From Opitutaceae bacterium (GTDB taxonomy: Bacteria; Verrucomicrobiota; Verrucomicrobiia; Opitutales; Opitutaceae), in the NCBI GenBank assembly GCA_003151515.1, contig PLXS01000025.1, positions 248,001-312,000 of the forward strand: a stretch of 64,000 bases of DNA, read 5' to 3'. The notes under the pieces were generated by a model that did not search any database, was not told where the DNA came from, and saw only the letters and a list, made by a program, of their open reading frames with translations. The translations under genes were made by a program, and so were the position numbers. Position 1 is the first letter of the stretch. Every line of letters begins with the position of its first letter. Shown piece after piece: positions 1 to 64,000 of this stretch.

Positions 1-1223
1 ATTCCGGGGACGGCATAGTCTGCGGGCTTCGACTCGCTGAGCAGAATCCGCCTCGACTCAACCCCCCTCGCAAAGGTGAACGCCTGGAGGTCCGCCCTCC
101 AGTTTGCGCACATCACGGCCGCCACCGCCGCCAGGACCGCGAAAAGCCCCCACGGCTTCGCAGCCCTGGGAAGCGGGGCCCGATCCAGCAGGGTGCAGGC
201 CCAGAAGCCCAGGATCGGCGCGATCCCGACCAGCGAAGCGTATTGATAGCGCGATGACAGCACCGTCGGCAGCCCCGTGTGGTAGCGGCCGATCCCCAGC
301 AGGACCGCGTTTCCGACGTCCGAGGCCACGAGGACGCAGAAGAGGAGGCGCTGGCGGCCGCGGCTTCGGGCGAGCGCCCACGCCACGAGAGCGAGCTTGC
401 AGGCGCCCAGCGCGGCGACGGTGTGCCATCCCCACGAGCCCACGCCCAGCATGAGGTAGCCCGGGTTGAGCAGGTAGTACCAGAGGCCGTACACGGCTGC
501 GTCGCCCAGGTGGCCGCCCGGGTGCCTGTGGTTGCCGGAGGCTAGAAGGACGATCGCCGCCGCGACCGCCGCGGCCGGAACGACATAGGCCGCGCACTTG
601 AGGTAGCGGCGCCGACCGCCCCCTTCGCCCGGCCATGCCCCCGCCATGGCAAGCAGGGGCCCGGTCAACATCCCGCGGGAGAACGAAAGGGCGCTTGCCG
701 CCACCCAGGCGTACGACATGCGCCCAAACGGCGAGCGCAGGTGGCTGTCGAGGGCCAGCAGCATGAATGCCGTCGAGAGGACGGCCGACCACTGAACCGT
801 CCACGCAAGGGTCTCGATGTTCACCGATGTCAGAGCGAACACGACCAGGGCCACGGCGATGCCGGCCCACGGGACGGCGCAGGCGCGCATGACCCTGCCG
901 AGGAGCGCGACGTTCAGGGCATGCGTCAGCCAAAGGACGACGAGCATCGCCATGTACGAGCCATGGAACACGAAAACGCCCGCGCCCCACAGGGCCTTGA
1001 ACAGGGGCACGAAGTTCTCGGCAAACGCGAGCCACATCCACGACCAGAATCCCATCCGGTCGATCTGGTCGATGAGATCGAACTCGTCGCCGAACCAGAA
1101 CAGGCGCCGGAAAAGGCCCAGGTTCGCGGCGAGCGGGACCAGCGCCAAGAGGCCGAAGCCGAGCGGAAACCACAGGTCGCGCGCGCCGCGCTGCTCAGGG
1201 TCGGGACGGGGAGCCGCTTGCAT
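1..1223 (-). CDS. Polytopic membrane protein, C-terminus beyond the left edge
   Basis: The minus-strand frame opens at ATG 1223 and stays open to base 1, giving about 407 codons with no stop, so the C-terminus lies outside the window. The protein starts with a short polar stretch (MQAAPRPDPEQRG) and then runs through repeated hydrophobic segments of membrane-helix length. An acidic aromatic loop near residue 40 (FWFGDEFDLIDQ) lies after the first helix, where GT-C glycosyltransferases carry their catalytic acidic residues. Its start overlaps the end of the upstream membrane-protein gene by 29 bases in another frame, so the two are probably co-transcribed and translationally coupled. No family is certain; the context suggests sugar transfer or export at the membrane. 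The overlapping open frame in another phase here (58-1173) is arginine/proline-rich and is not believable. Confidence 0.72.
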   Translation of the reverse strand, partial: MQAAPRPDPEQRGARDLWFPLGFGLLALVPLAANLGLFRRLFWFGDEFDLIDQIDRMGFWSWMWLAFAENFVPLFKALWGAGVFVFHGSYMAMLVVLWLTHALNVALLGRVMRACAVPWAGIAVALVVFALTSVNIETLAWTVQWSAVLSTAFMLLALDSHLRSPFGRMSYAWVAASALSFSRGMLTGPLLAMAGAWPGEGGGRRRYLKCAAYVVPAAAVAAAIVLLASGNHRHPGGHLGDAAVYGLWYYLLNPGYLMLGVGSWGWHTVAALGACKLALVAWALARSRGRQRLLFCVLVASDVGNAVLLGIGRYHTGLPTVLSSRYQYASLVGIAPILGFWACTLLDRAPLPRAAKPWGLFAVLAAVAAVMCANWRADLQAFTFARGVESRRILLSESKPADYAVPG

Positions 1224-3156
1224 CGTAGTCTGCGCTGCGCATCGGGAGCGAGGGGATGGAGAACAGGCTCACGTCGACGTGGCTCCAGAACTCCGCCTGC
1301 CCCGCGGGGGCGTCAAAATGAAACGACCGGATCCATGTGCGCCTCCTGTGCTCCATGAACGCTGCGGCGTCGTCGGCGCTCGCTATGAGCGGCGCCAGGA
1401 CGAAGCCCGCCCGCGCCACCCTGGGAAGGACGCGCCAGCTGTGGACATCCCCGCGCTCGTCCGTGGTCGCGATGGCGAGGGCGGCGGGCTTGTAGAGGAT
1501 CGCCCGGGCCCGCCCGAGGGCGTTCGGCACCGCGTTTGCGGCCATCCAGACCGCGTGGCCGCAATCGGCGGGCAGGGCGACCTCCTCGCCCAGCCACACG
1601 GTGCGGTTGAGCACGATCTCGCGCCCCAGCACCCCCGCTGCGATCGTGCTTTCCCTCTTGAGCAGCCAGTAGTCCCCCTCCCGAAAGAGCGGCCTGTAAT
1701 GGCCGGGGAGAGCGGCGACAAGCATCGCGTCATCCTGCGCCGGGTACCTGTCGTCGATCCTCTCCTCGTTCCAGAGGAGGTAGTCGGGAGCGCGCGCAGA
1801 CTGGTAGAAGCGGTAGTTCCAGCCCTCCAGGCCGGGCGTGTACGCCGAATAACCCTGGAAAATGGGCCGCGTTGCGAGCCTGAGGCCGTTCATGAGCGCG
1901 GCCGCGGTGCTGAAGTTGTACACGTCGGCCGTCGCATTGCCGACTTCGGCGCGGACGCGCGGGAGGCTCGCCCGGGCGCAGGCCCGGGCATAGTCCTCCT
2001 GCCAGTCGGCGGGAAGCGAGCCCAGGCGCCCCAGGCAATGCACGTTCCAGTACAGGCGCTCCCACACGATCCGCGGGGCCTGCAGGTAGAGCGCGCCGTC
2101 GAACTGGGCGAAGGCCGCGAGGCACAGGGGCGCGAGGAGGTCTAGCCAGTGCCAGCGCCTCGCGGGAAGGAGGAGCCCGGGCAGGACGGGCGCAAGCACG
2201 AGCGCGTACACGAAGAGCCCGAACACGTGCCCGCCCAGGGGCATGAAGTCGGCCCTCGTGAAGCTCTCCTTCCACATCACGAGGAACGAGAACGCCAGGT
2301 AAGCGCACGCCGCGGATGCGTACGCCCGCTCGGGAACCGCGCGCCACGCCGACGCGATGGCGAGGGCGCACGCGAGGGCCGCGGCCGCCCCCCACAGGAA
2401 CAGCGTCCAGGACTCGTCCATCCCCATGGCGTCGCCGTAGCCGGACGCGACCTCGAGGCCGCGGCGAATGTACGGATAGAGATTGTCCGGGTTCTGGCCC
2501 GCCGCGATCCACGCCCCGAGCACGGCGGCGCCGTAGCCGGCGGCGGCGGCGGCGGCCCTGGGCCATGCGCGCCGCAGCGCCCAGCAGGCCGCGGCGGCAA
2601 GGACGCCTGCCGCCGACAGCACCAGGTAGGTGAACTTGAGCTGCGAGAGGAAGCCCAGCACCAGGGCCCAGCCCACGATTACTGGAACACCGGCGCCGCG
2701 GCGCATGAGTCCCGAGACCACCACGAGGCTGATCAGGACAAAATACTCGGCGTCCAGGAAGAGCCAGTGGAAGGCGGCGAGGAGGACGACGAAGGCAAGC
2801 CGCCTCCAGCGCGCAAGGCCCCAGGTCAGCGAGACGGCGGCGACGGCGACCAGGAGCTGGCCCGCGGTCTGCCAGATGAGCATGGGGACCGCTCCCACCT
2901 CCCCCATGTGGTAGACGCAGCACAGGTAGCCCAGCGGACCCCAGGTGAAGATGATGTCGCGGCCGAACTGCAGGCCCGCCGCGTGGGCGTGGATGAGCAT
3001 CGTCTGCCAGGATGCGTCAAGGCGGGTGTCGGGGGTCCCGGGCAGCCCCATGAGGCAAAGACCCAGCACGGCCGCGGCAAGGGCCGCCTCCGCGGCTGCG
3101 AGCGCCCTTCGCAGGCCGTCCCCGGCTCGGATTGACGGAGACGCAAAAGCATCCAT
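1195..3156 (-). CDS. Large polytopic membrane protein, putative GT-C-like
   Basis: This is a protein of about 653 residues with roughly ten hydrophobic segments in its first 370 residues and a soluble C-terminal part of about 280. The layout (long helical bundle, then periplasmic domain) is that of GT-C glycosyltransferases and related surface-polysaccharide membrane proteins. The first periplasmic loop contains an acidic/aromatic stretch (LDASWQTMLIHAH). I chose ATG 3156; a GTG three codons upstream (3165) is in frame and neither has a clear Shine-Dalgarno. It is transcribed away from the GT2 gene at 3226 across a gap of about 70 bases, so the two share a divergent promoter region. The exact function is not recognised. 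Confidence 0.75.
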   Translation of the reverse strand: MDAFASPSIRAGDGLRRALAAAEAALAAAVLGLCLMGLPGTPDTRLDASWQTMLIHAHAAGLQFGRDIIFTWGPLGYLCCVYHMGEVGAVPMLIWQTAGQLLVAVAAVSLTWGLARWRRLAFVVLLAAFHWLFLDAEYFVLISLVVVSGLMRRGAGVPVIVGWALVLGFLSQLKFTYLVLSAAGVLAAAACWALRRAWPRAAAAAAGYGAAVLGAWIAAGQNPDNLYPYIRRGLEVASGYGDAMGMDESWTLFLWGAAAALACALAIASAWRAVPERAYASAACAYLAFSFLVMWKESFTRADFMPLGGHVFGLFVYALVLAPVLPGLLLPARRWHWLDLLAPLCLAAFAQFDGALYLQAPRIVWERLYWNVHCLGRLGSLPADWQEDYARACARASLPRVRAEVGNATADVYNFSTAAALMNGLRLATRPIFQGYSAYTPGLEGWNYRFYQSARAPDYLLWNEERIDDRYPAQDDAMLVAALPGHYRPLFREGDYWLLKRESTIAAGVLGREIVLNRTVWLGEEVALPADCGHAVWMAANAVPNALGRARAILYKPAALAIATTDERGDVHSWRVLPRVARAGFVLAPLIASADDAAAFMEHRRRTWIRSFHFDAPAGQAEFWSHVDVSLFSIPSLPMRSADYDASGSPSRP

Positions 3157-3225
3157 GAATTGCACTTAGCATGAACCCATCCGCCAGACGAGCCGAACGT
3201 TTCGGCGTTCCAAATCCCTGAGCTG

Positions 3226-3969
3226 ATGGCCCTGAATGCTACCCCGACCAGGGTTTCGGTCATCGTCCCGGTATACAATGAGATTTCGACCGTGCGCGCG
3301 GCGCTTGAGGCGCTTGTCGCCAAGCGGATCGCGGGCTACGCGTTCGAGATCATCGTCGTCGAGAGCAACTCGAGCGACGGCTCCCGCGGGGCCGTCGAGG
3401 GATTCAGGGGCCGGGAGGGCGTGAGCGTCCTCCTCGAGGACCGGCCGAGCGGAAAGGGCCACGCCGTGCGCGCCGGCCTCGCGGTGGCGACAGGCGACAT
3501 CGTGATGATCCAGGACGCCGACCTCGAGTACGACCTCGGCGACTACGAGAGGCTGCTCGCGCCGATAGCGTCCGGCGCGGTCGACTTCGTCCTCGGCTCA
3601 AGGCACACCCCGAAGGCGTGGGCGATCCGAAAATTCAACGACCAGAGGCTCCATGCCTTCGTCCTGAACCTTGCGCACTGGACGTTCACGCTCATGATCA
3701 ATGCGTCGCTCGGCATCTGGCTGCGCGACCCTTTCACGATGTACAAGGTGTTCAGGCGGCGGTGCATCGAGGGGCTCAAGCTCGAGTGCGACCGCTTTGA
3801 CTTCGACTGGGAGCTCCTGATCAAGCTCGTGCGCCGGGGCTACCGCCCCCTCGAGGTGCCCGTCTCCTACAGCTCGCGCTCCTTCAAGCAGGGCAAGAAG
3901 GTCACCCTGATTCGCGACCCCATCACCTGGATCATCGCCCTTGTGAAGTACCGGTTCCAGCCGCTTTAA
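3226..3969 (+). CDS. Family 2 glycosyltransferase, dolichyl-phosphate-mannose-synthase-like
   Basis: The GT2 fold is clear in this 247-residue protein. The nucleotide-binding start is SVIVPVYNE (residues 11-19) and a DxD-type metal/nucleotide site lies in IQDADLEYD (about 95-103). The short length and the sequence resemble DPM1-like enzymes that move a sugar from a nucleotide sugar to a polyprenyl phosphate. There is no C-terminal transmembrane anchor. The donor and acceptor cannot be read from sequence. It is the first gene of the + strand run and is followed, after about 20 bases, by a nucleotide-sugar epimerase, consistent with making a lipid-linked sugar for the GT-C membrane proteins nearby. 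Confidence 0.88.
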   Translation: MALNATPTRVSVIVPVYNEISTVRAALEALVAKRIAGYAFEIIVVESNSSDGSRGAVEGFRGREGVSVLLEDRPSGKGHAVRAGLAVATGDIVMIQDADLEYDLGDYERLLAPIASGAVDFVLGSRHTPKAWAIRKFNDQRLHAFVLNLAHWTFTLMINASLGIWLRDPFTMYKVFRRRCIEGLKLECDRFDFDWELLIKLVRRGYRPLEVPVSYSSRSFKQGKKVTLIRDPITWIIALVKYRFQPL

Positions 3970-3990
3970 TTGTCCCAAAAGGCGCGAGAC

Positions 3991-5052
3991 ATGGCGAAAA
4001 CCCTCCTTGTAACCGGTTCATCCGGGCTCATCGGCTCCGAGGTCTGCTCCTACTTCGCTAGGGAGCTGGGCTACGCGGTCCACGGACTGGACAACAACCA
4101 GCGGGCCGTGTTCTTCGGCACCCCGGGCGACACCCGCTGGAACCAGCGCCGCCTCGAGGGGGAGCTCAGGGGCTTCCGCCACCACGAGCTGGACATACGC
4201 GACCGGGCCGGGGTCCTCGACCTTGTGTGCTCGCTCAGGCCCTCCGTCATCGTGCACACGGCGGCGCAGCCGAGCCACGACAGGGCAGCGGCGATCCCCT
4301 TTGACGATTTCGACACCAACGCGGCCGGGACGCTGAACGTCCTCGAGGCCGCCCGGCAGGCCTGCCCGGAGTCCCCGTTCGTGCACATGAGCACGAACAA
4401 GGTGTACGGCGACGCCCCGAACAGGATCGCGCTCAGGGAGCTCTCGACACGCTGGGACTTCGCCGACCCAGCATACGCCGAGGGCATCCCCGAGACCTTC
4501 ACCATAGACCAGTCCACCCATTCCCTGTTCGGGGCCTCGAAGCTCGCCGCGGACGTGCTGGCTCAGGAATACGGGCGCTACTTCGGGATGCCAACCTGCT
4601 GCCTACGGGGAGGCTGCCTGACGGGCCCCAACCACTCGGGCGTCGAGCTCCACGGGTTCCTCAGCTACCTGGTCAGGTGCAATCTCGAGGGGCGCGAGTA
4701 CAAGATCATGGGCTACAAGGGCAAGCAGGTGCGCGACAACATCCACTCGCTGGACGTGGCGCGCTTCATCGCGGCATTCGTCGGCGCCCCCCGGGCCGGC
4801 GAGGTCTACAACCTGGGCGGCGGCAAGGCGAACAGCGTCTCCATCATAGAGGCCTTCAAGATCGCGGAGTCCCTTACGGGCAAGCCTCAGGTATTCTCCT
4901 TGGGCGAGAAAAACCGCATCGGCGACCACATCTGCTATTACTCCGACCTGAGGAAGATTCGTAACCACTTCCCGTCGTGGAACATCACACAGTCGCTCAC
5001 CGACACCATGCGGCAGATCGTCGACGCCTGCAGGGGGCGACCGAGCGTTTGA
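3991..5052 (+). CDS. NAD-dependent epimerase, CDP-paratose/tyvelose 2-epimerase-like
   Basis: An extended SDR of 353 residues with the Rossmann motif GSSGLIG at residues 9-15. The whole protein looks like the RfbE-type CDP-paratose 2-epimerases: [11 protein letters not shown], the [12 protein letters not shown] block and VYNLGGG are all recognisable. The position of the usual catalytic Tyr in YxxxK is Phe here (SLFGASK), which I believe is common in this subfamily. I chose ATG 3991; a TTG at 3970 directly after the upstream stop would add seven residues. The enzyme probably interconverts a CDP- or GDP-linked dideoxy or deoxy sugar, but CDP-glucose pathway partners (RfbF/RfbG) are not in this window, so the substrate is open. 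Confidence 0.85.
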
Positions 5053-5089
5053 CGAATCACCTCCGTTCCGCCAGCGTCCTATTCTGAAG

Positions 5090-5704
5090 ATGACCGCAAA
5101 CGCACCCCTGCCACCGGCCCCATCCCGGCTCCTCAAGGCCGTCGCCCTCGCGGCGGCCGGCGCGGTCGCGGGAGCCTTCGGCCAGACGACGGTGCTGGTA
5201 GGCGACTCCCCCTTCGCTCCCGCCGGCGGCGCCTCGGCTGCGGGCGGCGCCCCTGCGCAGGCCTATGAGCTCGCGGGCTCCAGCGTCCAGGGCCGCGACG
5301 TCCTGGTCTGCATCTTCGATCGCGGGGCCAAGCACACCGACTGGATTCCGGTCGGCGCCACCTACGGTCCCATCCATGTCCTCAGCTTTGACCCTGCCAA
5401 CGACCGCGCCGTTGTGACAATCGCCGGCGACAGGAGGGAGCTGGCACTGCGCAAGACCACCGTGGCCTCCTCGGGCGCCGCAGTCACGGAGCGCCAGCCC
5501 GCCCCGGTCGCCGCCGCGGCCCCGAGGGTCGCAGCGCAGGGCGCGCCCGCTGCCGCGCCGGGCGCGGTGACCAGCGCGGCCCGCGAGCAGCAGGAGGCGA
5601 GGATGCTTGTGAGCGACCTGCTCGAGATCGGCGCGCAGCAGCGCAAGGCCTACCAGGAGGCGAAGAAGAAGGCCGCCCAGCCGGCGCCGCAGCCGGACAA
5701 CTGA
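5090..5704 (+). CDS. Exported hypothetical protein, Ala/Pro-rich
   Basis: This 204-residue protein has an N-terminal hydrophobic segment rich in Ala/Val (about residues 15-31) that would act as a signal peptide or anchor, with a possible cut after AGAFG. A compact central part (about 50-125, containing the motif DRGAKHTDWIPVG) is followed by an Ala/Pro-rich linker and a charged, probably helical tail (about 160-200, EQQEARMLVSDLLEIG). I recognise no family. The layout resembles small periplasmic accessory proteins of secretion or export machines, but that is only an impression. It sits between two epimerase genes and is probably in the same transcription unit (37 bases after the upstream stop, 13 before the next gene). 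Confidence 0.7.
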   Translation: MTANAPLPPAPSRLLKAVALAAAGAVAGAFGQTTVLVGDSPFAPAGGASAAGGAPAQAYELAGSSVQGRDVLVCIFDRGAKHTDWIPVGATYGPIHVLSFDPANDRAVVTIAGDRRELALRKTTVASSGAAVTERQPAPVAAAAPRVAAQGAPAAAPGAVTSAAREQQEARMLVSDLLEIGAQQRKAYQEAKKKAAQPAPQPDN

Positions 5705-5717
5705 GGGTGAGGCCAGC

Positions 5718-6791
5718 GTGCGCATCCTGATTTCCGGAATCTGCGGTTTCGCAGGAAGCGCGATCGCCCGCTCGCTAGTGGCCAAGGGGGGCGGCCACGA
5801 GGTCTTCGGAGTCGACAACTTCATGCGCCCGGGCAGCGAGGCGAACCGCGCCGGGCTGAAGCGCCTTGGCGTCAGGCTCGCCCACGGCGACATCCGCGCG
5901 GCCAGCGACGTGGACTCTCTGCCCTCGTGCGAGTGGCTGGTCGACGCCGCGGCGAACCCCAGCGTCCTCGCGGGGCTGGACGGCCTCTCGACCTCGCGCC
6001 AGCTCGTCGAGCACAACCTCGGGGGCACCGTGAACCTGCTTGAGTACTGCAAGCGCAACCGCGCCGGCTTCGTCCTGCTGAGCACGAGCAGGGTCTACAG
6101 CATCGCGCCGCTTGCCTCGCTGCCCGTGCGCGTCGAGGGCGGCGCCTTCCGGCCGGACGGGAAGGGCCTTCCGGAGGGCCTGGGCCCGGCGGGCGTCTCC
6201 GAGACGTTCCCGACCGCGGCACCGGTGTCGCTCTACGGGGCGACGAAGCTCGCGAGCGAGGCGCTGGCCCTCGAGTACGGGGAGGCCTTCTCCCTGCCGG
6301 TCTTCGTCAACCGCTGCGGGATCCTGGCGGGCGCGGGCCAGTTCGGAAGGCCCGATCAGGGGATCTTCGCCTATTGGATCAACAGCCACCTTCGCCGCAG
6401 GCCGCTCAAGTACATCGGTTTTGGCGGCACGGGCCACCAGGTGCGCGACTGCCTGCACCCCAGCGACCTTGTTCCGCTCCTCCTGGCTCAATTCGCGGCG
6501 CGCAAGGTCGCCACAGCCGACCGCATCGTGAACGCCGGCGGCGGCGCGGCCTCGGCCATCTCCCTCCTGCAGCTCACCGAGTGGTGCGCGGACCGCTTCG
6601 GGCCCCACCCCGTCTCCGGCGACCCGGTGACGCGGGCGTTCGACATCCCGTGGATGGTCCTCGACGCCTCAAAGGCGGCCCGCATCTGGGGCTGGGCGCC
6701 CAAGACTCCGCTTCAGTCGATCCTTGAGGAGATCGCGGCGCACGCGGGCACCCATCCCGACTGGCTGGAGCTATCGGCGCCGCTCGGATGA
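5718..6791 (+). CDS. NAD-dependent epimerase/dehydratase
   Basis: A second extended SDR of 357 residues. It has the cofactor motif GICGFAG (residues 7-13), the Ser of LLSTSRVYS and an intact YxxxK in LYGATK. The C-terminal half contains HQVRDCLHPSD and VNAGGG blocks like those of the first epimerase (3991-5052), so the two are probably paralogues in the CDP-paratose/tyvelose-epimerase branch, this one with the canonical Tyr. The start is GTG 5718 with GAGG-like Shine-Dalgarno bases 8-13 upstream. It overlaps the next gene (a GT2) by four bases (ATGA), so epimerisation and sugar transfer are likely coupled. The substrate is unknown. Confidence 0.85.
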   Translation: MRILISGICGFAGSAIARSLVAKGGGHEVFGVDNFMRPGSEANRAGLKRLGVRLAHGDIRAASDVDSLPSCEWLVDAAANPSVLAGLDGLSTSRQLVEHNLGGTVNLLEYCKRNRAGFVLLSTSRVYSIAPLASLPVRVEGGAFRPDGKGLPEGLGPAGVSETFPTAAPVSLYGATKLASEALALEYGEAFSLPVFVNRCGILAGAGQFGRPDQGIFAYWINSHLRRRPLKYIGFGGTGHQVRDCLHPSDLVPLLLAQFAARKVATADRIVNAGGGAASAISLLQLTEWCADRFGPHPVSGDPVTRAFDIPWMVLDASKAARIWGWAPKTPLQSILEEIAAHAGTHPDWLELSAPLG

Positions 6792-7528
6792 GCCTCAACC
6801 TGTTTTCGGTCGTCATGCCCGCCCGCGATGAGGCGGAATCCCTCCCGTCGACTCTGCGCGACCTCTACGCCGAGCTGTCGCGGGAGGGCGTCCCCCACGA
6901 GATCGTCGTGGTGGACGACGGAAGCCAGGACGCAACGTGGGCTGTCCTCGAGTCGCTCAAGGCGGAGGTTCCCTCGCTTGTGCCTGTCAGGAATCCGGGC
7001 CCGAACGGTTTCGGAAGGGCGATCATCCACGGGCTCGGCAGCGTCCGGGGCGACGCCGTCGTGATCATGATGGCCGACGCCTCCGACAGCCCCGCGGACG
7101 CGGTCCGGTACTGGCGGCTCCTCTGCGAGGGCCACGAGTGCGTCTTCGGAAGCCGCTTCCTGCGAAAGGGTGACGTCATCGACTACCCGCGCCTCAAGCT
7201 CCTCGTCAACCGGCTGGCCAACCTCTTCATCCGGGTGATGTTCGCCATACCGCTCAACGACACGACGAACGCCTTCAAGGCGTACCGCCGCAGCGTGATC
7301 GAGGGCTGCCGGCCTCTCCTGGCCCCGCACTTCAACCTGACGGTAGAGCTGCCGCTGAAGGCGATCGTGCGCGGGTACACTTGGACGGTCATCCCCATCT
7401 CCTGGCGCAACCGCAGGCATGGCGTCGCGAAGCTGAGGATCAAGGAGATGGGCAGCCGTTATTTCTTCATTTGCATGTACGTATGGCTGGAAAAGTATTT
7501 CAGCAGGGGCGACTACCGGCGGAAATGA
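6788..7528 (+). CDS. Family 2 glycosyltransferase, polyprenyl-phosphate type
   Basis: A 246-residue GT2 enzyme opening with FSVVMPARDEAES and followed by VVVDDGSQD (about residues 40-48) and the acidic site MMADASDSP (about 96-104). Like the gene at 3226 it resembles DPM1-type synthases, and it has no clear membrane anchor. It overlaps the upstream epimerase by four bases and is directly followed by a DUF2142 membrane protein whose ATG comes right after its TGA. This trio (epimerase, polyprenyl-phosphate sugar transferase, GT-C-like membrane protein) suggests that a lipid-linked sugar is made in the cytoplasm and used outside the membrane. Confidence 0.88.
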   Translation: MSLNLFSVVMPARDEAESLPSTLRDLYAELSREGVPHEIVVVDDGSQDATWAVLESLKAEVPSLVPVRNPGPNGFGRAIIHGLGSVRGDAVVIMMADASDSPADAVRYWRLLCEGHECVFGSRFLRKGDVIDYPRLKLLVNRLANLFIRVMFAIPLNDTTNAFKAYRRSVIEGCRPLLAPHFNLTVELPLKAIVRGYTWTVIPISWRNRRHGVAKLRIKEMGSRYFFICMYVWLEKYFSRGDYRRK

Positions 7529-8914
7529 ATGAATGCGCGGATGACGTGGCCGTTGGGCCTGGAGATGCGGTTGCTTCTCGGCATCGGGGCGCTGTTCGGT
7601 GTCGCCTCGATTCTTATCGTCCCGCCAGCGTCCGTCTACGACGCGCCTAGCCATTATTTCCGCGCCCTTCAGGTCTCGGAGGGAACCCTTCACCCCGAGA
7701 AGTACTCCGAGCGCGCGGCCGGCGGAATGCTGCCCCGGGGCCACGTCGAGTTTGTAAACACACTCTGGGGGCAGTACTGGGCGCAGCACTCGTTCGGCTC
7801 CCCGCGCGAGTGGGACGGCCTCTCCAAGAAGTTCGCCGCGGACACGGATCGCGCCCGCGTCGAGTTCACCAACACGTCCGTATACAGCCCAGCCAACTAT
7901 GTCTTCCAGAGCGTCGGGATTCGGCTGTCCATGGCGTTCGGCAATTCGCCGATCAGGGCGCACCGTACGGCCTGCCTTTTCAACCTAGGCGGCTATCTTC
8001 TCATCGTCGCCGCCGCCATCGGGCGGTTGCCCCGCTATCAGAAGGGATTCTTGCTCGCCGCCACCACGCCCCTCAACCTGTGGCAAGCAGCGTCGGTCAG
8101 CGCGGACGCGATCAACTTTGCGATTCCACTGCTTTTGTTCGCCTGGATCCTGCACCTGCGCTCGGAAACCTCGGCGAAACCCTTGCGTGGCGTAGCCGTC
8201 GCCATGGGCATTGGAATGCTGCTAGCCCTTCTCAAGCCGAACGCCATCGTGCTGCTCGCCAGCCTCCTGTTCATTCCCGGAAGGTGCTTCGGGCGCGGGC
8301 CCGTGAAGTACTGGGTCCTGGCGCCCTATTTCCTTTGCGCCGTTGGCCTTTGGCTGGCTTGGAATCACGCAAATCTCACAATCGACATCGCCCGCTGGTA
8401 CCAGCCCGAGCTTCCGGACATGTCAGTCCAAAAGCAGTACTTCATTTCCCATCCCCTGAGCTTCGTCCCCCCGTTCTTCCGGTTCATCATCCACGGACTG
8501 CCGGACCAACTAGCCCCGGCCTACGCCACGGTTGGCGCCGTCATCCCGGAGAGCGTCTACAGGGGCTTGGCATACCTCGCCCTAGTCTTCGCGGTTGGGT
8601 TTGTTGCATGCCCGAGTTGGGAAGGGCGCGCCGACTGGATGTGGTCCGCCGGGATGCTCCTCCAATCGCTCGCGATACTCGTGGCAATTGCCTTGGCCCT
8701 CTGGCTCGCCCTCGGGCATCCTGCCGACCCCATGATCCCCGGATTCGGGGGCCGCTACCTGCCGGTCCCTATTTTCTGCGCGAGCCTTGCCTGGGCGGAG
8801 GCTTCCCACCGCGGGCTACCCCGCCTGAGAAACGGTCTGTTTTGGATGGCGATTGGGGCGAACTGCGCCGCGCTGACCGTGATGATTTCCTCAATTGCCA
8901 GCCGCGTCCTATGA
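7529..8914 (+). CDS. DUF2142-type polytopic membrane protein
   Basis: This 461-residue integral membrane protein shows the pattern of the DUF2142 family. An N-terminal helix is followed by a periplasmic loop with the hallmark YDAPSHYFRALQVSEG (about residues 37-52), then about ten more helices and the late motif GFGGRYLPVPIF. The family is usually found in cell-wall or O-antigen loci and is thought to be GT-C-like. The ATG follows the TGA of the GT2 directly. Codon use is less GC-biased than in the neighbours (many T- or A-ending codons), and the membrane gene at 40214-42469 shares this, which may mean later acquisition. Confidence 0.82.
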   Translation: MNARMTWPLGLEMRLLLGIGALFGVASILIVPPASVYDAPSHYFRALQVSEGTLHPEKYSERAAGGMLPRGHVEFVNTLWGQYWAQHSFGSPREWDGLSKKFAADTDRARVEFTNTSVYSPANYVFQSVGIRLSMAFGNSPIRAHRTACLFNLGGYLLIVAAAIGRLPRYQKGFLLAATTPLNLWQAASVSADAINFAIPLLLFAWILHLRSETSAKPLRGVAVAMGIGMLLALLKPNAIVLLASLLFIPGRCFGRGPVKYWVLAPYFLCAVGLWLAWNHANLTIDIARWYQPELPDMSVQKQYFISHPLSFVPPFFRFIIHGLPDQLAPAYATVGAVIPESVYRGLAYLALVFAVGFVACPSWEGRADWMWSAGMLLQSLAILVAIALALWLALGHPADPMIPGFGGRYLPVPIFCASLAWAEASHRGLPRLRNGLFWMAIGANCAALTVMISSIASRVL

Positions 8915-8986
8915 TCCAGAGGTTGCCTGATGGGAAAACGCTTGTTACCCACAGGGTGTTTAATTGATTCATCCCTTCCCAATTCA

Positions 8987-9859
8987 ATGATTTACCTGCT
9001 CGGAGGCTCGGGTTACGTCGGGGGCGCCTTTCAGTCGCTGTTCCAGCGGATGGGCATGCCCTACCGCAACCTGCGCAGGTCGGAGGTCGACTACACCGAC
9101 CCCGACGTCCTGCGCGGGGCCCTCCTTGCGGACAGGCCCGAGTTCCTGATCAACGCCGCCGGGTACACCGGCAAGCCGAACGTGGACGCCTGCGAGCTCC
9201 ACAAGGCGGAGTGCCTCTTCGGGAACGCCGTCCTGCCCGGCAGGATCGCGGCCGCGTGCGAGGAGGCGTCAGTCCCCTGGGGCCACATTTCCTCCGGCTG
9301 CATATACAGCGGCGACGGATCGGGGGGAAACGGCTTCACGGAGGACGACGCCCCCAACTTCACGTTCCGCTCGAGCAGCTGCTCGTTCTACAGCGGCACG
9401 AAGGGCCTGGGCGAAGAGGTGCTCGCGGGCCACCCGAACATGTTCGTCTGGCGCCTGAGGATACCCTTTGAGAGCGTCGACAACCCGCGCAACTACCTGA
9501 CGAAGCTCATGCGCTACGCCCGGCTCCTCGAGGCGACGAACTCGATCTCGGAGCTGGCCGAATTCGCCGAGGCCGCCCTCGCCTGCTGGACCAGGCGAAT
9601 CCCCTTCGGCACCTACAACGTGACGAACCCCGGAAAGGTGACGACGCACGAGGTGGTCGAGCTCATCCGGCGCTCGGGCGTATGCACGAAGCAGTTCGAG
9701 TTCTTCCCGAGCGAGAAGGAGTTCATGGCCGCGGCAGCCAAGACCCCGCGGTCAAACTGCGTCCTTAACCCGTCCAAGCTCGCAGCGGCCGGGATCCGCC
9801 TGAGCGAGGTCCACGAGGCGATCGAGCGCGACCTGCGCGCCTGGAGGAAGGCCGCCTGA
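8987..9859 (+). CDS. RmlD-like sugar-nucleotide reductase
   Basis: A 290-residue SDR of the RmlD/sugar-nucleotide-binding type. It has GGSGYVG at residues 6-12, the NAAGYTGKPNVDACE block typical of dTDP-4-dehydrorhamnose reductases, and YSGTK as the YxxxK. I placed the start at ATG 8987 because the protein then begins right at the Rossmann strand (MIYLLGG); an upstream in-frame ATG (8930) adds 19 residues without homology. The gene precedes rmlB and rmlA, so it is probably the final reductase of a dTDP-6-deoxy-hexose pathway. It is divergent enough that another 4-keto sugar could be its substrate. Confidence 0.83.
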   Translation: MIYLLGGSGYVGGAFQSLFQRMGMPYRNLRRSEVDYTDPDVLRGALLADRPEFLINAAGYTGKPNVDACELHKAECLFGNAVLPGRIAAACEEASVPWGHISSGCIYSGDGSGGNGFTEDDAPNFTFRSSSCSFYSGTKGLGEEVLAGHPNMFVWRLRIPFESVDNPRNYLTKLMRYARLLEATNSISELAEFAEAALACWTRRIPFGTYNVTNPGKVTTHEVVELIRRSGVCTKQFEFFPSEKEFMAAAAKTPRSNCVLNPSKLAAAGIRLSEVHEAIERDLRAWRKAA

Positions 9860-9870
9860 GCTCCGAGCCG

Positions 9871-10935
9871 ATGAGCATCCTGGTGACCGGCGGCTGCGGC
9901 TTCATAGGCAGCAACTTCATCCGGCACCTGCTGCGCCGCGCCGGCGCCCCCTGCCGGGTCGTGAACCTGGACAAGCTCACCTATGCCGGGAACCCGGCGA
10001 ACCTGGCGGACGTGGCCGGTGACGCGAGGTACCGTTTCATCCAGGGCGACATTGGCGACGAGGCGCTGGTCTCCACGATCTTGGCGCGGGAGGGTGTTAC
10101 CGCCATAGTCAACTTTGCGGCCGAGAGCCACGTCGACCGCTCGATCGACACGCCCGAGCCGTTCGTCCAGACCAACGTCCTGGGGACCCTGCGGCTTTTG
10201 AACGCCGCGAGGCACCACTGGGCCTCGCTTGGCTCCGGCCCGAGGGAGTCCTTCCGCTTCCATCACATCTCGACGGACGAGGTGTACGGAACCCTGGCCC
10301 CGGGCGATCCGGCATTCACCGAGGAGACCCCATTCGCGCCCAACTCGCCCTACGCGGCATCCAAGGCCGCGAGCGACCACCTGGTGCGCTCGTACCGCCA
10401 CACCTACGGCCTGCCGACGCTGACGACCAACTGCTCGAACAACTACGGCCCGTTCCACTTCCCCGAGAAGCTCTTCCCTCTCGTGATCCTGAACGCCCTG
10501 GACGGGCGCCCCCTGCCCGTGTACGGCGACGGCAGGCAGGTGCGCGACTGGCTATTCGTCGAGGACCACTGCCGGGCGATAGCACTCGTCCTCGAGCGTG
10601 GCCGCCCGGGCGAGACCTACAACGTCGGGGGCCTTTGCGAGATGGCGAACATCGACGCCGTGCGCATGATCTGCTCCCTGCTCGACGGGAAGGCCCCTCG
10701 GGCCGACGGCAAGCTGCACTCCGGGCAGATCGAGTTCGTCGCCGACCGGCCGGGCCACGACCGGCGCTACGCGATCAACTGCTCGAAGCTCCAGCGCGAG
10801 TTGGGCTGGAGCCCGCTCGAGTCGTTCTCCACGGGCCTTGCGAAGACCGTCGACTGGTACATCGCCAACCGGGCCTGGTGCGCGGAGATCACGTCCAAGC
10901 GCTACGCCCGCGAGCGCCTCGGCACGACCGCCTAG
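9871..10935 (+). CDS. rmlB: dTDP-glucose 4,6-dehydratase
   Basis: RmlB converts dTDP-glucose to dTDP-4-keto-6-deoxyglucose with bound NAD. All family marks are present in the 354 residues: GGCGFIG near the N-terminus, NFAAESHVDRSI, HISTDEVYG (with the catalytic Asp-Glu pair), YAASKAASDHLV (Tyr/Lys) and NCSNNYGPFHFPEKL. The length is normal. It starts 11 bases after the RmlD-like gene and is followed after 19 bases by rmlA, giving a D-B-A order. No RmlC (3,5-epimerase) gene lies in this window. The product feeds the glycosyltransferases downstream. Confidence 0.95.
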   Translation: MSILVTGGCGFIGSNFIRHLLRRAGAPCRVVNLDKLTYAGNPANLADVAGDARYRFIQGDIGDEALVSTILAREGVTAIVNFAAESHVDRSIDTPEPFVQTNVLGTLRLLNAARHHWASLGSGPRESFRFHHISTDEVYGTLAPGDPAFTEETPFAPNSPYAASKAASDHLVRSYRHTYGLPTLTTNCSNNYGPFHFPEKLFPLVILNALDGRPLPVYGDGRQVRDWLFVEDHCRAIALVLERGRPGETYNVGGLCEMANIDAVRMICSLLDGKAPRADGKLHSGQIEFVADRPGHDRRYAINCSKLQRELGWSPLESFSTGLAKTVDWYIANRAWCAEITSKRYARERLGTTA

Positions 10936-10954
10936 CGCCACCCCATCCAACCCC

Positions 10955-11830
10955 ATGAAACGAAAAGGCATCATCCTTGCCGGCGGCTCCGGCACCCGGC
11001 TCTACCCGCTGACGATTGCCGTCAGCAAGCAGCTCATGCCGGTGTACGACAAGCCGATGGTGTACTATCCCCTCTCGGCCCTGATGATGGCGGGGATCCG
11101 AGAGGTCCTCGTCATCTCGACGCCCCAGGACCTGCCCCTGTTCCGCAGGCTCCTCGGCGACGGCTCGGACCTTGGCATGAGGCTCGACTACGCGCCCCAG
11201 CCGAACCCCGAGGGCCTGGCCCAGGCCTTCATCATCGGCGCCGACTTCGTCAAGGGATCGCCCAGCGCGCTCATCCTGGGCGACAACCTGTTCTACGGAC
11301 ACGACCTGCCCAAGTCCTTCGCAGCGGCGAACGCGCGAGAGGTCGGGGCGACGATATTCGGCTACCACGTCGCGAACCCCTCGGCCTACGGCGTCGTGGA
11401 GTTCGGCAAGGACGGCCGCGTCCTCTCCCTCGAGGAGAAACCCTCCAAGCCCAGGTCCAACTTCGCCATACCCGGCATCTATTTCTACGACGGCCAGGTC
11501 GTCGAGTATGCGCGCCGCCTGCGCCCCTCGAAGCGGGGCGAGCTCGAGATCACGGACCTCAACCGGCTCTACCTTGACGACGGCCGCCTGCACGTCGAGG
11601 TCCTGGGGCGCGGGACGGCGTGGCTCGACACGGGCACGCACGACTCGCTCCTCGAGGCCGCCGAGTACGTCCACGTGATCGAGAACCGCCAGGGATTGAA
11701 GATCGCCTGCATCGAGGAGATCGCGTGGCGAAGCGGCTGGATCGACGACGCGAAGTTCAAGGCAAACATCGAGAGGCTGGGCAAGTCGGCCTACGCGCGC
11801 TACCTGCGAGTGCTCCTCTCCGGGGAGTAG
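10955..11830 (+). CDS. rmlA: Glucose-1-phosphate thymidylyltransferase
   Basis: RmlA makes dTDP-glucose from glucose-1-phosphate and dTTP, the first step of dTDP-deoxysugar synthesis. The 291-residue length is typical. The signature GIILAGGSGTRLYPLT is at residues 5-20, followed by SKQLMPVYDKPMVYYP; GDNLFYGHDL and GTAWLDTGTH are also intact. I chose ATG 10955 because it gives exactly the usual N-terminus; the frame is open upstream into rmlB, but that part is a shadow. Confidence 0.96.
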   Translation: MKRKGIILAGGSGTRLYPLTIAVSKQLMPVYDKPMVYYPLSALMMAGIREVLVISTPQDLPLFRRLLGDGSDLGMRLDYAPQPNPEGLAQAFIIGADFVKGSPSALILGDNLFYGHDLPKSFAAANAREVGATIFGYHVANPSAYGVVEFGKDGRVLSLEEKPSKPRSNFAIPGIYFYDGQVVEYARRLRPSKRGELEITDLNRLYLDDGRLHVEVLGRGTAWLDTGTHDSLLEAAEYVHVIENRQGLKIACIEEIAWRSGWIDDAKFKANIERLGKSAYARYLRVLLSGE

Positions 11831-11847
11831 GAGGCCCCTTTAGACCC

Positions 11848-12819
11848 GTGCCCTTGTGGAGCTCACGCCGGCCGCTGCTGAGCGTCGTAACGCCGCTCTA
11901 CAACTGCCTGCCGCTCACCCAGGCGATGTTGGCGAGCCTGCGCGCGACGATCCCGCCACGCGTCAGCTTCGAGGTGATCCTGGTGGACGACTGCAGCACG
12001 GACGGCACGCGCGAGTGGCTTGGCACGCTTGGCGAGCCGTTCCGGGTCGTCCTTAACCAGCGAAACCTCGGCTTCGGCGCGGCGACCAACCGGGGGGCCG
12101 CGGCCGCCCGGGGAACAATCCTCGCCCTCCTCAACAACGACCTGGTCCTCAGGCCCGGCTGGCTCGCCCCGATGCTCTTCGCCCTGCGCTCCCTGGGCTC
12201 GCGCGCGGGCCTCGTCGGCAACGTCCAGCTGAACGCCGCCACGCTCGAGGTGGACCACGCGGGCATCGTCCTTGACGACAAGTGCAAGCCCGCGCACGAG
12301 CACCGTGTCCCCGGGCCCCTATCATCGGCGCTTCGCCCCTACGCGGACGCCTTCGCCCTGACCGGGGCGTGCCTGCTCGTGCGCGCCGCGACGTGGCGCC
12401 GCCTCGGGGGCTTCGACGAGGGCTATTTCAACGGCTGCGAGGACATCGACCTGTGCCTGCGCGCCCGCGGGGCGGGCTACAGGAACGTGGTCGCCTACCG
12501 CAGCCGGGTGCTGCACCACGTGAGCGCCTCGCCGGGGCGCAAGCTGCGCGACGAGCAGAACACGATGCGCCTCGTGCTGCGCTGGCGCGACGAGTTCGCC
12601 ACGTTCGCCTGCCGCGACCGCACAAGCTGGGAGCTGGCCTGGCAATACTTCTGGGCCAGCCTCCCGGAGCCCCGGGACATCCCCGACGTGGGCGAGGTCG
12701 TGAGGGCGGCCCTGTTCCTTCTTCGCCTGCGCGCCGAGCCGCCCGGCGTGTCGCTCGAGCCCAAGGACGCGATCATCGACCTCGAGCTCGCCCGCTGGAG
12801 GGAAATGTTCTCCCATTAG
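11848..12819 (+). CDS. Family 2 glycosyltransferase, rhamnosyltransferase-like
   Basis: A 323-residue GT2 protein with LLSVVTPLYN near the start, LVDDCSTDGTREW and a metal site in LLNNDLVLRPGW. It also has the FNGCEDIDLCLR block that marks the WbbL/rhamnosyltransferase-like group. This fits its place directly after rmlA-rmlB-rmlD-like genes. The start is probably GTG 11848, with a GGAGG about 13 bases upstream; the frame is open further up inside rmlA but the protein there has no homology. The next GT begins two bases after its stop. Confidence 0.87.
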   Translation: MPLWSSRRPLLSVVTPLYNCLPLTQAMLASLRATIPPRVSFEVILVDDCSTDGTREWLGTLGEPFRVVLNQRNLGFGAATNRGAAAARGTILALLNNDLVLRPGWLAPMLFALRSLGSRAGLVGNVQLNAATLEVDHAGIVLDDKCKPAHEHRVPGPLSSALRPYADAFALTGACLLVRAATWRRLGGFDEGYFNGCEDIDLCLRARGAGYRNVVAYRSRVLHHVSASPGRKLRDEQNTMRLVLRWRDEFATFACRDRTSWELAWQYFWASLPEPRDIPDVGEVVRAALFLLRLRAEPPGVSLEPKDAIIDLELARWREMFSH

Positions 12820-12821
12820 CC

Positions 12822-14474
12822 ATGGCCAAGGCCCAACGCACCCCACCCTTCGGCGGAAAGTTCGCTCGTCGCTTCACGAGGTTCGAGGCGCTGTACTTCG
12901 ACGAGTTCGCCACCGACTCGGCGTGGATCCGCGAGACCGCGCTCATCTGCCTGCCGCCGATGGCCGACGTGGGCACGGTGGTCCTCTGCGGCGAATTCCG
13001 CGCGCACCCCGCTGCGCGCGGCCTTGAATCAGGGTTCCCGCGCCTCGAGATCGTGGCCGACGGCAGGAGCAGGGCCTTTGTGGCCGCGCGCGAGCCGGGT
13101 CCCTGGCAGGCGCGCATCGCCCTCGATCCCGTCGGCGCCCGGCGGGGCTCCGTGCTCGAGCTGCGCCTGCACGGCGTCCGGGCGACCAACGCCCTCGCCT
13201 GGCTGGGCAGGGTGACCGGCCTTCCCCCGATCCAGCGCTTCCGGGCCCAGAACCGCAACCGCCAGCTCAGGCTCTCGAGCATCGCGGCGGACACCGGGGA
13301 GTTGATCTACGACTTCTCGAAGCGCGAGAGCCCCTACTCCGCCGCGTTCGCCCGCGCCCACTCGCGCACCGGGATGAACATCGTCGGGTTCCTCACGGCG
13401 GACCTCGGGATCGGCGAGTCCGCGCGCTGCATGGTGCGCGCGGCCGACGCGGCGTCGATACCCGTCGCCCTCGTTCCGCTCAAGCTCAACTGCCGCAACC
13501 GCCTTGGCGACCTCACGTACGCCGACCGCCTGCAGGAGACCAATCCCCACGGGGCCAACGTCATCCACGTCGACCCGCCGGTGGCGCGCGACATCGACCA
13601 CCACCACGGCGAGCCGTTCATGAGGGACAAGTTCAACATCGGCTACTTCGCCTGGGAGCTGCCGGAGTTTCCGGACGCCTGGTTGCCGTCCCTCGACTAC
13701 TTCGACGAGATCTGGTGCCCGAGCAACTTCGTGCGGGAGGCGATCGCCCTCAAGGCGCCGTTCCCGGTCCTGACGATGCCGCATTCGATAGGTTTCGAGC
13801 GCCCCGCGGCCGCCCCGGCGGCTCTCCGCGCGAAGTTCGGGCTTCCGGCAGATCGTTTCCTCTTCCTGAGCCTCTTCGACCTGAATTCCTACTCGGCGCG
13901 CAAGAACCCGCAGGCCGCCATCAGGGCGTACCGGGCCTCGGGCCTCGCGAACGAGGGTGCGTCCCTGGTGATCAAGGTGCACAACGCGGAGCTCAATCCG
14001 GCGGACTTCGAGGCTCTGCAGGACGCGGTCCGGGAGCTGCCCGGGACGATTATTTTGAGCGGGACCTTCTCGCGGGCCGACGTCTACGCCCTCGAGGCCG
14101 CCTGCGACTGCTTTGTCTCGCTGCACCGCTCCGAGGGCTTCGGCTTCGCGGTCGCCGAGTGCATGTACCTCGGAAAGCCGGTTGTCTCCACCGACTGGTC
14201 GGCAACGGCCGAGTTCGTGAACCACGACAACGGCCTGCCGGTGCGCTGCTCACTGGTGACGCTGTCCGAAAACCAGGGCCCCTACTTCAAGGGCTCGACC
14301 TGGGCCGAGCCCGACACGGCGCACGCGGCCGAGCAGATGCGAAGGGCGATGTCCAGCCCCTCCGAGTCGGCGAGGCTGGGCGCCGCGGCGCGGCGCACGA
14401 TCGAGGAGAGGTTCTCCCCGGCGGTCATCGGCGCGCGCTACCGCAGGCGCCTCGAGGCGATCGCCTGGATCTAG
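12822..14474 (+). CDS. Family 4 glycosyltransferase with N-terminal extension
   Basis: This protein has 550 residues. The C-terminal two-thirds is a GT-B, GT4-type enzyme: IVGFLTADLGIGESAR begins the acceptor domain (about residue 187), and SEGFGFAVAECMYLGKPVV (about 435-455) carries the two Glu residues of the donor site. The first 170 residues form an extra beta-rich part that I cannot assign; it could be a binding module. It follows the GT2 with a two-base gap and ends the + strand run, only 24 bases before the convergent YfhO-like gene ends. Confidence 0.85.
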   Translation: MAKAQRTPPFGGKFARRFTRFEALYFDEFATDSAWIRETALICLPPMADVGTVVLCGEFRAHPAARGLESGFPRLEIVADGRSRAFVAAREPGPWQARIALDPVGARRGSVLELRLHGVRATNALAWLGRVTGLPPIQRFRAQNRNRQLRLSSIAADTGELIYDFSKRESPYSAAFARAHSRTGMNIVGFLTADLGIGESARCMVRAADAASIPVALVPLKLNCRNRLGDLTYADRLQETNPHGANVIHVDPPVARDIDHHHGEPFMRDKFNIGYFAWELPEFPDAWLPSLDYFDEIWCPSNFVREAIALKAPFPVLTMPHSIGFERPAAAPAALRAKFGLPADRFLFLSLFDLNSYSARKNPQAAIRAYRASGLANEGASLVIKVHNAELNPADFEALQDAVRELPGTIILSGTFSRADVYALEAACDCFVSLHRSEGFGFAVAECMYLGKPVVSTDWSATAEFVNHDNGLPVRCSLVTLSENQGPYFKGSTWAEPDTAHAAEQMRRAMSSPSESARLGAAARRTIEERFSPAVIGARYRRRLEAIAWI

Positions 14475-14498
14475 CCCGCGTCCCCCGGGGCGGGGCCC

Positions 14499-17400
14499 TC
14501 AGGCTGCGGCCTTCCCGCGCGCCCGCCTGGGCCACAGGGCCGCGATCAGCGCGGCCGCGATGATCCCCAGGCCGGCGCCGCACGCTTCCAGGCTCCTCAT
14601 GAACCCGCGCGGATAGTACTCGTAGGCCACCTCGTAGGTGCCCGCGCGCTCGACGTAGATGCCCTTGAAGGCGTGGTTCACGCGGAAATAGCGCGCCTTC
14701 TCGCCGTTCACCGTGAGGTGGAAGTTGTCCTTCTCGTAGGCCTCCGTTAGGACGATGAAGCCCGGCCCCGTGGCATCGACCGTGAACGAGGTCGTGTTGG
14801 CCGTGAGCCTGTAGCCCGTGGCCGGCCTGATCTTGCGCGCCGCGAGGTCGCCCGAGACCTTGGGCGCGGGCTCGAGGCGGACCCAGTCGCCGTGCTCGAC
14901 GGCCGCGAACGGCCGCCCGTCGCCCGCGTTGATCCAGGAGATGTACTGCGGCAGGTTCTCGTAGACCGCCGCGCTGTCCGTGAAGAACGCCCTGGGCCAC
15001 GCTGTCGGGCTCTCGAAGACGTCCATGTCCTCCGAGGCAAACGGGCGCAGGACGCGCGGTTCGGGCTTCGCACCAAGGTGGTAGCCCAGGTAGAAGCGCG
15101 TGTTGACGGCGTCCAGGACGGGCTTCAGGCGCTGCACGTCAGCGACCTCGACAATGTAGCGCCAGTCCCAGAGCCGCTTGACCCCGCCGGCATCCATGAA
15201 CTCCCGGTAGTAGGGGTTCATCAGGGCGTCCGGCCCCGAGATCCCCTCCAGGTCGTAGACAATGGACCAGCCGGGAAGCAGGTCGTTGTGGAAACCCAGG
15301 ACGCGGTACGGCGCCTCGGAGTCGGCCCGCTCCCGGATCGCCTCCACGGCCGGGGAGCTTGCCATCAGGTCCACCCTGTGCGCCGGCCGAACCACGTACG
15401 CATCAAAGCCGCCGCCCATCCAGAGCGCCTCGCGCCAGTGCAGGGCGCCCAGGGCCACGAGGCCCAGAAGGAGCGTCGCGGCCGTGGCGGCCCTGCGCCG
15501 AAGAATGAGGTGCACAACGCACAGGAGCAGCGCCGATGCCGCGACGAGGCTCCACCCGTAGCCGTGGATGAAGGCGGGCACCTTGATGAGGGCGCCCCAG
15601 GTGCTCGCCCAGTAGGCGCTGCGGACGACGGCCTGCGCCGTGCCGAGGTAGGCGGCAAACAGGGCGGCGAAGAGCACGACGACGGCAAGGGCCTCGCTGC
15701 GGCCGTCCGCCGTGCCCAGTCGGGCGAGCGCCTCCTTCCATCCGGCCGCCGAGAGGACGCAGCAGATGACAATGAGCGCGCACCCGAAAGTGTTGTCGAT
15801 GTGCTGCAGATTGCCCAGGACCGGGACCCGGGTCACGAGCGAGGGCGGCAGCACGCCGAACACGAGCGCGAGCAACGGCAGCGAACAGACGGCCAGGCCC
15901 ACCGCGTGCCTATCGGCCGCGACGGAGCGCCAGCGCACGGCGGCCCAGAGGAGCCCCAGGAGCACGAAGGCGTTCGCCGAGGGGTTGATGACGCCAAGCT
16001 GCTCCTGGAACGGCCGGTAGAACGCCTCGTCGAAGAGCCCGATCAGCATGCCAGGCTGCAGCTGGTAGGCGAGCGGGGCGTTGTAGCTCGTGTAGGCCGC
16101 CTTGAGCGCCCTGTAGAACGTGTACCAGACCGGCGCGGCGACCATGGCGAATACCAGGCCCGCGGCGGCGGCGCCCAGAAGGCGCAGCGCCTTGGCCCCC
16201 GCCGGCCTGTCGCCGGCAAGCAGGACGCACGCGCCAGCGAAGTTCATCGCCATCATGAGCATGTAGGCCTCCTTCGCGGTGCCGCTGCAGATCTCGACCC
16301 AGCTGGCCGCCACCAGCGCGGCGAGCCACGGAACGGCGGCCCGCGCCGAGGCGGCCTCCCCGAGGCCCAGCCAGCACCACAGGATCCATGGAGAGTAGCA
16401 GAGGCTGAAGACCGCCGGGTGGTTGATCCGGTAGACGAAGAAGCCCAGGAAGGCCGCGGAGGCCGCCGACGCCATCGCGGCGGGAAGGCTCCTGAAGCAG
16501 CGCAGCGCGCACAGCCCGATCCCGAGCGCGAGCGCCCACTTGGCCAGCAGGAACTTGACGTCCCACGACCAGGCTGCGCCGCCCGCCAGGATCGGCAGGA
16601 CCTGGAGCGGATCGCCGAGGCACGACTGGCCCTGGCCCAGCAGCGGCAAGCCCGCCGAGTCGTAGCGGTTCCAGAGCGGCAGCTCGCCGTCCTCGAAGAT
16701 CGCCCGGGACTCCAGCCTCGAGAGCGGCAGGTGGTGCCACATGAGCGCCGCGACATCGGCCTTGTTCGCGTCGCCCGTGTCGGCAGTCGAGGCGCCGGGG
16801 AGCCAGGGGCTCTGGCCGTAAAGAAGGGAGACCCCCATGCTGGGCGAAACGATTGTCCTGCCGGCGAAGACGACCGGGTAGTTAGCCGCCAGGGTCGCAA
16901 GGAGCCCGGCGAGAGCCACGGCGAGGCCGGGCGAGGCGCAGGCGCGCCCCCAGAGGGAGCGCGCCTTTGCCGCGAGGCCCAGCCTCGGGGACCGCCATGC
17001 CCACTCGAGGGCGAAAACCGCCAGGAGCGCCACCGCGAAGGTCTCGGCGGGCGCGACCCAGAAGGGAGGCCTGGGGACCACCAGCTCCTCGTCCAGGTTC
17101 ACGGACATCTGCGGATCGGTGCCTCCGGGCACCGTGACCAGGTGCAGCTTTCCGCCGCGCGTGTCCGTGCTCGCGATCTGGAAATAGGGCCGGAACTGCC
17201 CGGCGCGGATGGAGGCCACGGTGCGGCCCAAGCCGTCGACGATGCGCGCGTCGCTGAGGGTCATCGTGCAGTCCCGGTCCAGCGGGTCGAAGCGGATCGC
17301 CTTGATGCGCCCGTACGGGAGCGGGAACGAGAGCACCTCGGCAACCCCGGCCCTAATCGAGCGCACCACGGACTGCTCCTCGCTCATCCCGCCCCCGAGG

Positions 17401-17549
17401 TCATAGTAGAGCTGAACGAGGCCCGGGGCGTCGGATTCGATCCTGGCCTCAAACCGCCAGGGGCTCTCCCTGTAGGGGGCCCAGGGCCTCGACGGAAGGA
17501 CCGCCGCGGCAGCCAGCACGAGGCACGCGCCTATTGTCGGCATCCTCAT
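14499..17549 (-). CDS. YfhO-like large membrane protein
   Basis: A protein of 1016 residues: an N-terminal helix, a soluble beta-rich part of about 120 residues, at least twelve membrane helices in the middle and a long soluble C-terminus with one final helix. The C-terminal pattern YEKDNFHLTVNGEKA, then VERAGTYEVAYEYYPRG and a closing helix is the recognisable YfhO hallmark. YfhO-type proteins are thought to glycosylate cell-wall or surface polymers at the outer face of the membrane. It is the last gene of a minus-strand group with the methyltransferase (17664) and the GT-C gene (18461), although about 115 bases separate it from the former. Confidence 0.82.
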   Translation of the reverse strand: MRMPTIGACLVLAAAAVLPSRPWAPYRESPWRFEARIESDAPGLVQLYYDLGGGMSEEQSVVRSIRAGVAEVLSFPLPYGRIKAIRFDPLDRDCTMTLSDARIVDGLGRTVASIRAGQFRPYFQIASTDTRGGKLHLVTVPGGTDPQMSVNLDEELVVPRPPFWVAPAETFAVALLAVFALEWAWRSPRLGLAAKARSLWGRACASPGLAVALAGLLATLAANYPVVFAGRTIVSPSMGVSLLYGQSPWLPGASTADTGDANKADVAALMWHHLPLSRLESRAIFEDGELPLWNRYDSAGLPLLGQGQSCLGDPLQVLPILAGGAAWSWDVKFLLAKWALALGIGLCALRCFRSLPAAMASAASAAFLGFFVYRINHPAVFSLCYSPWILWCWLGLGEAASARAAVPWLAALVAASWVEICSGTAKEAYMLMMAMNFAGACVLLAGDRPAGAKALRLLGAAAAGLVFAMVAAPVWYTFYRALKAAYTSYNAPLAYQLQPGMLIGLFDEAFYRPFQEQLGVINPSANAFVLLGLLWAAVRWRSVAADRHAVGLAVCSLPLLALVFGVLPPSLVTRVPVLGNLQHIDNTFGCALIVICCVLSAAGWKEALARLGTADGRSEALAVVVLFAALFAAYLGTAQAVVRSAYWASTWGALIKVPAFIHGYGWSLVAASALLLCVVHLILRRRAATAATLLLGLVALGALHWREALWMGGGFDAYVVRPAHRVDLMASSPAVEAIRERADSEAPYRVLGFHNDLLPGWSIVYDLEGISGPDALMNPYYREFMDAGGVKRLWDWRYIVEVADVQRLKPVLDAVNTRFYLGYHLGAKPEPRVLRPFASEDMDVFESPTAWPRAFFTDSAAVYENLPQYISWINAGDGRPFAAVEHGDWVRLEPAPKVSGDLAARKIRPATGYRLTANTTSFTVDATGPGFIVLTEAYEKDNFHLTVNGEKARYFRVNHAFKGIYVERAGTYEVAYEYYPRGFMRSLEACGAGLGIIAAALIAALWPRRARGKAAA

Positions 17550-17663
17550 TTCTCAGGGCCTCCAGCTGGGCGCAGAAGCCGGGAGCGCGCCCGTGTCGCC
17601 GCGATCGGGGTCATCTCACAGGCCTACGGGAAACCGGGCTCATTTCAAGCGGCGAAGCCCGGC

Positions 17664-18425
17664 TCACGGCGCGGCCTTGCGGCGCGCAAGGTACGTCAGG
17701 TTGACCACCTCGTCGTGCTCGATCCGCTCGACGGCGAGAACCTCGGCGCCCGCCTCGGCGAGGCTCCCGAGCACCCGCGCCCGCGCGACGGCGTACATCT
17801 GCATCTTGGGGGTCCCCGGAAACCACCCCGGGTGGTGGTAGCGGATGTGCCGCGCCAGCCTCATCCACATCGTCGGGGGCCAAGTCGAGAAGCGCAGCCT
17901 GTCCGGGGGCGCCCCGGGGGGCACCGACTCGGGCATCTGAACCGACAGGATCCCGCCGGGAGCGAGGAGGCGGACAAACTCGCCAAGGTAGCGGTGCGTG
18001 TAGGCCGGCGCGATGTGCTGCAGGGTGATCCTGCTGTAGACGAGGGCGAACGATCCCCCGGGGAAGGCGCTCAGGTCGGACCTTGGGTTGTGGACGAACC
18101 GGACCCGCCCGTCGCTGCAGTGCGCCCGCGCGAGCGCGACCATCTCCTCGGAGATGTCGACCCCGGTCACGCTCCCGAAGTGCCTCGCGAGGGCCTGCGT
18201 CAGGCGCCCCGCGCCGCACCCAAAGTCGAGCGCGGGACCCTTCGGCAGATCGCCGGCGCAGGCGCGGATCCGCTCCATGTCCCTGTTCACCTCGGCCACG
18301 CCGGTCGAGTAGAACTCGTCGATGGCCCACTTGTTGCCCTGCTTGTCGGCGTTCGTGAGCACCGCGAAGTAAGGGTCGGCCCTGGCGAGGGCGTCCCAGT
18401 GCCGTCTGAGCTGCCAGAGCTTCAT
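17664..18425 (-). CDS. Class I SAM-dependent methyltransferase
   Basis: A 253-residue protein with the SAM-binding motif I ALDFGCGAGRLTQA (about residues 65-78), the acidic end of strand 2 (VTGVDISEEM) and motif II/III-like stretches (FALVYSRITLQHI, LLAPGGILSV). This is a typical stand-alone methyltransferase of a polysaccharide cluster; capping or decorating a sugar chain is the likely job, but the target is unknown. It lies 35 bases downstream of the GT-C gene at 18461 on the same strand. Confidence 0.88.
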   Translation of the reverse strand: MKLWQLRRHWDALARADPYFAVLTNADKQGNKWAIDEFYSTGVAEVNRDMERIRACAGDLPKGPALDFGCGAGRLTQALARHFGSVTGVDISEEMVALARAHCSDGRVRFVHNPRSDLSAFPGGSFALVYSRITLQHIAPAYTHRYLGEFVRLLAPGGILSVQMPESVPPGAPPDRLRFSTWPPTMWMRLARHIRYHHPGWFPGTPKMQMYAVARARVLGSLAEAGAEVLAVERIEHDEVVNLTYLARRKAAP

Positions 18426-18460
18426 GGTGTCGTCGCTTCGGTCCGGTTGCGTTGCGCTCC

Positions 18461-20074
18461 CTACTTCCTGCGCTCCACGTCTATCTCGAATCCCCTGACG
18501 CTGAAGCTAAGCCGGCGCGGGTCGTTGTTGCCCGGAAAAGCCGCGGGGCGGTCGCTCCTGAACTCCAGGACGGTGTCTCCCGGCGCAAGCTCTATTCCGT
18601 CGATGCGCGCCCTGACGGCGTCGCCGGGCGGGAGCATCCCGCTCCAAAGGACGGTCTTGCCGAGCGAGATTATCGCAGCGCGCTCGTCGACCGAGCGCAG
18701 CCTGAACCGCAGGCCGGCCACGAGCGCGAAGGGCTGCGGGTTGCGGATCGTTATCGACGAGTCGCCCATGCTCCAGCGCCAGAACTCCCAGCGGGATTTC
18801 TCGGGGCGCCACCAGTTCTTGGCCCCGTAGATGGCCTCGACCTTGCTCCCGTCCTTCGGGTTGATCCTCAGCGAATTGGCCCCCTGGACGACGAAGCTCT
18901 CCCTGCCCGGGGGCTTGAAGATGTCCGCCGAGGCGAGGATGCCCAGGTTGCCGACAAGCAGCAGGACCGGCCACCAGCGCCTGCGCGGCACCGTGATGTT
19001 GAAAGCGAGCGTCATCGGCAGCAGCACGCGCGCGGCCGCCGACGGGTAGTTCTCCCAGACGGCGGTCCCCAGGAAGACCATGAGGACGGCGTAGGCCGCT
19101 CCAAGGCGCCACCACGGGTCGCGCCAGCGCCTGCGGAAGGCGAAGAAGAAGAACTGCGCGAGGAGCCCCGCCATGACCAGCAGGTCGTACTTCGCGAGCG
19201 ACGGGTAGCCCTCCGCCATGAGCTGAGCCACCGAATCCTCGAGCTTCTGCACCAGGGCGGTGAACGGCGGGGCGAAGTTTCGCGAGTCGCCCATGTCTTC
19301 GGCGCGCCCGAGCCAGGCGCGCAGGCAGAGCATCCAGGCGGCGAGGGGAAGGAGCACCAGGGCGCACCTCGCGATCCACGACCCCCAGGCCCTCTCGTCC
19401 GTCCTCTCGGGCAGCCTCATTCCGGCCGCCGCAAGGACATTCGTGTCCTTGCCCAGCCCGGCCAGGCCCAGCACCGCGGCCGAGAGCCAGGGCCGCCTCG
19501 ACTCCGCCAGGGCCATTCCCGCCGCTATGAGGACGAGGCTCGGGCCGTCCAGGAGGGCGCGCGCGACGCTGAAAATGAGGCCGAAGGAGAGGAGCACGGC
19601 CGCCCAGCGAAGGCAGTTGCCCCAGCTGACGGGGGGCAGCCACCTGAACAGGAGCGCCGCCAGCAGGAACCAGCAGACCACGTTCTCCAGAGCGAAGACA
19701 TTCAAGACCCGCGCCGGGTCGCCGCCGCCGACAAGCCAGGCGAGAGCCGGGAAGAGGATCCGCCGGGCCCGGTACGGGAGCCCGTCCACCGACCTGCGCA
19801 GCAGCGGGTCGGCCGGGTTCGGCCTTAGGGCCATCTCGGCGTAGTACTGCGAGTCGTACCCGACCGAGTTCGGCATCTCGTAGTGGTTCACGGCCTTGAT
19901 CTCGGGCAGGTAGATGCGGTGCATCTTCTCGCCGAACTGGATCAGGTAGGTGAACCCCTGCTCGGGTAGGTAGAAGAAGGCGGCGTTCCAGGCGAAGGCC
20001 GCGACCACGGCGCCGCAGAAGAGCCAGCGTAAAGGGTTGGCCCGCTTAAGGAAAAATGATTTGAGTTGCGCCAC
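18461..20074 (-). CDS. GT-C-like polytopic membrane protein
   Basis: About 537 residues, with some ten hydrophobic helices followed by a beta-rich soluble C-terminus of about 150 residues. The first large loop has an acidic aromatic motif (NSVGYDSQYYAEMA) at the place where GT-C glycosyltransferases keep their catalytic residues. The start is uncertain: GTG 20074 and GTG 20092 are both in frame and neither has a well-spaced Shine-Dalgarno. The open frame upstream of 20092 is antisense to the gene at 20117 and is not coding. It is divergent from that gene with only about 40 bases between starts. Confidence 0.75.
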   Translation of the reverse strand: MAQLKSFFLKRANPLRWLFCGAVVAAFAWNAAFFYLPEQGFTYLIQFGEKMHRIYLPEIKAVNHYEMPNSVGYDSQYYAEMALRPNPADPLLRRSVDGLPYRARRILFPALAWLVGGGDPARVLNVFALENVVCWFLLAALLFRWLPPVSWGNCLRWAAVLLSFGLIFSVARALLDGPSLVLIAAGMALAESRRPWLSAAVLGLAGLGKDTNVLAAAGMRLPERTDERAWGSWIARCALVLLPLAAWMLCLRAWLGRAEDMGDSRNFAPPFTALVQKLEDSVAQLMAEGYPSLAKYDLLVMAGLLAQFFFFAFRRRWRDPWWRLGAAYAVLMVFLGTAVWENYPSAAARVLLPMTLAFNITVPRRRWWPVLLLVGNLGILASADIFKPPGRESFVVQGANSLRINPKDGSKVEAIYGAKNWWRPEKSRWEFWRWSMGDSSITIRNPQPFALVAGLRFRLRSVDERAAIISLGKTVLWSGMLPPGDAVRARIDGIELAPGDTVLEFRSDRPAAFPGNNDPRRLSFSVRGFEIDVERRK

Positions 20075-20116
20075 TAAAAGAGGACAAACCACCCTTCCCC
20101 CCCACCCAAAGCAAGT

Positions 20117-21643
20117 ATGGATTTTCCTGACGCCACGACCGAGCCGGACCGTCCGTGGTGGCGGCGCCCGGCGGCGCTCCTCGTCGCGGCGGCCCTGGCG
20201 CTTTACTGCATCCTGCTGGTTGAGGACATCGGCGCGGTGGCGGGGGGCTCGGACTCGTCGGGCTACCTCAATCACGCGCGCCTCCTGTCTCAGGGCCGCG
20301 TGCACCTGCCCGAGCGCGCCATACCCGGCCTGCCCCCGGCGAGCGCGCCGTCGTACCTCTACGTGCCCCTGGGCTTCAGGCCGGCGCGCGACGGCGACGG
20401 CCTCGTGCCCACCTACCCCTCGGGCCTCGCGCTCTTCATCGTCGCCCTGAAGCCCGTGGCGGGCTGGCGGCACGCCGGCGACCTTGTGATCATCCTGCAC
20501 TCGATCGCGGGGCTCGTGGCGACCTACGCCGTCTGCCGGATCCTCGGCCTGGGGCGGCCCTGGGCGCTCCTGGGAGCGGCGCTCGTGGCCGCGAGCCCGC
20601 TGTATCTCTTCATGTCGCTGCAGGCGATGAGCGACGTCCCCTCGCTGTTCTGGACCGCGGCCGCAATCCTGGCGGCCGTCAGGAGCCGCGAGCGGCCCGG
20701 CTGGGCGGTCGCGGCCGGGGCGGCCGTCGCCGTGGACGTGCTCCTAAGGCCCGCAAACCTCCTGGTCGTGGTGCCGCTGGCCGCCGTGCTAGGAATGTCG
20801 CCCCGGCGCTGGATCCTCTTCCTCGCGGGCGGCGTCCCCGGGGCCCTCTACTTCGCGGCCCACAGCCATGCCGCATACGGCAGCTACCTAGCGACCGGCT
20901 ACGGCGACGCGACGCGCTCCTTCCAGGCCGCGTTTGTTCCCGGGACCCTGGCCCACTACGCGAGGTGGCTGCCGGCCCTGTTCACCCCGGTGGTCGTCCT
21001 CGCGCTCGCCCTGCCCTGGGCTCGCGGCGTGCCGCCCTGGGTCAGGTGGCTCCTTTGCCTGTGGATCATCCCCTTTGCGGCCTTCTACTCCGCGTACCTG
21101 TGCACCCACGAGGCCTGGTGGTACCTGCGCTTCCTCCTGCCGATCGCGCCCGCGCTCGTGGCCGGGGCCCTTCTCGTGCTGCGCGCCATCCTCTCGCACG
21201 CCCCCGCCGGCGTCGATCCCGGCCGCTCGGCGGCCGCCCTCGCGGCGGCCCTCGCCCTCGTGGCGCTCTTCTCCGGATGGTGGATTCACAGGCTCAACGT
21301 GTTAAACATAGGCAGGGAGGAGCTTCGCTATGGCCACGTCGCCAGATGGATGCAGGCAAACGTACCGCATGACGCGGTCTGCCTCTCCATGCAGGCAAGC
21401 GGCGCCCTCCTCTACTACACGGATTTCACGATCATGCGCTGGGACATGCTCAACAGGGCCAACGCGGGAGGGGTCGAGGCCGCGATCCGCGCGGCCCACA
21501 GGCCCCTCTACGCCGTCCTTTTCCCGTTCGAGCTGGACGACTCCGGGGCGCTCTCGAGGCACATGCCCGGTGACTGGAAGCAGGTCGGAAGGGTCGACGC
21601 CGTCACCATCTGGCGCCGGGACCTGGACGGCAGGAAACCCTGA
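20117..21643 (+). CDS. GT-C glycosyltransferase family membrane protein
   Basis: A 508-residue polytopic protein. After the first helix comes the loop GGSDSSGYLNHARLL (about residues 43-57), which has the form of the periplasmic acidic loop of PMT/ArnT-like enzymes that use polyprenyl-phosphate sugars. About ten further helices follow, then a soluble C-terminal domain of about 120 residues. ATG 20117 fits the N-terminal cytoplasmic stretch. The next gene, a GT4, starts seven bases after the stop, so both are co-transcribed. Confidence 0.82.
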   Translation: MDFPDATTEPDRPWWRRPAALLVAAALALYCILLVEDIGAVAGGSDSSGYLNHARLLSQGRVHLPERAIPGLPPASAPSYLYVPLGFRPARDGDGLVPTYPSGLALFIVALKPVAGWRHAGDLVIILHSIAGLVATYAVCRILGLGRPWALLGAALVAASPLYLFMSLQAMSDVPSLFWTAAAILAAVRSRERPGWAVAAGAAVAVDVLLRPANLLVVVPLAAVLGMSPRRWILFLAGGVPGALYFAAHSHAAYGSYLATGYGDATRSFQAAFVPGTLAHYARWLPALFTPVVVLALALPWARGVPPWVRWLLCLWIIPFAAFYSAYLCTHEAWWYLRFLLPIAPALVAGALLVLRAILSHAPAGVDPGRSAAALAAALALVALFSGWWIHRLNVLNIGREELRYGHVARWMQANVPHDAVCLSMQASGALLYYTDFTIMRWDMLNRANAGGVEAAIRAAHRPLYAVLFPFELDDSGALSRHMPGDWKQVGRVDAVTIWRRDLDGRKP

Positions 21644-21650
21644 GGCAGCC

Positions 21651-22826
21651 GTGACGGCGCCGATTCTCCTCGACCTCTCCCACTCAAGCCACACCCGCGC
21701 GAGGACCGGCGTCCAGCGCGTCGCGCTCGCCCTGCGAAGGGAACTCGGCGAGCGGGCGCTCCCGGTCTGCATGGACCCGTTCGAGGGCGCATGGCGCGCG
21801 CTCGAGGCCTGGGAGGCGGAGAACCTCGCGGCCAGCGGGCCCGCCGGCGGCCGGGGCGCCCGTTGGCCGATCGCCGCGCGCCTGCGCGGCCGCCTGAGGC
21901 GCTGGCGGCGGCGGCCGCCAGCCCTCGGGGCCGCCACGCGCGCGTCCGGCGTCCTTGTCCCCGAGATCTTCTCGCCCGGGGTGGCCGCCTCGCTTTCCTC
22001 CCTGTTCGCGGCCTCGGCCGGGCCCCGGGTCGCGATCTTCCACGACGCGATCGCCCTGCAATTGCCCGAGCTGACGCCGCCGGCGACCGTGGCTCGCTTC
22101 CCGGCCTACCTGGCGGAGCTGCTCCTCTTCGACGGCGTCGCGGCGGTCTCCGAGGACTCGCGGGCGTCGCTCGCGGACTATTGGGCATGGCTCGGCGTGC
22201 GGCGCACGCCCGCCCTTTCGGCTATCACCCTGGGGATCGACCCGGCGCCGGTAACCGCGAAGGCCCCGGCGGCCGCGGTGCCGACCATCCTCTGTGTCGG
22301 AAGCATCGAGGGGAGGAAGAACCACGCCGCGCTGCTGGACGCCTGCGAGGCGCTTTGGGCCGGGGGGGCCCGCTTCGAGCTGCGCCTCGTGGGGCTTGCG
22401 AACAGGCAGACCGGCGCCGCGGCGCTGGAGCGCATCGGGCGCCTGCGCTCGGCGGGGCGGGCGCTCACCTACGACGGGGCACTCGGCGACGAGGCCCTCG
22501 ATGAGGCCTACAGCCGCTGCGCGTTCACGGTCTACCCGTCGCTCGCCGAGGGATTCGGTCTTCCGGTGGCGGAGAGCCTCACGCGCGGAAGAGCCTGCCT
22601 GTGCAGGACATCCGGAGCCCTCGGTGAGATAGCCGCGGGAGGCGGCTGCCTTGGGATCGGCGCGGCGGGCGCGGCCGACATTTCAAAGGCGATCAAGCGC
22701 CTGCTGGACTCGCCTGCGGACCTTGCGGCCCTCGGCGCAGCGGCCACGAGCCGCCGCTTCAAGACCTGGGGGGCATATACGGCCGAGCTCCTCGGCTGGA
22801 TGTCCACGCTCAACCGCAACGCATAA
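21651..22826 (+). CDS. Family 4 glycosyltransferase, mannosyltransferase-like
   Basis: A 391-residue GT4 protein. The N-terminus LLDLSHSSHTRARTGVQRV resembles mannosyltransferases of O-antigen loci, and the donor-binding block SLAEGFGLPVAESLTRG (about residues 293-309) is intact. LCVGSIEGRKN marks the start of the second Rossmann domain. I chose GTG 21651, seven bases after the upstream stop and preceded by GAGG; the frame is open further upstream but that part is a shadow of the GT-C gene. It closes the polysaccharide region; about 100 non-coding bases follow before the lipid locus. Confidence 0.87.
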   Translation: MTAPILLDLSHSSHTRARTGVQRVALALRRELGERALPVCMDPFEGAWRALEAWEAENLAASGPAGGRGARWPIAARLRGRLRRWRRRPPALGAATRASGVLVPEIFSPGVAASLSSLFAASAGPRVAIFHDAIALQLPELTPPATVARFPAYLAELLLFDGVAAVSEDSRASLADYWAWLGVRRTPALSAITLGIDPAPVTAKAPAAAVPTILCVGSIEGRKNHAALLDACEALWAGGARFELRLVGLANRQTGAAALERIGRLRSAGRALTYDGALGDEALDEAYSRCAFTVYPSLAEGFGLPVAESLTRGRACLCRTSGALGEIAAGGGCLGIGAAGAADISKAIKRLLDSPADLAALGAAATSRRFKTWGAYTAELLGWMSTLNRNA

Positions 22827-22923
22827 ATCGATGCCAATACGTTGATTCGCCCCGTCATGGCGCCGTGTTTGGCCCGTTAATTGCATTTGCAAACCGAAAC
22901 CGCCCTCCTAGCCTCGGCCCGAC

Positions 22924-24120
22924 ATGGCGATCACCTTTTTCCTGAAGAACAAGAAACCCATCCTGGGGCGCTGCAGCGAGGACTACGCGACCAAGATGCG
23001 GCTCAGGTACGCGCCGTTCTACCACGCGATGGATGCCCAGAAGGGCACGACCATTCACCTGGACGGCCGGGAAATGATCATGCTCTCGAGCAACGACTAC
23101 CTCGGCCTGTCCTTCCACCCGAAGGTGATCGAGGCCGGCCGCGCGGCGCTCCTGAAGTGGGGGACGAGCACCACGGGCGCTCGCCCGTCGAACGGGTCGA
23201 GGACATGCCATCTTGAGCTCGAGCAGAAGATAGCGTCGTTCCTGGGCCGCGAGGCCTGCCACGTCCACTCGGCGGGCTACCTCTCCTGCCTTTCGAGCGT
23301 CGCCGCGTTCGCCCAGAAGGGGGACGTCATCCTGGCCGACAAGAACGTCCACTCGTGCCTCTGGGACGGCATCCGCCTGTCCAATGCGACGGTCGAGCGC
23401 TTCTCGCACAACAACCCGGACGACCTGAGGGAAGTGATCGCCGCCGCGAACCCGCAAGCCCCGAAGATGCTCGTCATCGAGGGCGTCTACTCGATGGAGG
23501 GCCACATCGCGCGCCTTCCGGAGCTCACGGAGATCGCCGAGGAGAACGGCTGCTTCACGGTGCTCGACGACGCCCACGGCTTCGGCGTGCTCGGCCGGCA
23601 GGGGCGCGGCACGGTCGACCACTTTGGCTTGAACGACAGCGTCGACGTGATCTGCGGGAGCCTCTCCAAGTCGCTCGCGAGCACCGGCGGGTTTGTCGCG
23701 GCCTCGAAGGACGTGATCGACTTCCTCAGGACGCATTCCAAGCAGACGATCTTCAGCGCGGCGATCAGCCCGAGCCAGGCGGCCGTCGCCCAGGCCTCGC
23801 TCGAGCTCATGCAGACCGAGCCTCAGCACCTGGAGATGCTCTGGTCGAACACGAAGAAGTACCGCGCCATCCTCAAGGGCCTGGGCTTCGACATCTGGGA
23901 GAGCGAGACGCCCGCGGTGCCGATCGTCCTCGGCTCGAAGGAGCGCGTCTACCCGTTCTGGAAGGCCCTCCTCGAGAAGGGGATCTTCACCGTCATGGCG
24001 ACGTCGCCGGCGGTGCCCGCGGGCAAGGACCTGATCCGCACCGCCGTGTCGGCCATGCACACGGACGAGCAGCTTGAGAAGATAGCGGCCGCGATGGCGT
24101 ACGCCGCGAAGAAGCTCTAG
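22924..24120 (+). CDS. Serine-palmitoyltransferase-like alpha-oxoamine synthase
   Basis: A PLP enzyme that condenses an amino acid with an acyl thioester, 398 residues. The PLP lysine is K249 (GSLSKS), the ring-nitrogen aspartate D215 and its partner H218 lie in LDDAHGFG, and the stacking histidine is H143. The spacings 72 (H to D) and 34 (D to K) equal those I recall for Sphingomonas serine palmitoyltransferase. The tail FSAAISPSQAAVAQ, LWSNT and ATSPAVPAGKDLIR also follows bacterial SPT more than BioF or Kbl, as does NGS where BioF has SG. No biotin genes are near. The stop overlaps the stop of the convergent GT4. The most likely reaction is serine plus acyl-CoA/ACP to 3-keto-sphinganine; the substrate is inferred. 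Confidence 0.85.
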   Translation: MAITFFLKNKKPILGRCSEDYATKMRLRYAPFYHAMDAQKGTTIHLDGREMIMLSSNDYLGLSFHPKVIEAGRAALLKWGTSTTGARPSNGSRTCHLELEQKIASFLGREACHVHSAGYLSCLSSVAAFAQKGDVILADKNVHSCLWDGIRLSNATVERFSHNNPDDLREVIAAANPQAPKMLVIEGVYSMEGHIARLPELTEIAEENGCFTVLDDAHGFGVLGRQGRGTVDHFGLNDSVDVICGSLSKSLASTGGFVAASKDVIDFLRTHSKQTIFSAAISPSQAAVAQASLELMQTEPQHLEMLWSNTKKYRAILKGLGFDIWESETPAVPIVLGSKERVYPFWKALLEKGIFTVMATSPAVPAGKDLIRTAVSAMHTDEQLEKIAAAMAYAAKKL

Positions 24121-25142
24121 GGCGCCCGCAGGGCGGCCCGGATCGCCGACGCAGCCTCGGCCCACGTTGGCAGCGCCCTGGAGGCCGCCTCGGCCGACAG
24201 GCGCGACGCGTGGGCGTCGTCGGTGAGGATTCGCCGCAGGGCTCCCACCCAGCCCTCGCGGGCGTTGCCCCGCACCAGCTCGCAGCCCCCGCCCAACGCG
24301 CTCTCGGCCAGCGCCGCGATGTCGCTGCAGACGCAGGGTACCCCCATCCAGAGCGACTCGAGCAGCGGCAGGCCGCAGCCCTCGGCGATAGACGCCATCG
24401 CCGTCGCGCGGGCGGAGCGCACGAGGTCCGCAAGCTCGCCGTCCGACAGCTGCCCGTGGCGGCGAAGCGCCGGGTCCCGGGCGCCGATCCTGTCGGCGCG
24501 CTCCTTTATCGCCCCGCCGAAGTGCGGGTTCACCCGGCCCACCAGGTGAAGCTCAAAGTCCAGGCCCTGGCCGCGCAGCTCCTCGAAGGCGTCCAGGAGC
24601 ACGCCCTGGTTCTTCCTGGGCTCGAGGATGCCGACCGAGACGATGCGCGGCCTGCCCCCGGCGGGCGCGCCGGCCCCCCTGCCCCGCGCAACGCCCGGCC
24701 AGTCCGCCCCGAGCCCGATCACCTCGACCGGCGGCGGGGCCGCGACCCTCTGCCACTTCCAGAACCCGAGGAGCTCCTCGCGGCTCGCGCGCGACACGGC
24801 CCAGACCCTGTCGAAGCGCGAAAGGAGCTTCATGTAGCCCGGGTGCCTGCGCACGCTCTCGGGCCACGTGATCGCGGGGTGCTTGATCGGGATGGCGTCG
24901 TGGTAGATGGCCGCAAGCCCGCAGGGGCGCGAGTCGACGAACGCCGAGAAGCCGTGTCGCTCCTCGTCCGAGAAAAGCTCAGGCGTCAGCAGCCAGTCCC
25001 CCGGGCCGGCCGCCCCGCGGGGCGCCGGCCACCGCACCTGCCTGGCGCTGCCGCCCAGCTCGTCCGCGAGCCTCGCGCTAACCCTCGAAAGCCCCGAGCC
25101 GTGCCGCCACCGCGAGGCGTTGGTCGTGTCGAAGAGGATCAT
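24117..25142 (-). CDS. Family 4 glycosyltransferase
   Basis: A 341-residue GT4 enzyme with the usual second-domain start VSVGILEPRKNQG and the donor site ASIAEGCGLPLLESLWMG (about residues 252-269). The N-terminal part (LFDTTNASRW, YHDAIPIKHP) resembles the + strand GT4 at 21651, so the two may be related. It overlaps the upstream GT4 by four bases (ATGA) and is the last gene of the minus-strand lipid operon. Its stop overlaps that of the SPT-like gene on the other strand, so the two units converge with no spacer. Confidence 0.86.
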   Translation of the reverse strand: MILFDTTNASRWRHGSGLSRVSARLADELGGSARQVRWPAPRGAAGPGDWLLTPELFSDEERHGFSAFVDSRPCGLAAIYHDAIPIKHPAITWPESVRRHPGYMKLLSRFDRVWAVSRASREELLGFWKWQRVAAPPPVEVIGLGADWPGVARGRGAGAPAGGRPRIVSVGILEPRKNQGVLLDAFEELRGQGLDFELHLVGRVNPHFGGAIKERADRIGARDPALRRHGQLSDGELADLVRSARATAMASIAEGCGLPLLESLWMGVPCVCSDIAALAESALGGGCELVRGNAREGWVGALRRILTDDAHASRLSAEAASRALPTWAEAASAIRAALRAP

Positions 25143-26350
25143 GGCGCGGCGACGGCCGCCAGGCGGCTGAGGAGGCGCTCCGTGTTCTTCCTGACGTCGA
25201 AGTTCTCCTCAACCCAGCCGCGCGCCGGCCTCCTGAGCCTCTCGCAGTAGGCGTCGTCCGTGGAGAGCCTGCGCAGCGCCGCGACCCAGGCCTCCGGCCT
25301 GTCGACCGCCAGCACGATCCCGGTGACGCCGTCGGTGACGGCCTCGGTCGTGCCCGCCGCCGGGGACGTGACGACCGGCACCCCGGCCGCCATCGCCTCG
25401 GCGATCACGTTTGGCAGGCCGTCCCGGTCGCCGCTCGCCGCCACGACGCCCGTGTGCAGGAGCACGTCCGCCCAGTCCAGGTGCTCCCAGACCTCGTGCT
25501 GGGGGACGTGGCCCGTGAAGGTCACCAGGTCGGCCACCCCGAGCGTCCCCGCCATGTGCTCCAATTGCTGGCGCAGCGGCCCGTCGCCGACAACCCTGGC
25601 CCTGAACTCGACGCCCGACGCGCGCATCGCGGCGTATATCCTCAGCTGCCTGTCCAGGCCCTTCTTCTCGACCAGGCGCGCAAGCGAGAGGACGTGCAGG
25701 GGGACGCGGGAGGCGCGAAGCGGCTTGACCGCCGGGAGCCTCTCCAGGCCGCTGCGGATGCACACGACCTTGCCTGCGCTGATCCCCCGGCTGACCAGGG
25801 CGTCGCGGGCGAGATCGGTCGAGGTGTGCACGAGCAGGGCGGCCTCGAGCTTCTCCAGCAGCCACCAGTCACCACCGTGCTCGAAGACGTCGTAGGCGTG
25901 CGCCCCCGCCGTGAACCGGTGGCCGTCAAGGCGCCACAGGAGCCACGCGGCGGTCGCGGGGGCGCCGCTCCAGGCGGCGTGGATGAGCGCCGGGCGTCTC
26001 CTCCGGTAGGAGCGGGCGTAGAGGCACGCGAACCCGGCCCCGAGCATGTTCTCCCAGAAGTTGAGCCACGAGGGCGCGCGACGCGTGAGGAGCCCGTGGA
26101 GCAGCTGGCGGAGGACGTCGGGGCGCCGCCACGACTCATAGGGGATCAGCCAGAGGAGCTCGAGGAGCCTCCACTTGTTGAGGGTCTCCACCTCGACGCC
26201 CCGGAACACGCCGCCCCCGCCCCACATCGAGTGGATGCGCAGGCGAACGCCGCGCTGCCTCAGGGCCGCGATCTCCCTCTGCAGGAACATCTCGGTCGCC
26301 TTCGGAAAGGTGGTGAACAGGTACGTGATCTCTAGCTCGTCGGAGTTCAA
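25139..26350 (-). CDS. Family 4 glycosyltransferase
   Basis: A 403-residue GT-B protein. The N-terminus ITYLFTTFPKATEMFLQREI is typical of GT4 proteins of the colanic-acid WcaL/exopolysaccharide type; VLSLARLVEKKG opens the C-terminal domain and RDGLPNVIAEAMAAGVPVV carries the donor site. The start must be TTG 26350 or later, since an in-frame stop lies five codons upstream; no clear Shine-Dalgarno is visible. It is coupled to the next GT4 by a four-base overlap. It probably extends a glycolipid head group built by the GT28 upstream. Confidence 0.85.
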   Translation of the reverse strand: MNSDELEITYLFTTFPKATEMFLQREIAALRQRGVRLRIHSMWGGGGVFRGVEVETLNKWRLLELLWLIPYESWRRPDVLRQLLHGLLTRRAPSWLNFWENMLGAGFACLYARSYRRRRPALIHAAWSGAPATAAWLLWRLDGHRFTAGAHAYDVFEHGGDWWLLEKLEAALLVHTSTDLARDALVSRGISAGKVVCIRSGLERLPAVKPLRASRVPLHVLSLARLVEKKGLDRQLRIYAAMRASGVEFRARVVGDGPLRQQLEHMAGTLGVADLVTFTGHVPQHEVWEHLDWADVLLHTGVVAASGDRDGLPNVIAEAMAAGVPVVTSPAAGTTEAVTDGVTGIVLAVDRPEAWVAALRRLSTDDAYCERLRRPARGWVEENFDVRKNTERLLSRLAAVAAP

Positions 26351-26421
26351 TCGCGGATGACTCTACACGGCCCCGGGGGGCCGCGGAAAGAAACTTTGTC
26401 GCCCGCGCCGCCGCGCCCGCC
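26351..26421. repeat. GC-rich inverted repeat between GT28 and GT4 genes
   Basis: The gap holds a perfect inverted repeat (CGGCCCC, two bases, GGGGCCG) at about 26369-26384. There is no T-run on either side, so I do not call it a terminator; it could slow transcription, stabilise RNA or be an accident of GC-rich DNA. Confidence 0.3.
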
Positions 26422-27648
26422 CTAGCGGATCCCGCTGAACGACGCGTGCGAGTGCAGGCTGAATGGCTGACGCACCGGCTTCTCCTCGGCGACCGAGCTC
26501 GCGAGGTCCACGAGCTCGTCGATCAGTATCGTCGGGTCCTCCTCGTAGCGCAGCCTCAGGAAGTTCTCGCGCATGCGGTTGTAGGCCTCCGGGTCCGCCA
26601 TCCAGACGCCGACGATCCGGTCGAAATCCGCTCCGCCGTCGATCTTGTCCGAGGCCGCGCCGTTTCGAAGGTACTTCCAGGTGAGTTCCTCCTGGGGCAT
26701 GATCCCGCCCAGGGCGTTGAAGATGATCGGGCACTTGAAGTGGAGCGCCTTCGCGGTCGTTGTCGTGCCGCCGCGCGTCACGATGACGTCGCTCACCTGC
26801 ATGAGCAGGTGGACGACCTCGGAGTAGCCCTCGATGTAGCAATTGAACTCCGGGTGGTTGGCCCTCCAGTGCATGAGCTCGTTATAGGCCTGCTTGTTTC
26901 GGCCGCAGATGACGATCGCCTGGCAGCGGTCGGACCTCTTCACCAGGGCAGGCAGCAGGTCGAAATGGTTGTTTGCGCCGTTGCCGCCCGTCGCAAGAAA
27001 GACCGTGAAGAGGTCCGGGCGCAGGCCGAGCCTCTCCTCCCGGAAGGCGCCCCTGTCCGCCGGCCCTATGACCTCGTAGTGGGCGCGGGGCTGCATCAGG
27101 TAGCCGCGCACGCGGGCCCTCTCCTTCGGGATCCCCTTTTTTATCGCGTAGTCCTGGGCGGTCGTGGTCCTCGAGAAGTACATGTCCACCGACGGCTCAA
27201 TCCAGTTGCGCGAGTACCCCCAGCCCCCGGAGAACTCCCCGCAGTACGTGGCGCAGGTGACGTTGTCGTGCCCGAGGATCTTGCGCGCCAGCTGGAAGTA
27301 GCCCCGGTTCAGGCAGTCGTGCACGCTCAAGACAAGGTGCGGCCTGTACTGGCGCAGCACGTTCATGTAGTAGCGCCTGCCGAACGTGACCGTGTTCTTG
27401 TTGAGTATGCTCTGCAATTCGACGAACGCGTAGAAGGCCTTGTGGACCCAGGGCGCACTCGCCTGGATCTTGTTGTAGAAGTTGACGTTCACCCTGTTGA
27501 AGAGCGACGACTTCTCGAGCATCTGCTCGATGCGCACGTCGACGTCGTGGCGGTAGAGCTGGAAGCACCAGTCCGCGAACGCCTCCGCGCGCGCGTCGTG
27601 GCCCCCGCCGGTGCTGGAGGTGAGTACGAGTATCCTGACTTTCGACAT
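26422..27648 (-). CDS. MGDG-synthase-like glycolipid glycosyltransferase (GT28)
   Basis: A 408-residue protein joining an MGDG-synthase N-terminal domain (TSSTGGGHDARAEA at residues 10-23, as in plant MGD and Bacillus UgtP) to a GT28 C-terminal domain (RGGTTTTAKALHFKCP, then MPQEELTWKYL). Enzymes of this class move a galactose or glucose from UDP-sugar to a membrane lipid. In this operon the acceptor is more likely the product of the SPT/KAS genes than diacylglycerol, but that is inference. I chose ATG 27648, which puts the glycine loop at its normal place. The SDR gene ends 16 bases upstream. Confidence 0.9.
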   Translation of the reverse strand: MSKVRILVLTSSTGGGHDARAEAFADWCFQLYRHDVDVRIEQMLEKSSLFNRVNVNFYNKIQASAPWVHKAFYAFVELQSILNKNTVTFGRRYYMNVLRQYRPHLVLSVHDCLNRGYFQLARKILGHDNVTCATYCGEFSGGWGYSRNWIEPSVDMYFSRTTTAQDYAIKKGIPKERARVRGYLMQPRAHYEVIGPADRGAFREERLGLRPDLFTVFLATGGNGANNHFDLLPALVKRSDRCQAIVICGRNKQAYNELMHWRANHPEFNCYIEGYSEVVHLLMQVSDVIVTRGGTTTTAKALHFKCPIIFNALGGIMPQEELTWKYLRNGAASDKIDGGADFDRIVGVWMADPEAYNRMRENFLRLRYEEDPTILIDELVDLASSVAEEKPVRQPFSLHSHASFSGIR

Positions 27649-27664
27649 GGGCCGCGCTCGCTGT

Positions 27665-28489
27665 TCAGACGCCGAAGTACGCGGCCGTCCCGCGCCTCTT
27701 GAGCGAGGAGGGAACAAGCCGGCCGAGGACCGGCGCCACGCGGGCCTGGAAGAAGGAGCCCGAGCGGACGATGCCGCTCCTGTTGCGAAGGAGCGCGCGC
27801 CGCAGGTCCGCCGCAGCCCTCTCCGGCGGCGGCGACGACGAGAACATCGCGTCGAGGCGCGCCCAGACGCGCCGGGTCGTGTCGTTTTGAGGTCCCATGC
27901 GGATGGTTCTGTTGAAATCGGTCCTATAGTCTCCCGGCCGAAAGTCGATGACGGTGATGGCGCTGCCCCGAGACTCGAACGCCAGGCTCTCGCTGAGCGC
28001 CGACAGCCCGGCCTTGGCGACGTTGTAGCCGCTCATGTACGGGATCGGGAACTCGGCCGCGATCGAGGAGATGTGCACGAGGCAGCCGCGCCCGCGCCCG
28101 CGCATCGAGCGGTAGGCGGCGTGGCTGATCTCGAGGACGCTGCCAAGCATGCCCTCGATCTGCGCCCTCCAGGCCGAGGCCTCGACCTCGCCGAAGTCGC
28201 CGTAGAGCCCGTAGCCCGCGTTGTTGACCACGAGGTCGAACGCCCCGCCAGCCGCGGCGCTCGCCGCGGCGAAGGCCGAGACCGCGCCCCGCCCGTCGGC
28301 CAGGTCGAGGGCGAGCGGCGTGAAGGCTCCCGGGGGGCCGGCGCAAAGGCCCGCCAGGCGGGCCGGGTCCCTCGAGGTGCCCCAGACACGGACGCCCTCG
28401 GAAAGGAGCATCCGGGCGAAGGCCCGCCCGAGCCCGGTGCTTGCGCCCGTGACGAAGGCCGTGGCGTGAACCTGGGAGAGGCGGGCCAT
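27665..28489 (-). CDS. Classical short-chain dehydrogenase/reductase
   Basis: A 274-residue SDR with every catalytic feature: GASTGLG (residues 15-21), NNAG (89-92), Ser 142, Tyr 155 and Lys 159 (YNVAK). The start ATG overlaps the stop of the ketoacyl synthase (TGATG), so they are co-translated. In this operon it is a good candidate for the ketone reductase, either of 3-keto-sphinganine (as human KDSR, also a classical SDR) or of a beta-ketoacyl-ACP. Sequence alone does not decide between them. Confidence 0.88.
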   Translation of the reverse strand: MARLSQVHATAFVTGASTGLGRAFARMLLSEGVRVWGTSRDPARLAGLCAGPPGAFTPLALDLADGRGAVSAFAAASAAAGGAFDLVVNNAGYGLYGDFGEVEASAWRAQIEGMLGSVLEISHAAYRSMRGRGRGCLVHISSIAAEFPIPYMSGYNVAKAGLSALSESLAFESRGSAITVIDFRPGDYRTDFNRTIRMGPQNDTTRRVWARLDAMFSSSPPPERAAADLRRALLRNRSGIVRSGSFFQARVAPVLGRLVPSSLKRRGTAAYFGV

Positions 28490-29748
28490 CAGCTGCGCCT
28501 GAGCAGAATCGCGACGTTCGCCCCGCCGAACCCGCTGCTGTTCTTGAGGACGACCTTCGGGGCGCCCGCGCGCGTCGCCCGCAGAATGTTCAGGCTCTCG
28601 CAGGCGGGGTCGAGCCGGCTGATGTGAGCCGAGCCGGCGACGAACCCGTCGCGCATCATGAGGCAGCAGAAGCCCACCTCCATCACCCCGGCGAGCGAGA
28701 GGCCGTGGCCGGTCAGGGCCTTCGTGCTGCTGACCGCGGGACGGGCCCCCTTGTCCGTGAAGACGGACCTGAGGGCGCGGGCCTCCGACACGTCGCCGAT
28801 CACGGTCGACGTCGCGTGGGCGTTGACGTAGTCGACCTCGCCCGGCGCGATCCCCGTGGCCGCGAGGGCGTTTTCCATCGCCATGCGCGAGCCCGTCCCG
28901 TCGGGGTGCGATATCGCGACATTGTACCCGTCGGAGGCCTGGCCCCATCCCACGAGCTCGCAGTAGGCCGGCACGCCCCTGCGCTCCACCTCCGCCTCGC
29001 TCTCGAGGACCGCGACGACGCCCCCGCCGGTCCCGACGAACCCGTCGCGGCCGAGGTCGAATGGCCGCGAGGCGATGTCCGGGTCGGTCTGCAGGGAGAG
29101 CGTCCTCATTCCGGCGAACGGGAGGATGGCGTCCCGGTTCCCGTCCTCGCCGCCGACCACGAACATGCGCTTCTGGCGGCCGACCGAGATCTCCTCGAAG
29201 GCGTACGCGAGCGCGTGCGCCGACGACGCGCACGCCGAGCTGAAACCGCAGGAGGCCCCCTGGATCCGGAACGCCGCCACCAGGTTGAAGTTGAGGGTCC
29301 CGACTATCGAGGCCACGATGCCCAAGGGCGAGCAGCGCGCCGGCCCGAGCCTGAGCATCCTTTCGTGGTGGAAGTACGTGAGCATCGGCGAGCCGCCCGA
29401 GGCCGCGAAGAGGCCCGTCTCCCTGTTGGAGATGTCCGCATCGGCGAGCCGGGCGTCCCGCACCGCCTGCATGAACGCGCAGTGAGCGTAGAGGCCGTGG
29501 GGGGCCATCGAGCGTATCGTCTCCCTCTTGATCGAGTAGCCCTCGGGCCAGGTCCAGTCCTCGGGATCCGTGGAGTCCGTGTGGAAGCCCCTGATCGGGC
29601 CGGTCACCTTGCAGGCGATGTCGGGCTTCTGGAACGGCGCGAAGAGCTCGAAGCCGTGGCGAAGGGCGCGCAGGTTTGCGGCTACCGCGGCGGAGTCGTT
29701 TCCGATGCTGGTAATGAAACCGAGTCCGGTGATGTAGACCTTGGGCAT
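28489..29748 (-). CDS. Beta-ketoacyl-ACP synthase (KAS I/II type)
   Basis: A 419-residue condensing enzyme with the complete Cys-His-His triad: C173 in SACASSAHAL, H311 in NAHATST and H348 in TKALTGHG (with K343). The Ala in NAHATST instead of the usual Gly, and the 40-residue divergent N-terminal half, set it apart from housekeeping FabF. I chose ATG 29748 (MPKVYITG) as the natural start of the fold. It lies between the ACP-dehydratase fusion and the SDR, so this operon carries a dedicated elongation set: synthase, reductase, dehydratase and carrier. Confidence 0.9.
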   Translation of the reverse strand: MPKVYITGLGFITSIGNDSAAVAANLRALRHGFELFAPFQKPDIACKVTGPIRGFHTDSTDPEDWTWPEGYSIKRETIRSMAPHGLYAHCAFMQAVRDARLADADISNRETGLFAASGGSPMLTYFHHERMLRLGPARCSPLGIVASIVGTLNFNLVAAFRIQGASCGFSSACASSAHALAYAFEEISVGRQKRMFVVGGEDGNRDAILPFAGMRTLSLQTDPDIASRPFDLGRDGFVGTGGGVVAVLESEAEVERRGVPAYCELVGWGQASDGYNVAISHPDGTGSRMAMENALAATGIAPGEVDYVNAHATSTVIGDVSEARALRSVFTDKGARPAVSSTKALTGHGLSLAGVMEVGFCCLMMRDGFVAGSAHISRLDPACESLNILRATRAGAPKVVLKNSSGFGGANVAILLRRS

Positions 29749-29803
29749 GCTCTTTGGGCGGGCTGCCCGGCCCATCGTGACGGCCCCCCCGATCCGGTCA
29801 ATC

Positions 29804-30772
29804 TCAGGCGTTGATCGCCACGCGAAGCGGCGGATTGGCGTCGCTGTCGGCGGCCGGCTGCGCCGTGCCGTTGACGGCGGACGGCTCGACGGCGGCCTCG
29901 ACGTAGGCGAAGGTGAGCGTGATGTCCTCCGCGATCACGGCCTTCTCCTGGCCGACGCGGATGGCGCCCTCGAACGTGGCGAGCGGCATCTTCATGCGCT
30001 TGGACTTGATCGAGAGCGTGAGGATGTCGCCGGGCTTGCACATGCGGTGCGCCCGCACCCCCTCGCATCCCGTGAAGAAGATCGTGTTGGCCCCGATCGC
30101 CTTGCCGGGCTCGGTGGTCGCGCCCTCGAGCAGGAAGAGGACAGCCAGCTGTCCCAGGGCCTCAAGCATGATCGACGCCGGCATGATCGGGTTGTCCTTG
30201 AAATGGCCCTGCAGGAAGAACTCCTTGCCCGTGATCTTGTACTTGCCGTTGGCGCCCGTCGAGCTGACCGAGGCCTCGTTGAGGAACAGGAACGGCGGCT
30301 GAACCGGCATGACGGAGCCGATGTGCTCGATCGGCAGGAACTTGGTCGGCCGCGGCAGAGGCAGTCCACGGATCTTGCAGTCTATGAAGGTCTTTACGTC
30401 ACCGACCGTGCGCAGGTTGCGCAGCTCGTCGTTGTTGATGGACAGCTGCAGCACATCCTCCACCAGGATGACGATCTCCATCATGGTGAGCGAGTCGATC
30501 CCCAGGTCCTCGATCAGGCGCAGGTCGTCGTCCGCGTCCTTGAGCTTTGAGCGCAGGTCGGGCTCCACGAAGCGCTCGATGACGCCGATCACCACCGCGG
30601 GCATGTGCTCGGGATTGCCCGTCTTGCGAAACTGCACCGCAGCCTCGAAGGTCGACGGGGAGCATCGCTTCAGGGCCTCCCTCAGGGCGGCCTCGTCGTC
30701 CGGCGCAAACGGCTTGGTTGCAATCGGAAACGGCTTATTTGAGCTCAAGCTGGGTTGGTAGGTTTCAGACAT
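29804..30772 (-). CDS. Acyl carrier protein fused to FabA/FabZ-type hotdog dehydratase
   Basis: The 322 residues contain two domains. Residues about 55-135 form an acyl carrier protein with the phosphopantetheine serine S94 in LGIDSLTMMEI. Residues about 145-300 form a hotdog dehydratase with H190 (QGHF) and E204 (MLEALGQ); the 14-residue spacing equals that of FabZ, so it is probably active. The first 50 residues and the Ala/Pro tail look disordered. The ATG at 30772 has GGGAG seven to eight bases upstream; an upstream frame to 30904 is intergenic. It leads the minus-strand lipid operon. A covalently linked carrier and dehydratase would keep the acyl chain away from general fatty-acid synthesis. 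Confidence 0.88.
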   Translation of the reverse strand: MSETYQPSLSSNKPFPIATKPFAPDDEAALREALKRCSPSTFEAAVQFRKTGNPEHMPAVVIGVIERFVEPDLRSKLKDADDDLRLIEDLGIDSLTMMEIVILVEDVLQLSINNDELRNLRTVGDVKTFIDCKIRGLPLPRPTKFLPIEHIGSVMPVQPPFLFLNEASVSSTGANGKYKITGKEFFLQGHFKDNPIMPASIMLEALGQLAVLFLLEGATTEPGKAIGANTIFFTGCEGVRAHRMCKPGDILTLSIKSKRMKMPLATFEGAIRVGQEKAVIAEDITLTFAYVEAAVEPSAVNGTAQPAADSDANPPLRVAINA

Positions 30773-30955
30773 CAGTCGCTCCCTATATGTTACGGTGGCA
30801 AATAAAGTAAATTCATTTCTTAGGACACGCGAGGAGCTTAAAAGCACCCCTTGTGCCGCAAAGGGATGGGAACAATAGGGGAATGGGGGCGTACCGGTAA
30901 CCATGCTTGAAATCCACGCTTCCCAGCTGTTAGCCTTCGCATTCCAACCCGCTCA
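30773..30955. promoter_or_regulatory. Divergent intergenic region of the lipid locus
   Basis: About 180 non-coding bases separate the ACP-dehydratase gene (minus) and a GT4 gene (plus). The part next to the fusion gene (about 30780-30845) is clearly AT-rich against the GC-rich surroundings, which suits a promoter. I could not fix convincing -35/-10 pairs; a TTGAAA at about 30905 is a possible -35 for the plus strand. Confidence 0.4.
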
Positions 30956-32113
30956 ATGAGCGCATCTTCAATCACTAAGCCTTCGTCGCCCCTCTATCTC
31001 ATCACGCATGAGTTCTACCCGGTGAGCGGGGGGATAGCCACTTTCGCCGAGGAAATTGCAAAGGCCTCCGCCGGCCTGGGCTACGACGTGGAGGTGTGGG
31101 CGCAGTCGGCGCCGCCCGAGCGCGAGAAGAAATGGCCCTTCCGGATGCGGCGCCTGCCGCTCAAGGGGACGCAGGACCTCACCTGCCAGATCCGCCTGGC
31201 CCGGGAGCTGATCGCCTGCCGCAGGCAGCTGCGCCACGCCACGGTCTACATCCCGGAGCCCGGCCCGATGCTGACGATGATGTTCCTGCAGTTCTTCCGG
31301 GCGTTCAGGCCCAAGCGCCTGATCCTCACCTTCCACGGCACGGAGATCCTCTCCTTTTCGAGCAGCCCGCTTCGGCGCTGGCTGGCCGGCCGCCTGATCC
31401 GCCACGCAAGCCGCGTGAGCACGCTCACCACCTACACCCAGGAGCTCCTGCTCGAGCGCTTCCCGCACGCCGCCGACAAGATCTTCCTCACCCCCGGGGC
31501 GCTGCGCACGGACTTCGCCGTCGTGCCCCCGCGCGCGGACCGCGCAAAGGACAAGATCGTCGTGCTGACGGTCGGGCGCCTGCACCCGCGCAAGGGCCAG
31601 CTGATCACGCTCAAGGCCCTGCAGATGCTCCCGGGCGCGGTGAAGGGCCGCATCGAGTACTGGATCGTCGGCGGGCGCAACTGGGGCAACTACGAGGAGA
31701 AGCTGCGCGAGCAGGCCGGCTCGGACCCCGCGCTCAACGTGCGCTTCTTCGGTAACATCCCCGACGAGGAGCTGGCCCATGTCTACGACCGCTCGGACAT
31801 CTTCGCCCTGACAAGCGTCAGTCACGGGACAAGCGTCGAGGGGTTCGGCCTAGTCTACCTCGAGGCGGCGGCGCACGCCCTGCCGATCATCGCCCACAAC
31901 ATCGGCGGCGTGTCGGAGGCTGTGCGCGACGGCGAAACCGGCCTCCTGGTGACGCCGGACCGCCCCGCCGAGCTGGCGGCGGCGTTCGAGAAGCTCTTCC
32001 ACGACGGCGCGCTGCGCCGCAGGCTCGGCGAGGCGGGCCGCGCCTTCGCGGCGCGCAACTGCTGGGAGGAGAACGCGTCGACCCTCTTCGCGTCGGCGAA
32101 CGATCAGGCATGA
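30956..32113 (+). CDS. Family 4 glycosyltransferase, PimA-like
   Basis: A 385-residue GT4 enzyme: LITHEFYPVSGGIATFAEEI at the N-terminus, VLTVGRLHPRKGQ at the domain border and SVEGFGLVYLEAAAHALP for the donor site (about residues 302-319). The overall look is that of lipid-directed transferases such as PimA/PimB, which fits the lipid locus. The last codons overlap the start of the thioesterase gene by four bases (ATGA), tying a sugar transfer to an acyl-thioester function. It is transcribed away from the ACP-dehydratase fusion. Confidence 0.88.
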   Translation: MSASSITKPSSPLYLITHEFYPVSGGIATFAEEIAKASAGLGYDVEVWAQSAPPEREKKWPFRMRRLPLKGTQDLTCQIRLARELIACRRQLRHATVYIPEPGPMLTMMFLQFFRAFRPKRLILTFHGTEILSFSSSPLRRWLAGRLIRHASRVSTLTTYTQELLLERFPHAADKIFLTPGALRTDFAVVPPRADRAKDKIVVLTVGRLHPRKGQLITLKALQMLPGAVKGRIEYWIVGGRNWGNYEEKLREQAGSDPALNVRFFGNIPDEELAHVYDRSDIFALTSVSHGTSVEGFGLVYLEAAAHALPIIAHNIGGVSEAVRDGETGLLVTPDRPAELAAAFEKLFHDGALRRRLGEAGRAFAARNCWEENASTLFASANDQA

Positions 32114-32511
32114 TCCGCTCGCGGGTCCAGCTGACGGTCCGCTACGCCGAGACCGACATGATGGGCATTGTCTATCATGCGAACTACCTGCCGTGGTTCG
32201 AGGTCGGCCGGACGACGCTCATGCGCGAGCTTGGGCTGCCCTACCGCAAGCTCGAGGAGGCGGGCTTCCGGCTGCCGGTCCTGGAGATGTCCGCCAAGTT
32301 CATCAGGCCCGCCCTCTACGACGACACGATCGAAATCGTTACGACGCTGCGCGAGAAGCCGCTCGTCAGGATCCTTCTTGAATACGAGGCCCTGCGGGGC
32401 GGCGAGCTCCTGGCCACCGGGACGACGCTCCACGCGTTCGTCGACCGCAACGGCCGGCCCGTGCGCCCGCCCCTTTGGGCCTCGCAGACGCTGGCGAAAG
32501 CCTTCGCCTAG
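32110..32511 (+). CDS. YbgC/FadM-type acyl thioesterase
   Basis: A 133-residue single hotdog domain of the 4-hydroxybenzoyl-CoA-thioesterase family. The signature VRYAETDMMGIVYHANY holds the catalytic Asp 16 and His 23. Members hydrolyse acyl-CoA or acyl-ACP; some (YbgC) associate with phospholipid synthesis and the Tol-Pal system, but no tol genes are here. Its four-base overlap with a GT4 in the lipid locus suggests release or proof-reading of the acyl chain made by the KAS/ACP set. Confidence 0.87.
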   Translation: MIRSRVQLTVRYAETDMMGIVYHANYLPWFEVGRTTLMRELGLPYRKLEEAGFRLPVLEMSAKFIRPALYDDTIEIVTTLREKPLVRILLEYEALRGGELLATGTTLHAFVDRNGRPVRPPLWASQTLAKAFA

Positions 32512-32586
32512 GCCGCGCTCGCTCACCGGCCGGCCGCGCGGTTTGACTCCGCGGGCGCGCCGAGGTCAGTATGGGCCTTAACGGCC

Positions 32587-34848
32587 ATGACCATCAAAAC
32601 CCTCGGCGGCCTTGCCGCCGCAACGCTTCTCATCCTGTGCGCAGCCCCCCTCGGCGCCCAGACCCCAACCGCCGCCCCGCTCGGGGCCTTCACCCAGTGG
32701 GAGAAGGCCGAGTTCCGCCTGGACGGAGTCCCGAGCGCGGCCAACAACTTCGACCCCGAGCAGATCGCCGTGGACGCGACGCTCACCTCGCCGTCCGGGG
32801 CAACGCAGGTCGTCCCGGCCTTCTGGTTCCAAGACTACACCCGCGACTCGGCCTCCCGGTCGGAGTCCCTGAAGGCCGTGGGCGAGCCGTCGTGGCGCCT
32901 GCGCTACACGCCGACCGAGTCCGGCACCTACCGCCTGGCGGTGCGCTGGCGGGTGGCGGGCGCGGACGCGCCGGGAGCGATCGAGACCTCCTTCGAGGTT
33001 GCGCCGGGGCGCGACCCGTCGCGCGCCGGCTGGGTGCGGGTGGCCCCGGACAGGCGTTTCTTCGAGACGTCGGACGGGCGGCCGCTGCACCTCGTGGGCG
33101 AGAACGTGTGCTGGCCCGAATCGGGGGGCATCGCCGACTTCGACCGCTGGTTTGAGCGCATGGCGGGCGCGGGCGAGAATTACGCCCGCATCTGGCTATG
33201 CCCCTGGTGGGCGGGCCTCGAGCACAAGCCTGGCACGCTCAACCGCTACCCCCTGGACGAGGCCTGGCGGCTCGACCACGTGTTCGAGGAGGCCGACCTT
33301 CGGGGCATCTACCTGCTGCTCAGCCTGGACCACCACGGGATGTACCAGGTCGACAACAAGAGCTGGGGCGGGCACAACAACTTCTGGGCCACGAACCCGT
33401 ACAGCAAGGTCCAGGGCGGCCCCTGCGAGGCGCCGAACGACTTCTTCACGAGCCTCGACGCCCGGGCGATCTACGAGAAGCGCCTGCGCTACCTGGTCGC
33501 TCGCTACGGCTACAGCCAGCGCCTGCTCGCTTGGCAGTTCTTCAACGAGATCGACAACGTGTTCGAGCGCGGGCTCAACGGCGCGGACGTGATCGCGTGG
33601 CACCGCGAGCTCGGCCGGTGGCTCAAGGCGCACGACCCCTACGGGCACCTGGTGACGACCAGCCTCACGGGCAACAGCGACCGGCCGGAGATGTGGAGCA
33701 TTCCCGAGATGGACTTCTCCGACTACCACTCCTACTGGGAGCCCGCCCCGGGCAAGCGCCTCGCCGCCCTTTCGGAGGACTTCGTCCACCGCTACGGCAA
33801 GCCCGTGCTCATCGACGAGTTCGGCGTCAGCGCCGCCAGCTGGAAGCTCGACACCGACCCGTACCTGCGCGGCTTCAGGCAGGCCCTGTGGTCCTCGGCC
33901 CTCGGCGGATCCGTCGGAACGGCGATGCCCTGGTGGTGGGAGGACATGGACAGGGACAACGTCTACACCCTCTACTCGGCCCTGAGCCGCGTCCTTGACG
34001 GCGCCGGCTGGCAGCAGGGCCGCTGGGAGCCGGCCAGGGTCGTGTCGCCCGGGTCCACGCCGACCGAGCTCGGCCCCGAAAACCCCGACGCCGAGGTGTT
34101 CGACGCCTCGCTCGCGCTGACTGGCGCCGGCCGCCGACTCAGGCTCAGCGGCCTGGCCGCCATCGCGTCGCCGCTCGCGGCCGAGAGGTCGTCGGAGGAG
34201 CTCTCGCGCTACCTGTACGGGTCTCGCTACCCAGAGCTCTCGCACGCCGATACGATCGTCGCCAGCTTCGCCAAGGGGGGCCGCGTGAGCGTGCGCGTCA
34301 GCGCGTCGGCCTCCGAGAACGACATCGTGATTAGGGTCGCCAGCTCCCAGATCGCTCGAATGCACTTGGCAAAGGCGGCGCCCCACGACGGCGCGCCCGC
34401 GGAGCCCGCCGGCGAGCTGACGGCCGAGGTCCCCGAGGGAAGGCAGGAAATCGAGATCGCGAACCTGGGAGAGGACCAGATAACCCTGGACTCCGTGCGG
34501 CTGCAGCGCGTGCGCGCCGTCGGCTTCAAGGACGGCTGGAACTTCGAGCCCGAGGTGGCGGCCCTCGAGAGCGGCGCCAAGGCCGTCGTCTACGTGACCT
34601 CGCCCTGGGTGGTCTACCCCGCGGGCGCTCTTCGCTACAACCCGGCGATGCTCAGGGGAAAGAGCGTGACGCTGCTCTCCTGGCCCGACGGCCCGGTCGA
34701 GGCCCGCTGGTTCTCCACGCTCGACGGGAGCCAGCGCGAGGTCACCCGGGCGCGCGCGGTGGGCGGGACGGTCTCGGTCCCCATACCCCCCTTCAACGAG
34801 GACATCGTGGGCGTCGTGCAGTCCGCTCCCGGGGCGGGCGCCCGGTAG
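32587..34848 (+). CDS. Secreted DUF5060-type clan-A glycoside hydrolase
   Basis: A 753-residue exported enzyme. Residues 1-25 are a signal peptide (LLILCAAPLGAQ). Next comes a DUF5060-type beta domain (about 35-140), then a TIM barrel with the acid/base Glu in QFFNEID (about residue 320) and the nucleophile Glu in LIDEFG (about 410), as in clan GH-A. The C-terminal 250 residues are beta-rich and may bind carbohydrate. It is followed, convergently, by glucuronate isomerase, so a uronic-acid-containing polysaccharide is a plausible substrate, though DUF5060 enzymes act on several glycans. Confidence 0.85.
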   Translation: MTIKTLGGLAAATLLILCAAPLGAQTPTAAPLGAFTQWEKAEFRLDGVPSAANNFDPEQIAVDATLTSPSGATQVVPAFWFQDYTRDSASRSESLKAVGEPSWRLRYTPTESGTYRLAVRWRVAGADAPGAIETSFEVAPGRDPSRAGWVRVAPDRRFFETSDGRPLHLVGENVCWPESGGIADFDRWFERMAGAGENYARIWLCPWWAGLEHKPGTLNRYPLDEAWRLDHVFEEADLRGIYLLLSLDHHGMYQVDNKSWGGHNNFWATNPYSKVQGGPCEAPNDFFTSLDARAIYEKRLRYLVARYGYSQRLLAWQFFNEIDNVFERGLNGADVIAWHRELGRWLKAHDPYGHLVTTSLTGNSDRPEMWSIPEMDFSDYHSYWEPAPGKRLAALSEDFVHRYGKPVLIDEFGVSAASWKLDTDPYLRGFRQALWSSALGGSVGTAMPWWWEDMDRDNVYTLYSALSRVLDGAGWQQGRWEPARVVSPGSTPTELGPENPDAEVFDASLALTGAGRRLRLSGLAAIASPLAAERSSEELSRYLYGSRYPELSHADTIVASFAKGGRVSVRVSASASENDIVIRVASSQIARMHLAKAAPHDGAPAEPAGELTAEVPEGRQEIEIANLGEDQITLDSVRLQRVRAVGFKDGWNFEPEVAALESGAKAVVYVTSPWVVYPAGALRYNPAMLRGKSVTLLSWPDGPVEARWFSTLDGSQREVTRARAVGGTVSVPIPPFNEDIVGVVQSAPGAGAR

Positions 34849-34878
34849 GCGCCCCCTTTCCCCGGGTCCGGCGCCCTA
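34846..34878. terminator. Possible bidirectional hairpin between convergent genes
   Basis: An inverted repeat with GGCGCC arms (34848-34853 and 34870-34875) and nearly matching flanks spans the two stop codons of the glycoside hydrolase and uxaC. It has no T-run, so a terminator role is only suggested by position. Confidence 0.35.
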
Positions 34879-36300
34879 GCGCACGTTCGCGAAGAGCGGG
34901 TCCAGCTCCAACCCGAAGAAGTCGCGCGCGTTGGAGAAGCACACGCGGCGCACCATGGAGCCCACAAGCTCCAGGTCCCGCGGGAGCTCGCCGCGCTCGA
35001 CCTGACCCCCGAGCATGTTGCAGAGGACCCTGCGGAAGTACTCGTGCCGGGAATAGCTCATGAAGCTCCTCGAGTCCGTCAGCATCCCCACGAACCGGCT
35101 CAAGAGCCCGATGTTGGCCAACGCCGAGAGCTGCCACTCGATCCCCTCCTTCTGGTCGAGGAACCACCAGCCGCTGCCGAACTGGACCTTGCCGGCGACG
35201 GAGCCGTCCTGGAAGTTGCCCGCCATGGTCGCGAAGGCGTAGTTCTCGGTCGGGTTGACGTTGTACAGAACCATGCGCGGGAGCTCGCCCGTCGCGTCGA
35301 GCGAGTCGAGGTAGCGGCCGAGCGCCCGGGTCTGTGGCTGGTCGCCTATCGAGTCGAAGCCCGTGTCGGGCCCGAGCTTGGAGAGGAGCCGGCTGTTGTT
35401 GTCCCTCTGCGCCCCCAGATGCAGCTGCTTCGTCCAGCCGCGGTGCGCGTCCCAGCGGCCGAACTCGAGCATGAGGTACGACCCGAATTTCCCGGCGTCC
35501 TCCGGCGACGCGGCTTGGCCGGAGCGGGCCGCCTTGAAGACGGCCGACGCCTCGGCGTGGGTGCAGGGCTGCGAGAGCGCGGTCTCAAGGCCGTGGTCCG
35601 AGAGCCTGCAGCCGAAGGCGTGGAAGGCGTCGTGCCTCGCCTTGAGCGCCCCCAAGAGGTCGTCGAACGAGCGCACCTGCGCTCGCGCCGCCCCGCCGAG
35701 CTTCTCGACCCACGGGTTCAAGACGGCGGGCTTGGCGACCGCCAGCGCCCTGTCGGGGCGGAAGGCGGGGTAAACGCGCGTCCTCAGGCCCGACCTGCGG
35801 ATCGCCTCGTGCGAGTCGAGCGGGTCTGCGGGGTCGTCCGTCGTGCAGACGACGGCGACGCGGTTTGCGCCCAGGATGTCGTGCACTCTCAGGGACGGGA
35901 GCCTCGCGTTCGCGGCCGACCAAACCGCGTCGGCGCTCGCCGGGCTCAGCAGGGTGTCGATCCCGAAGTACCTCTTCAGCTCGAGGTGAGACCAGTGGTA
36001 GAGCGGGTTGCCGAGGGCGTGCGGCAGGGTCGCCGCCCAGGCGCTGAACTTCTCGCGCGGCGTGCCGTCGCCCGAGCAGAAGCGCTCGTCGACGCCGTTC
36101 GCGCGCATGGCCCGCCACTTGTAGTGGTCGTCGCCGAGCCAGATCTCGGTCACGTCGGCGAACTGGTGGTTGGAGGCGATCTGCCCCACGGGTACGTGGC
36201 AGTGGTAGTCGTAGATCGGCTCCGCGCGGGCGTATATGCTGTAGAGCTCGCGGGCCGCCGCCGAGTGCAGCAGGAAGTCGTCGTCAATGAATGGCTTCAT
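34876..36300 (-). CDS. uxaC: Glucuronate isomerase
   Basis: UxaC converts D-glucuronate to D-fructuronate (and galacturonate to tagaturonate) in the cytoplasm. The 474-residue length is normal. The metal-site start IYDYHCHVPVGQIA is intact, as are NPLYHWSHLELKRYFG, HDILGANRVAVVCTTDDP, LHLGAQRDNNSR and the C-terminal SYSRHEYFRRVLCNMLG. The gene sits in a uronate module with an SDR and an ExuT-like transporter on the same strand, but about 340 bases separate it from the SDR, so it may have its own promoter. Confidence 0.96.
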   Translation of the reverse strand: MKPFIDDDFLLHSAAARELYSIYARAEPIYDYHCHVPVGQIASNHQFADVTEIWLGDDHYKWRAMRANGVDERFCSGDGTPREKFSAWAATLPHALGNPLYHWSHLELKRYFGIDTLLSPASADAVWSAANARLPSLRVHDILGANRVAVVCTTDDPADPLDSHEAIRRSGLRTRVYPAFRPDRALAVAKPAVLNPWVEKLGGAARAQVRSFDDLLGALKARHDAFHAFGCRLSDHGLETALSQPCTHAEASAVFKAARSGQAASPEDAGKFGSYLMLEFGRWDAHRGWTKQLHLGAQRDNNSRLLSKLGPDTGFDSIGDQPQTRALGRYLDSLDATGELPRMVLYNVNPTENYAFATMAGNFQDGSVAGKVQFGSGWWFLDQKEGIEWQLSALANIGLLSRFVGMLTDSRSFMSYSRHEYFRRVLCNMLGGQVERGELPRDLELVGSMVRRVCFSNARDFFGLELDPLFANVR

Positions 36301-36358
36301 AATTCGAAGGCAAAAAAATCTGGGCCCCGAGGGCCGGTGGGATTCGCCGATTCTCTGT

Positions 36359-36622
36359 TTATTGTTGGGCTGGTCGGTTCTGATTACACGCTTTAACTCC
36401 GTGAAGGTCCGCTACGCGTTCAGGTTTTGCCCGAGCGCTCCCCAGAGGCGCTTGCTCGGCAAGACCCTCCGATGTGTCCGGCATGTCGACAATCGGGCAC
36501 TTTGTTTGAGGAAGGACAACCACGCCAAAGAGAAAGCGAAGGTTGGCTTTTCCCGGATTCATGCACGGGCTGGCCGGAATGCGAACCGCGTTGTCCAGCA
36601 GGAAGCGGTTGATGGGCCTCAT
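36359..36622 (-). CDS. Small ORF or gene remnant after the SDR gene
   Basis: An 87-codon frame starts at ATG 36622, only 17 bases after the SDR stop, and has an excellent Shine-Dalgarno (AGGGAGG, six bases before the ATG). The first 20 or so codons end almost always in G or C, as real genes here do (protein MRPINRFLLDNAVRIP). The rest loses this bias. This looks like the 5' end of a gene whose remainder has been lost or replaced, or a short leader peptide. I recognise no family. The remaining bases of the gap (36301-36358) show nothing notable. Confidence 0.35.
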   Translation of the reverse strand: MRPINRFLLDNAVRIPASPCMNPGKANLRFLFGVVVLPQTKCPIVDMPDTSEGLAEQAPLGSARAKPERVADLHGVKACNQNRPAQQ

Positions 36623-36639
36623 CCGAAGCCTCCCTCTGC

Positions 36640-37428
36640 TCAGATGCTCATGGCATTGTAGCCGCCGTCGACGACGACCTCCGAGCCCGTGATGAAGGAG
36701 CCCGCGGATGCGCTGGCGAGGAGCAGCGCCGCGCCGACAAGCTCGCGCGCCTGCCCGAAGCGCGCCATCGGCGTGTGCCCCATGATGCTGGCGACGCGGT
36801 CCGGCGTCATCACCTTGCGGTTCTGCTCCGCCGGGAAGAAGCCGGGGACGAGCGTGTTGACGCGCACGCGCTTCGGCGCCCACTCGCGCGCCAGGTTCTT
36901 CGAGAGGTTGTGCACCGCTGCCTTGGTCGCCGAGTACGTGAAGACGCGCGACAGGGGCACGATGCCCGACTCGGAGCCCACGTTGATGACGGAGCCGCCC
37001 TCCCCCTTCTCGACCATGTGCCCCCCGAGGACCTGGCACCCGAGGAACACGCCCTTCAGGTTGACCCTGACGATGCGGTCGAACTCGTCCTCGGTGACCG
37101 CCAGGAAGGGCGTGGACGAGTTCACCCCGGCGCCGTTGACGACGATGTCCAGGCGCCCGCTGCGCGCGAGGACCGCCTCAAGAAGCCCCTCGAGGTCGGC
37201 CCTGCTCGTCGCCTCGGCGGCCTGGAACCAGGCGCGTCCGCCGCCGGCGCCTATCCGCTCCAGGCGGGCATGCGCCTTCTCCGGGTTGCGCCCGACGAGC
37301 ACCACCTCGGCGCCCGCCAGGGCAAGGCCCTCGGCGATCGCCCCGCAGAGCTCGCCGGTGCCGCCCACGACGACGGCCACGCGGCCGGAGAGTCCGAAGA
37401 GGTCCTTGAGGAAGTCATCATTTTTCAT
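36640..37428 (-). CDS. SDR oxidoreductase, probable fructuronate/mannonate reductase
   Basis: A 262-residue classical SDR. The cofactor loop is [13 protein letters not shown] (about residues 20-32), the active site has Ser in NVGSESG and Tyr/Lys in YSATK, and the tail [12 protein letters not shown] is typical. SDRs of this kind replace UxuB as D-mannonate oxidoreductase in many bacteria, and the position between an ExuT-like transporter (four-base overlap) and uxaC supports that. Gluconate 5-dehydrogenase activity is an alternative. Confidence 0.85.
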
Positions 37429-39038
37429 GGCGGGTTGGTTTCCTTGTGTATGAGGTCATTGTCGAGCGGAGTCATGTGCGGAATGAGCGCCTGTAGTATC
37501 CCGAAGCAGAACAGGTAGACCGAGCCGGCGGCCAGGAAAGCAAAAAGGTAGCCGACCGGGCCGCTTGTCGAAAGCACCCGCCCGAGGCTCCAGTCCGCCG
37601 CAAGCCCGGCAACAGCCCCGAACATGCCGCCGAATCCGATCAGTGACGCCGTTGCGGCTTTCGGGAACACGTCCGAGACAACCGTGAAGAGGTTCGCCGA
37701 CCATGCCTGGTGGCCGGCCGCCGCCGCGGCCATGAGCAGGACCGCGATCCAATAGAGGGAGTCGGAGCGGGCGCAGCCCGCGACGACGGACTCCATGTTC
37801 CCGGGCATCGGGCGGCCAAGCGCGGCCGAGGCAGCCGCCGTGAACTCCCTCGCCGAGCCGAAGCTGCGGCCCGAGAGCGAGCGAAGGGCCGCCCGGGCGG
37901 CGTCCGGGACCGGGAGCAGCGCCCTCTCGAGCTTCTGCGAGCCCCCGGAGCTCATCTCAACCTCCGCCCTGTAGCGGGCCGCAGCGAGCCGTCCGTAGAA
38001 TCCCGGGTCGGCGTTGAAGCGGGTCGGCACCGCCGTGACAAGGACGACCGGCAGGATGAATAGCGCGCTTCCGAGCAGGGCCGTCTTGCGGGCGCGGTTG
38101 ACCGGCCAGCCCCTGCCGATCAGAGCGGAGGAGAACCAGCCCCCCGCGACGCTCCCGAAGCCCGAGACCACGAAGATCGTGACCAGCGGCAGGGCGAGCG
38201 CCTTGATGTCGAGGCCGAAGCGGTCGTACAGGAACTTCCCCCCCCAAAACAGGTAAAACCACCATGCGGCGTCGGTCACCTTGGCGATCGCGAAACCCCA
38301 GGTCTCGCGCACCGCGAGCAGACGGCGCCACGGGATCCTGGCGCCGGGCGCCTCCGGGCGCGCGCCCCCCTCGATGAGCGCGAGCTCATCCGCGGACACC
38401 TTGGGATGCGACGCCGGCGTGTGATACATCCGCTGCCAGAAGACGAGCCAGACCAGGCTGAAAGCGCCGGTGACCAGGAAGGCGAACTGCCAGTGCGTCC
38501 CGTCGGGCTGCACGACCATCGGCACGACGATCGGCGCCGCAATGGCGCCGGCCGTCGTCCCCGAGTTGAAGATTCCCGTCGCGAGCGCCCGCTCCCGCTG
38601 CGGGAACCACTCGGCGATCGCCTTGATGCCCGCAGGAAAGTTGCCCGACTCGCCCAGCCCCAGGCCGAAGCGCGCGGCCGAGAAGCCGATCACGCTGAAG
38701 GCCGGCCTCACGAGAGCGTGCATCATGCTGAAGGCGCACCACACCGCGACGGAGAGGCTGTAGCCCAGGCGAGTCCCGATCCGGTCGATCGCCGCGCCCA
38801 TGCACACGAGGCCGATCGCGTAGGCTGACTTGAACGCAATGTTGATCCACGCGTAGTCCTGGTCGCTCCAGTGGAAGACCCGGTACTGGAGCGTCGGCGC
38901 GAGCACCCCGAGGACGCTGCGGTCAACGTAGTTGATGGTCGTCGCCACGAACAGCAGCGCCAGAATGCGCCAACGGTAGTGGCCGATCCCTTCGGCAGCC
39001 GGTTGGGGTTCCTTCAATTCAAGGAATGAACTTGCCAA
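37425..39038 (-). CDS. ExuT-like MFS hexuronate transporter
   Basis: A 537-residue major-facilitator protein of the ACS (anion:cation symporter) family. [13 protein letters not shown] in the first helix, [18 protein letters not shown] in the fourth and [15 protein letters not shown] late in the protein match hexuronate permeases. It is longer than the usual 430 residues because about 87 extra residues (about 337-423) are inserted between two helices near the middle. The start appears to be TTG 39038, as no ATG or GTG precedes the first helix. It overlaps the SDR gene by four bases, so import and oxidation are co-expressed. Confidence 0.88.
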
Positions 39039-39103
39039 ACTTGCCGCACGTTTCCACTGAAAACGAACCCCGGGTCGCGGCCGCAGCCGCAGCGCGGGCC
39101 CCC

Positions 39104-40201
39104 ATGGCTGAAACCTACCACATCGTCAGCGAGTCCCAGCACAACAGCCTCGTCGAGGCTGTCTACCGCAGGCGCGGCTACCTGCCGGACGAGGCGGCCG
39201 ACGGGGCGCGCCTCTGCGCCGAGGCGACGCGCCACGGGATCCGCACGCACAACGCCATCAAGGCCCTGCACCTGGACCACCTCTTCGGCTCGGGCTCGAA
39301 GGGCTGCGTGCCGGGGGCCCAGATCGAGGAGAGGCCGTCGAGGTTCTCGGCCTCCCGCATCTGGAATGCCAACCGCAAGCTCGGCCAGCCGACGGCCTAC
39401 CGGGCCATGGAGGCGGCGATCGAGCTCGCGGAGCGCCACGGCGTCGGCACGGTGTCGGTGGACAACGCGTTCCACTACCTCTGGGGCGGCGGCTACGTCC
39501 TGGACGCGGCGAAGCGCGGCTACATCGCCTACACGAACTGCACGGCCGCCTTGGCGGAGGTCGTGCCCTTCGGCGGCAAGTTCCCCACCCTGGGGACGAA
39601 CCCGCACTCCTGGGGCTTTCCGACAATGGCCGCCGTGGGGTTCCCCGTCGTCATCGATTGGGCCACCTCGGTGATAGCGATGGGCCGCGTGCAGCAGCTC
39701 AGGCGAGAGGGCCTCCCGTTGCCGCCAAACGCCGCCCTGGACCGGGCGGGCAACCCGACCGTGGACGCGCAGCAGGCCGCCTACCTCCTGCCGTTCGGGG
39801 CGCACAAGGGATACGGGCTCTCGCTCATAAACGAGCTGGTCGCGGCCTTCATCGGCGGATCGCTCCCCACGGTCCGCAGCCGCTGGGACGAGCAGCCGGG
39901 CGAGAAGCACACGTGCGCCTTCTTCTTCCAGGTGATCCACCCCGAGGCGCTTAGCGCCGGTGCGTTCGCGAACGGCCGCGACCAGGCGGCAAACGTCAAG
40001 GCCGTGATCAGGGACGTGCTGGGCCACGGCAACGAGCGCTGCCTGCTCCCGGGCCAGGTCGAGGCCGACTGGGCGAGGAGATCGGCCGAGGCGGGCGGCC
40101 TCCTCTTCACGCCCGCCGAGGTCGAAGCCCTCAACGAGCTCGCAAATGAGGCCGGATTGGCGCGCCTCGCCGCCTCTTCGGCGCGCTCGGTGATCGTCTG
40201 A
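39104..40201 (+). CDS. Ldh2-family NAD(P)-dependent dehydrogenase
   Basis: A 365-residue protein of the malate/L-lactate dehydrogenase 2 family (also ureidoglycolate and 2,3-diketo-gulonate reductases). Marks include FHYLWGGGYVLDAAKRG, YTNCTAALAEV, GTNPHSWGFP and LPFGAHKGYGLSL. I chose ATG 39104, since the 26 residues encoded before it (from an in-frame ATG at 39026) are Ala-rich without homology and overlap the start of the divergent transporter. In this setting it may reduce a keto-acid derived from uronates, but its substrate cannot be read. Confidence 0.83.
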   Translation: MAETYHIVSESQHNSLVEAVYRRRGYLPDEAADGARLCAEATRHGIRTHNAIKALHLDHLFGSGSKGCVPGAQIEERPSRFSASRIWNANRKLGQPTAYRAMEAAIELAERHGVGTVSVDNAFHYLWGGGYVLDAAKRGYIAYTNCTAALAEVVPFGGKFPTLGTNPHSWGFPTMAAVGFPVVIDWATSVIAMGRVQQLRREGLPLPPNAALDRAGNPTVDAQQAAYLLPFGAHKGYGLSLINELVAAFIGGSLPTVRSRWDEQPGEKHTCAFFFQVIHPEALSAGAFANGRDQAANVKAVIRDVLGHGNERCLLPGQVEADWARRSAEAGGLLFTPAEVEALNELANEAGLARLAASSARSVIV

Positions 40202-40213
40202 GCCCGTGCGGCG

Positions 40214-42469
40214 TCACGGCCCGACGTCTATCACGCAGGTGGTGTCGGTGAAGGCATATGGCTTGCTATCGGTGGGATCAAAGCGCGCGGTCCGGGTAAG
40301 GATCTCCCTGCGCCCGGGTTTGCCGAAGGCCACCGTGTAGGTGCCGATCCAGCTCTCCTTCGCGCCTTCCGGCGCGGGGATGCGGCACAGGGTCCTTCTC
40401 TCCGTCAGGTCGGTGATCTCAATGAAGTCGAGCCTTCCGGCCGCGTCGAAGGCGCCATACGTTATCGGCACGGGCTCGGCCACCCTGCACGAGCGGGGCG
40501 CTCGTAGGACGGCGAATCGCTGCTCGTCGCCGACGTGAACTGTCAATGCAAAGGGCGTCGATCCCACCGAGTTGCGGGCAACCAGCGCCAAAGTGAAGTC
40601 GCCGGCAGCTTGGAACCTGCCACTGAGCTTCCCCGACCGGGCGTCGAGGCGAATGCCCGTCGGCAGCGATTCGGCGGCGTATGTGACGGGGCTGTAGGCA
40701 GCCCTCGCGAAGAAGAGGAAGTCGGCCCTGGTCGACGCGAGTGTCGCCGGCGGCGAGACGAAGGCCGGGGCAAAGGGAGGGGGCAACGGCGACTGCGGGG
40801 CGCCGCCGAGATCTCTCCTCACCATGGCGTCAAGGCTGACAGCGGCCGGCGACCCTTGAGAGCCGAGCTCCCGGCGCTCGTAGATCGACACCTCGCCATC
40901 CTCCACGGTGACGTCCCCGGCGTGCCTAAGATTGGACTCGCACCACATTCGCATCGCGGGAAGCAGCTCGAGCATCTGCCGATCAAAGGGCCATTTGCCG
41001 TGCGCCCCTTCCACGACACAGACAAAGTCGCTGTTTGCGAGGCCCTGCATCACGGTTTCCTTCGTCGTAGCGATCAGCCCTGTTGGCAGCTCCCCGAGGA
41101 ACATAAGGAGCCTGTGGTGCCGCTCGAATCCAAGCACCTGGAATGCCCCGGCGTTCAAGCCATCCGAGATCCAGGTCACCGACACCCGGGGGCGCTCAAG
41201 ACCCGACTCCTCGGCCCGATAGAACAGGTAATCGCTGACAGCGTTAATTCTTCGGAAATCGGCAACCATTCTATCGGTTTCCCTGCTCCTTGTCTCAGCG
41301 CTCGCAAATTGAAATCCCCCAAAGAGGACAACCGCTCCGCTGACCGCACCGACGGCATGCTTCGTCACCAACCGGGCCAGGGAGGTCCACACGAGGATGA
41401 TGATCCAGACCGCACCGGGGATGAGGATGCTCACCGTTTTTGGGGCCTTTTCCGGATACGCGACCAGCACTGCCGCGGGAACGAGGACGAAGACCGTGAC
41501 CACCACCCACGCGCTTCCGAGGGAGTAACCCGCCGAGGCCGGGTGCACAGCCCGGGTCTGTCGGATTGCGCTCATGGCAAGAAGCGCACCGGCAGCCCCA
41601 AATCCGAGGGCCAAGGCCGACGCGCCGATTCTATAGACAATCAACTCCTCGAACAGCCACTTGACCTTCGCCATCAGGCCAACATGGGCCATGTACAGCG
41701 CGCCCTGCGCCCCCTGGATCGGCTCAGCCCAGTAGTATGAGTAGATCGCTTCGCGGCAGTTCCAGAGGGCGGGAGCGCAAAGGGCAAAGGCGACGAATGC
41801 CGCAAGGAGCAGCCGCCCGCATCGAATCCGCCGGTCTGGGCGCGTGGACAACCAAGAAAGCAGGGCGAGGAAAATGAGGCCAAAATAGACGGCGGTCAGG
41901 AACCGGGTCAGGATGGCCGCCCCCACAGCCGCACCAAGAAAAACCATCCACCGCGTCGAGCGAAACCCGTCACTGGCCAGCGCCGCGGCAAGCGCCACGC
42001 CGAAGGCGCAGACAGCCATCCAGTCCAGTCGAAAATCAATGGTGGAGCCGCTGTCGGCCGACCAGGGAAGGTTCACGGCGGCCAGGAATGCAACGGCGGC
42101 CCATGAAATCGGCCAAGACTGCGAGAGCCGGCGGACCACGACGAACGTCGCCGCCTGCAGCGCCAGGAACGCCGCCATATTCAGCGAAAGCGCTGCCAAA
42201 CGCGATGGTCCAACTGCCTCGAAAACCAGCAGCGTCAGGGGCCTATGAAGCAATCCCTGCGGCGATACCTGGGAAAGCGCCTGGCGTACTCCCTTCGCAA
42301 ATCCGACGTCCTGCGCCCGCACATACCCGTTGTATGCCTCCTGAAGGTATTGAAGCTGGTCCTGCCACCTCGGGTAAACCCAGGCGTAGTGACGGCTCGT
42401 GACCTCGCAGAACACGGTCAACTCAGCCGCGAACACGACGGCCAGCGCAAGTAGGTGGACGGATTTCAA
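40214..42469 (-). CDS. GT-C-like membrane protein with C-terminal Ig-like domain
   Basis: A 751-residue protein: about ten helices in the first 390 residues, a soluble part, then a putative Ig (He_PIG-type) domain at about 600-650 (TYAAESLPTGIRLDARSGKLSG, then NSVGSTPFALTV), and a beta-rich end. The first loop (YPRWQDQLQYLQEAY) carries the acidic/aromatic pattern of GT-C enzymes. The gene stands alone between a dehydrogenase (convergent) and queG, and its codon use is less GC-biased than the neighbours. A membrane glycosyltransferase or surface-glycan sensor is possible; the function is unknown. Confidence 0.75.
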   Translation of the reverse strand: MKSVHLLALAVVFAAELTVFCEVTSRHYAWVYPRWQDQLQYLQEAYNGYVRAQDVGFAKGVRQALSQVSPQGLLHRPLTLLVFEAVGPSRLAALSLNMAAFLALQAATFVVVRRLSQSWPISWAAVAFLAAVNLPWSADSGSTIDFRLDWMAVCAFGVALAAALASDGFRSTRWMVFLGAAVGAAILTRFLTAVYFGLIFLALLSWLSTRPDRRIRCGRLLLAAFVAFALCAPALWNCREAIYSYYWAEPIQGAQGALYMAHVGLMAKVKWLFEELIVYRIGASALALGFGAAGALLAMSAIRQTRAVHPASAGYSLGSAWVVVTVFVLVPAAVLVAYPEKAPKTVSILIPGAVWIIILVWTSLARLVTKHAVGAVSGAVVLFGGFQFASAETRSRETDRMVADFRRINAVSDYLFYRAEESGLERPRVSVTWISDGLNAGAFQVLGFERHHRLLMFLGELPTGLIATTKETVMQGLANSDFVCVVEGAHGKWPFDRQMLELLPAMRMWCESNLRHAGDVTVEDGEVSIYERRELGSQGSPAAVSLDAMVRRDLGGAPQSPLPPPFAPAFVSPPATLASTRADFLFFARAAYSPVTYAAESLPTGIRLDARSGKLSGRFQAAGDFTLALVARNSVGSTPFALTVHVGDEQRFAVLRAPRSCRVAEPVPITYGAFDAAGRLDFIEITDLTERRTLCRIPAPEGAKESWIGTYTVAFGKPGRREILTRTARFDPTDSKPYAFTDTTCVIDVGP

Positions 42470-42608
42470 TGTCAGCTGCCTAGTCTATCCAACCTGCGGT
42501 CCTTCCTTGCGAGGCTGAACAGACCACGACGCCAGGCCTGGCTCCCGGGCCGGCCACATCGTCTTCACAGCGGCCGTCCGATGGAAATAGCCGCGCGCAC
42601 GTGGGGCG

Positions 42609-43742
42609 TCAGGCGTCGGCGCCGGCCTGTGTGTACTCCTCAAGCACCGAGGGGTCGCGTTCCGAGGTGCGAGCGTCAACCAGCCCGCCCAAGCCTCCTA
42701 GCCTTCCCGCGGCCCACACCGCGTGGGCGCGGACGATCGGCGAATCATGCGAGGCGAGCCGCACCAAGGCATCGAGGAGGCTCTGGTCGCCCGAATTTCC
42801 CGCCGCCACGCAGGCGTTGCGAAGGAGGCCGGCCAGCTTCAGGCGCTTGACCGCCGTGCCGCGGAAGACCTGGGCGAAGCGCTCGGGCGTGAGCTCAAGG
42901 ATATCGCGGATCGACAGCGCAGCGATCCCGTCGCGGGCCTCGAGGATCAGCCTGCGGCCCGCTGACGCGAAGCGGTTCCAGGGGCAGGCGTCTAGGCAGG
43001 CATCGCACCCGAAGATGCGGGCGCCGATGGAGGGGCGTAGCGCGCGCGGAATCGAACCCCGGTTCTCGATCGTCTGGTAGGATATGCACAGGCGCGCGTC
43101 GACGACGCCGGGCCGCGGGAAGGCCAGCGTCGGGCATGCGTCCATGCACCGCGTGCACTTGCCGCAGAGCAGGCCCACGGCGCCACGGTCCCCGCGCAGC
43201 CGCACAGGCGGATCGGGCTCCAGAGCGAGCCTGGTCAGGATCGCGCACAGGAAGAGCCAGTTGCCGTGCCGCCGCGAGATGAGCATCGCGTTCTTGCCGA
43301 TGAAGCCGACGCCCGCCGACGCGGCCCACGCCCGCTCCAGGACCGGTCCCGTGTCGACATAGTAGCGGTAGTCGCCGGGCGCGGCCCCAAGCTCCTCCTC
43401 GAGCACGCGGCCGGCCCGCTCCAGCGCGGGCCTGATCGAGTCGTGGTAGTCGCGGTAGAGGCTGTAGCGCGCCCAAACGGGTGCGCCCTCGGGCGCACCG
43501 CTCCCGCCCTGGTAGTAGTTGACGCCCAGGAGGACCGCCGAGCGCGCCCCCTCGAGGACCAGGCCCGGGTCGAGCCTCTTGGCTGCCGTCCTGCCCATCC
43601 AGTCCATGTCCGCGTGGTAGCCCCTCTCGAGCCACGAAGTCAGGCCCTCGCCGCCGGGCGCACCCGCCAGGGCCGCGAAGCGCACCTCGTCGAAGCCCAG
43701 CTCGCCCAGCCGCCTTCTCAGGTTCTCCTGGCGGGCGGCCAT
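42609..43742 (-). CDS. queG: Epoxyqueuosine reductase
   Basis: QueG performs the last step of queuosine synthesis in tRNA, using cobalamin and two 4Fe-4S clusters. Both cluster motifs are present in the 377 residues: LCGKCTRCMDACP and FGCDACLDACPWN. The cobalamin domain has the usual FIGKNAMLISRRHG. The C-terminal HEAT-like part (HDSPIVRAHAVWAAGRLGG) is also typical. The ATG lies four bases after the aroK stop, so it belongs to the FKBP-aroK-queG operon. Confidence 0.95.
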   Translation of the reverse strand: MAARQENLRRRLGELGFDEVRFAALAGAPGGEGLTSWLERGYHADMDWMGRTAAKRLDPGLVLEGARSAVLLGVNYYQGGSGAPEGAPVWARYSLYRDYHDSIRPALERAGRVLEEELGAAPGDYRYYVDTGPVLERAWAASAGVGFIGKNAMLISRRHGNWLFLCAILTRLALEPDPPVRLRGDRGAVGLLCGKCTRCMDACPTLAFPRPGVVDARLCISYQTIENRGSIPRALRPSIGARIFGCDACLDACPWNRFASAGRRLILEARDGIAALSIRDILELTPERFAQVFRGTAVKRLKLAGLLRNACVAAGNSGDQSLLDALVRLASHDSPIVRAHAVWAAGRLGGLGGLVDARTSERDPSVLEEYTQAGADA

Positions 43743-43746
43743 GGTG

Positions 43747-44307
43747 CTAGCCCCCCCCCTGTGCGCGCCTCCTGGCGAACTCCGCCGAATCGCGCTTCCA
43801 GACCCTGATGACGTGCGCCGCTATCTCGCTCAAGGGGCGCGAGTCGGTGAGGATCACGGTCCCCGCGGCCCTGTAGATGGCCTCGCGCTCCGCGTAGAGG
43901 GCGCGCGCCCGCGCGTCCGGGTCCTCGACGTCGAGGAGCGGCCGGGTGGCCCCGTGGCGGCGGGTGCGCGCAAGGATCGTCTCTATCGACGCGTGCAGGC
44001 AGATGACGACGCCCTTGGAGGAAAGCAGCTCGAGCATGCCGGGCTGGACCACAATGCCGCCGCCGCAGGCCACAACGAGGCGCTCGGGCGCGTGGCCCTC
44101 CTCGACAAAGCGCCACTCGAGCTTGCGGAAGGCCGCCTCGCCGTCCGCCGCGAAGATCTGGGCGACCGTCTTGGCGGCCCCGCGCTCGATCTCATGGTCG
44201 CTGTCCACGCACTTGAAGCCAATGCGGCGGGCTACCGCCCGCCCGACGGTCGTCTTGCCGGTTCCCATGAAACCGACGAGGTAGAGGTTAACGTCCGCAG
44301 GATTCAG
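43747..44307 (-). CDS. aroK: Shikimate kinase with probable CTG start
   Basis: Shikimate kinase phosphorylates shikimate in aromatic amino-acid synthesis. The Walker A loop GFMGTGKTT, the shikimate site VDSDHEIE, the GGG of ACGGGIV and the lid RRHGATRPLL are all present. The first normal start codon, ATG 44268, falls inside the Walker A loop and would remove its first Gly and the preceding beta-strand (NLYLV). Upstream in frame there is no ATG, GTG or TTG before the stop at 44322; the best start is CTG 44307, which gives NPADVNLYLVGF and has AGGA about ten bases upstream. With it the protein has 186 residues, a normal length. Confidence 0.88.
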   Translation of the reverse strand: MNPADVNLYLVGFMGTGKTTVGRAVARRIGFKCVDSDHEIERGAAKTVAQIFAADGEAAFRKLEWRFVEEGHAPERLVVACGGGIVVQPGMLELLSSKGVVICLHASIETILARTRRHGATRPLLDVEDPDARARALYAEREAIYRAAGTVILTDSRPLSEIAAHVIRVWKRDSAEFARRRAQGGG

Positions 44308-44343
44308 GGAAAGCGCGTCCTACGAAGTGCTGCGGGCCGGTGC

Positions 44344-45126
44344 CTACTTGGCGGGCGCCGGAACCGCGCCGGCCGCGGGCGCCGCCGCCGGCGTGAAGTC
44401 GATCAGCTCGACCTCGAAGATGAGCGCCGCGTCGGGGGGAATGCCCATGTTGCCCCTGTCGCCGTACGCGAGCTGCGGGGGGATGTAGAGGCGGATCTTG
44501 CCGCCCTTTCCGATCATCTGCAGGCCCTCTATCCAGCCCGGGATCATCTGCCTCAGGTCGAAGTCCATGGGCTTGCCCTGGCGCTCCGAGCTGTCGAACA
44601 CCGTGCCGTCGATGAGCGTGCCCGTGTAGTTGACCTTCACCTTGTCCGTCGGCTTGGGCATCTCGGCCGAGCCGTGGCTCAGGATCTCGTAGCGCAGGCC
44701 GTCGCGCGTCTCCACGACGTTCTTGTTCGAGCGAAGCTTTTCGAAGAACTGGGCCGAGTCGGCCATGTTCTTGGCCCGCAGCCTATCGAGTATCGCGTTC
44801 TGCTTCTTCTCGACGTACTCCGACATCGCCGGCCCGATCTTCTGGATCTCAAATGGCGAGAGCTTGCCGGTCACGGCCTCCGTGATCCCCTTGGTGAGCG
44901 AGTCGGCCTCGGCCTGCGTGAGCTCGAGCTGGGAGAGGCCGGTCTTCTGCGCCACGAACCACCCGAACTCCTCGAGGAGCTGGTCGTTCGTGTAGGCCGG
45001 GACCGGGACGGCGCCCGCCGGGGCGGCGCCCGCCGGCGCTTGCGCCGGCGCTCCCGCCTGCGCAAAGGCCAGAGTCGAGGATGCGAGGGCGATTACGAGA
45101 CCGTTTCTCATGCGCTTTGAGTTCAT
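44344..45126 (-). CDS. Exported FKBP-type peptidyl-prolyl isomerase
   Basis: A 260-residue PPIase. A signal peptide (about residues 1-23, LVIALASSTLAFA) and an Ala/Pro linker lead to an FkpA/Mip-like dimerisation helix region (about 45-130) and an FKBP domain (about 140-245) with VKVNYTGTLIDGTVFDSS, MIPGWIEGLQMI and IPPQLAYGDRG. This is the usual periplasmic folding catalyst. I chose ATG 45126; an upstream frame adds 13 non-homologous residues, and ATG 45111 is an alternative. It is the first gene of the operon with aroK and queG. Confidence 0.92.
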   Translation of the reverse strand: MNSKRMRNGLVIALASSTLAFAQAGAPAQAPAGAAPAGAVPVPAYTNDQLLEEFGWFVAQKTGLSQLELTQAEADSLTKGITEAVTGKLSPFEIQKIGPAMSEYVEKKQNAILDRLRAKNMADSAQFFEKLRSNKNVVETRDGLRYEILSHGSAEMPKPTDKVKVNYTGTLIDGTVFDSSERQGKPMDFDLRQMIPGWIEGLQMIGKGGKIRLYIPPQLAYGDRGNMGIPPDAALIFEVELIDFTPAAAPAAGAVPAPAK

Positions 45127-45232
45127 GGTAGAGGGGCACCCACCTATGCCACCGCTGGGGTGCATTGCAATTACATAGCGGTGTTCGCCGCTTGAGTCGG
45201 AAGCCCCTATCCGCCAGCCTCAACCCCCAAAA

Positions 45233-47146
45233 ATGAATCCCGAGCAATTCTGGACCAGCCAGGATGGGCAGATCCTGATCGTGAAGAACAAGGACGAGCG
45301 CACGGTCAGCCTCACCCTAGCGTTCTGGCCGCGCAACCCGGCGGAGTTCGAGTTCATGAAGGCCAAGATCGCCGAGCTGAAGTTCTCGGAGCGCAGCACC
45401 CTCGCCCGCATAGGGATAGAGATGCAGACGCAGGGGGGCCTCGAGGTCGACGGCAACCGGCTCGTGCTCCAGGTCGAGGCGTTCATGTTCGACGCGAGCT
45501 TCCCCAACTTCGGCTACTGGAAGAAACTCCTTCGCTCCGGGATCCCCGTCGGTCGCATCTTCTACGCGCCCCTGGGCGCCAAGCTCGCCTCGGACGAGAT
45601 CTGGGCGGCCATCAAGGAGAACCGCCTCAAGCTCCCCAACACGATAAGCATCGACCGCCAGGGCTCGGTGTTCCTCACCCCCCACCAGGTGAGCTACACC
45701 CTCAACCCGAGGCTGCAGCGCATCAACTTCGAGCTCGTCGTGAGCGGCGACGCGGGCCGCAACTTCCTCGACAAGGTGCAGGTCCGCCATGACGCGTCAC
45801 CCCTCACGATCCCGCCGCGCTCCGGGCTGCTCACGAGCTGCTCCATGTACCTCAAGGAGCATTACGTCGTCCTGAACCAGGGCGCCGGCAACTTCGGCAT
45901 CCACACGAGCGCGGTCCTGTTGGACCCGGTGAAGACCTTCGGCACGAACATCATGCTCGAGATCTACAACACGGGCGACCACCCGGTCGTGAACCCGATG
46001 GTGTCGGTCGAGATCTTTCGGGCCCCCGAGGAGTCGGACCCGCAGTACAGCCAGCTCGCGCGCCGCCGCCAGAGGCTCCTCGGGGCCGCCGCGGAGATCT
46101 TCAAGAGCCTCGACGAGCGCCCCCCAAGGGACTCGGGCGAGGCGCGCCCGAAGACCGTGATCCTCGTGCGGGGCCAGAGCGCGACGATGGAGAACCGCTC
46201 GCTATGCCTCAGGGCCGGCACGGCCGAGGACGCGAAAAAGCTCTTCGCGGAGAACGGGGGCTCGTGCGGGCACCGCACCCTCATCCAGGCGCTGGACTCC
46301 GCGCCCAAGGACGCGGACACGCTCGTGGTCGACTTCTTCCCGGACCTGCTTGAGCACATCGAGCTGCTGACGCGAATCTCGGAGCTCAAGGTCAAGAGGA
46401 TCATCTTCAGGCGGGCGTCGCGCACGCACGGCTACTTCCTGTCCAGCAACGCCCACGCGCGCCTCGACACGTTCGACGCCATCAACGTTCAGGTGTACTG
46501 GTACGATGAGCTCACGCGCGACCTCTACCAGCACGTGTACAAGAAGGACCACGGCTTCTTCGTGCGCGACGAGACGGTGCGCAAGTTCCAGGAGACGACG
46601 ATCCTTGCCTTCTACGGCTCGGCGGTCGGCCTCGAAAAGGCGGACACCGACCGGATCGCGGGGTTGGTCGAGAGGCTCTCGGCGTTCATCGGGCCCAACG
46701 TGGGCGTCCTCACCGGAGGCGGGGGCGGCGTCATGCGCGTTGCGACCGACCAGGCGAGGAGCAAGGGCGCCCTAACCGGGGCCTGCTTCCTTGAGCTCGA
46801 GGCGCAGCCGCCGGAACTGGGCGTGGACTTCTTCAACACGTTCCAGGAATCATCCCGGCACTTCCGCCAGAAGTGGTTCGAGGTGTGTGACTTCTGCATC
46901 TTCAATGTCGGGGGCGTCGGCACGCTTGAGGAGATCGGCATCGAACTGTGCAACCTGAAGCTCGGGATAAGGCCGCGCGTCCCCTATGTCTTCTTCAACG
47001 CAAAGTACTGGAGCGACCTCAGGCGGCAGATTCGCGAGATGATCCGCACGGGGCGCTCGCCGGCCTGGATGGCCGACTACATCCTCTTCTCGGATGACCC
47101 GGACGAGGTGGTCGGGTTCTACCGCAAGAAGCTGCAAGTGCTTTGA
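45233..47146 (+). CDS. LOG-family nucleotide-binding protein with large N-terminal domain
   Basis: The C-terminal 180 residues of this 637-residue protein are a LOG/lysine-decarboxylase-like Rossmann domain. AFYGSAVG opens it, [10 protein letters not shown] follows, and [12 protein letters not shown] (about residues 557-568) takes the place of the PGGxGTxxE motif, with Val for Pro; the upstream Arg ([12 protein letters not shown]) is kept. LOG proteins release cytokinin-type bases from nucleotide monophosphates. The first 450 residues contain no family I know. The stop overlaps the TTG start of purD, so a purine-related role would fit. Confidence 0.8.
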
Positions 47147-48435
47147 ATCCGGCGGCCCTTCCGACCTGCGTGCTCGTCGTCGGCTCGGGCGGCCGCGAGC
47201 ACGCCCTCGTGCGCGCGCTGGCCTCCTCGCCCGGCCGCCCCCGCCTCCTCTGCGCCCCTGGCAACGCCGGTATCGCCGCCGACGCCGAATGCCACGCGGT
47301 GAAGGCCGACGACATCGCGGGCCTCGTTGCGCTGGCCGGGCGCGAGCGCGCGGGCCTCGTGGTAGTCGGCCCCGAGGTCCCGCTTTCCCTGGGCCTCGCC
47401 GACCGTCTCCGGCAGGCGGCCATCCCGGTCTACGGGCCCTCGGCGGCGGGCGCCCGCCTCGAGGCCTCGAAGACGTTCACGAAGAGGCTCCTGCTCAAGT
47501 ACGCGATACCGACGGCCGCGGCCGGCGTCTTCACCGAGGTGGGCCCGGCCCTCTCCTACCTCCGCTCGAGGACGGCGCCGATCGTCGTCAAGGCCGACGG
47601 GCTCGCCGCCGGCAAGGGCGTCGTGGTCGCCCAGACCCTGGGCGAGGCCGAGTCAGCCGTGAGGGACATGCTCGAGGGAGGAAGGTTCGGCGACGGCGGC
47701 CGCCAGGTCCTCATCGAGGACTGCCTCCAGGGGGAGGAGACCTCGATCCTCGTTGTCGTGTCCGGTCGCGAATACGTCATCCTGCCGACCTCCCAGGACC
47801 ACAAGAGGATCGGCGACGGCGACACGGGGCCCAACACCGGCGGCATGGGGGCCTACAGCCCCGCCGAGGTCGTGACGCCCGGCCTCATGCACGAGATTGA
47901 GCGCACGATCGTGCGGCCCTCGGTGGACGCGATCGCGTCAGAGGGGATCGACTTCTGCGGGACCCTCTTTGTCGGGATCATGCTGACGGCCGCGGGCCCG
48001 AGCGTGCTCGAGTTCAACACGCGATTCGGCGACCCCGAGACGCAGGCCGTCCTTCCGCGGCTCAAGACGGACACGCTGGCGCTCCTCTGGGCGGCCGCGC
48101 GCGGGACCCTGGGCGGCTTCCGCCTCGACGTGAGCTCCGATTTCGCGATCTGCGTCGTCGTGAGCGCCAGGGGCTACCCCGGGAGCTACCCCTCGGGCGA
48201 GCCGATCGAGCTCCCGGCCCGCCTCCCCGACGGGGTTGTCATCCTCCACGCCGGCACGGGGCGCGACGCGCTGGGGCGCCTGGTGAGCGCCGGCGGGCGC
48301 CTCCTCGGGGTCACGGCCGTCGCGCCCACGCTCGCGCAGGCCGCGCAGCGCGCCTATGGTGCCTGCGATGCCATCCGCTTCCCCTCCAAATATTATCGCC
48401 GCGACATCGGGGCGCGGCAATTAAGACGCCTGTGA
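47143..48435 (+). CDS. purD: Phosphoribosylamine-glycine ligase
   Basis: PurD (GARS) joins glycine to phosphoribosylamine in purine synthesis. The 430 residues hold the N-domain [13 protein letters not shown], the ATP-grasp residues [15 protein letters not shown] and [19 protein letters not shown], and [12 protein letters not shown] for metal binding. The start is probably TTG 47143, overlapping the stop of the LOG gene (TTGA); a GTG at 47170 is possible but too close to the Rossmann strand. Length and domain order are normal. Confidence 0.95.
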
Positions 48436-49061
48436 AACTGCCAAACCTCTTCCTCGCGGCCGCGGCCCTGGCGACATGCGCCCAGGCGACGCCCGCCGCG
48501 GCGCCGCCCAGGGACCTGGGGCTGGGCCTCTCCTACTACCGCGTGCACGAGCTGCCCCGGGACTTCCCCGCCTCGGCCAAGGGGCCGGCCGGCCCGTGCG
48601 TTCTCGACCTGAGGTTCGCCACGGCGGACGAACCCTCATGCGCGGCCGTCGCGGCCTGGATAAGGTTCAACTCCTCGGCGCACACCCCGGTCTTCGTCCT
48701 CGAGAACCCCTCCACGAGCCCGGCCCTCGTCGCCGCGCTTCCCGCCGGCTCGCCCGGGCTGGTCATCGTCGCCCCCCGCTCGGCCAAGCTGGCCGCCGAC
48801 GTGGCGGTCGCCGTGTCCGCGGAGACCGACAGGAAGGCGTATGACGCGGCGGAGAAGGGGGCGACCCTCGATTCCCTGCTCCACGACTACCCGGAAAAGC
48901 CGAGGCTCGACGAGGCCTACCTGGAGAAGGAGCACCTCTCCGACAGCGAGGAGCTCGACGACATCGCCGAGCGGCCAGGCCCGCCCATGCCCCTCGTGGA
49001 CGCGCTGCTGCAGAGGGCGGTGCAGCTGCACCGCGGCCTGCTGGCGCTCAAGCGCCTATGA
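48432..49061 (+). CDS. Exported hypothetical protein
   Basis: A 209-residue protein with a clear signal peptide ([14 protein letters not shown], cut near residue 20-24). The body resembles an alpha/beta domain ([31 protein letters not shown]) and the C-terminus is acidic and helical. No family recognised. The GTG start overlaps the stop of purD (GTGA), so it is translated with it, although a periplasmic protein has no obvious link to purine synthesis. Confidence 0.7.
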
Positions 49062-49127
49062 GGGCGGCCAACCGGAGGGCCTTAGGTTTTTGCCTTTTCG
49101 CTCGATCCATGCCCCCTTCCTAGAGCG

Positions 49128-49625
49128 ATGGCAGGTCCGGGTCACATCCTAGTTGTCTGCACGGGAAACATTTGCCGAAGCCCGATGGGGGCCGCCCTGC
49201 TCCGGCACGCCCTAGCCGCGCAGCCCGAGCCCCTGCGATCGCTCAAGGTCGTCTCGGCGGGAGTCGCAAGCCGCACAGGCGAGCCCGCGAGCGCGAACGC
49301 CGCCACGGCGCTCAAGAAGGTGGGCATCGGGCTCAAGGGCCACACGAGCAGGCCCGTCACCCAGGAGCTCCTCGACGGCGCGCTCATCGTCCTGTGCATG
49401 ACCGAGGCGCACCGCGACATGATCGAGCTGACGGCGTCGCCCGTGCCCGGGCGCCTGCACCTCTTCCGCGAGTTCACCGGGGAGAGGGGAAGCCTCGACA
49501 TCCCGGACCCCTACGGCCTCGCCCTGCCGGCGTACGAGTCGAGCCGCGACGAGATGGTGGCGGCGATCCCCTCAATCATCGAGCACCTAGGGGCGCTTCC
49601 CCCCGAGGTCTTCGCGGGGCGCTGA
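49128..49625 (+). CDS. Low-molecular-weight protein-tyrosine phosphatase
   Basis: A 165-residue LMW-PTP. The P-loop CTGNICR (C11 to R17) follows the first beta-strand and the general-acid Asp lies in IPDPYG (about residue 126). Such enzymes dephosphorylate protein tyrosine or arginine; in polysaccharide producers (Wzb) they reset the tyrosine kinase that controls export. No Wzc-like kinase is in this window. The 66-base gap upstream suggests its own promoter or read-through from the purD unit. Confidence 0.9.
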   Translation: MAGPGHILVVCTGNICRSPMGAALLRHALAAQPEPLRSLKVVSAGVASRTGEPASANAATALKKVGIGLKGHTSRPVTQELLDGALIVLCMTEAHRDMIELTASPVPGRLHLFREFTGERGSLDIPDPYGLALPAYESSRDEMVAAIPSIIEHLGALPPEVFAGR

Positions 49626-49650
49626 GGCCCGGGGCCCCGGGGCCCTGATG
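49626..49650. repeat. Palindromic GC hairpin after the phosphatase gene
   Basis: The stop of the phosphatase gene is followed by a perfect 14-base palindrome, GGGCCCCGGGGCCC (49632-49645). It could end transcription of the phosphatase or affect glyA, but no T-run follows directly. Confidence 0.35.
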
Positions 49651-49705
49651 CCGCGAAAAAGTTTTGCCTCCGGCCCCAATTGGGCGAGGGTTGATCCTTC
49701 CCCAC

Positions 49706-50971
49706 ATGCTGAACCCTTCGCCGCTAAGGATTCTCGATCCCGAGCTGTATTCGGCGGTCGCCGCCGAGCTCGGCCGCCAGCAGAGCCACATCGAGCTCAT
49801 CGCCTCCGAGAACTTCACGTACCCCGCGGTCCTGGAGGCCCAGGGAAGCGTCCTCACCAACAAGTACGCCGAGGGCTACCCGGGGCGGCGCTGGTACGGC
49901 GGCTGCGAGTTCGTCGACAAGGTCGAGCAGCTGGCGATAGACCGCGCCAAGCAGCTTTTCGGGGCCGAGCACGCGAACGTTCAGCCGCACTCCGGCTCCC
50001 AGGCCAACTTCGCCGTCTACACCTCCGTGCTGCAGCCGGGCGACAAGATACTCGCCATGAACCTGAGCCACGGCGGGCACCTGACCCACGGCAACCCCGC
50101 CAACTTCTCGGGCAAGCTCTACAAGGTGGTGGCCTACGGGGTTCGCGAGGACAACAACCTGATCGACTACGAGCAGCTGGCGCAGGTGGCCATGGCCGAG
50201 AGGCCGAAGATGATAACGGTGGGGGCAAGCGCCTACTCGCGCGTGATCGACTTCGCCCGGATGGGCGAGATCGCGCGCTCGTGCGGCGCCTTCCTTTTCG
50301 CGGACATCGCCCACATCGCCGGCCTCGTCGTCACCGGCCACCACCCCTCGCCGATCCCCCACGCGGACTTCGTGACGACGACCACGCACAAGACCCTGCG
50401 CGGCCCGCGCGGCGGCCTGATCCTGTGCAGGGCGGCGCACGCCAAGGCGATCGACTCCGCGGTGTTCCCCGGCGCCCAGGGCGGCCCCCTGATGCACGTG
50501 ATCGCGGCGAAGGCGGTGTGCTTCTTGGAGTGCCTGAAGCCCGAGTTCAAGGTCTACTCCGCGCAGATCATCGCCAACGCGAGGGCGCTCGCGGCGGCGA
50601 TGGCGTCGCGCGGCTACCGCATCGTCTCGGGCGGCACGGACAACCACCTCTTCCTCGCCGACCTCCGCACGACGCTGCCGGAGCTCACGGCAAAGAGGGC
50701 CCAGGAGACCCTCGATCTGGCCAACATCACCTGCAACAAGAACACCGTCCCCTTCGAGACGCGCTCGCCGTTCCAGGCCTCTGGCATACGCCTGGGCACG
50801 CCGGCCGTTACGACGCGCGGCATGCTTGAGCCGCAGATGGCCGAGATAGCGGAGCTCATCGACACGGTGCTTCGCGCCATCGGAACCCCCGGAGAGGCCG
50901 CGGCCGTAGCGGCGGTCAAGGTCCGCGCCGCCAGCCTCGCGGCCGCCTATCCCCTGCCCTACAGGACCTAG
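49706..50971 (+). CDS. glyA: Serine hydroxymethyltransferase
   Basis: GlyA interconverts serine and glycine with tetrahydrofolate as carbon carrier. The 421 residues carry [20 protein letters not shown], the [15 protein letters not shown] folate/PLP site, the PLP-lysine block [14 protein letters not shown] and [14 protein letters not shown] chose ATG 49706, which gives the normal N-terminus; a frame extension of 14 residues upstream is not homologous. Glycine made here is a substrate of PurD, encoded just upstream, and serine would be the natural substrate of the SPT-like enzyme. Confidence 0.96.
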
Positions 50972-50973
50972 CG

Positions 50974-52317
50974 GTGTCCGAGGCGAACACCACCCCGTCC
51001 GCGGCGAGCCCCGCGCCCAAGCGCCCCCTGTCGCTGGGCGTCATCTTCCTCACGCTGGTCATCGACCTCATCGGGTTCTCGATCATCTTCCCGCTGGGCC
51101 CGGACCTCGTCACCTACTACCTGCGCATAGACGGCCAATCGGGGCTCCTCGGCTGGCTCCTGTCCGAGAGCGAGGCGCTCGCCCGCGCCATGGGCCAGAA
51201 CCACGCGTTCGCGGCCGTCCTATTCGGCGGCTTCCTCGCCTCGTTCTATTCGATCCTGCAGTTCGTCTTCTCGCCGTTCTGGGGCAGCCTCTCGGACAGG
51301 CTGGGGCGCCGGGGGGTGCTCCTCGTCACCGTAGCGGGGACGGCCCTGGGCTACGTGATGTGGGTCGTCAGCGGCTCGTTCTGGCTCTTCCTGCTCTCCC
51401 GCATCGTGAGCGGCGCCTTCAGCGGCAACCTGTCGGTTGTCACGGCCGCGGTCGCCGACGTGACCACCCGCCAGGAGCGCTCGCGCGCGATGGGCATAGT
51501 CGGCGCGGCGTTCGGCCTGGGCCTGGTCACCGGGCCGGTCCTGGGCGCCGTGAGCGTCCAGTGGAACCTCCTGCTCGCGCACCCCTCGCTCGAGCGCTAC
51601 GGCATAAACCCGTACTCGGTGCCGGCCCTCGCCTCCCTCCTGCTCTGCCTCATCAACCTCGCGTGGGTGCGGCGCAGCTTCAGGGAGACGCTGCCGCTGA
51701 GCGCGCGCTCTGGGGCGCGCGAGACGCGCCTGCGGAACCCCATCAAGGCCATCCTGCACCTTCCCAACTCCGACGTGAAGCGCGCCAACGAGGTCGCCTT
51801 CATCTACGCCCTGGCCTTCGTGGCCATGGAGTCCTCGATCACCTTCCTGACGGCGAAGCGATTCGGCTACACGGCCGCCCAGAACGGCATCATGCTCGGG
51901 TTCCTGGGCGTCTGCTCGATCGTCACGCAGGGCTTCATCGTGCGGATGCTCCTCAAGAAGGCCGACGAGATCCGCGTCCTTGCGGGCGGGCTCGTCTCCA
52001 CGTTCGGCGGGCTGCTCGCGGTCGGCCTGGGGCCGCGCCCGTGGCACATCTACGTGGGCCTGGCGTTCATCGCCATGGGCTCGGGCCTGGTCAACCCCTC
52101 TACGACGGGCCTCATATCGCTGTACACGAGCCAGGAGGAGCAGGGCCGCATCCTGGGAATCTTCCGCTCCCTGGGCTCGCTTGCGAGGGCGGTGACCCCC
52201 ATGATCGCGGGCGCCGTGTTCTTCATGTTCGGGGAAAAATCCGTGTTCGTGGGCGCCGCGGTGCTCACGGTCGCGGCGCTCGGCCTCACCACGAGGCTGG
52301 CAAGGCCGCACCGGTGA
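50974..52317 (+). CDS. MFS transporter, TetA-like drug/metabolite efflux type
   Basis: A 447-residue transporter with about twelve helices. The MFS motif A between helices 2 and 3 is GSLSDRLGRRGVLL, and motif C-like AFGLGLVTGPVLGAV lies in helix 5, which points to an exporter of the DHA1/TetA-like kind. It starts with GTG two bases after the glyA stop. A long loop of about 50 residues between helices 1 and 2 is unusual. The substrate is unknown. Confidence 0.85.
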   Translation: MSEANTTPSAASPAPKRPLSLGVIFLTLVIDLIGFSIIFPLGPDLVTYYLRIDGQSGLLGWLLSESEALARAMGQNHAFAAVLFGGFLASFYSILQFVFSPFWGSLSDRLGRRGVLLVTVAGTALGYVMWVVSGSFWLFLLSRIVSGAFSGNLSVVTAAVADVTTRQERSRAMGIVGAAFGLGLVTGPVLGAVSVQWNLLLAHPSLERYGINPYSVPALASLLLCLINLAWVRRSFRETLPLSARSGARETRLRNPIKAILHLPNSDVKRANEVAFIYALAFVAMESSITFLTAKRFGYTAAQNGIMLGFLGVCSIVTQGFIVRMLLKKADEIRVLAGGLVSTFGGLLAVGLGPRPWHIYVGLAFIAMGSGLVNPSTTGLISLYTSQEEQGRILGIFRSLGSLARAVTPMIAGAVFFMFGEKSVFVGAAVLTVAALGLTTRLARPHR

Positions 52318-53498
52318 TGAAGCGCGTGGCACTCGCCGTGGCGCTGATCGCCGGCCTGTCCACCACCGGCTGCTTCACCTTCCGGCGAACGCCCCCCAAG
52401 CCCGGCCTCACCTACGTGGGCTCGAAGCCCGTGACGATCCCGGCCCGGCTGGTCAGCAACGTCCTGGTCGTGGAGTCGAAGTGGGACAGGTACGGCCCCT
52501 ACCATTTCGTGATCGACACGGGCTCCTCCGTGACGCTCGTCTCGCCCGAGCTGGCGGCCCGCTACTCCCAGGGCAACCTGGCGCCGCCGGGCGAGCCCCA
52601 GGTGCGCGTGCGCGCCCCGAACGGCGGCTCCATGCTCCTTGACCCCGTCACCCTAGGCAGGATCCAGCTCGGCAGCGTCAGGTTCGAGCAGGTGCCCGCC
52701 CTGTCCTACGACTGCTCGGACCTCTCGGCGCAGTTCGGCGTGAAAGTGGACGGCGTCCTCGGGTTCCCCCTCTTCCGCAACGCGGTCCTCACGCTGGACT
52801 ATCCCCACAAGCGCATCGTCCTGCGCTCGAGGATCCCCGAGGAGGGCCTGCCGGGAGAGGCGATCCTGTTCACGAACCCGGACAAGACCCCGCTTATCGC
52901 CGTGCGCCTGGGCAACCACGACCTCGAGGCCCTGATCGACTCCGGCAGCGGGCAGTCCCTGGTCATCAACCCGGCGGGCATCCTGCCCAGGTTCGCCTTC
53001 GGACCGGTCGAGGGGCCGGTGGTCGCGACGCTCGCGGGCGACCGCGTCTCCTACGTCGGGCGGGTCGACGGGGTCCTGCGGATCGGCTCTTTCGACATCC
53101 CGAACCCGGTCTCCGAGGTCACCGACGAGCTGTCCTCCGTGGGCGGCGGCATCCTGAGCCATTTCATCGTCACCTTCGACCAGGAGCACGACGAGGTGTT
53201 CTTCCAGGCGGGCTCGGACGCGGACATCGTGGTCCCGGCGCTTCGCGGCACGGGCATGAGCTTCAGGAAGACTCCGGCGTACTGGAAGGTCGTCGGCGTC
53301 ATCCAGGATTCCCCGGCCGCCGCGGCCGCAGTCACCAAGGGCGACCTCGTCTCGCGCATCAACGGTGAGCCCGTGGCCAGCTGGGATCCCGCCCGCTTCG
53401 AGCACCTGCTGGCCAAGGCGGCGACGATCGACTTCACCTTCATCCAGGGCGCCAGCGCGGCCGTCCGGCAGATCCAGGTCGTTGACATCGTGCCTTGA
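52317..53498 (+). CDS. Retropepsin-like aspartic protease with PDZ domain
   Basis: A 393-residue exported protein. The N-terminus ends in a Cys after STTG, so it may be a lipoprotein, although the -3 residue is not ideal. Two retropepsin-type lobes follow, with FVIDTGSS (Asp about 66) and ALIDSGSG (Asp about 206), so both catalytic aspartates lie in one chain. A PDZ domain sits at about 310-390 (GVIQDSPAAAAAVTKGDLV). The ATG overlaps the MFS stop (TGATG). Such proteins occur widely in the PVC group, but I know no characterised substrate. Confidence 0.82.
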   Translation: MKRVALAVALIAGLSTTGCFTFRRTPPKPGLTYVGSKPVTIPARLVSNVLVVESKWDRYGPYHFVIDTGSSVTLVSPELAARYSQGNLAPPGEPQVRVRAPNGGSMLLDPVTLGRIQLGSVRFEQVPALSYDCSDLSAQFGVKVDGVLGFPLFRNAVLTLDYPHKRIVLRSRIPEEGLPGEAILFTNPDKTPLIAVRLGNHDLEALIDSGSGQSLVINPAGILPRFAFGPVEGPVVATLAGDRVSYVGRVDGVLRIGSFDIPNPVSEVTDELSSVGGGILSHFIVTFDQEHDEVFFQAGSDADIVVPALRGTGMSFRKTPAYWKVVGVIQDSPAAAAAVTKGDLVSRINGEPVASWDPARFEHLLAKAATIDFTFIQGASAAVRQIQVVDIVP

Positions 53499-53650
53499 CG
53501 CGGCGGCGACCGGGCGGGGCCGGGGGCCCCTTTGGCGCTGAACACCCACGCCGCAAGCCGCACAATGAAGGCGACCCCGCGCCCGGGACGGGCGGCAGCC
53601 CGCCGCAACAGTCTCGTTCGGCAAAGGACGGCCCCGGCCATATCCTCCCA

Positions 53651-53851
53651 ATGAACGAGCCAACCCAGGGACCCACGCAGACAACGGCGCTGCACGCGGA
53701 GCGCGGGCGCACCAAGCAGGTGAGGGCGACCGCCCTCTGCGCGTGCATTGTGGCGCTCATGGCGCTTGTCCTTAAGCCCGCGTGGCCCATGACCGCCGGC
53801 GCCTGCGCAGCCACTTCGATGGTCTCGGTCATCTGCTTTGCGGCATTGTGA
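53651..53851 (+). CDS. Possible small two-helix membrane protein
   Basis: A 66-codon frame in the otherwise empty stretch 53499-53914. The protein has two hydrophobic segments (LCACIVALMALVL and AGACAATSMVSVICF) and its third codon positions are mostly G or C, as in true genes here. There is no Shine-Dalgarno and no homology that I know. Apart from this frame the stretch shows no structure I can name. Confidence 0.3.
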   Translation: MNEPTQGPTQTTALHAERGRTKQVRATALCACIVALMALVLKPAWPMTAGACAATSMVSVICFAAL

Positions 53852-53914
53852 AGGCGCCAGCGGGCCCCCCAAAGGAGCGCTGCGGGTGCCGCGCCGCTCG
53901 TATAGCCGAATGCT

Positions 53915-54305
53915 GTGGCGCAGATCATCGTCTGCTCGCATCGCCCAGAACCTGAGCGCAAGTAGGAGGGCCATCTCGGACGCGCTGCACGCCTGAGCGA
54001 CCGAGGCCCTCGGGCTTCCGCCCGACAGACGCTTCCACCGTTTCGTGGCCCTTGACGGCGAGGACTTCGTGCACCCGGCTGACCGAAGCCCCCGCTACAC
54101 GATTGTCGAGATAAGCATGTTCGAGGGACGCTCGAAGGAGCCGAAGAAGGAGCTCATGAGGCTACTCTTCAGGCGCTTCGAGGCCGAGCTGGGCATTGCG
54201 CCCCAGGACCTCGAGATCACCATCCGCGAAAGCTCGCGGGAGAACTGGGCAATCCGGGGCAAACCCGGCGATGAGCTCGCCCTGAACTACACGGTTGCGA
54301 GGTGA
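53915..54305 (+). pseudogene. Broken tautomerase-family gene
   Basis: The family (MIF/4-oxalocrotonate-tautomerase-like, about 127 residues) is visible in pieces. GTG 53915 starts MAQIIVCSHR; then one extra C in the CCC run at 53944-53946 shifts the frame, which would otherwise run into TAG at 53963. The correct frame continues as NLSASRRAISDALHA, meets a TGA at 53994 and resumes as ATEALGLPPDRRFHRF, ending VEISMFEGRS and GKPGDELALNY. The TGA is where homologues, as I remember them, have Cys (TGC to TGA). An intact 86-codon frame from GTG 54045 remains but lacks the N-terminal catalytic Pro region. Two lesions make it a pseudogene. Confidence 0.8.
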
Positions 54306-54330
54306 CGGCGCGACGGGCGCGGCCCGGCCC

Positions 54331-55626
54331 TCATTCCTTCACCAGCAGGAAGGCCGCCGCGCCGTCGTGGCGCTCCACCCAGGGGAGGGCCGACACGGAC
54401 CTGCCGAGCGAGAAGTTCCTGTGGCGCTCCAGGAACGCCTTGACGACCCCCTCGTTCTCCGCGGTCTCGATGCTGCACGTCGAGTAAACGAGGCGCCCCT
54501 TCGGGGCCACCAGCCGCGCCGCGGCGGAGAGCATCGCCCCCTGCTGGCGCGCGTGCTTCGCGATGTCCGTCTCCTCGAGCCTCCACTTGACGTCCACCCG
54601 GTGGCGCATGACCCCGGTGTTCGAGCAGGGCACGTCGATCAGCACCGCGGGATAGGCCGCGGCCAGCCGGTGCTCCCTGAGGACGGCGCCCGCCCCCTTC
54701 AGCAGATCCGCCTGCACCAGGGCCGCCTGCACGCCGGCGCAGCGGGAGAGGTTCTCCTTCAGCCGGTCTATCCTCGAGGTCGGAAGGTCCAGGGCGACCA
54801 GCCGGCCCTCGCCCATGGCGTCGACGATCAGCATGCTCTTGCCCCCGGGCGAGGCGCAGAGGTCGAGCACGGACTCCCCTGCCCTCGGGGCGAGGAGTTC
54901 CACCGCCAGCCGGGTGCCGGGATCCTGCAGGTAGAGGGCCCCCTCCGCCAGGAGGGCCTCGATCTCGGCCCACCTCCCGGCGGGCACCGCGTGGAAGCCC
55001 GGCCATTCGGTGCCGGCGAGCCAGTCCGGCGCGGGCCGGGCGCGGTCGCGCCACCGAGCGTACACGGGCGCCGGCGACTGGTTCCAGGCGAGGAGTTTGC
55101 GCGTATTCGGCGCCCCAAACTCGGCGAGCCAGCGCCTGACGAGCCATTCCGGGTGGGAGTAGTACGACGCCAGCGCGCCCGCCGGGGCCAGGGGCCCGGG
55201 CTCCGGCTCCCCGGGCACCTCCCGCGACAGCCGCCGGATCACGGCGTTGACGAGCCGCGCCTCCGCCGGGCTCGCGAGCTCCTTCGCCCTCTCGACCGCG
55301 TGGTGGACGATGCGGGCCGGCTGCCCGCCGTTCCCCGCGGTCGAGGCCGACTCTATCAGCTCGTAGGCCGCGATGAACAGCACCGCGCGGGTCACGAACC
55401 GCGGGGGGTGGGCCACGAGCCGGCCCAGGTGCCCTTCGATCCGCCCGAAATGCCTCACCACGCCGAAGACAAGGTGTTGGCAGCGCCTCCGTTCCGCACC
55501 CACCAGGCCCTCCGGCAGGGAATCCATGAGCAGGTCGATGCGCTCCCTGCGGTCCAGCCAGCGCGCAATCAGCCTCGCGGCTGCCTGCCAGGCGCTTTCG
55601 AGACTCGGTTTGACAATGTTCGCCAT
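54331..55626 (-). CDS. rsmB: 16S rRNA m5C967 methyltransferase
   Basis: RsmB methylates C967 of 16S rRNA. Residues 1-140 form the NusB-like RNA-binding domain (HLVFGVVRHFGRIE), and the C-terminal half is a NOL1/NOP2/Sun methyltransferase with LCASPGGKS (SAM), DVPCSNTG and the catalytic Cys in YSTCSIE. Length (431) is normal. It is divergent from greA with only 42 bases between starts. Confidence 0.94.
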   Translation of the reverse strand: MANIVKPSLESAWQAAARLIARWLDRRERIDLLMDSLPEGLVGAERRRCQHLVFGVVRHFGRIEGHLGRLVAHPPRFVTRAVLFIAAYELIESASTAGNGGQPARIVHHAVERAKELASPAEARLVNAVIRRLSREVPGEPEPGPLAPAGALASYYSHPEWLVRRWLAEFGAPNTRKLLAWNQSPAPVYARWRDRARPAPDWLAGTEWPGFHAVPAGRWAEIEALLAEGALYLQDPGTRLAVELLAPRAGESVLDLCASPGGKSMLIVDAMGEGRLVALDLPTSRIDRLKENLSRCAGVQAALVQADLLKGAGAVLREHRLAAAYPAVLIDVPCSNTGVMRHRVDVKWRLEETDIAKHARQQGAMLSAAARLVAPKGRLVYSTCSIETAENEGVVKAFLERHRNFSLGRSVSALPWVERHDGAAAFLLVKE

Positions 55627-55668
55627 ACTCCGCTTTAGTCTCCGGTTTACGCGTTAACTTACGCAATT

Positions 55669-57504
55669 ATGAATTCCGAAGCCGTTTCTGCACTCCTAGC
55701 GAAGAATCCCGCCCTGAAGGGCTTCAAGTCCAAGCTGGAGTCCATGAAGACTGGCGCCTACGTGGTGCACAGGAGCTGGGGTTTCGGCCAGATAAAGAGC
55801 TTTGACGACACGACGATGCGGCTGGTCATCGACTTCAAGGGCAAGAAGTCGCACGCCATGGACCCTGCGTTCTGCGCGAACACGATGGAGGTGCTCCCGG
55901 AGACGCACCTGCTGGTCCGCAAGGAGACCGAGCCCAAGAAGATCCAGGAGCTGATCTCGGACAACCCGGTGCAGCTGATCGTGGAGGCGCTGGAGTCCTA
56001 CCCCAACAAGGCGACGACCGCCATCGACCTCGAGATCACGCTTTCCCAGGTCGTCGGGGAGGAGAAGTTCAAGAAATGGTGGGCCGATGCCCGCCGGGCT
56101 GCCGCCAAGGACCCGCGCGTCTCCGTTCCCGAGAAGAAGACCGAGTGCTTCGTGCTTCGCGAGACGCCGATCTCGGCCGAGGACGAGATCTTCGAGCAGT
56201 TCACCTCGACCCGCTCGGCCCGCAGGCGCATCGCCCTGGCCGATGAGTACGGCTCGGCCTCGGCGAACAAGGAGGCGCAGGTGAACCTGGCGGAGGTCCT
56301 CAAGGGCGTCGCAGACGCGGTCAAGGACAGCAACCAGCTTGATGCCTCCGAGCGCCTGTACGGCGCCGCCGTTCGCGACCGCATCGCGAAGCTCGCGGGG
56401 GTCGACCCTTCGACCTACGAGCCCTCCCAGGCGGCGCTCGTCGCCAACCTGCGCGACCTTCCGGCCATCGCGGAGAAGATACCCGTCCAGTTCCAGGGAC
56501 ACTTCCTGGCGCTCATCAAGGAGACCCACCCCATCGAGTGCCGGGACATCGTCTTCAACCTGCTCAAGGTCTCGCAGGGGAAGTTCACGACGGAGTGCAT
56601 CAACTTCCTGGTCGAGAACGGCTACTCCGACGACCTGGCCGCGACCCTAAAGCGCTGGCAGACCGAGCAGAACCTGCGCGCTCCCGTGCTTCTCTGGATC
56701 GTCAAGAACCGCCATTCCAAGAAGTTCGCCAAGCTCCTGAACGACCTCATCACACCGAGGCTGCTGAGCGCCATCTTCTTTGCGATCGACTACGAGGCGC
56801 TCCAGGCGGCCAGCGCCCGGCGCATCCCCCTGGGCGACATCCTGAGCGATGACTCGGAGCTGATCGCCGACCTGCTCTCGACGGCCGATCCGGAGACCGC
56901 GCGCGACCTCGCGAACACGCTGCTCCTCAACCAGGGCTTCGAGGAGCTCACGAAGAAGTCGCTGCTCGCCCGCTTCATCAAGATCTTCCCCAACATCCAG
57001 TCGCTGGTCGCGGCCGATGCGGAGGGCAAGGAGGAGCAGCTGCTCGTCTCCAAGGAGAGCTTCGAGCGCAAGCACGCGGAGTACGACACCATCGTCGCCA
57101 AGAAGATTCCCGAGAACTCGAAGGCCATCGCGGCCGCGAGGGAGCACGGCGACCTGCGCGAGAACTCCGAGTACAAGATGGCCAAGCAGGACCAGGCGAT
57201 ACTCATGGCGCACAAGAGGCAGCTTGAGCGCGACCTGCAGGGCGCCAGGATCACGGACTTCAAGGACGCGACGGCCGAGCAGGTGAGCGTCGGGAGCGTG
57301 GTCGAGGTGCGGGTGGCCTCCGGCGCCACCTCGCGCTACACCATCCTGGGGGCGTGGGACGGCGACCCTGAGCGCCACGTCATCTCCTACAAGACCCCGC
57401 TGGGCGCCGCCCTTCTCGGCAAGCGCCCCGGCGAAACAGCCAAGGTGAAGACCGGGACGAGCGAGGAGTCCTACTCGATAGTAAGCATCACGCCGCTCGG
57501 CTGA
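55669..57504 (+). CDS. greA: GreA-type elongation factor with very long N-terminal extension
   Basis: The last 150 or so of the 611 residues are GreA-like. AREHGDLRENSEY (about 491-503) is the coiled-coil tip that reaches the RNA-polymerase active site, and the C-terminal domain ends GETAKVKTGTSEESY. Ordinary GreA has about 158 residues. The first 60 residues (YVVHRSWGFGQIKSF) resemble a Tudor/CarD-like RNA-polymerase-interaction fold, and the middle about 380 residues are helical without a family I can name. A similar long GreA occurs in Chlamydia. The start ATG lies only 42 bases from rsmB, so promoter and leader must be very short. Confidence 0.92.
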   Translation: MNSEAVSALLAKNPALKGFKSKLESMKTGAYVVHRSWGFGQIKSFDDTTMRLVIDFKGKKSHAMDPAFCANTMEVLPETHLLVRKETEPKKIQELISDNPVQLIVEALESYPNKATTAIDLEITLSQVVGEEKFKKWWADARRAAAKDPRVSVPEKKTECFVLRETPISAEDEIFEQFTSTRSARRRIALADEYGSASANKEAQVNLAEVLKGVADAVKDSNQLDASERLYGAAVRDRIAKLAGVDPSTYEPSQAALVANLRDLPAIAEKIPVQFQGHFLALIKETHPIECRDIVFNLLKVSQGKFTTECINFLVENGYSDDLAATLKRWQTEQNLRAPVLLWIVKNRHSKKFAKLLNDLITPRLLSAIFFAIDYEALQAASARRIPLGDILSDDSELIADLLSTADPETARDLANTLLLNQGFEELTKKSLLARFIKIFPNIQSLVAADAEGKEEQLLVSKESFERKHAEYDTIVAKKIPENSKAIAAAREHGDLRENSEYKMAKQDQAILMAHKRQLERDLQGARITDFKDATAEQVSVGSVVEVRVASGATSRYTILGAWDGDPERHVISYKTPLGAALLGKRPGETAKVKTGTSEESYSIVSITPLG

Positions 57505-57569
57505 GCGCGGCGCGGGGCGGGCTTCCGTCGTTGCCTTGGCGCAGGAAAACGCCACCCTCGGCTGAAAGC

Positions 57570-58502
57570 GTGAACGCCTCCTGGGACACCCTGAAGATCC
57601 TCTCCGACCCGACCCGCCTGCGCATCCTGGCGCTGCTCATGCGGGAGGAGCTCTCGGTGGCGGAGCTCCAGGAGATCCTGGGCATGGGCCAGTCGCGCAT
57701 ATCCTCGCAGCTCGCCCTGCTGCGCCAGGCGAGCCTCGTCGTCGACCGGCGCGACGGCAAGAAGGCCTTCTACTCGCTGCGCACCGACCTGCCCCAGCGC
57801 CAGGTGGCGCTGCTCAAGGCCGCCGTCGACAGCGTCGCGGGCGTCGACATCCTGGCCGAGGACGCGAGGCACCTGGAGCGAGTGCTCGCCAAGCGCCGCC
57901 GCGTCTCCGAGCAGTACTTCAACCTGATCGCCGGAAGGCTCGGGCGCAACCACTGCCCGGGGCGCTCCTGGGAGGCTATCGGCCGCCTTGCCCTGCGCCT
58001 CGTCCCGAACATCGACGTCGCCGACCTCGGGGCCGGCGAGGGCCTGATCTCGCAGCTGCTCGCCCGCAACGCAAAGCAGGTGTGGTGCATCGACAACTCG
58101 CCGCGCATGGTCGAGGTCGGCACCGAGCTCGCCAGGAAGAACGACCTTGCGAACCTCACCTACAGGCTTGGCGACATCGAGCAGGTGCCCCTTCCCGACG
58201 CGAGCGTCGACCTGGCCATCCTGAGCCAGGCGCTGCACCACGCCCGCCACCCGCAGAGAGCGGTCGACGAGGCCTACCGGATACTCAGGCCCGGCGGCCA
58301 GCTCCTCGTCCTCGACCTGGCCGAGCACAGCTTCGAGAAGGCCAGGGACCTCTATGCGGACCTCTGGCTGGGCTTCAAGGAGAGCACGCTGGACGCGTTC
58401 CTGAAGAAGGCGAAGTTCGTCAAGGTCGAGGTTACGCCTGTCGCCAGGGAGTCGGTGGAGCCGCATTTCCAGACGCTGCTGGCGAGCGGCACCAAGGCCT
58501 AG
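57570..58502 (+). CDS. ArsR-family regulator fused to SAM methyltransferase
   Basis: The 310 residues combine an N-terminal winged-helix ArsR domain (ILSDPTRLRILALL, then GMGQSRISSQLALL as recognition helix) with a class I methyltransferase (VADLGAGEGLISQLL, LSQALHHARHP, LRPGGQLLVLDL). No cysteine metal site of the ArsR/SmtB kind is visible. Such fusions are common in Verrucomicrobia and Proteobacteria and are often near methionine-cycle genes; none is seen here. I chose GTG 57570; a TTG at 57531 would add 13 residues. Its own promoter or read-through from greA is possible. Confidence 0.88.
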   Translation: MNASWDTLKILSDPTRLRILALLMREELSVAELQEILGMGQSRISSQLALLRQASLVVDRRDGKKAFYSLRTDLPQRQVALLKAAVDSVAGVDILAEDARHLERVLAKRRRVSEQYFNLIAGRLGRNHCPGRSWEAIGRLALRLVPNIDVADLGAGEGLISQLLARNAKQVWCIDNSPRMVEVGTELARKNDLANLTYRLGDIEQVPLPDASVDLAILSQALHHARHPQRAVDEAYRILRPGGQLLVLDLAEHSFEKARDLYADLWLGFKESTLDAFLKKAKFVKVEVTPVARESVEPHFQTLLASGTKA

Positions 58503-58521
58503 GCGCGCGGGCCGCCCCCGC

Positions 58522-60291
58522 TTACTCGATCATGACCCGGGAGCGGTGGAAGCGGTCGCAGACCGTGAAGATCTCCTTCGCTGATCCCAGTCCCAGCGCC
58601 TCCTGCGCCAGCTGGCGGGCGTCCGCCATCTTCATGGCGCGCACGAGGAACTTTACAGCCGGGATAGCGGGAGGCGACATGCTGAGGGAGTCTACGCCAA
58701 GGCCCAGCAGGAGCGCCGCGTAAAGCGGGTCGCCCGCCATCTCGCCGCAGACCCCCACGGGCACGCCCAGGCGGTGCGCGTCCTCAACGATCCGCTTCAG
58801 GGTGCGGATGACGGCGGGGTGCGCGGGCTCGTAGAGGTGCGCGATGCGGTCGTTGCCCCGGTCAATCGCGAGCATGTACTGGATCAGGTCGTTCGTCCCG
58901 ATGCTGAAGAAGGTGCACTGCTTCTGCAGGAGGTCCACGGTCGCGGCGGCGCTCGGGATCTCGATCATCGCCCCAACCTCCACCTTCTCGTCGAACGCCT
59001 GGCCGCGGGCCTTAAGCTCCGCCTTGCACTCGTCGAGGACCGCGTTCGCGCGCACAAGCTCGTCCGCGCCGCTGATCATCGGGTACATGATCTTCGCCTT
59101 GCCGAAGGAGCTCGCGAGCAGGACGGCGCGCAGCTGGTCCTTGAACAGCCCCGGGTTGTCCAGGCAGAAGCGGATGGCCCTGTACCCCATGAACGGGTTG
59201 TCCTCCTTGGGGAACATGTTGGGGTTCGACTCCATGGGCTTGTCGCCCCCGAGGTCCAGCGTGCGGATGATGACCGGGTTCGGGGCGGCCCCCTCGACGA
59301 CGGCCTTGTACGCCAGGAACTGCTCCTGCTCGGTCGGGATGCGCGAGGTGTTGAGGAAGAGGTACTCCGTGCGGAAGAGCCCGATCCCCTGGGCGTAGAA
59401 CTGCTTCACCTCGGCCACCTCCTCGACCTTCTCGATGTTGGCCATCAGCGTGACCGCAACGCCGTCCGCCGTGACTGCCTCCTGGCGGTTCGCCTCGAGG
59501 AGCCGGCTCTGGAACGACTTCTTCTGGGACTGGATCTTGCCGTAGCGAAAGAGCGTGTTCTCGGACGGGTGAAGGATGACGAGCCCCTCGTACCCGTCCA
59601 CCAGGGCCCAGTCGCCCGTCTTCACGCGCTTGGTGAGGTCGCGCACCCCGACGACCGCGGGGACCTGCATCGAGCGGGCGACGATGACGGCGTGGCTCGT
59701 CTTGCTGCCCGAGTCCGTCACGATCGCAAGGCCCGACCCTCGGTCTATCCCCGCCGAATCGGACGGCGATAGGTCGTTCGCGACGACGATTCGCCGCTCC
59801 ACGAGCCGGCTCAGGCTGTTCTCGGCCTGCCCGAGCAGGTTCTGCAGGACGCGCTGCGCGACGTCGCGGATGTCGGCCGCCCTCTCCCTCAGGTACTCGT
59901 CGTCGATCTCGGAGAAAGCCTGGATGTAGCGCTTGGAGACGGCGCTGAAGCAGGTCTCGATGTTGCGCCCCGTGGTCTCAAACTCCCGGATGGTCTCCGA
60001 TATGAGCGCCTGGTCCTCGAGGACCAGGAGGTGGGCGTCAAAGATGTCGGCCTCGTCCTTGCCAAGGCTCTTCTCGACGTCGGCCTGGATCTTGGAGATC
60101 TGCTGGCGCGTGACCAGAAGCGCCTTGTCGAAGCGCGATATCTCGTCGATGCGCTTGTCGGGGTCGACCTGGTACGAGGGGATCGCGATGTCGCTCTGGA
60201 CGTAGACGAAGATCTGGCCATAGGCGATCCCCTGCGAGGCAGAGATGCCTTGCACGGTGACTTCTTCCTTGGTGCTCTGCTCCGCGGACAT
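58522..60291 (-). CDS. ptsI: Phosphoenolpyruvate-protein phosphotransferase (Enzyme I)
   Basis: Enzyme I passes phosphate from PEP to HPr. The 589 residues show the N-terminal domain with the phospho-His in GSKTSHAVIVARS (about residue 203), the PEP-site GLFRTEYLF and LGGDKP, EIPSAAATVD and the C-terminal CGEMAGDPLY with the active-site Cys. No ptsH or sugar-specific EII gene is adjacent, which may mean a regulatory PTS. It converges on the ArsR-methyltransferase gene with a 19-base gap. Confidence 0.95.
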   Translation of the reverse strand: MSAEQSTKEEVTVQGISASQGIAYGQIFVYVQSDIAIPSYQVDPDKRIDEISRFDKALLVTRQQISKIQADVEKSLGKDEADIFDAHLLVLEDQALISETIREFETTGRNIETCFSAVSKRYIQAFSEIDDEYLRERAADIRDVAQRVLQNLLGQAENSLSRLVERRIVVANDLSPSDSAGIDRGSGLAIVTDSGSKTSHAVIVARSMQVPAVVGVRDLTKRVKTGDWALVDGYEGLVILHPSENTLFRYGKIQSQKKSFQSRLLEANRQEAVTADGVAVTLMANIEKVEEVAEVKQFYAQGIGLFRTEYLFLNTSRIPTEQEQFLAYKAVVEGAAPNPVIIRTLDLGGDKPMESNPNMFPKEDNPFMGYRAIRFCLDNPGLFKDQLRAVLLASSFGKAKIMYPMISGADELVRANAVLDECKAELKARGQAFDEKVEVGAMIEIPSAAATVDLLQKQCTFFSIGTNDLIQYMLAIDRGNDRIAHLYEPAHPAVIRTLKRIVEDAHRLGVPVGVCGEMAGDPLYAALLLGLGVDSLSMSPPAIPAVKFLVRAMKMADARQLAQEALGLGSAKEIFTVCDRFHRSRVMIE

Positions 60292-60402
60292 TGCAAAGGC
60301 GCCAACACCTAGGGGGGCAGAGTTGGCGTAACATGATGATAACGTGCCCGCCCGGGGCCGCGGTCAATGCGATTTACCGCGCAGGAACACGCGGTCCCGC
60401 GG

Positions 60403-61287
60403 TCAGGCTATGCGGGTTTCCAGGACGAACGCCGAGCGGCCCCAGGAATCCCTGATCGCCGCCTCGATGGGCCCGGCGTCGGCGCCCTCGGCGAGGATGG
60501 CGTAGCACGCGCTGCCGCTGCCGCTCATGAGGGCGCGGACGCCGAAGCGCTCCCGCAGCAGGCCCAAGAGGACCGGTATCGCGGGGTACTTAGCGAAGGC
60601 CGGCCGCTCCATCGAATTGAAGAGGAGGTCCTCCAGGGGGGCCTGCGGCCGCGCGATCCAGTCGGCAAGGCGCGCCTCGGCGCTCTCCGCCGGGACGTAG
60701 CCCCGGGGCGCCTGGGCGGCCAGGGCCGCGTAGGCCCACGGCGTCGAGATGGGGAATGCGGGCTTGAAAAGGAGGATCCTCGCGCCGCTGATGCGCCGCG
60801 ACGCGCTGTCCGCGAGCCGTTCCACGCGCTCGCCGCGCCCGCGCATGAGCGCGGGCCCGCCCGCGAGGAAGAGCGCGCAGTCGGAGCCGACGGCCGCGGC
60901 GACCCGGGCGAGGGAGGGGCCGTCCAGGGGAGAGCCGGCGCCCGCGTTCAGGGCGACCAGGGCGCTCACGGCGTCGCTGCTCGCCCCGCCCAGGCCCGCG
61001 CCCATGGGTATGCGCTTCGCGATCGAGAAGGCCGCCCCGCCCCGCCACCCGGCGGCCGCGGCAAAGGCCGCCGCCGCCCTGGCGACCAGGTTCGAGGGGC
61101 CGGCCGGAACCGCCGGATCGTCGCAGGTGACCGTGGACGGCGTGCCGGCCATCTCCATGGTCACCGTGTCCCCCCAGGCGAGCGGCGCCGCCACCGAGAC
61201 AATGTCGTGGAAGCCGTCCGGGCGGCGCCCGGTGACGGCGAGGAAGAGGTTGACCTTCGCGGGGGCCTTGAGGCTTGTCGGGGGCAC
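60403..61287 (-). CDS. ispE: 4-diphosphocytidyl-2-C-methyl-D-erythritol kinase
   Basis: IspE phosphorylates CDP-methylerythritol in the MEP isoprenoid pathway. It is a GHMP kinase of 294 residues: LKAPAKVNLFL at the start, PMGAGLGGASSDA for ATP binding and MSGSGSACYAI near the end. The start is GTG 61287. It is divergent from ispD with about 110 bases between, so three MEP genes share one promoter region. ptsI follows 111 bases downstream. Confidence 0.94.
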   Translation of the reverse strand: MPPTSLKAPAKVNLFLAVTGRRPDGFHDIVSVAAPLAWGDTVTMEMAGTPSTVTCDDPAVPAGPSNLVARAAAAFAAAAGWRGGAAFSIAKRIPMGAGLGGASSDAVSALVALNAGAGSPLDGPSLARVAAAVGSDCALFLAGGPALMRGRGERVERLADSASRRISGARILLFKPAFPISTPWAYAALAAQAPRGYVPAESAEARLADWIARPQAPLEDLLFNSMERPAFAKYPAIPVLLGLLRERFGVRALMSGSGSACYAILAEGADAGPIEAAIRDSWGRSAFVLETRIA

Positions 61288-61318
61288 GGCGGGGGCATCG
61301 TCGCAAATATTTCACGCC

Positions 61319-61342
61319 GCGCCACGATTTTCCGTGTGGCGC
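61319..61342. promoter_or_regulatory. Inverted repeat in the ispE/ispD divergent region
   Basis: Seven-base arms GCGCCAC (61319-61325) and GTGGCGC (61336-61342) are exact inverted repeats ten bases apart, in the middle of the roughly 110-base gap between two divergent genes. This is a fair position for an operator, but no regulator is known to me and such arms can arise by chance in GC-rich DNA. Confidence 0.35.
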
Positions 61343-61397
61343 TCCGCCCCGGCCCGGGTTAACCTCACCATCCCCTAGAGAAAGACCAAGACGCACC

Positions 61398-62075
61398 ATG
61401 TCGCGCACCGCAGCAATCCTCCTGGCCGCCGGATCGGGCAAGCGAATGGCGGGAGCCGTTCCCGACAAGGTGCTTGCGACGGTCGCCGGCATGCCCGTCT
61501 TCGCGCACTGCGCCGCCGCTTTCGCGGCGAGCGGCGTGGCTGACCTTTATGTGGTCGTGTACCGCGACTTCGCCCAGATGACCACGCTTTCGGCATTCGC
61601 CCCGACGCCCTCCCATCTCGTGCGCGGCGGCCGCAAGCGCCAGGACTCGGTCGCCGCGGCGCTCGCGGCCCTGCCCGGCGACATCGCCTACGTGTTCATC
61701 CATGACTGCGCCCGGCCCCTCATTAGCCCCGAGCAGCTCGTCGCCCTCCACAAGATCGTGCGCAGGGAGGGCGCCGTGGTCCTCGCCCACCGCGTGACCG
61801 ACACCATCAAGGAGCACCGGGGAAACGGCAGGCTTCGCACGGTCGACCGCTCGAGGCTCTGGGCCATGGAGACGCCGCAGGTCTTCTCCCGCGCCCTCAT
61901 CGACCGCGCCTACGCCAGGGCCATGTCCCGCGGCGTCCTGGTGACCGACGATGCGGCGGCCGTCGAGGCGCTCGGCCGGCCGATCGCGCTGCTCGAAAAC
62001 ACGCAGCCCAACGTCAAGCTGACGACCCCGCAGGACCTGGCCTACCTCGAGTTCCTGCTGGCCGGCCGGGGCTAG
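61398..62075 (+). CDS. ispD: 2-C-methyl-D-erythritol 4-phosphate cytidylyltransferase
   Basis: IspD couples MEP to CTP. The 225 residues contain ILLAAGSGKRMAG, RKRQDSVAAAL, IHDCARPLIS and VTDDAAAVE, all standard, and the length is normal. I chose ATG 61398; the frame is open upstream but the translation is not homologous. It is followed 19 bases later by ispF. Confidence 0.95.
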   Translation: MSRTAAILLAAGSGKRMAGAVPDKVLATVAGMPVFAHCAAAFAASGVADLYVVVYRDFAQMTTLSAFAPTPSHLVRGGRKRQDSVAAALAALPGDIAYVFIHDCARPLISPEQLVALHKIVRREGAVVLAHRVTDTIKEHRGNGRLRTVDRSRLWAMETPQVFSRALIDRAYARAMSRGVLVTDDAAAVEALGRPIALLENTQPNVKLTTPQDLAYLEFLLAGRG

Positions 62076-62094
62076 GGGCGACCGAAGGCCTCCC

Positions 62095-62574
62095 ATGCCC
62101 ATGAGAATCGGCCACGGCTACGACATCCACCGCACGGTCACGGGCCGCCCGCTCGTCCTTGGGGGGGTCCGGTTCGACTCGCCTTTCGGCCTGGAAGGCC
62201 ACAGCGACGCCGACTGCGTCACCCACGCGGTGTGCGACGCCTTCCTCGGGGCGGCGGGCCTGCCGGACATCGGCAACTTCTTCCCGGACACGGACCCGAC
62301 GTGGAAGGGCGCGGACTCCCAGGTGCTCCTCAGGCGGGTCGTGCAGGTCCTGCGCGAGAACGGCTGGAAGCCGGTCAACATTGACGCGACCGTCATCGCG
62401 GAGGCCCCCCGCATCTCGGGCAGGATCGCAGACATGAAGGCGGCGCTAGCCGCGTCAACCGGGCTCGCGTCGGGCTGCGTGGGGCTCAAGGCGACGACCA
62501 ACGAGAAGATGGACGATATAGGGCGCGGCCACGCCATCGCGGCCCACGCCGTGGCGCTCATCGAGAGGATATGA
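62095..62574 (+). CDS. ispF: 2-C-methyl-D-erythritol 2,4-cyclodiphosphate synthase
   Basis: IspF cyclises the product of IspE. A 159-residue protein with the metal site GHGYDIHR, the EGHSDADCVTHAVCDA block and ATTNEKMDDIGR. The stop overlaps the ATG of the peptide-binding lipoprotein gene by four bases, so the latter is translated with ispF, an unexpected pairing. Confidence 0.96.
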   Translation: MPMRIGHGYDIHRTVTGRPLVLGGVRFDSPFGLEGHSDADCVTHAVCDAFLGAAGLPDIGNFFPDTDPTWKGADSQVLLRRVVQVLRENGWKPVNIDATVIAEAPRISGRIADMKAALAASTGLASGCVGLKATTNEKMDDIGRGHAIAAHAVALIERI

Positions 62575-64000
62575 AGCTTCGTCCGGCCGCGCACCTCGCG
62601 CTGCTCGCGGCCTGCGCAGCCCTCGCGGGGTGCTCGCGCGGCGGCTCGAACGTTCGCTCGGGCGATGCGACCCAGACCCTCCACCGCGGGATCGGCCCCG
62701 ACCTCGCGGACCTGGACCCGCAGCTGGCGACCCACACGGCGGACTACGGCGTGCTTTCGGCGCTCTTTGAGGGCCTTGTGGCCGAGGATCCGGTCGACCT
62801 GCACCCGGTGCCCGGCGTCGCCGAACGCTGGCAGGTGTCGGCCGACGGCCTCACGTACACGTTCTACCTGAGGGCCGACGCGCGCTGGTCGGACGGGAAT
62901 CCGGTCACGGCGGGCGACTTCATAGCCTCGTGGCGGCGGATCCTGACCCCTTCGTTCGGTGCGACGACCGCGGCAGACCTCTACATCATCCAGGGGGCCG
63001 AGGCCTTCAACCGCGGCGACGGGCCATTTGAGCAGGTGGGCCTGCGCTCCCCGGACGCCCGCACGCTGCGAGTCTCCCTGGAGCACGCCGCGCCGTGGTT
63101 CCTCTCGGTCCTGGACAGCCCGCCCTGGATGCCCGTGCCGGTCTCCACGATCGCAAAGTACGGCGACAGCGCGACCCGGGGCAACCCCTGGGCCGCCCCG
63201 GGGCGCTTCGTCGGCAACGGCCCCTTCGTCCTTGATTCGTGGCACCGCGGACAGGACATCCTGGTCAGCCGCTCACCGACCTACTGGGACCGGGCCAGCG
63301 TGCGCTTAAGCGCGATCCGCTTCCACGCGTTCGAGTCCATAGACGCCGAGGAGCGGGCGTTCCGCGCCGGGCAGCTCCACGTGACGGAGGCCATGCCGCC
63401 GGAGAGGATCGACGCCTACCGCAGGGACGCGCCGAGGCTCCTGCGGATCGACCCACTGCTCGGCACGTACTTCATCCGCGTTAACGTCCGGCGCCCGGGG
63501 CTCAACGACTCGCGCATACGCCTGGCGCTCGCCCTTGCCATTGACCGCACGGCGATTGTCGAGAAGGTGCTTCGCGCCGGCCAGAGGCCCGCCTACTCGT
63601 TCACGCCACCGGGCATGGGCGGCTACTCGCCCGAGCCCGTCCAGCGCCTCGACGCAGACGGCGCGCGCCGACTCCTCGCCGAGGCCGGCCAGGCCGGCGG
63701 CGGGCGCCTGCCCGCGTTCACCCTCATGTACAACAACTCGGACGTCCACCGCGTCGTGGCGGAGGCCCTCCAGGAGATGTGGAGGCGCGAGCTCGGGGTG
63801 CAGGTGCAGATCTACAACCAGGAGCTCAAGGGCACGCTCGAGGCGCGAAGGACCGGAAACTACGACATGCTCCTGTCCTCATGGATCGCCGACTACGAGG
63901 ACCCGTCCGCCTTCCTCGACATCTGGCGCGGCGACGACGCGGACAACTTCACGGGCTGGTCGAGCGCCGCCTACGACACGCTGCTCTTCTCGGCGGCCCG
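62571..64000 (+). CDS. Oligopeptide-binding lipoprotein (SBP family 5), C-terminus beyond the edge
   Basis: At least 476 codons are in the window; the gene runs off the right edge. The signal peptide ends in LAGC, a lipobox. The start of the mature protein (GIGPDLADLDPQLATH) and YTFYLRADARWSDGNPVTAGDF are the hallmarks of OppA-like family-5 solute-binding proteins of peptide ABC importers, as are GNGPFVLDSW and LALALAIDR. The permease genes should lie further right. Confidence 0.92.
   Translation, partial: MKLRPAAHLALLAACAALAGCSRGGSNVRSGDATQTLHRGIGPDLADLDPQLATHTADYGVLSALFEGLVAEDPVDLHPVPGVAERWQVSADGLTYTFYLRADARWSDGNPVTAGDFIASWRRILTPSFGATTAADLYIIQGAEAFNRGDGPFEQVGLRSPDARTLRVSLEHAAPWFLSVLDSPPWMPVPVSTIAKYGDSATRGNPWAAPGRFVGNGPFVLDSWHRGQDILVSRSPTYWDRASVRLSAIRFHAFESIDAEERAFRAGQLHVTEAMPPERIDAYRRDAPRLLRIDPLLGTYFIRVNVRRPGLNDSRIRLALALAIDRTAIVEKVLRAGQRPAYSFTPPGMGGYSPEPVQRLDADGARRLLAEAGQAGGGRLPAFTLMYNNSDVHRVVAEALQEMWRRELGVQVQIYNQELKGTLEARRTGNYDMLLSSWIADYEDPSAFLDIWRGDDADNFTGWSSAAYDTLLFSAA

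Follow-up and report, generated by a model that had tools for sequence, protein, structure and literature searches.

An SPT-clade alpha-oxoamine synthase within a conserved chain-building and glycosyltransferase gene cluster of Opitutaceae, a candidate envelope-lipid locus

What kind of lipid would be made where an alpha-oxoamine synthase (AOS) of the serine palmitoyltransferase (SPT) clade lies among chain-building and sugar-adding enzymes, with the usual ceramide-forming partner mostly absent? The question is raised by a locus in the window, i.e. the whole 64,000-nucleotide stretch of an Opitutaceae bacterium contig that was analysed here. The AOS gene (22924..24120, + strand; 398 aa) is convergent with the gene of the glycosyltransferase GT4b (24117..25142, - strand), the two 3' ends overlapping by 4 bases. 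The same minus strand carries GT4c (25139..26350; the TTG start is unsure), a GT28-type glycosyltransferase of the MGDG-synthase/UgtP-like kind (26422..27648), a short-chain dehydrogenase/reductase (SDR; 27665..28489, 274 aa, ATG at 28489), a beta-ketoacyl-ACP synthase (KAS; 28489..29748), whose stop overlaps the SDR start by one base, and an ACP-FabZ fusion (29804..30772). The fusion consists of N-terminal helices, an ACP domain (S94) and a FabZ-fold dehydratase domain (H190/E204). Divergent from this operon are GT4d (30956..32113, + strand) and a 4HBT thioesterase of the YbgC/FadM/MenI-like kind (32110..32511, + strand). All named genes are intact open reading frames with a GC3 of 0.89-0.95 and the expected Pfam domains (adh_short for the SDR, MGDG_synth for the GT28, both Pfam and NCBIfam matches for the thioesterase), which bears out the genes and their placement as given in the first-pass annotation. 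The eight closest ACP-FabZ loci all belong to Opitutaceae MAGs (87-91% identity), fitting an Opitutaceae-like host.

The AOS had been described as SPT-like, and several lines of evidence agree with this. Its best matches among solved structures, by sequence as well as by fold, are SPTs, with TM-scores of 0.91-0.92 to the enzymes of S. multivorum (3a2b/8guh; 39% identity) and S. paucimobilis (2jg2; 33%). N57, H143, S190, D215, H218, K249 and R372, whose counterparts have roles in the SPT active site according to parts of PMC10196870, are all present and invariant in 14/14 aligned homologues, so that the AOS has the SPT fold, the PLP lysine (K249), the stacking His, the Asp/His pair and the carboxylate Arg. 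Phylogenetic analysis with 36 rows, BioF, ALAS, CqsA and SulA not among them, placed 17 opitutal AOS in one clade (100/100) on the SPT side (99/95), apart from KBL and ThAOS. Placement was similar in an earlier tree that included ph_L072, a very long branch left out of the second tree. The SPT side is defined by four references, namely the two solved SPTs and the plasmid-borne AOS of Roseomonas and Parabacteroides, which are called SPT here from their context and not in their own records. The nearest sister of the opitutal clade is an AOS of Rubrobacter whose operon also has genes resembling those for the bacterial ceramide synthase (bCerS) and CerR. The long branch of a second, bCerS-linked AOS, from genome G186, fell on the KBL side, where its placement is unsure. 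By tree, fold and active-site residues, the enzyme thus appears to be SPT-like.

The AOS also differs from the SPTs of S. multivorum and S. paucimobilis. It scores below every NCBIfam SPT cut-off (377.8 of 640, 348.8 of 500 and 280.3 of 670 bits), and the motif GTFSKS, SPT-characteristic according to a portion of PMC10196870, reads GSLSKS (GS[LMF]SK[SA] in homologues). In the side-chain pocket, as mapped from partial descriptions, T84 stands where S. multivorum SPT has A79 (C133 in human SPTLC1), and A86 where it has S81. Such features would be expected if the enzyme were not an SPT in function and used another amino acid, e.g. alanine or glycine, to form a 1-deoxy or amino-ketone lipid. We regard this as very improbable: N57, H143, S190 and R372 are kept, and S. 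paucimobilis SPT has Asn at the position of T84, which therefore varies among true SPTs. The diagnostic Lys281 of the cysteate acyl-ACP transferase SulA, an SPT-fold AOS that uses acyl-ACP (PMC9304779, in part), corresponds by alignment to Ala279, an alanine in 14/14 homologues; this likewise speaks against a non-serine substrate, and the sulfonolipid (cysteate) reading was dropped. So was that of a housekeeping KBL, since a KBL is encoded separately in the host, scoring 522.3 bits against the E. coli enzyme.

To see how the AOS and its neighbours are distributed, 387 genomes of the host phylum were surveyed, the AOS being called at E<=1e-170. It was present in 45 of the 387, and ACP-FabZ, fused or split, was found in all 45 of these vs 6 of the 342 others, in genomes that are not phylogenetically independent of each other; in G204, ACP-FabZ was counted by the ACP part alone. 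In an overlapping sample of 57 genomes, the sole AOS lacking ACP-FabZ was that of G052, a genome 50% complete. Within genus g49, two genomes have both genes and two have neither, and outside the order the three genomes with the AOS (G063, G131 and G303) are also the three with the fusion. A further order of the host class also has the gene set, and in G303 the AOS, GT4c, GT28, SDR, KAS, ACP-FabZ and GT4d all lie within ~14 kb. In a linkage control with 113 window ORFs of at least 250 aa and 16 AOS loci outside the family, the recurring ORFs were cluster genes, one GT2 (at two loci) and antisense or out-of-frame frames of the AOS. The most persistent AOS neighbour outside the family was GT4c (7/16 loci). 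These results confirm that the neighbours co-occur with the AOS in related genomes, and the co-occurrence and linkage sustain the earlier claim that a dedicated ACP and own chain-building enzymes accompany it.

Conservation differs among the individual enzymes. The catalytic residues C173/H311/H348 of the KAS are invariant in 12/12 sequences, and both GT4d, upstream of ACP-FabZ, and the thioesterase occur in 74/74 named loci with room for them. The SDR was not found in 17/51 named loci, nor in the clusters of some relatives. The GT28 scores 29.0 bits on Pfam MGDG_synth, above the cut-off of 25, and lies below the curated NCBIfam cut-off for diglucosyl-DAG synthase (88.4 bits vs 500); its match in locus L175 may be a related glycosyltransferase instead.

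The usual partner of an SPT was searched for with a GNAT-type bCerS profile, whose identity rests on family and operon context and not on a characterised sequence. Related SPT-type enzymes, some of the same phylum, adjoin a bCerS-like acyltransferase. The profile matched 38 of the 387 genomes, including 10 of 12 with other AOS matches vs only 5 of the 45 with the opitutal AOS, never adjacent to it, and there was no match in the host genome (92% complete). Among 174 sequences, a bCerS-like gene occurred in five, all beside other AOS. A Roseomonas CerR-like query gave only a weak best match in the host (E 1.3e-11, 32% identity) in the broad extended-SDR family. PF04339, which we had presumed to be the bCerS family and which is absent from the host, was dropped, since the candidate near the Roseomonas AOS is a GNAT-type protein; the absence of PF04339 therefore says nothing on bCerS. 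The first-pass proposal of a glycosylated sphingolipid locus thus stands for the SPT-like AOS and falls short for the bCerS-like ceramide partner, which was found neither in the host genome nor in 40 of the 45 AOS genomes.

An ordinary ceramide pathway would require that the AOS is a plain SPT, that an unrecognised N-acyltransferase and a 3-ketosphinganine reductase are encoded elsewhere, and that a glycosylated ceramide of the usual kind results. The SPT-clade placement and the operon of the sister Rubrobacter AOS are in line with this; KdsR-type reductases are also SDRs, and the window SDR reaches 88.7 bits on the NCBIfam KdsR model (cut-off 400). Given the scarcity of bCerS-like genes in these genomes and the weak CerR-like match in the host, we consider it unlikely. 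Because bCerS accompanies the other AOS in most genomes and is rare and never adjacent here, this SPT-type branch instead seems, judging from gene content, to have exchanged its bCerS/CerR partners for dedicated enzymes of chain building and glycosyl transfer. We give about an even chance to the locus being a conserved envelope-lipid cluster around an SPT-clade AOS uncoupled from the known bacterial ceramide enzymes. As the usual ceramide-forming partner is mostly absent, the cluster may yield an unusual sugar-bearing membrane lipid.

Comparable arrangements are known from other bacteria. A Roseomonas plasmid region was matched here to the rhodobacterial ceramide system AasR-CerR-AcpR-SPT-CerS described in Caulobacter (PMC11324152 and PMC9386255, in part). 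This region shares an SPT-type AOS that adjoins a dedicated ACP and glycosyltransferases, whereas in the present host there is no bCerS and no convincing CerR, and the ACP is fused to FabZ and accompanied by KAS and a classical SDR. At E 1e-6, none of the 174 sequences showed an AasR. SgaAB of Pseudomonas fluorescens MYb115, which makes a PKS-derived sphinganine, likewise pairs an AOS with dedicated chain-building machinery; as far as sections of PMC12134224 describe it, this is an iterative type I PKS, while the present locus has discrete ACP-FabZ, KAS and SDR with glycosyltransferases, and its conservation reaches beyond a single bacterial family. No description of the AOS/ACP-FabZ/KAS/SDR/glycosyltransferase set was found in titles and abstract openings of the open-licence PMC literature. 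The AcpXL/FabZXL/FabFXL cluster, which serves the very-long-chain acid of lipid A in rhizobia and is likened here by description, also devotes an ACP, a FabZ and a KAS to one envelope lipid, though without an AOS.

Combining these observations, the following pathway can be envisaged. The growing acyl chain would be carried by the fused ACP, elongated by KAS, reduced by the SDR or a housekeeping reductase, and dehydrated by the fused FabZ domain, giving a dedicated long acyl-ACP. An amino acid, most probably serine, would be bound by the AOS as a PLP aldimine and joined with the long acyl-ACP under loss of CO2. The resulting 3-keto long-chain amine would be converted to a sphingoid-type base by a reductase. 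Sugars would then be attached by GT28 and the GT4 enzymes. We infer that the AOS draws its acyl groups from the cluster ACP, for which AcpR (PMC9386255, in part) and SulA, in the portion of PMC9304779 used above, are precedents of an ACP-fed AOS. Serine is the presumed amino acid, the SDR would work either on the chain or on the ketone, and the sugars, whichever they are, would be placed onto the AOS product, with or without N-acylation; a head of two to four residues belongs to the first-pass proposal. At its most specific, the proposal is of a core envelope glycolipid on a non-N-acylated sphingoid-type base in Opitutaceae and relatives: an SPT-type enzyme would have shed its ancestral ceramide-synthase partner and been rewired to a private ACP-FabZ/KAS/SDR line that hands it a special acyl-ACP, and the base would be glycosylated by GT28/GT4. 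We put this forward tentatively, as a possible but doubtful scenario.

Alternatively, two independent pathways may share an envelope island: an acyl chain and sugars from the ACP-FabZ/KAS/SDR/glycosyltransferase module would go into a glycolipid of the LPS-like or glycerol type, and the AOS would use ordinary acyl-ACP to make an amino lipid. G056 (100% complete) has GT4c-GT28-KAS-ACP-FabZ and no orthologous AOS, so the glycosyl and chain module has a use independent of the AOS, and three g44 genomes (G055, G209 and G274) as well as G051 have ACP, dehydratase (DH) and KAS without AOS. The DH and KAS of G051 adjoin a Kdo transferase and an ACP-FabZ/GT4c pair lies near LpxK in G038, which are hints towards LPS. 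A GT9 heptosyltransferase-type gene is found near the AOS at the outgroup locus L064, with the same group at other loci. Moreover, none of the core genes was seen in 17 of the 45 fetched AOS loci (L195 being excluded as overlapping L176), at least one of the 17 being cut by a contig end. On the other hand, no AOS lacked ACP-FabZ among the 45 at the thresholds used, the incomplete G052 being the one exception noted. LpxC was detected in 10/10 genomes tested, two of them without ACP-FabZ; lipid A synthesis thus does not need the fusion, which weakens a role of ACP-FabZ as the only FabZ, serving lipid A. We see the two-pathway explanation as possible, though on the improbable side.

The locus bears on how SPT-like genes are counted. 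Surveys that equate such a gene with ceramide sphingolipids would score this AOS as a ceramide maker, should it fall inside their clade, in genomes that are mostly without a visible ceramide synthase; the clade rule of PMC11334938, as far as its excerpts state, counted 22 Verrucomicrobiota MAGs with Spt-like proteins. For Opitutaceae and their relatives, found in peat, lakes and groundwater according to isolate names, it makes a clear prediction about the membranes, and it supplies a natural example in which an AOS seems to have swapped its acyl donor and downstream partners.

Some further observations concern the surroundings of the locus. A stand-alone ACP paralogue on host contig C38 was considered as the second half of a pathway and dropped, its neighbours including an ECF sigma factor and a TonB-dependent receptor. 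The first-pass annotation had overlooked that the glycosyl and chain module can stand without the AOS, as in G056. Two genes beyond its set lie upstream of the AOS. GT4a, a GT4-family glycosyltransferase (21651..22826, + strand; Pfam PF00534), is on the same strand, 97 bases upstream, and at some of the loci it adjoins the AOS, with the reservation that GT4a and GT4b are mutually similar and their labels may swap in locus comparisons. Upstream of GT4a, a membrane protein of the GT39 kind, labelled by eye alone (20117..21643, + strand), keeps its place by the AOS in some members of the family.

All of the open reading frames named in the first-pass annotation were found to be present and intact, with the expected domains. 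The minus-strand operon runs in the order ACP-FabZ fusion, ketoacyl synthase (KAS), SDR, GT28, GT4c and GT4b, with small gaps or overlaps between genes. The alpha-oxoamine synthase (AOS; 22924-24120, plus strand) is convergent with it, tail to tail with the operon end, and the GT4d-thioesterase pair is divergent from the operon start. GT4a (21651-22826) and a preceding membrane protein lie upstream of the AOS; these had not been listed before and are kept next to the AOS in part of the Opitutaceae. Catalytic residues were present and invariant in alignments of the AOS (K249, H143, D215, H218, R372; 14 homologues), KAS (C173/H311/H348; 12 homologues) and the fusion (ACP S94, FabZ H190/E204; 11 homologues), and the predicted structure of the fusion (mean pLDDT 77.6) contains a FabZ-fold domain. 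ACP and FabZ are separate adjoining genes in several genomes (L080 8476-11517, L082 8667-9508, L202), which indicates either that the fusion was formed from neighbouring genes or that it came apart into them. A stand-alone paralogue of the ACP domain on host contig C38 (L074 4258-10000) adjoins an ECF sigma factor, a TonB-dependent receptor and what looks by eye to be a FecR-like gene, a set seen again in L075, L076 and L077 and not in L078. No published description of this lipid gene set was found in the titles and abstract beginnings of the literature searched.

The AOS had been labelled as resembling serine palmitoyltransferase (SPT), and this label was supported. Its two top NCBIfam models are SPTs, but no score reaches its cut-off and other AOS families come close behind. 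Its closest solved relatives are SPTs whether compared by sequence or by fold, and the opitutal AOS clade lies on the SPT side (99/95) of the split from KBL and ThAOS in a 36-row tree built without BioF, ALAS, CqsA and SulA, in which 17 opitutal AOS form a single clade (100/100). Of the four SPT references in the tree, two (the Roseomonas and Parabacteroides plasmid AOS) were labelled SPT by us, their records carrying only general aminotransferase names. Counterparts of the reported S. multivorum SPT residues N52, H138, S185, H213, K244 and A274 (PMC10196870) all occur in the window AOS, while A79 corresponds to T84 and S81 to A86. The A79 position is C133 in the human enzyme and Asn in the S. 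paucimobilis SPT, so a change at this site is compatible with serine as substrate. R372 falls at the position of the SulA carboxylate arginine, Arg376 (PMC9304779; mapping ours), whereas the SulA lysine is replaced by alanine.

Spt, bCerS (ceramide-synthase-like acyltransferase) and CerR (reductase of the bacterial ceramide pathway) are all reported to be needed in Caulobacter (PMC11087976, PMC11324152). As bCerS query we used a GNAT protein from a Roseomonas region with ACP, AOS, CerR-like and AasR-like (acyl-ACP synthetase) genes, named from its GNAT membership and its place beside the AOS and CerR-like gene, as described in PMC11334938, and not from a match to a characterised protein. This query had no match in the host genome (92% complete), and the CerR-like query gave a weak generic match only. 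Among 11 near-complete genomes, a bCerS-like GNAT occurred only in G186, directly beside a second, diverged AOS (L220 7977-10237) carried besides the opitutal one. The window and 173 loci, 174 sequences in all, yielded bCerS-like proteins in 5, all next to other AOS. A profile built from six such proteins matched 38 of 387 genomes; bCerS-like proteins occurred in 5 of the 45 opitutal-AOS genomes (G099, G128, G186, G206, G402), on a different contig from that AOS or, in G186, 1.9 Mb off, compared with 10 of 12 genomes with other AOS matches, in nine of which the acyltransferase and the AOS share a contig and lie no more than 5 kb apart (Fisher p 3.7e-6, not a true probability as lineages are not independent). 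The sister of the opitutal AOS is a Rubrobacter plasmid AOS (95/91) in an operon with bCerS-like and CerR-like genes. On the R. radiotolerans plasmid (L212 438-12437) this operon is near CRISPR genes, and its AOS is the nearest relative outside Verrucomicrobiota in the 36-row tree. Since the opitutal clade is nested among AOS neighbouring a bCerS-like acyltransferase, the simplest history would be a change of partners; the second, bCerS-linked AOS of G186 sits at the end of a long branch on the KBL side, with unsure placement. Spt-like proteins have been reported in 22 Verrucomicrobiota MAGs from the Black Sea (PMC11334938); these may belong to the opitutal clade or to the bCerS-linked ones.

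Co-occurrence of the AOS with its neighbours, which the first-pass annotation had put forward as a check, was borne out. AOS orthologues (E<=1.1e-176) were found in 45 of 387 genomes of the phylum, a wide gap separating them from other AOS matches in 12 genomes (E 1.2e-121 to 3.1e-102). The ACP-FabZ profile (E<=1e-25) matched 51 genomes, including 45/45 with the opitutal AOS, counting G337 (ACP and DH as two adjoining matches) and G204 (ACP part alone); six had ACP-FabZ without AOS (G051, G055, G056, G209, G274, G311). Within genus g49, two genomes had both and two neither. Since the lineages are related by descent and not independent, the Fisher p for this co-occurrence should not be read as a probability. 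In an overlapping sample of 57 genomes (host included), the AOS was present at >=58% identity in 43 (two as partial matches). There, no good ACP-FabZ match accompanied the AOS of G052 (50% complete), and ACP-FabZ, fused or split, occurred without AOS in G003, G006, G022, G051, G055 and G056, where contig ends may explain the apparent absence in G003 and G006. As the AOS was never without ACP-FabZ in the 387 genomes and the reverse was seen, the pattern fits an AOS using the product of the ACP-FabZ chain-building line. Rhodobacterial SPTs reportedly prefer a specialised acyl-ACP (PMC9386255), acyl-ACP is described as the substrate of SulA (PMC9304779), and Pseudomonas sphingolipids as made by a PKS-AOS pair (PMC12134224). 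Some observations speak against one single pathway for all of these genes: G056 has GT4c-GT28-KAS-ACP-FabZ without AOS, ACP, DH and KAS persist without AOS in three g44 genomes and G051, and ACP-FabZ and GT4c lie near LpxK in G038. In G051, a Kdo transferase gene comes after the stand-alone FabZ and KAS genes (L083 9245-12280). LpxC was found in 10/10 genomes tested, two of these without the fusion, which shows that the fusion is not required for making lipid A.

Among 45 fetched AOS loci, 28 carried at least one of GT4c, GT28, KAS, ACP-FabZ, SDR and GT4d (KAS or ACP-FabZ in 18), and 17 carried none of these; outside the family, a core gene was present in 7 of 16. As a linkage control, 113 window ORFs of >=250 aa were compared with these 16 loci. 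GT4c recurred in 7, GT28 and ACP-FabZ in 4 each, KAS, GT4a and GT4b in 3 each, SDR in 2 and GT4d in 1; the only non-cluster ORFs to recur were AOS-antisense or out-of-frame frames and a GT2 gene (11578-12813; 2/16 loci). G303, from another order of the same class, has AOS, GT4c, GT28, SDR, KAS, ACP-FabZ and GT4d in ~14 kb (L176, L195), and in G131 ACP-FabZ, KAS, SDR and GT4c are ~14 kb or less from the AOS. A class-III aminotransferase gene was seen near SDR/KAS in G131 (L194 9506-10768; Pfam) and, from the same group, near GT28 in G204 (L186 13053-14276); it might encode a modifying enzyme for a sugar or lipid in this pathway. Among the best 80 of 304 named loci, chosen by ACP-FabZ match and titled Opitutaceae, Opitutae/Opitutia, Opitutus, Cephaloticoccus or Verrucomicrobia at higher rank, the 51 with >=8.5 kb downstream held KAS (50), GT28 (50), GT4c (38), SDR (34) and AOS (28), and all 74 with upstream room held GT4d and the thioesterase. 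In L045, L051, L058, L060 and others the thioesterase is directly followed by QueG-like and shikimate-kinase-like genes (named by eye; 42609-44268 in the window). In the window, a stretch of ~10 kb (32587-42469) that includes an MFS transporter and a glucuronate isomerase (UxaC) lies in between and resembles an inserted block of sugar-acid genes.
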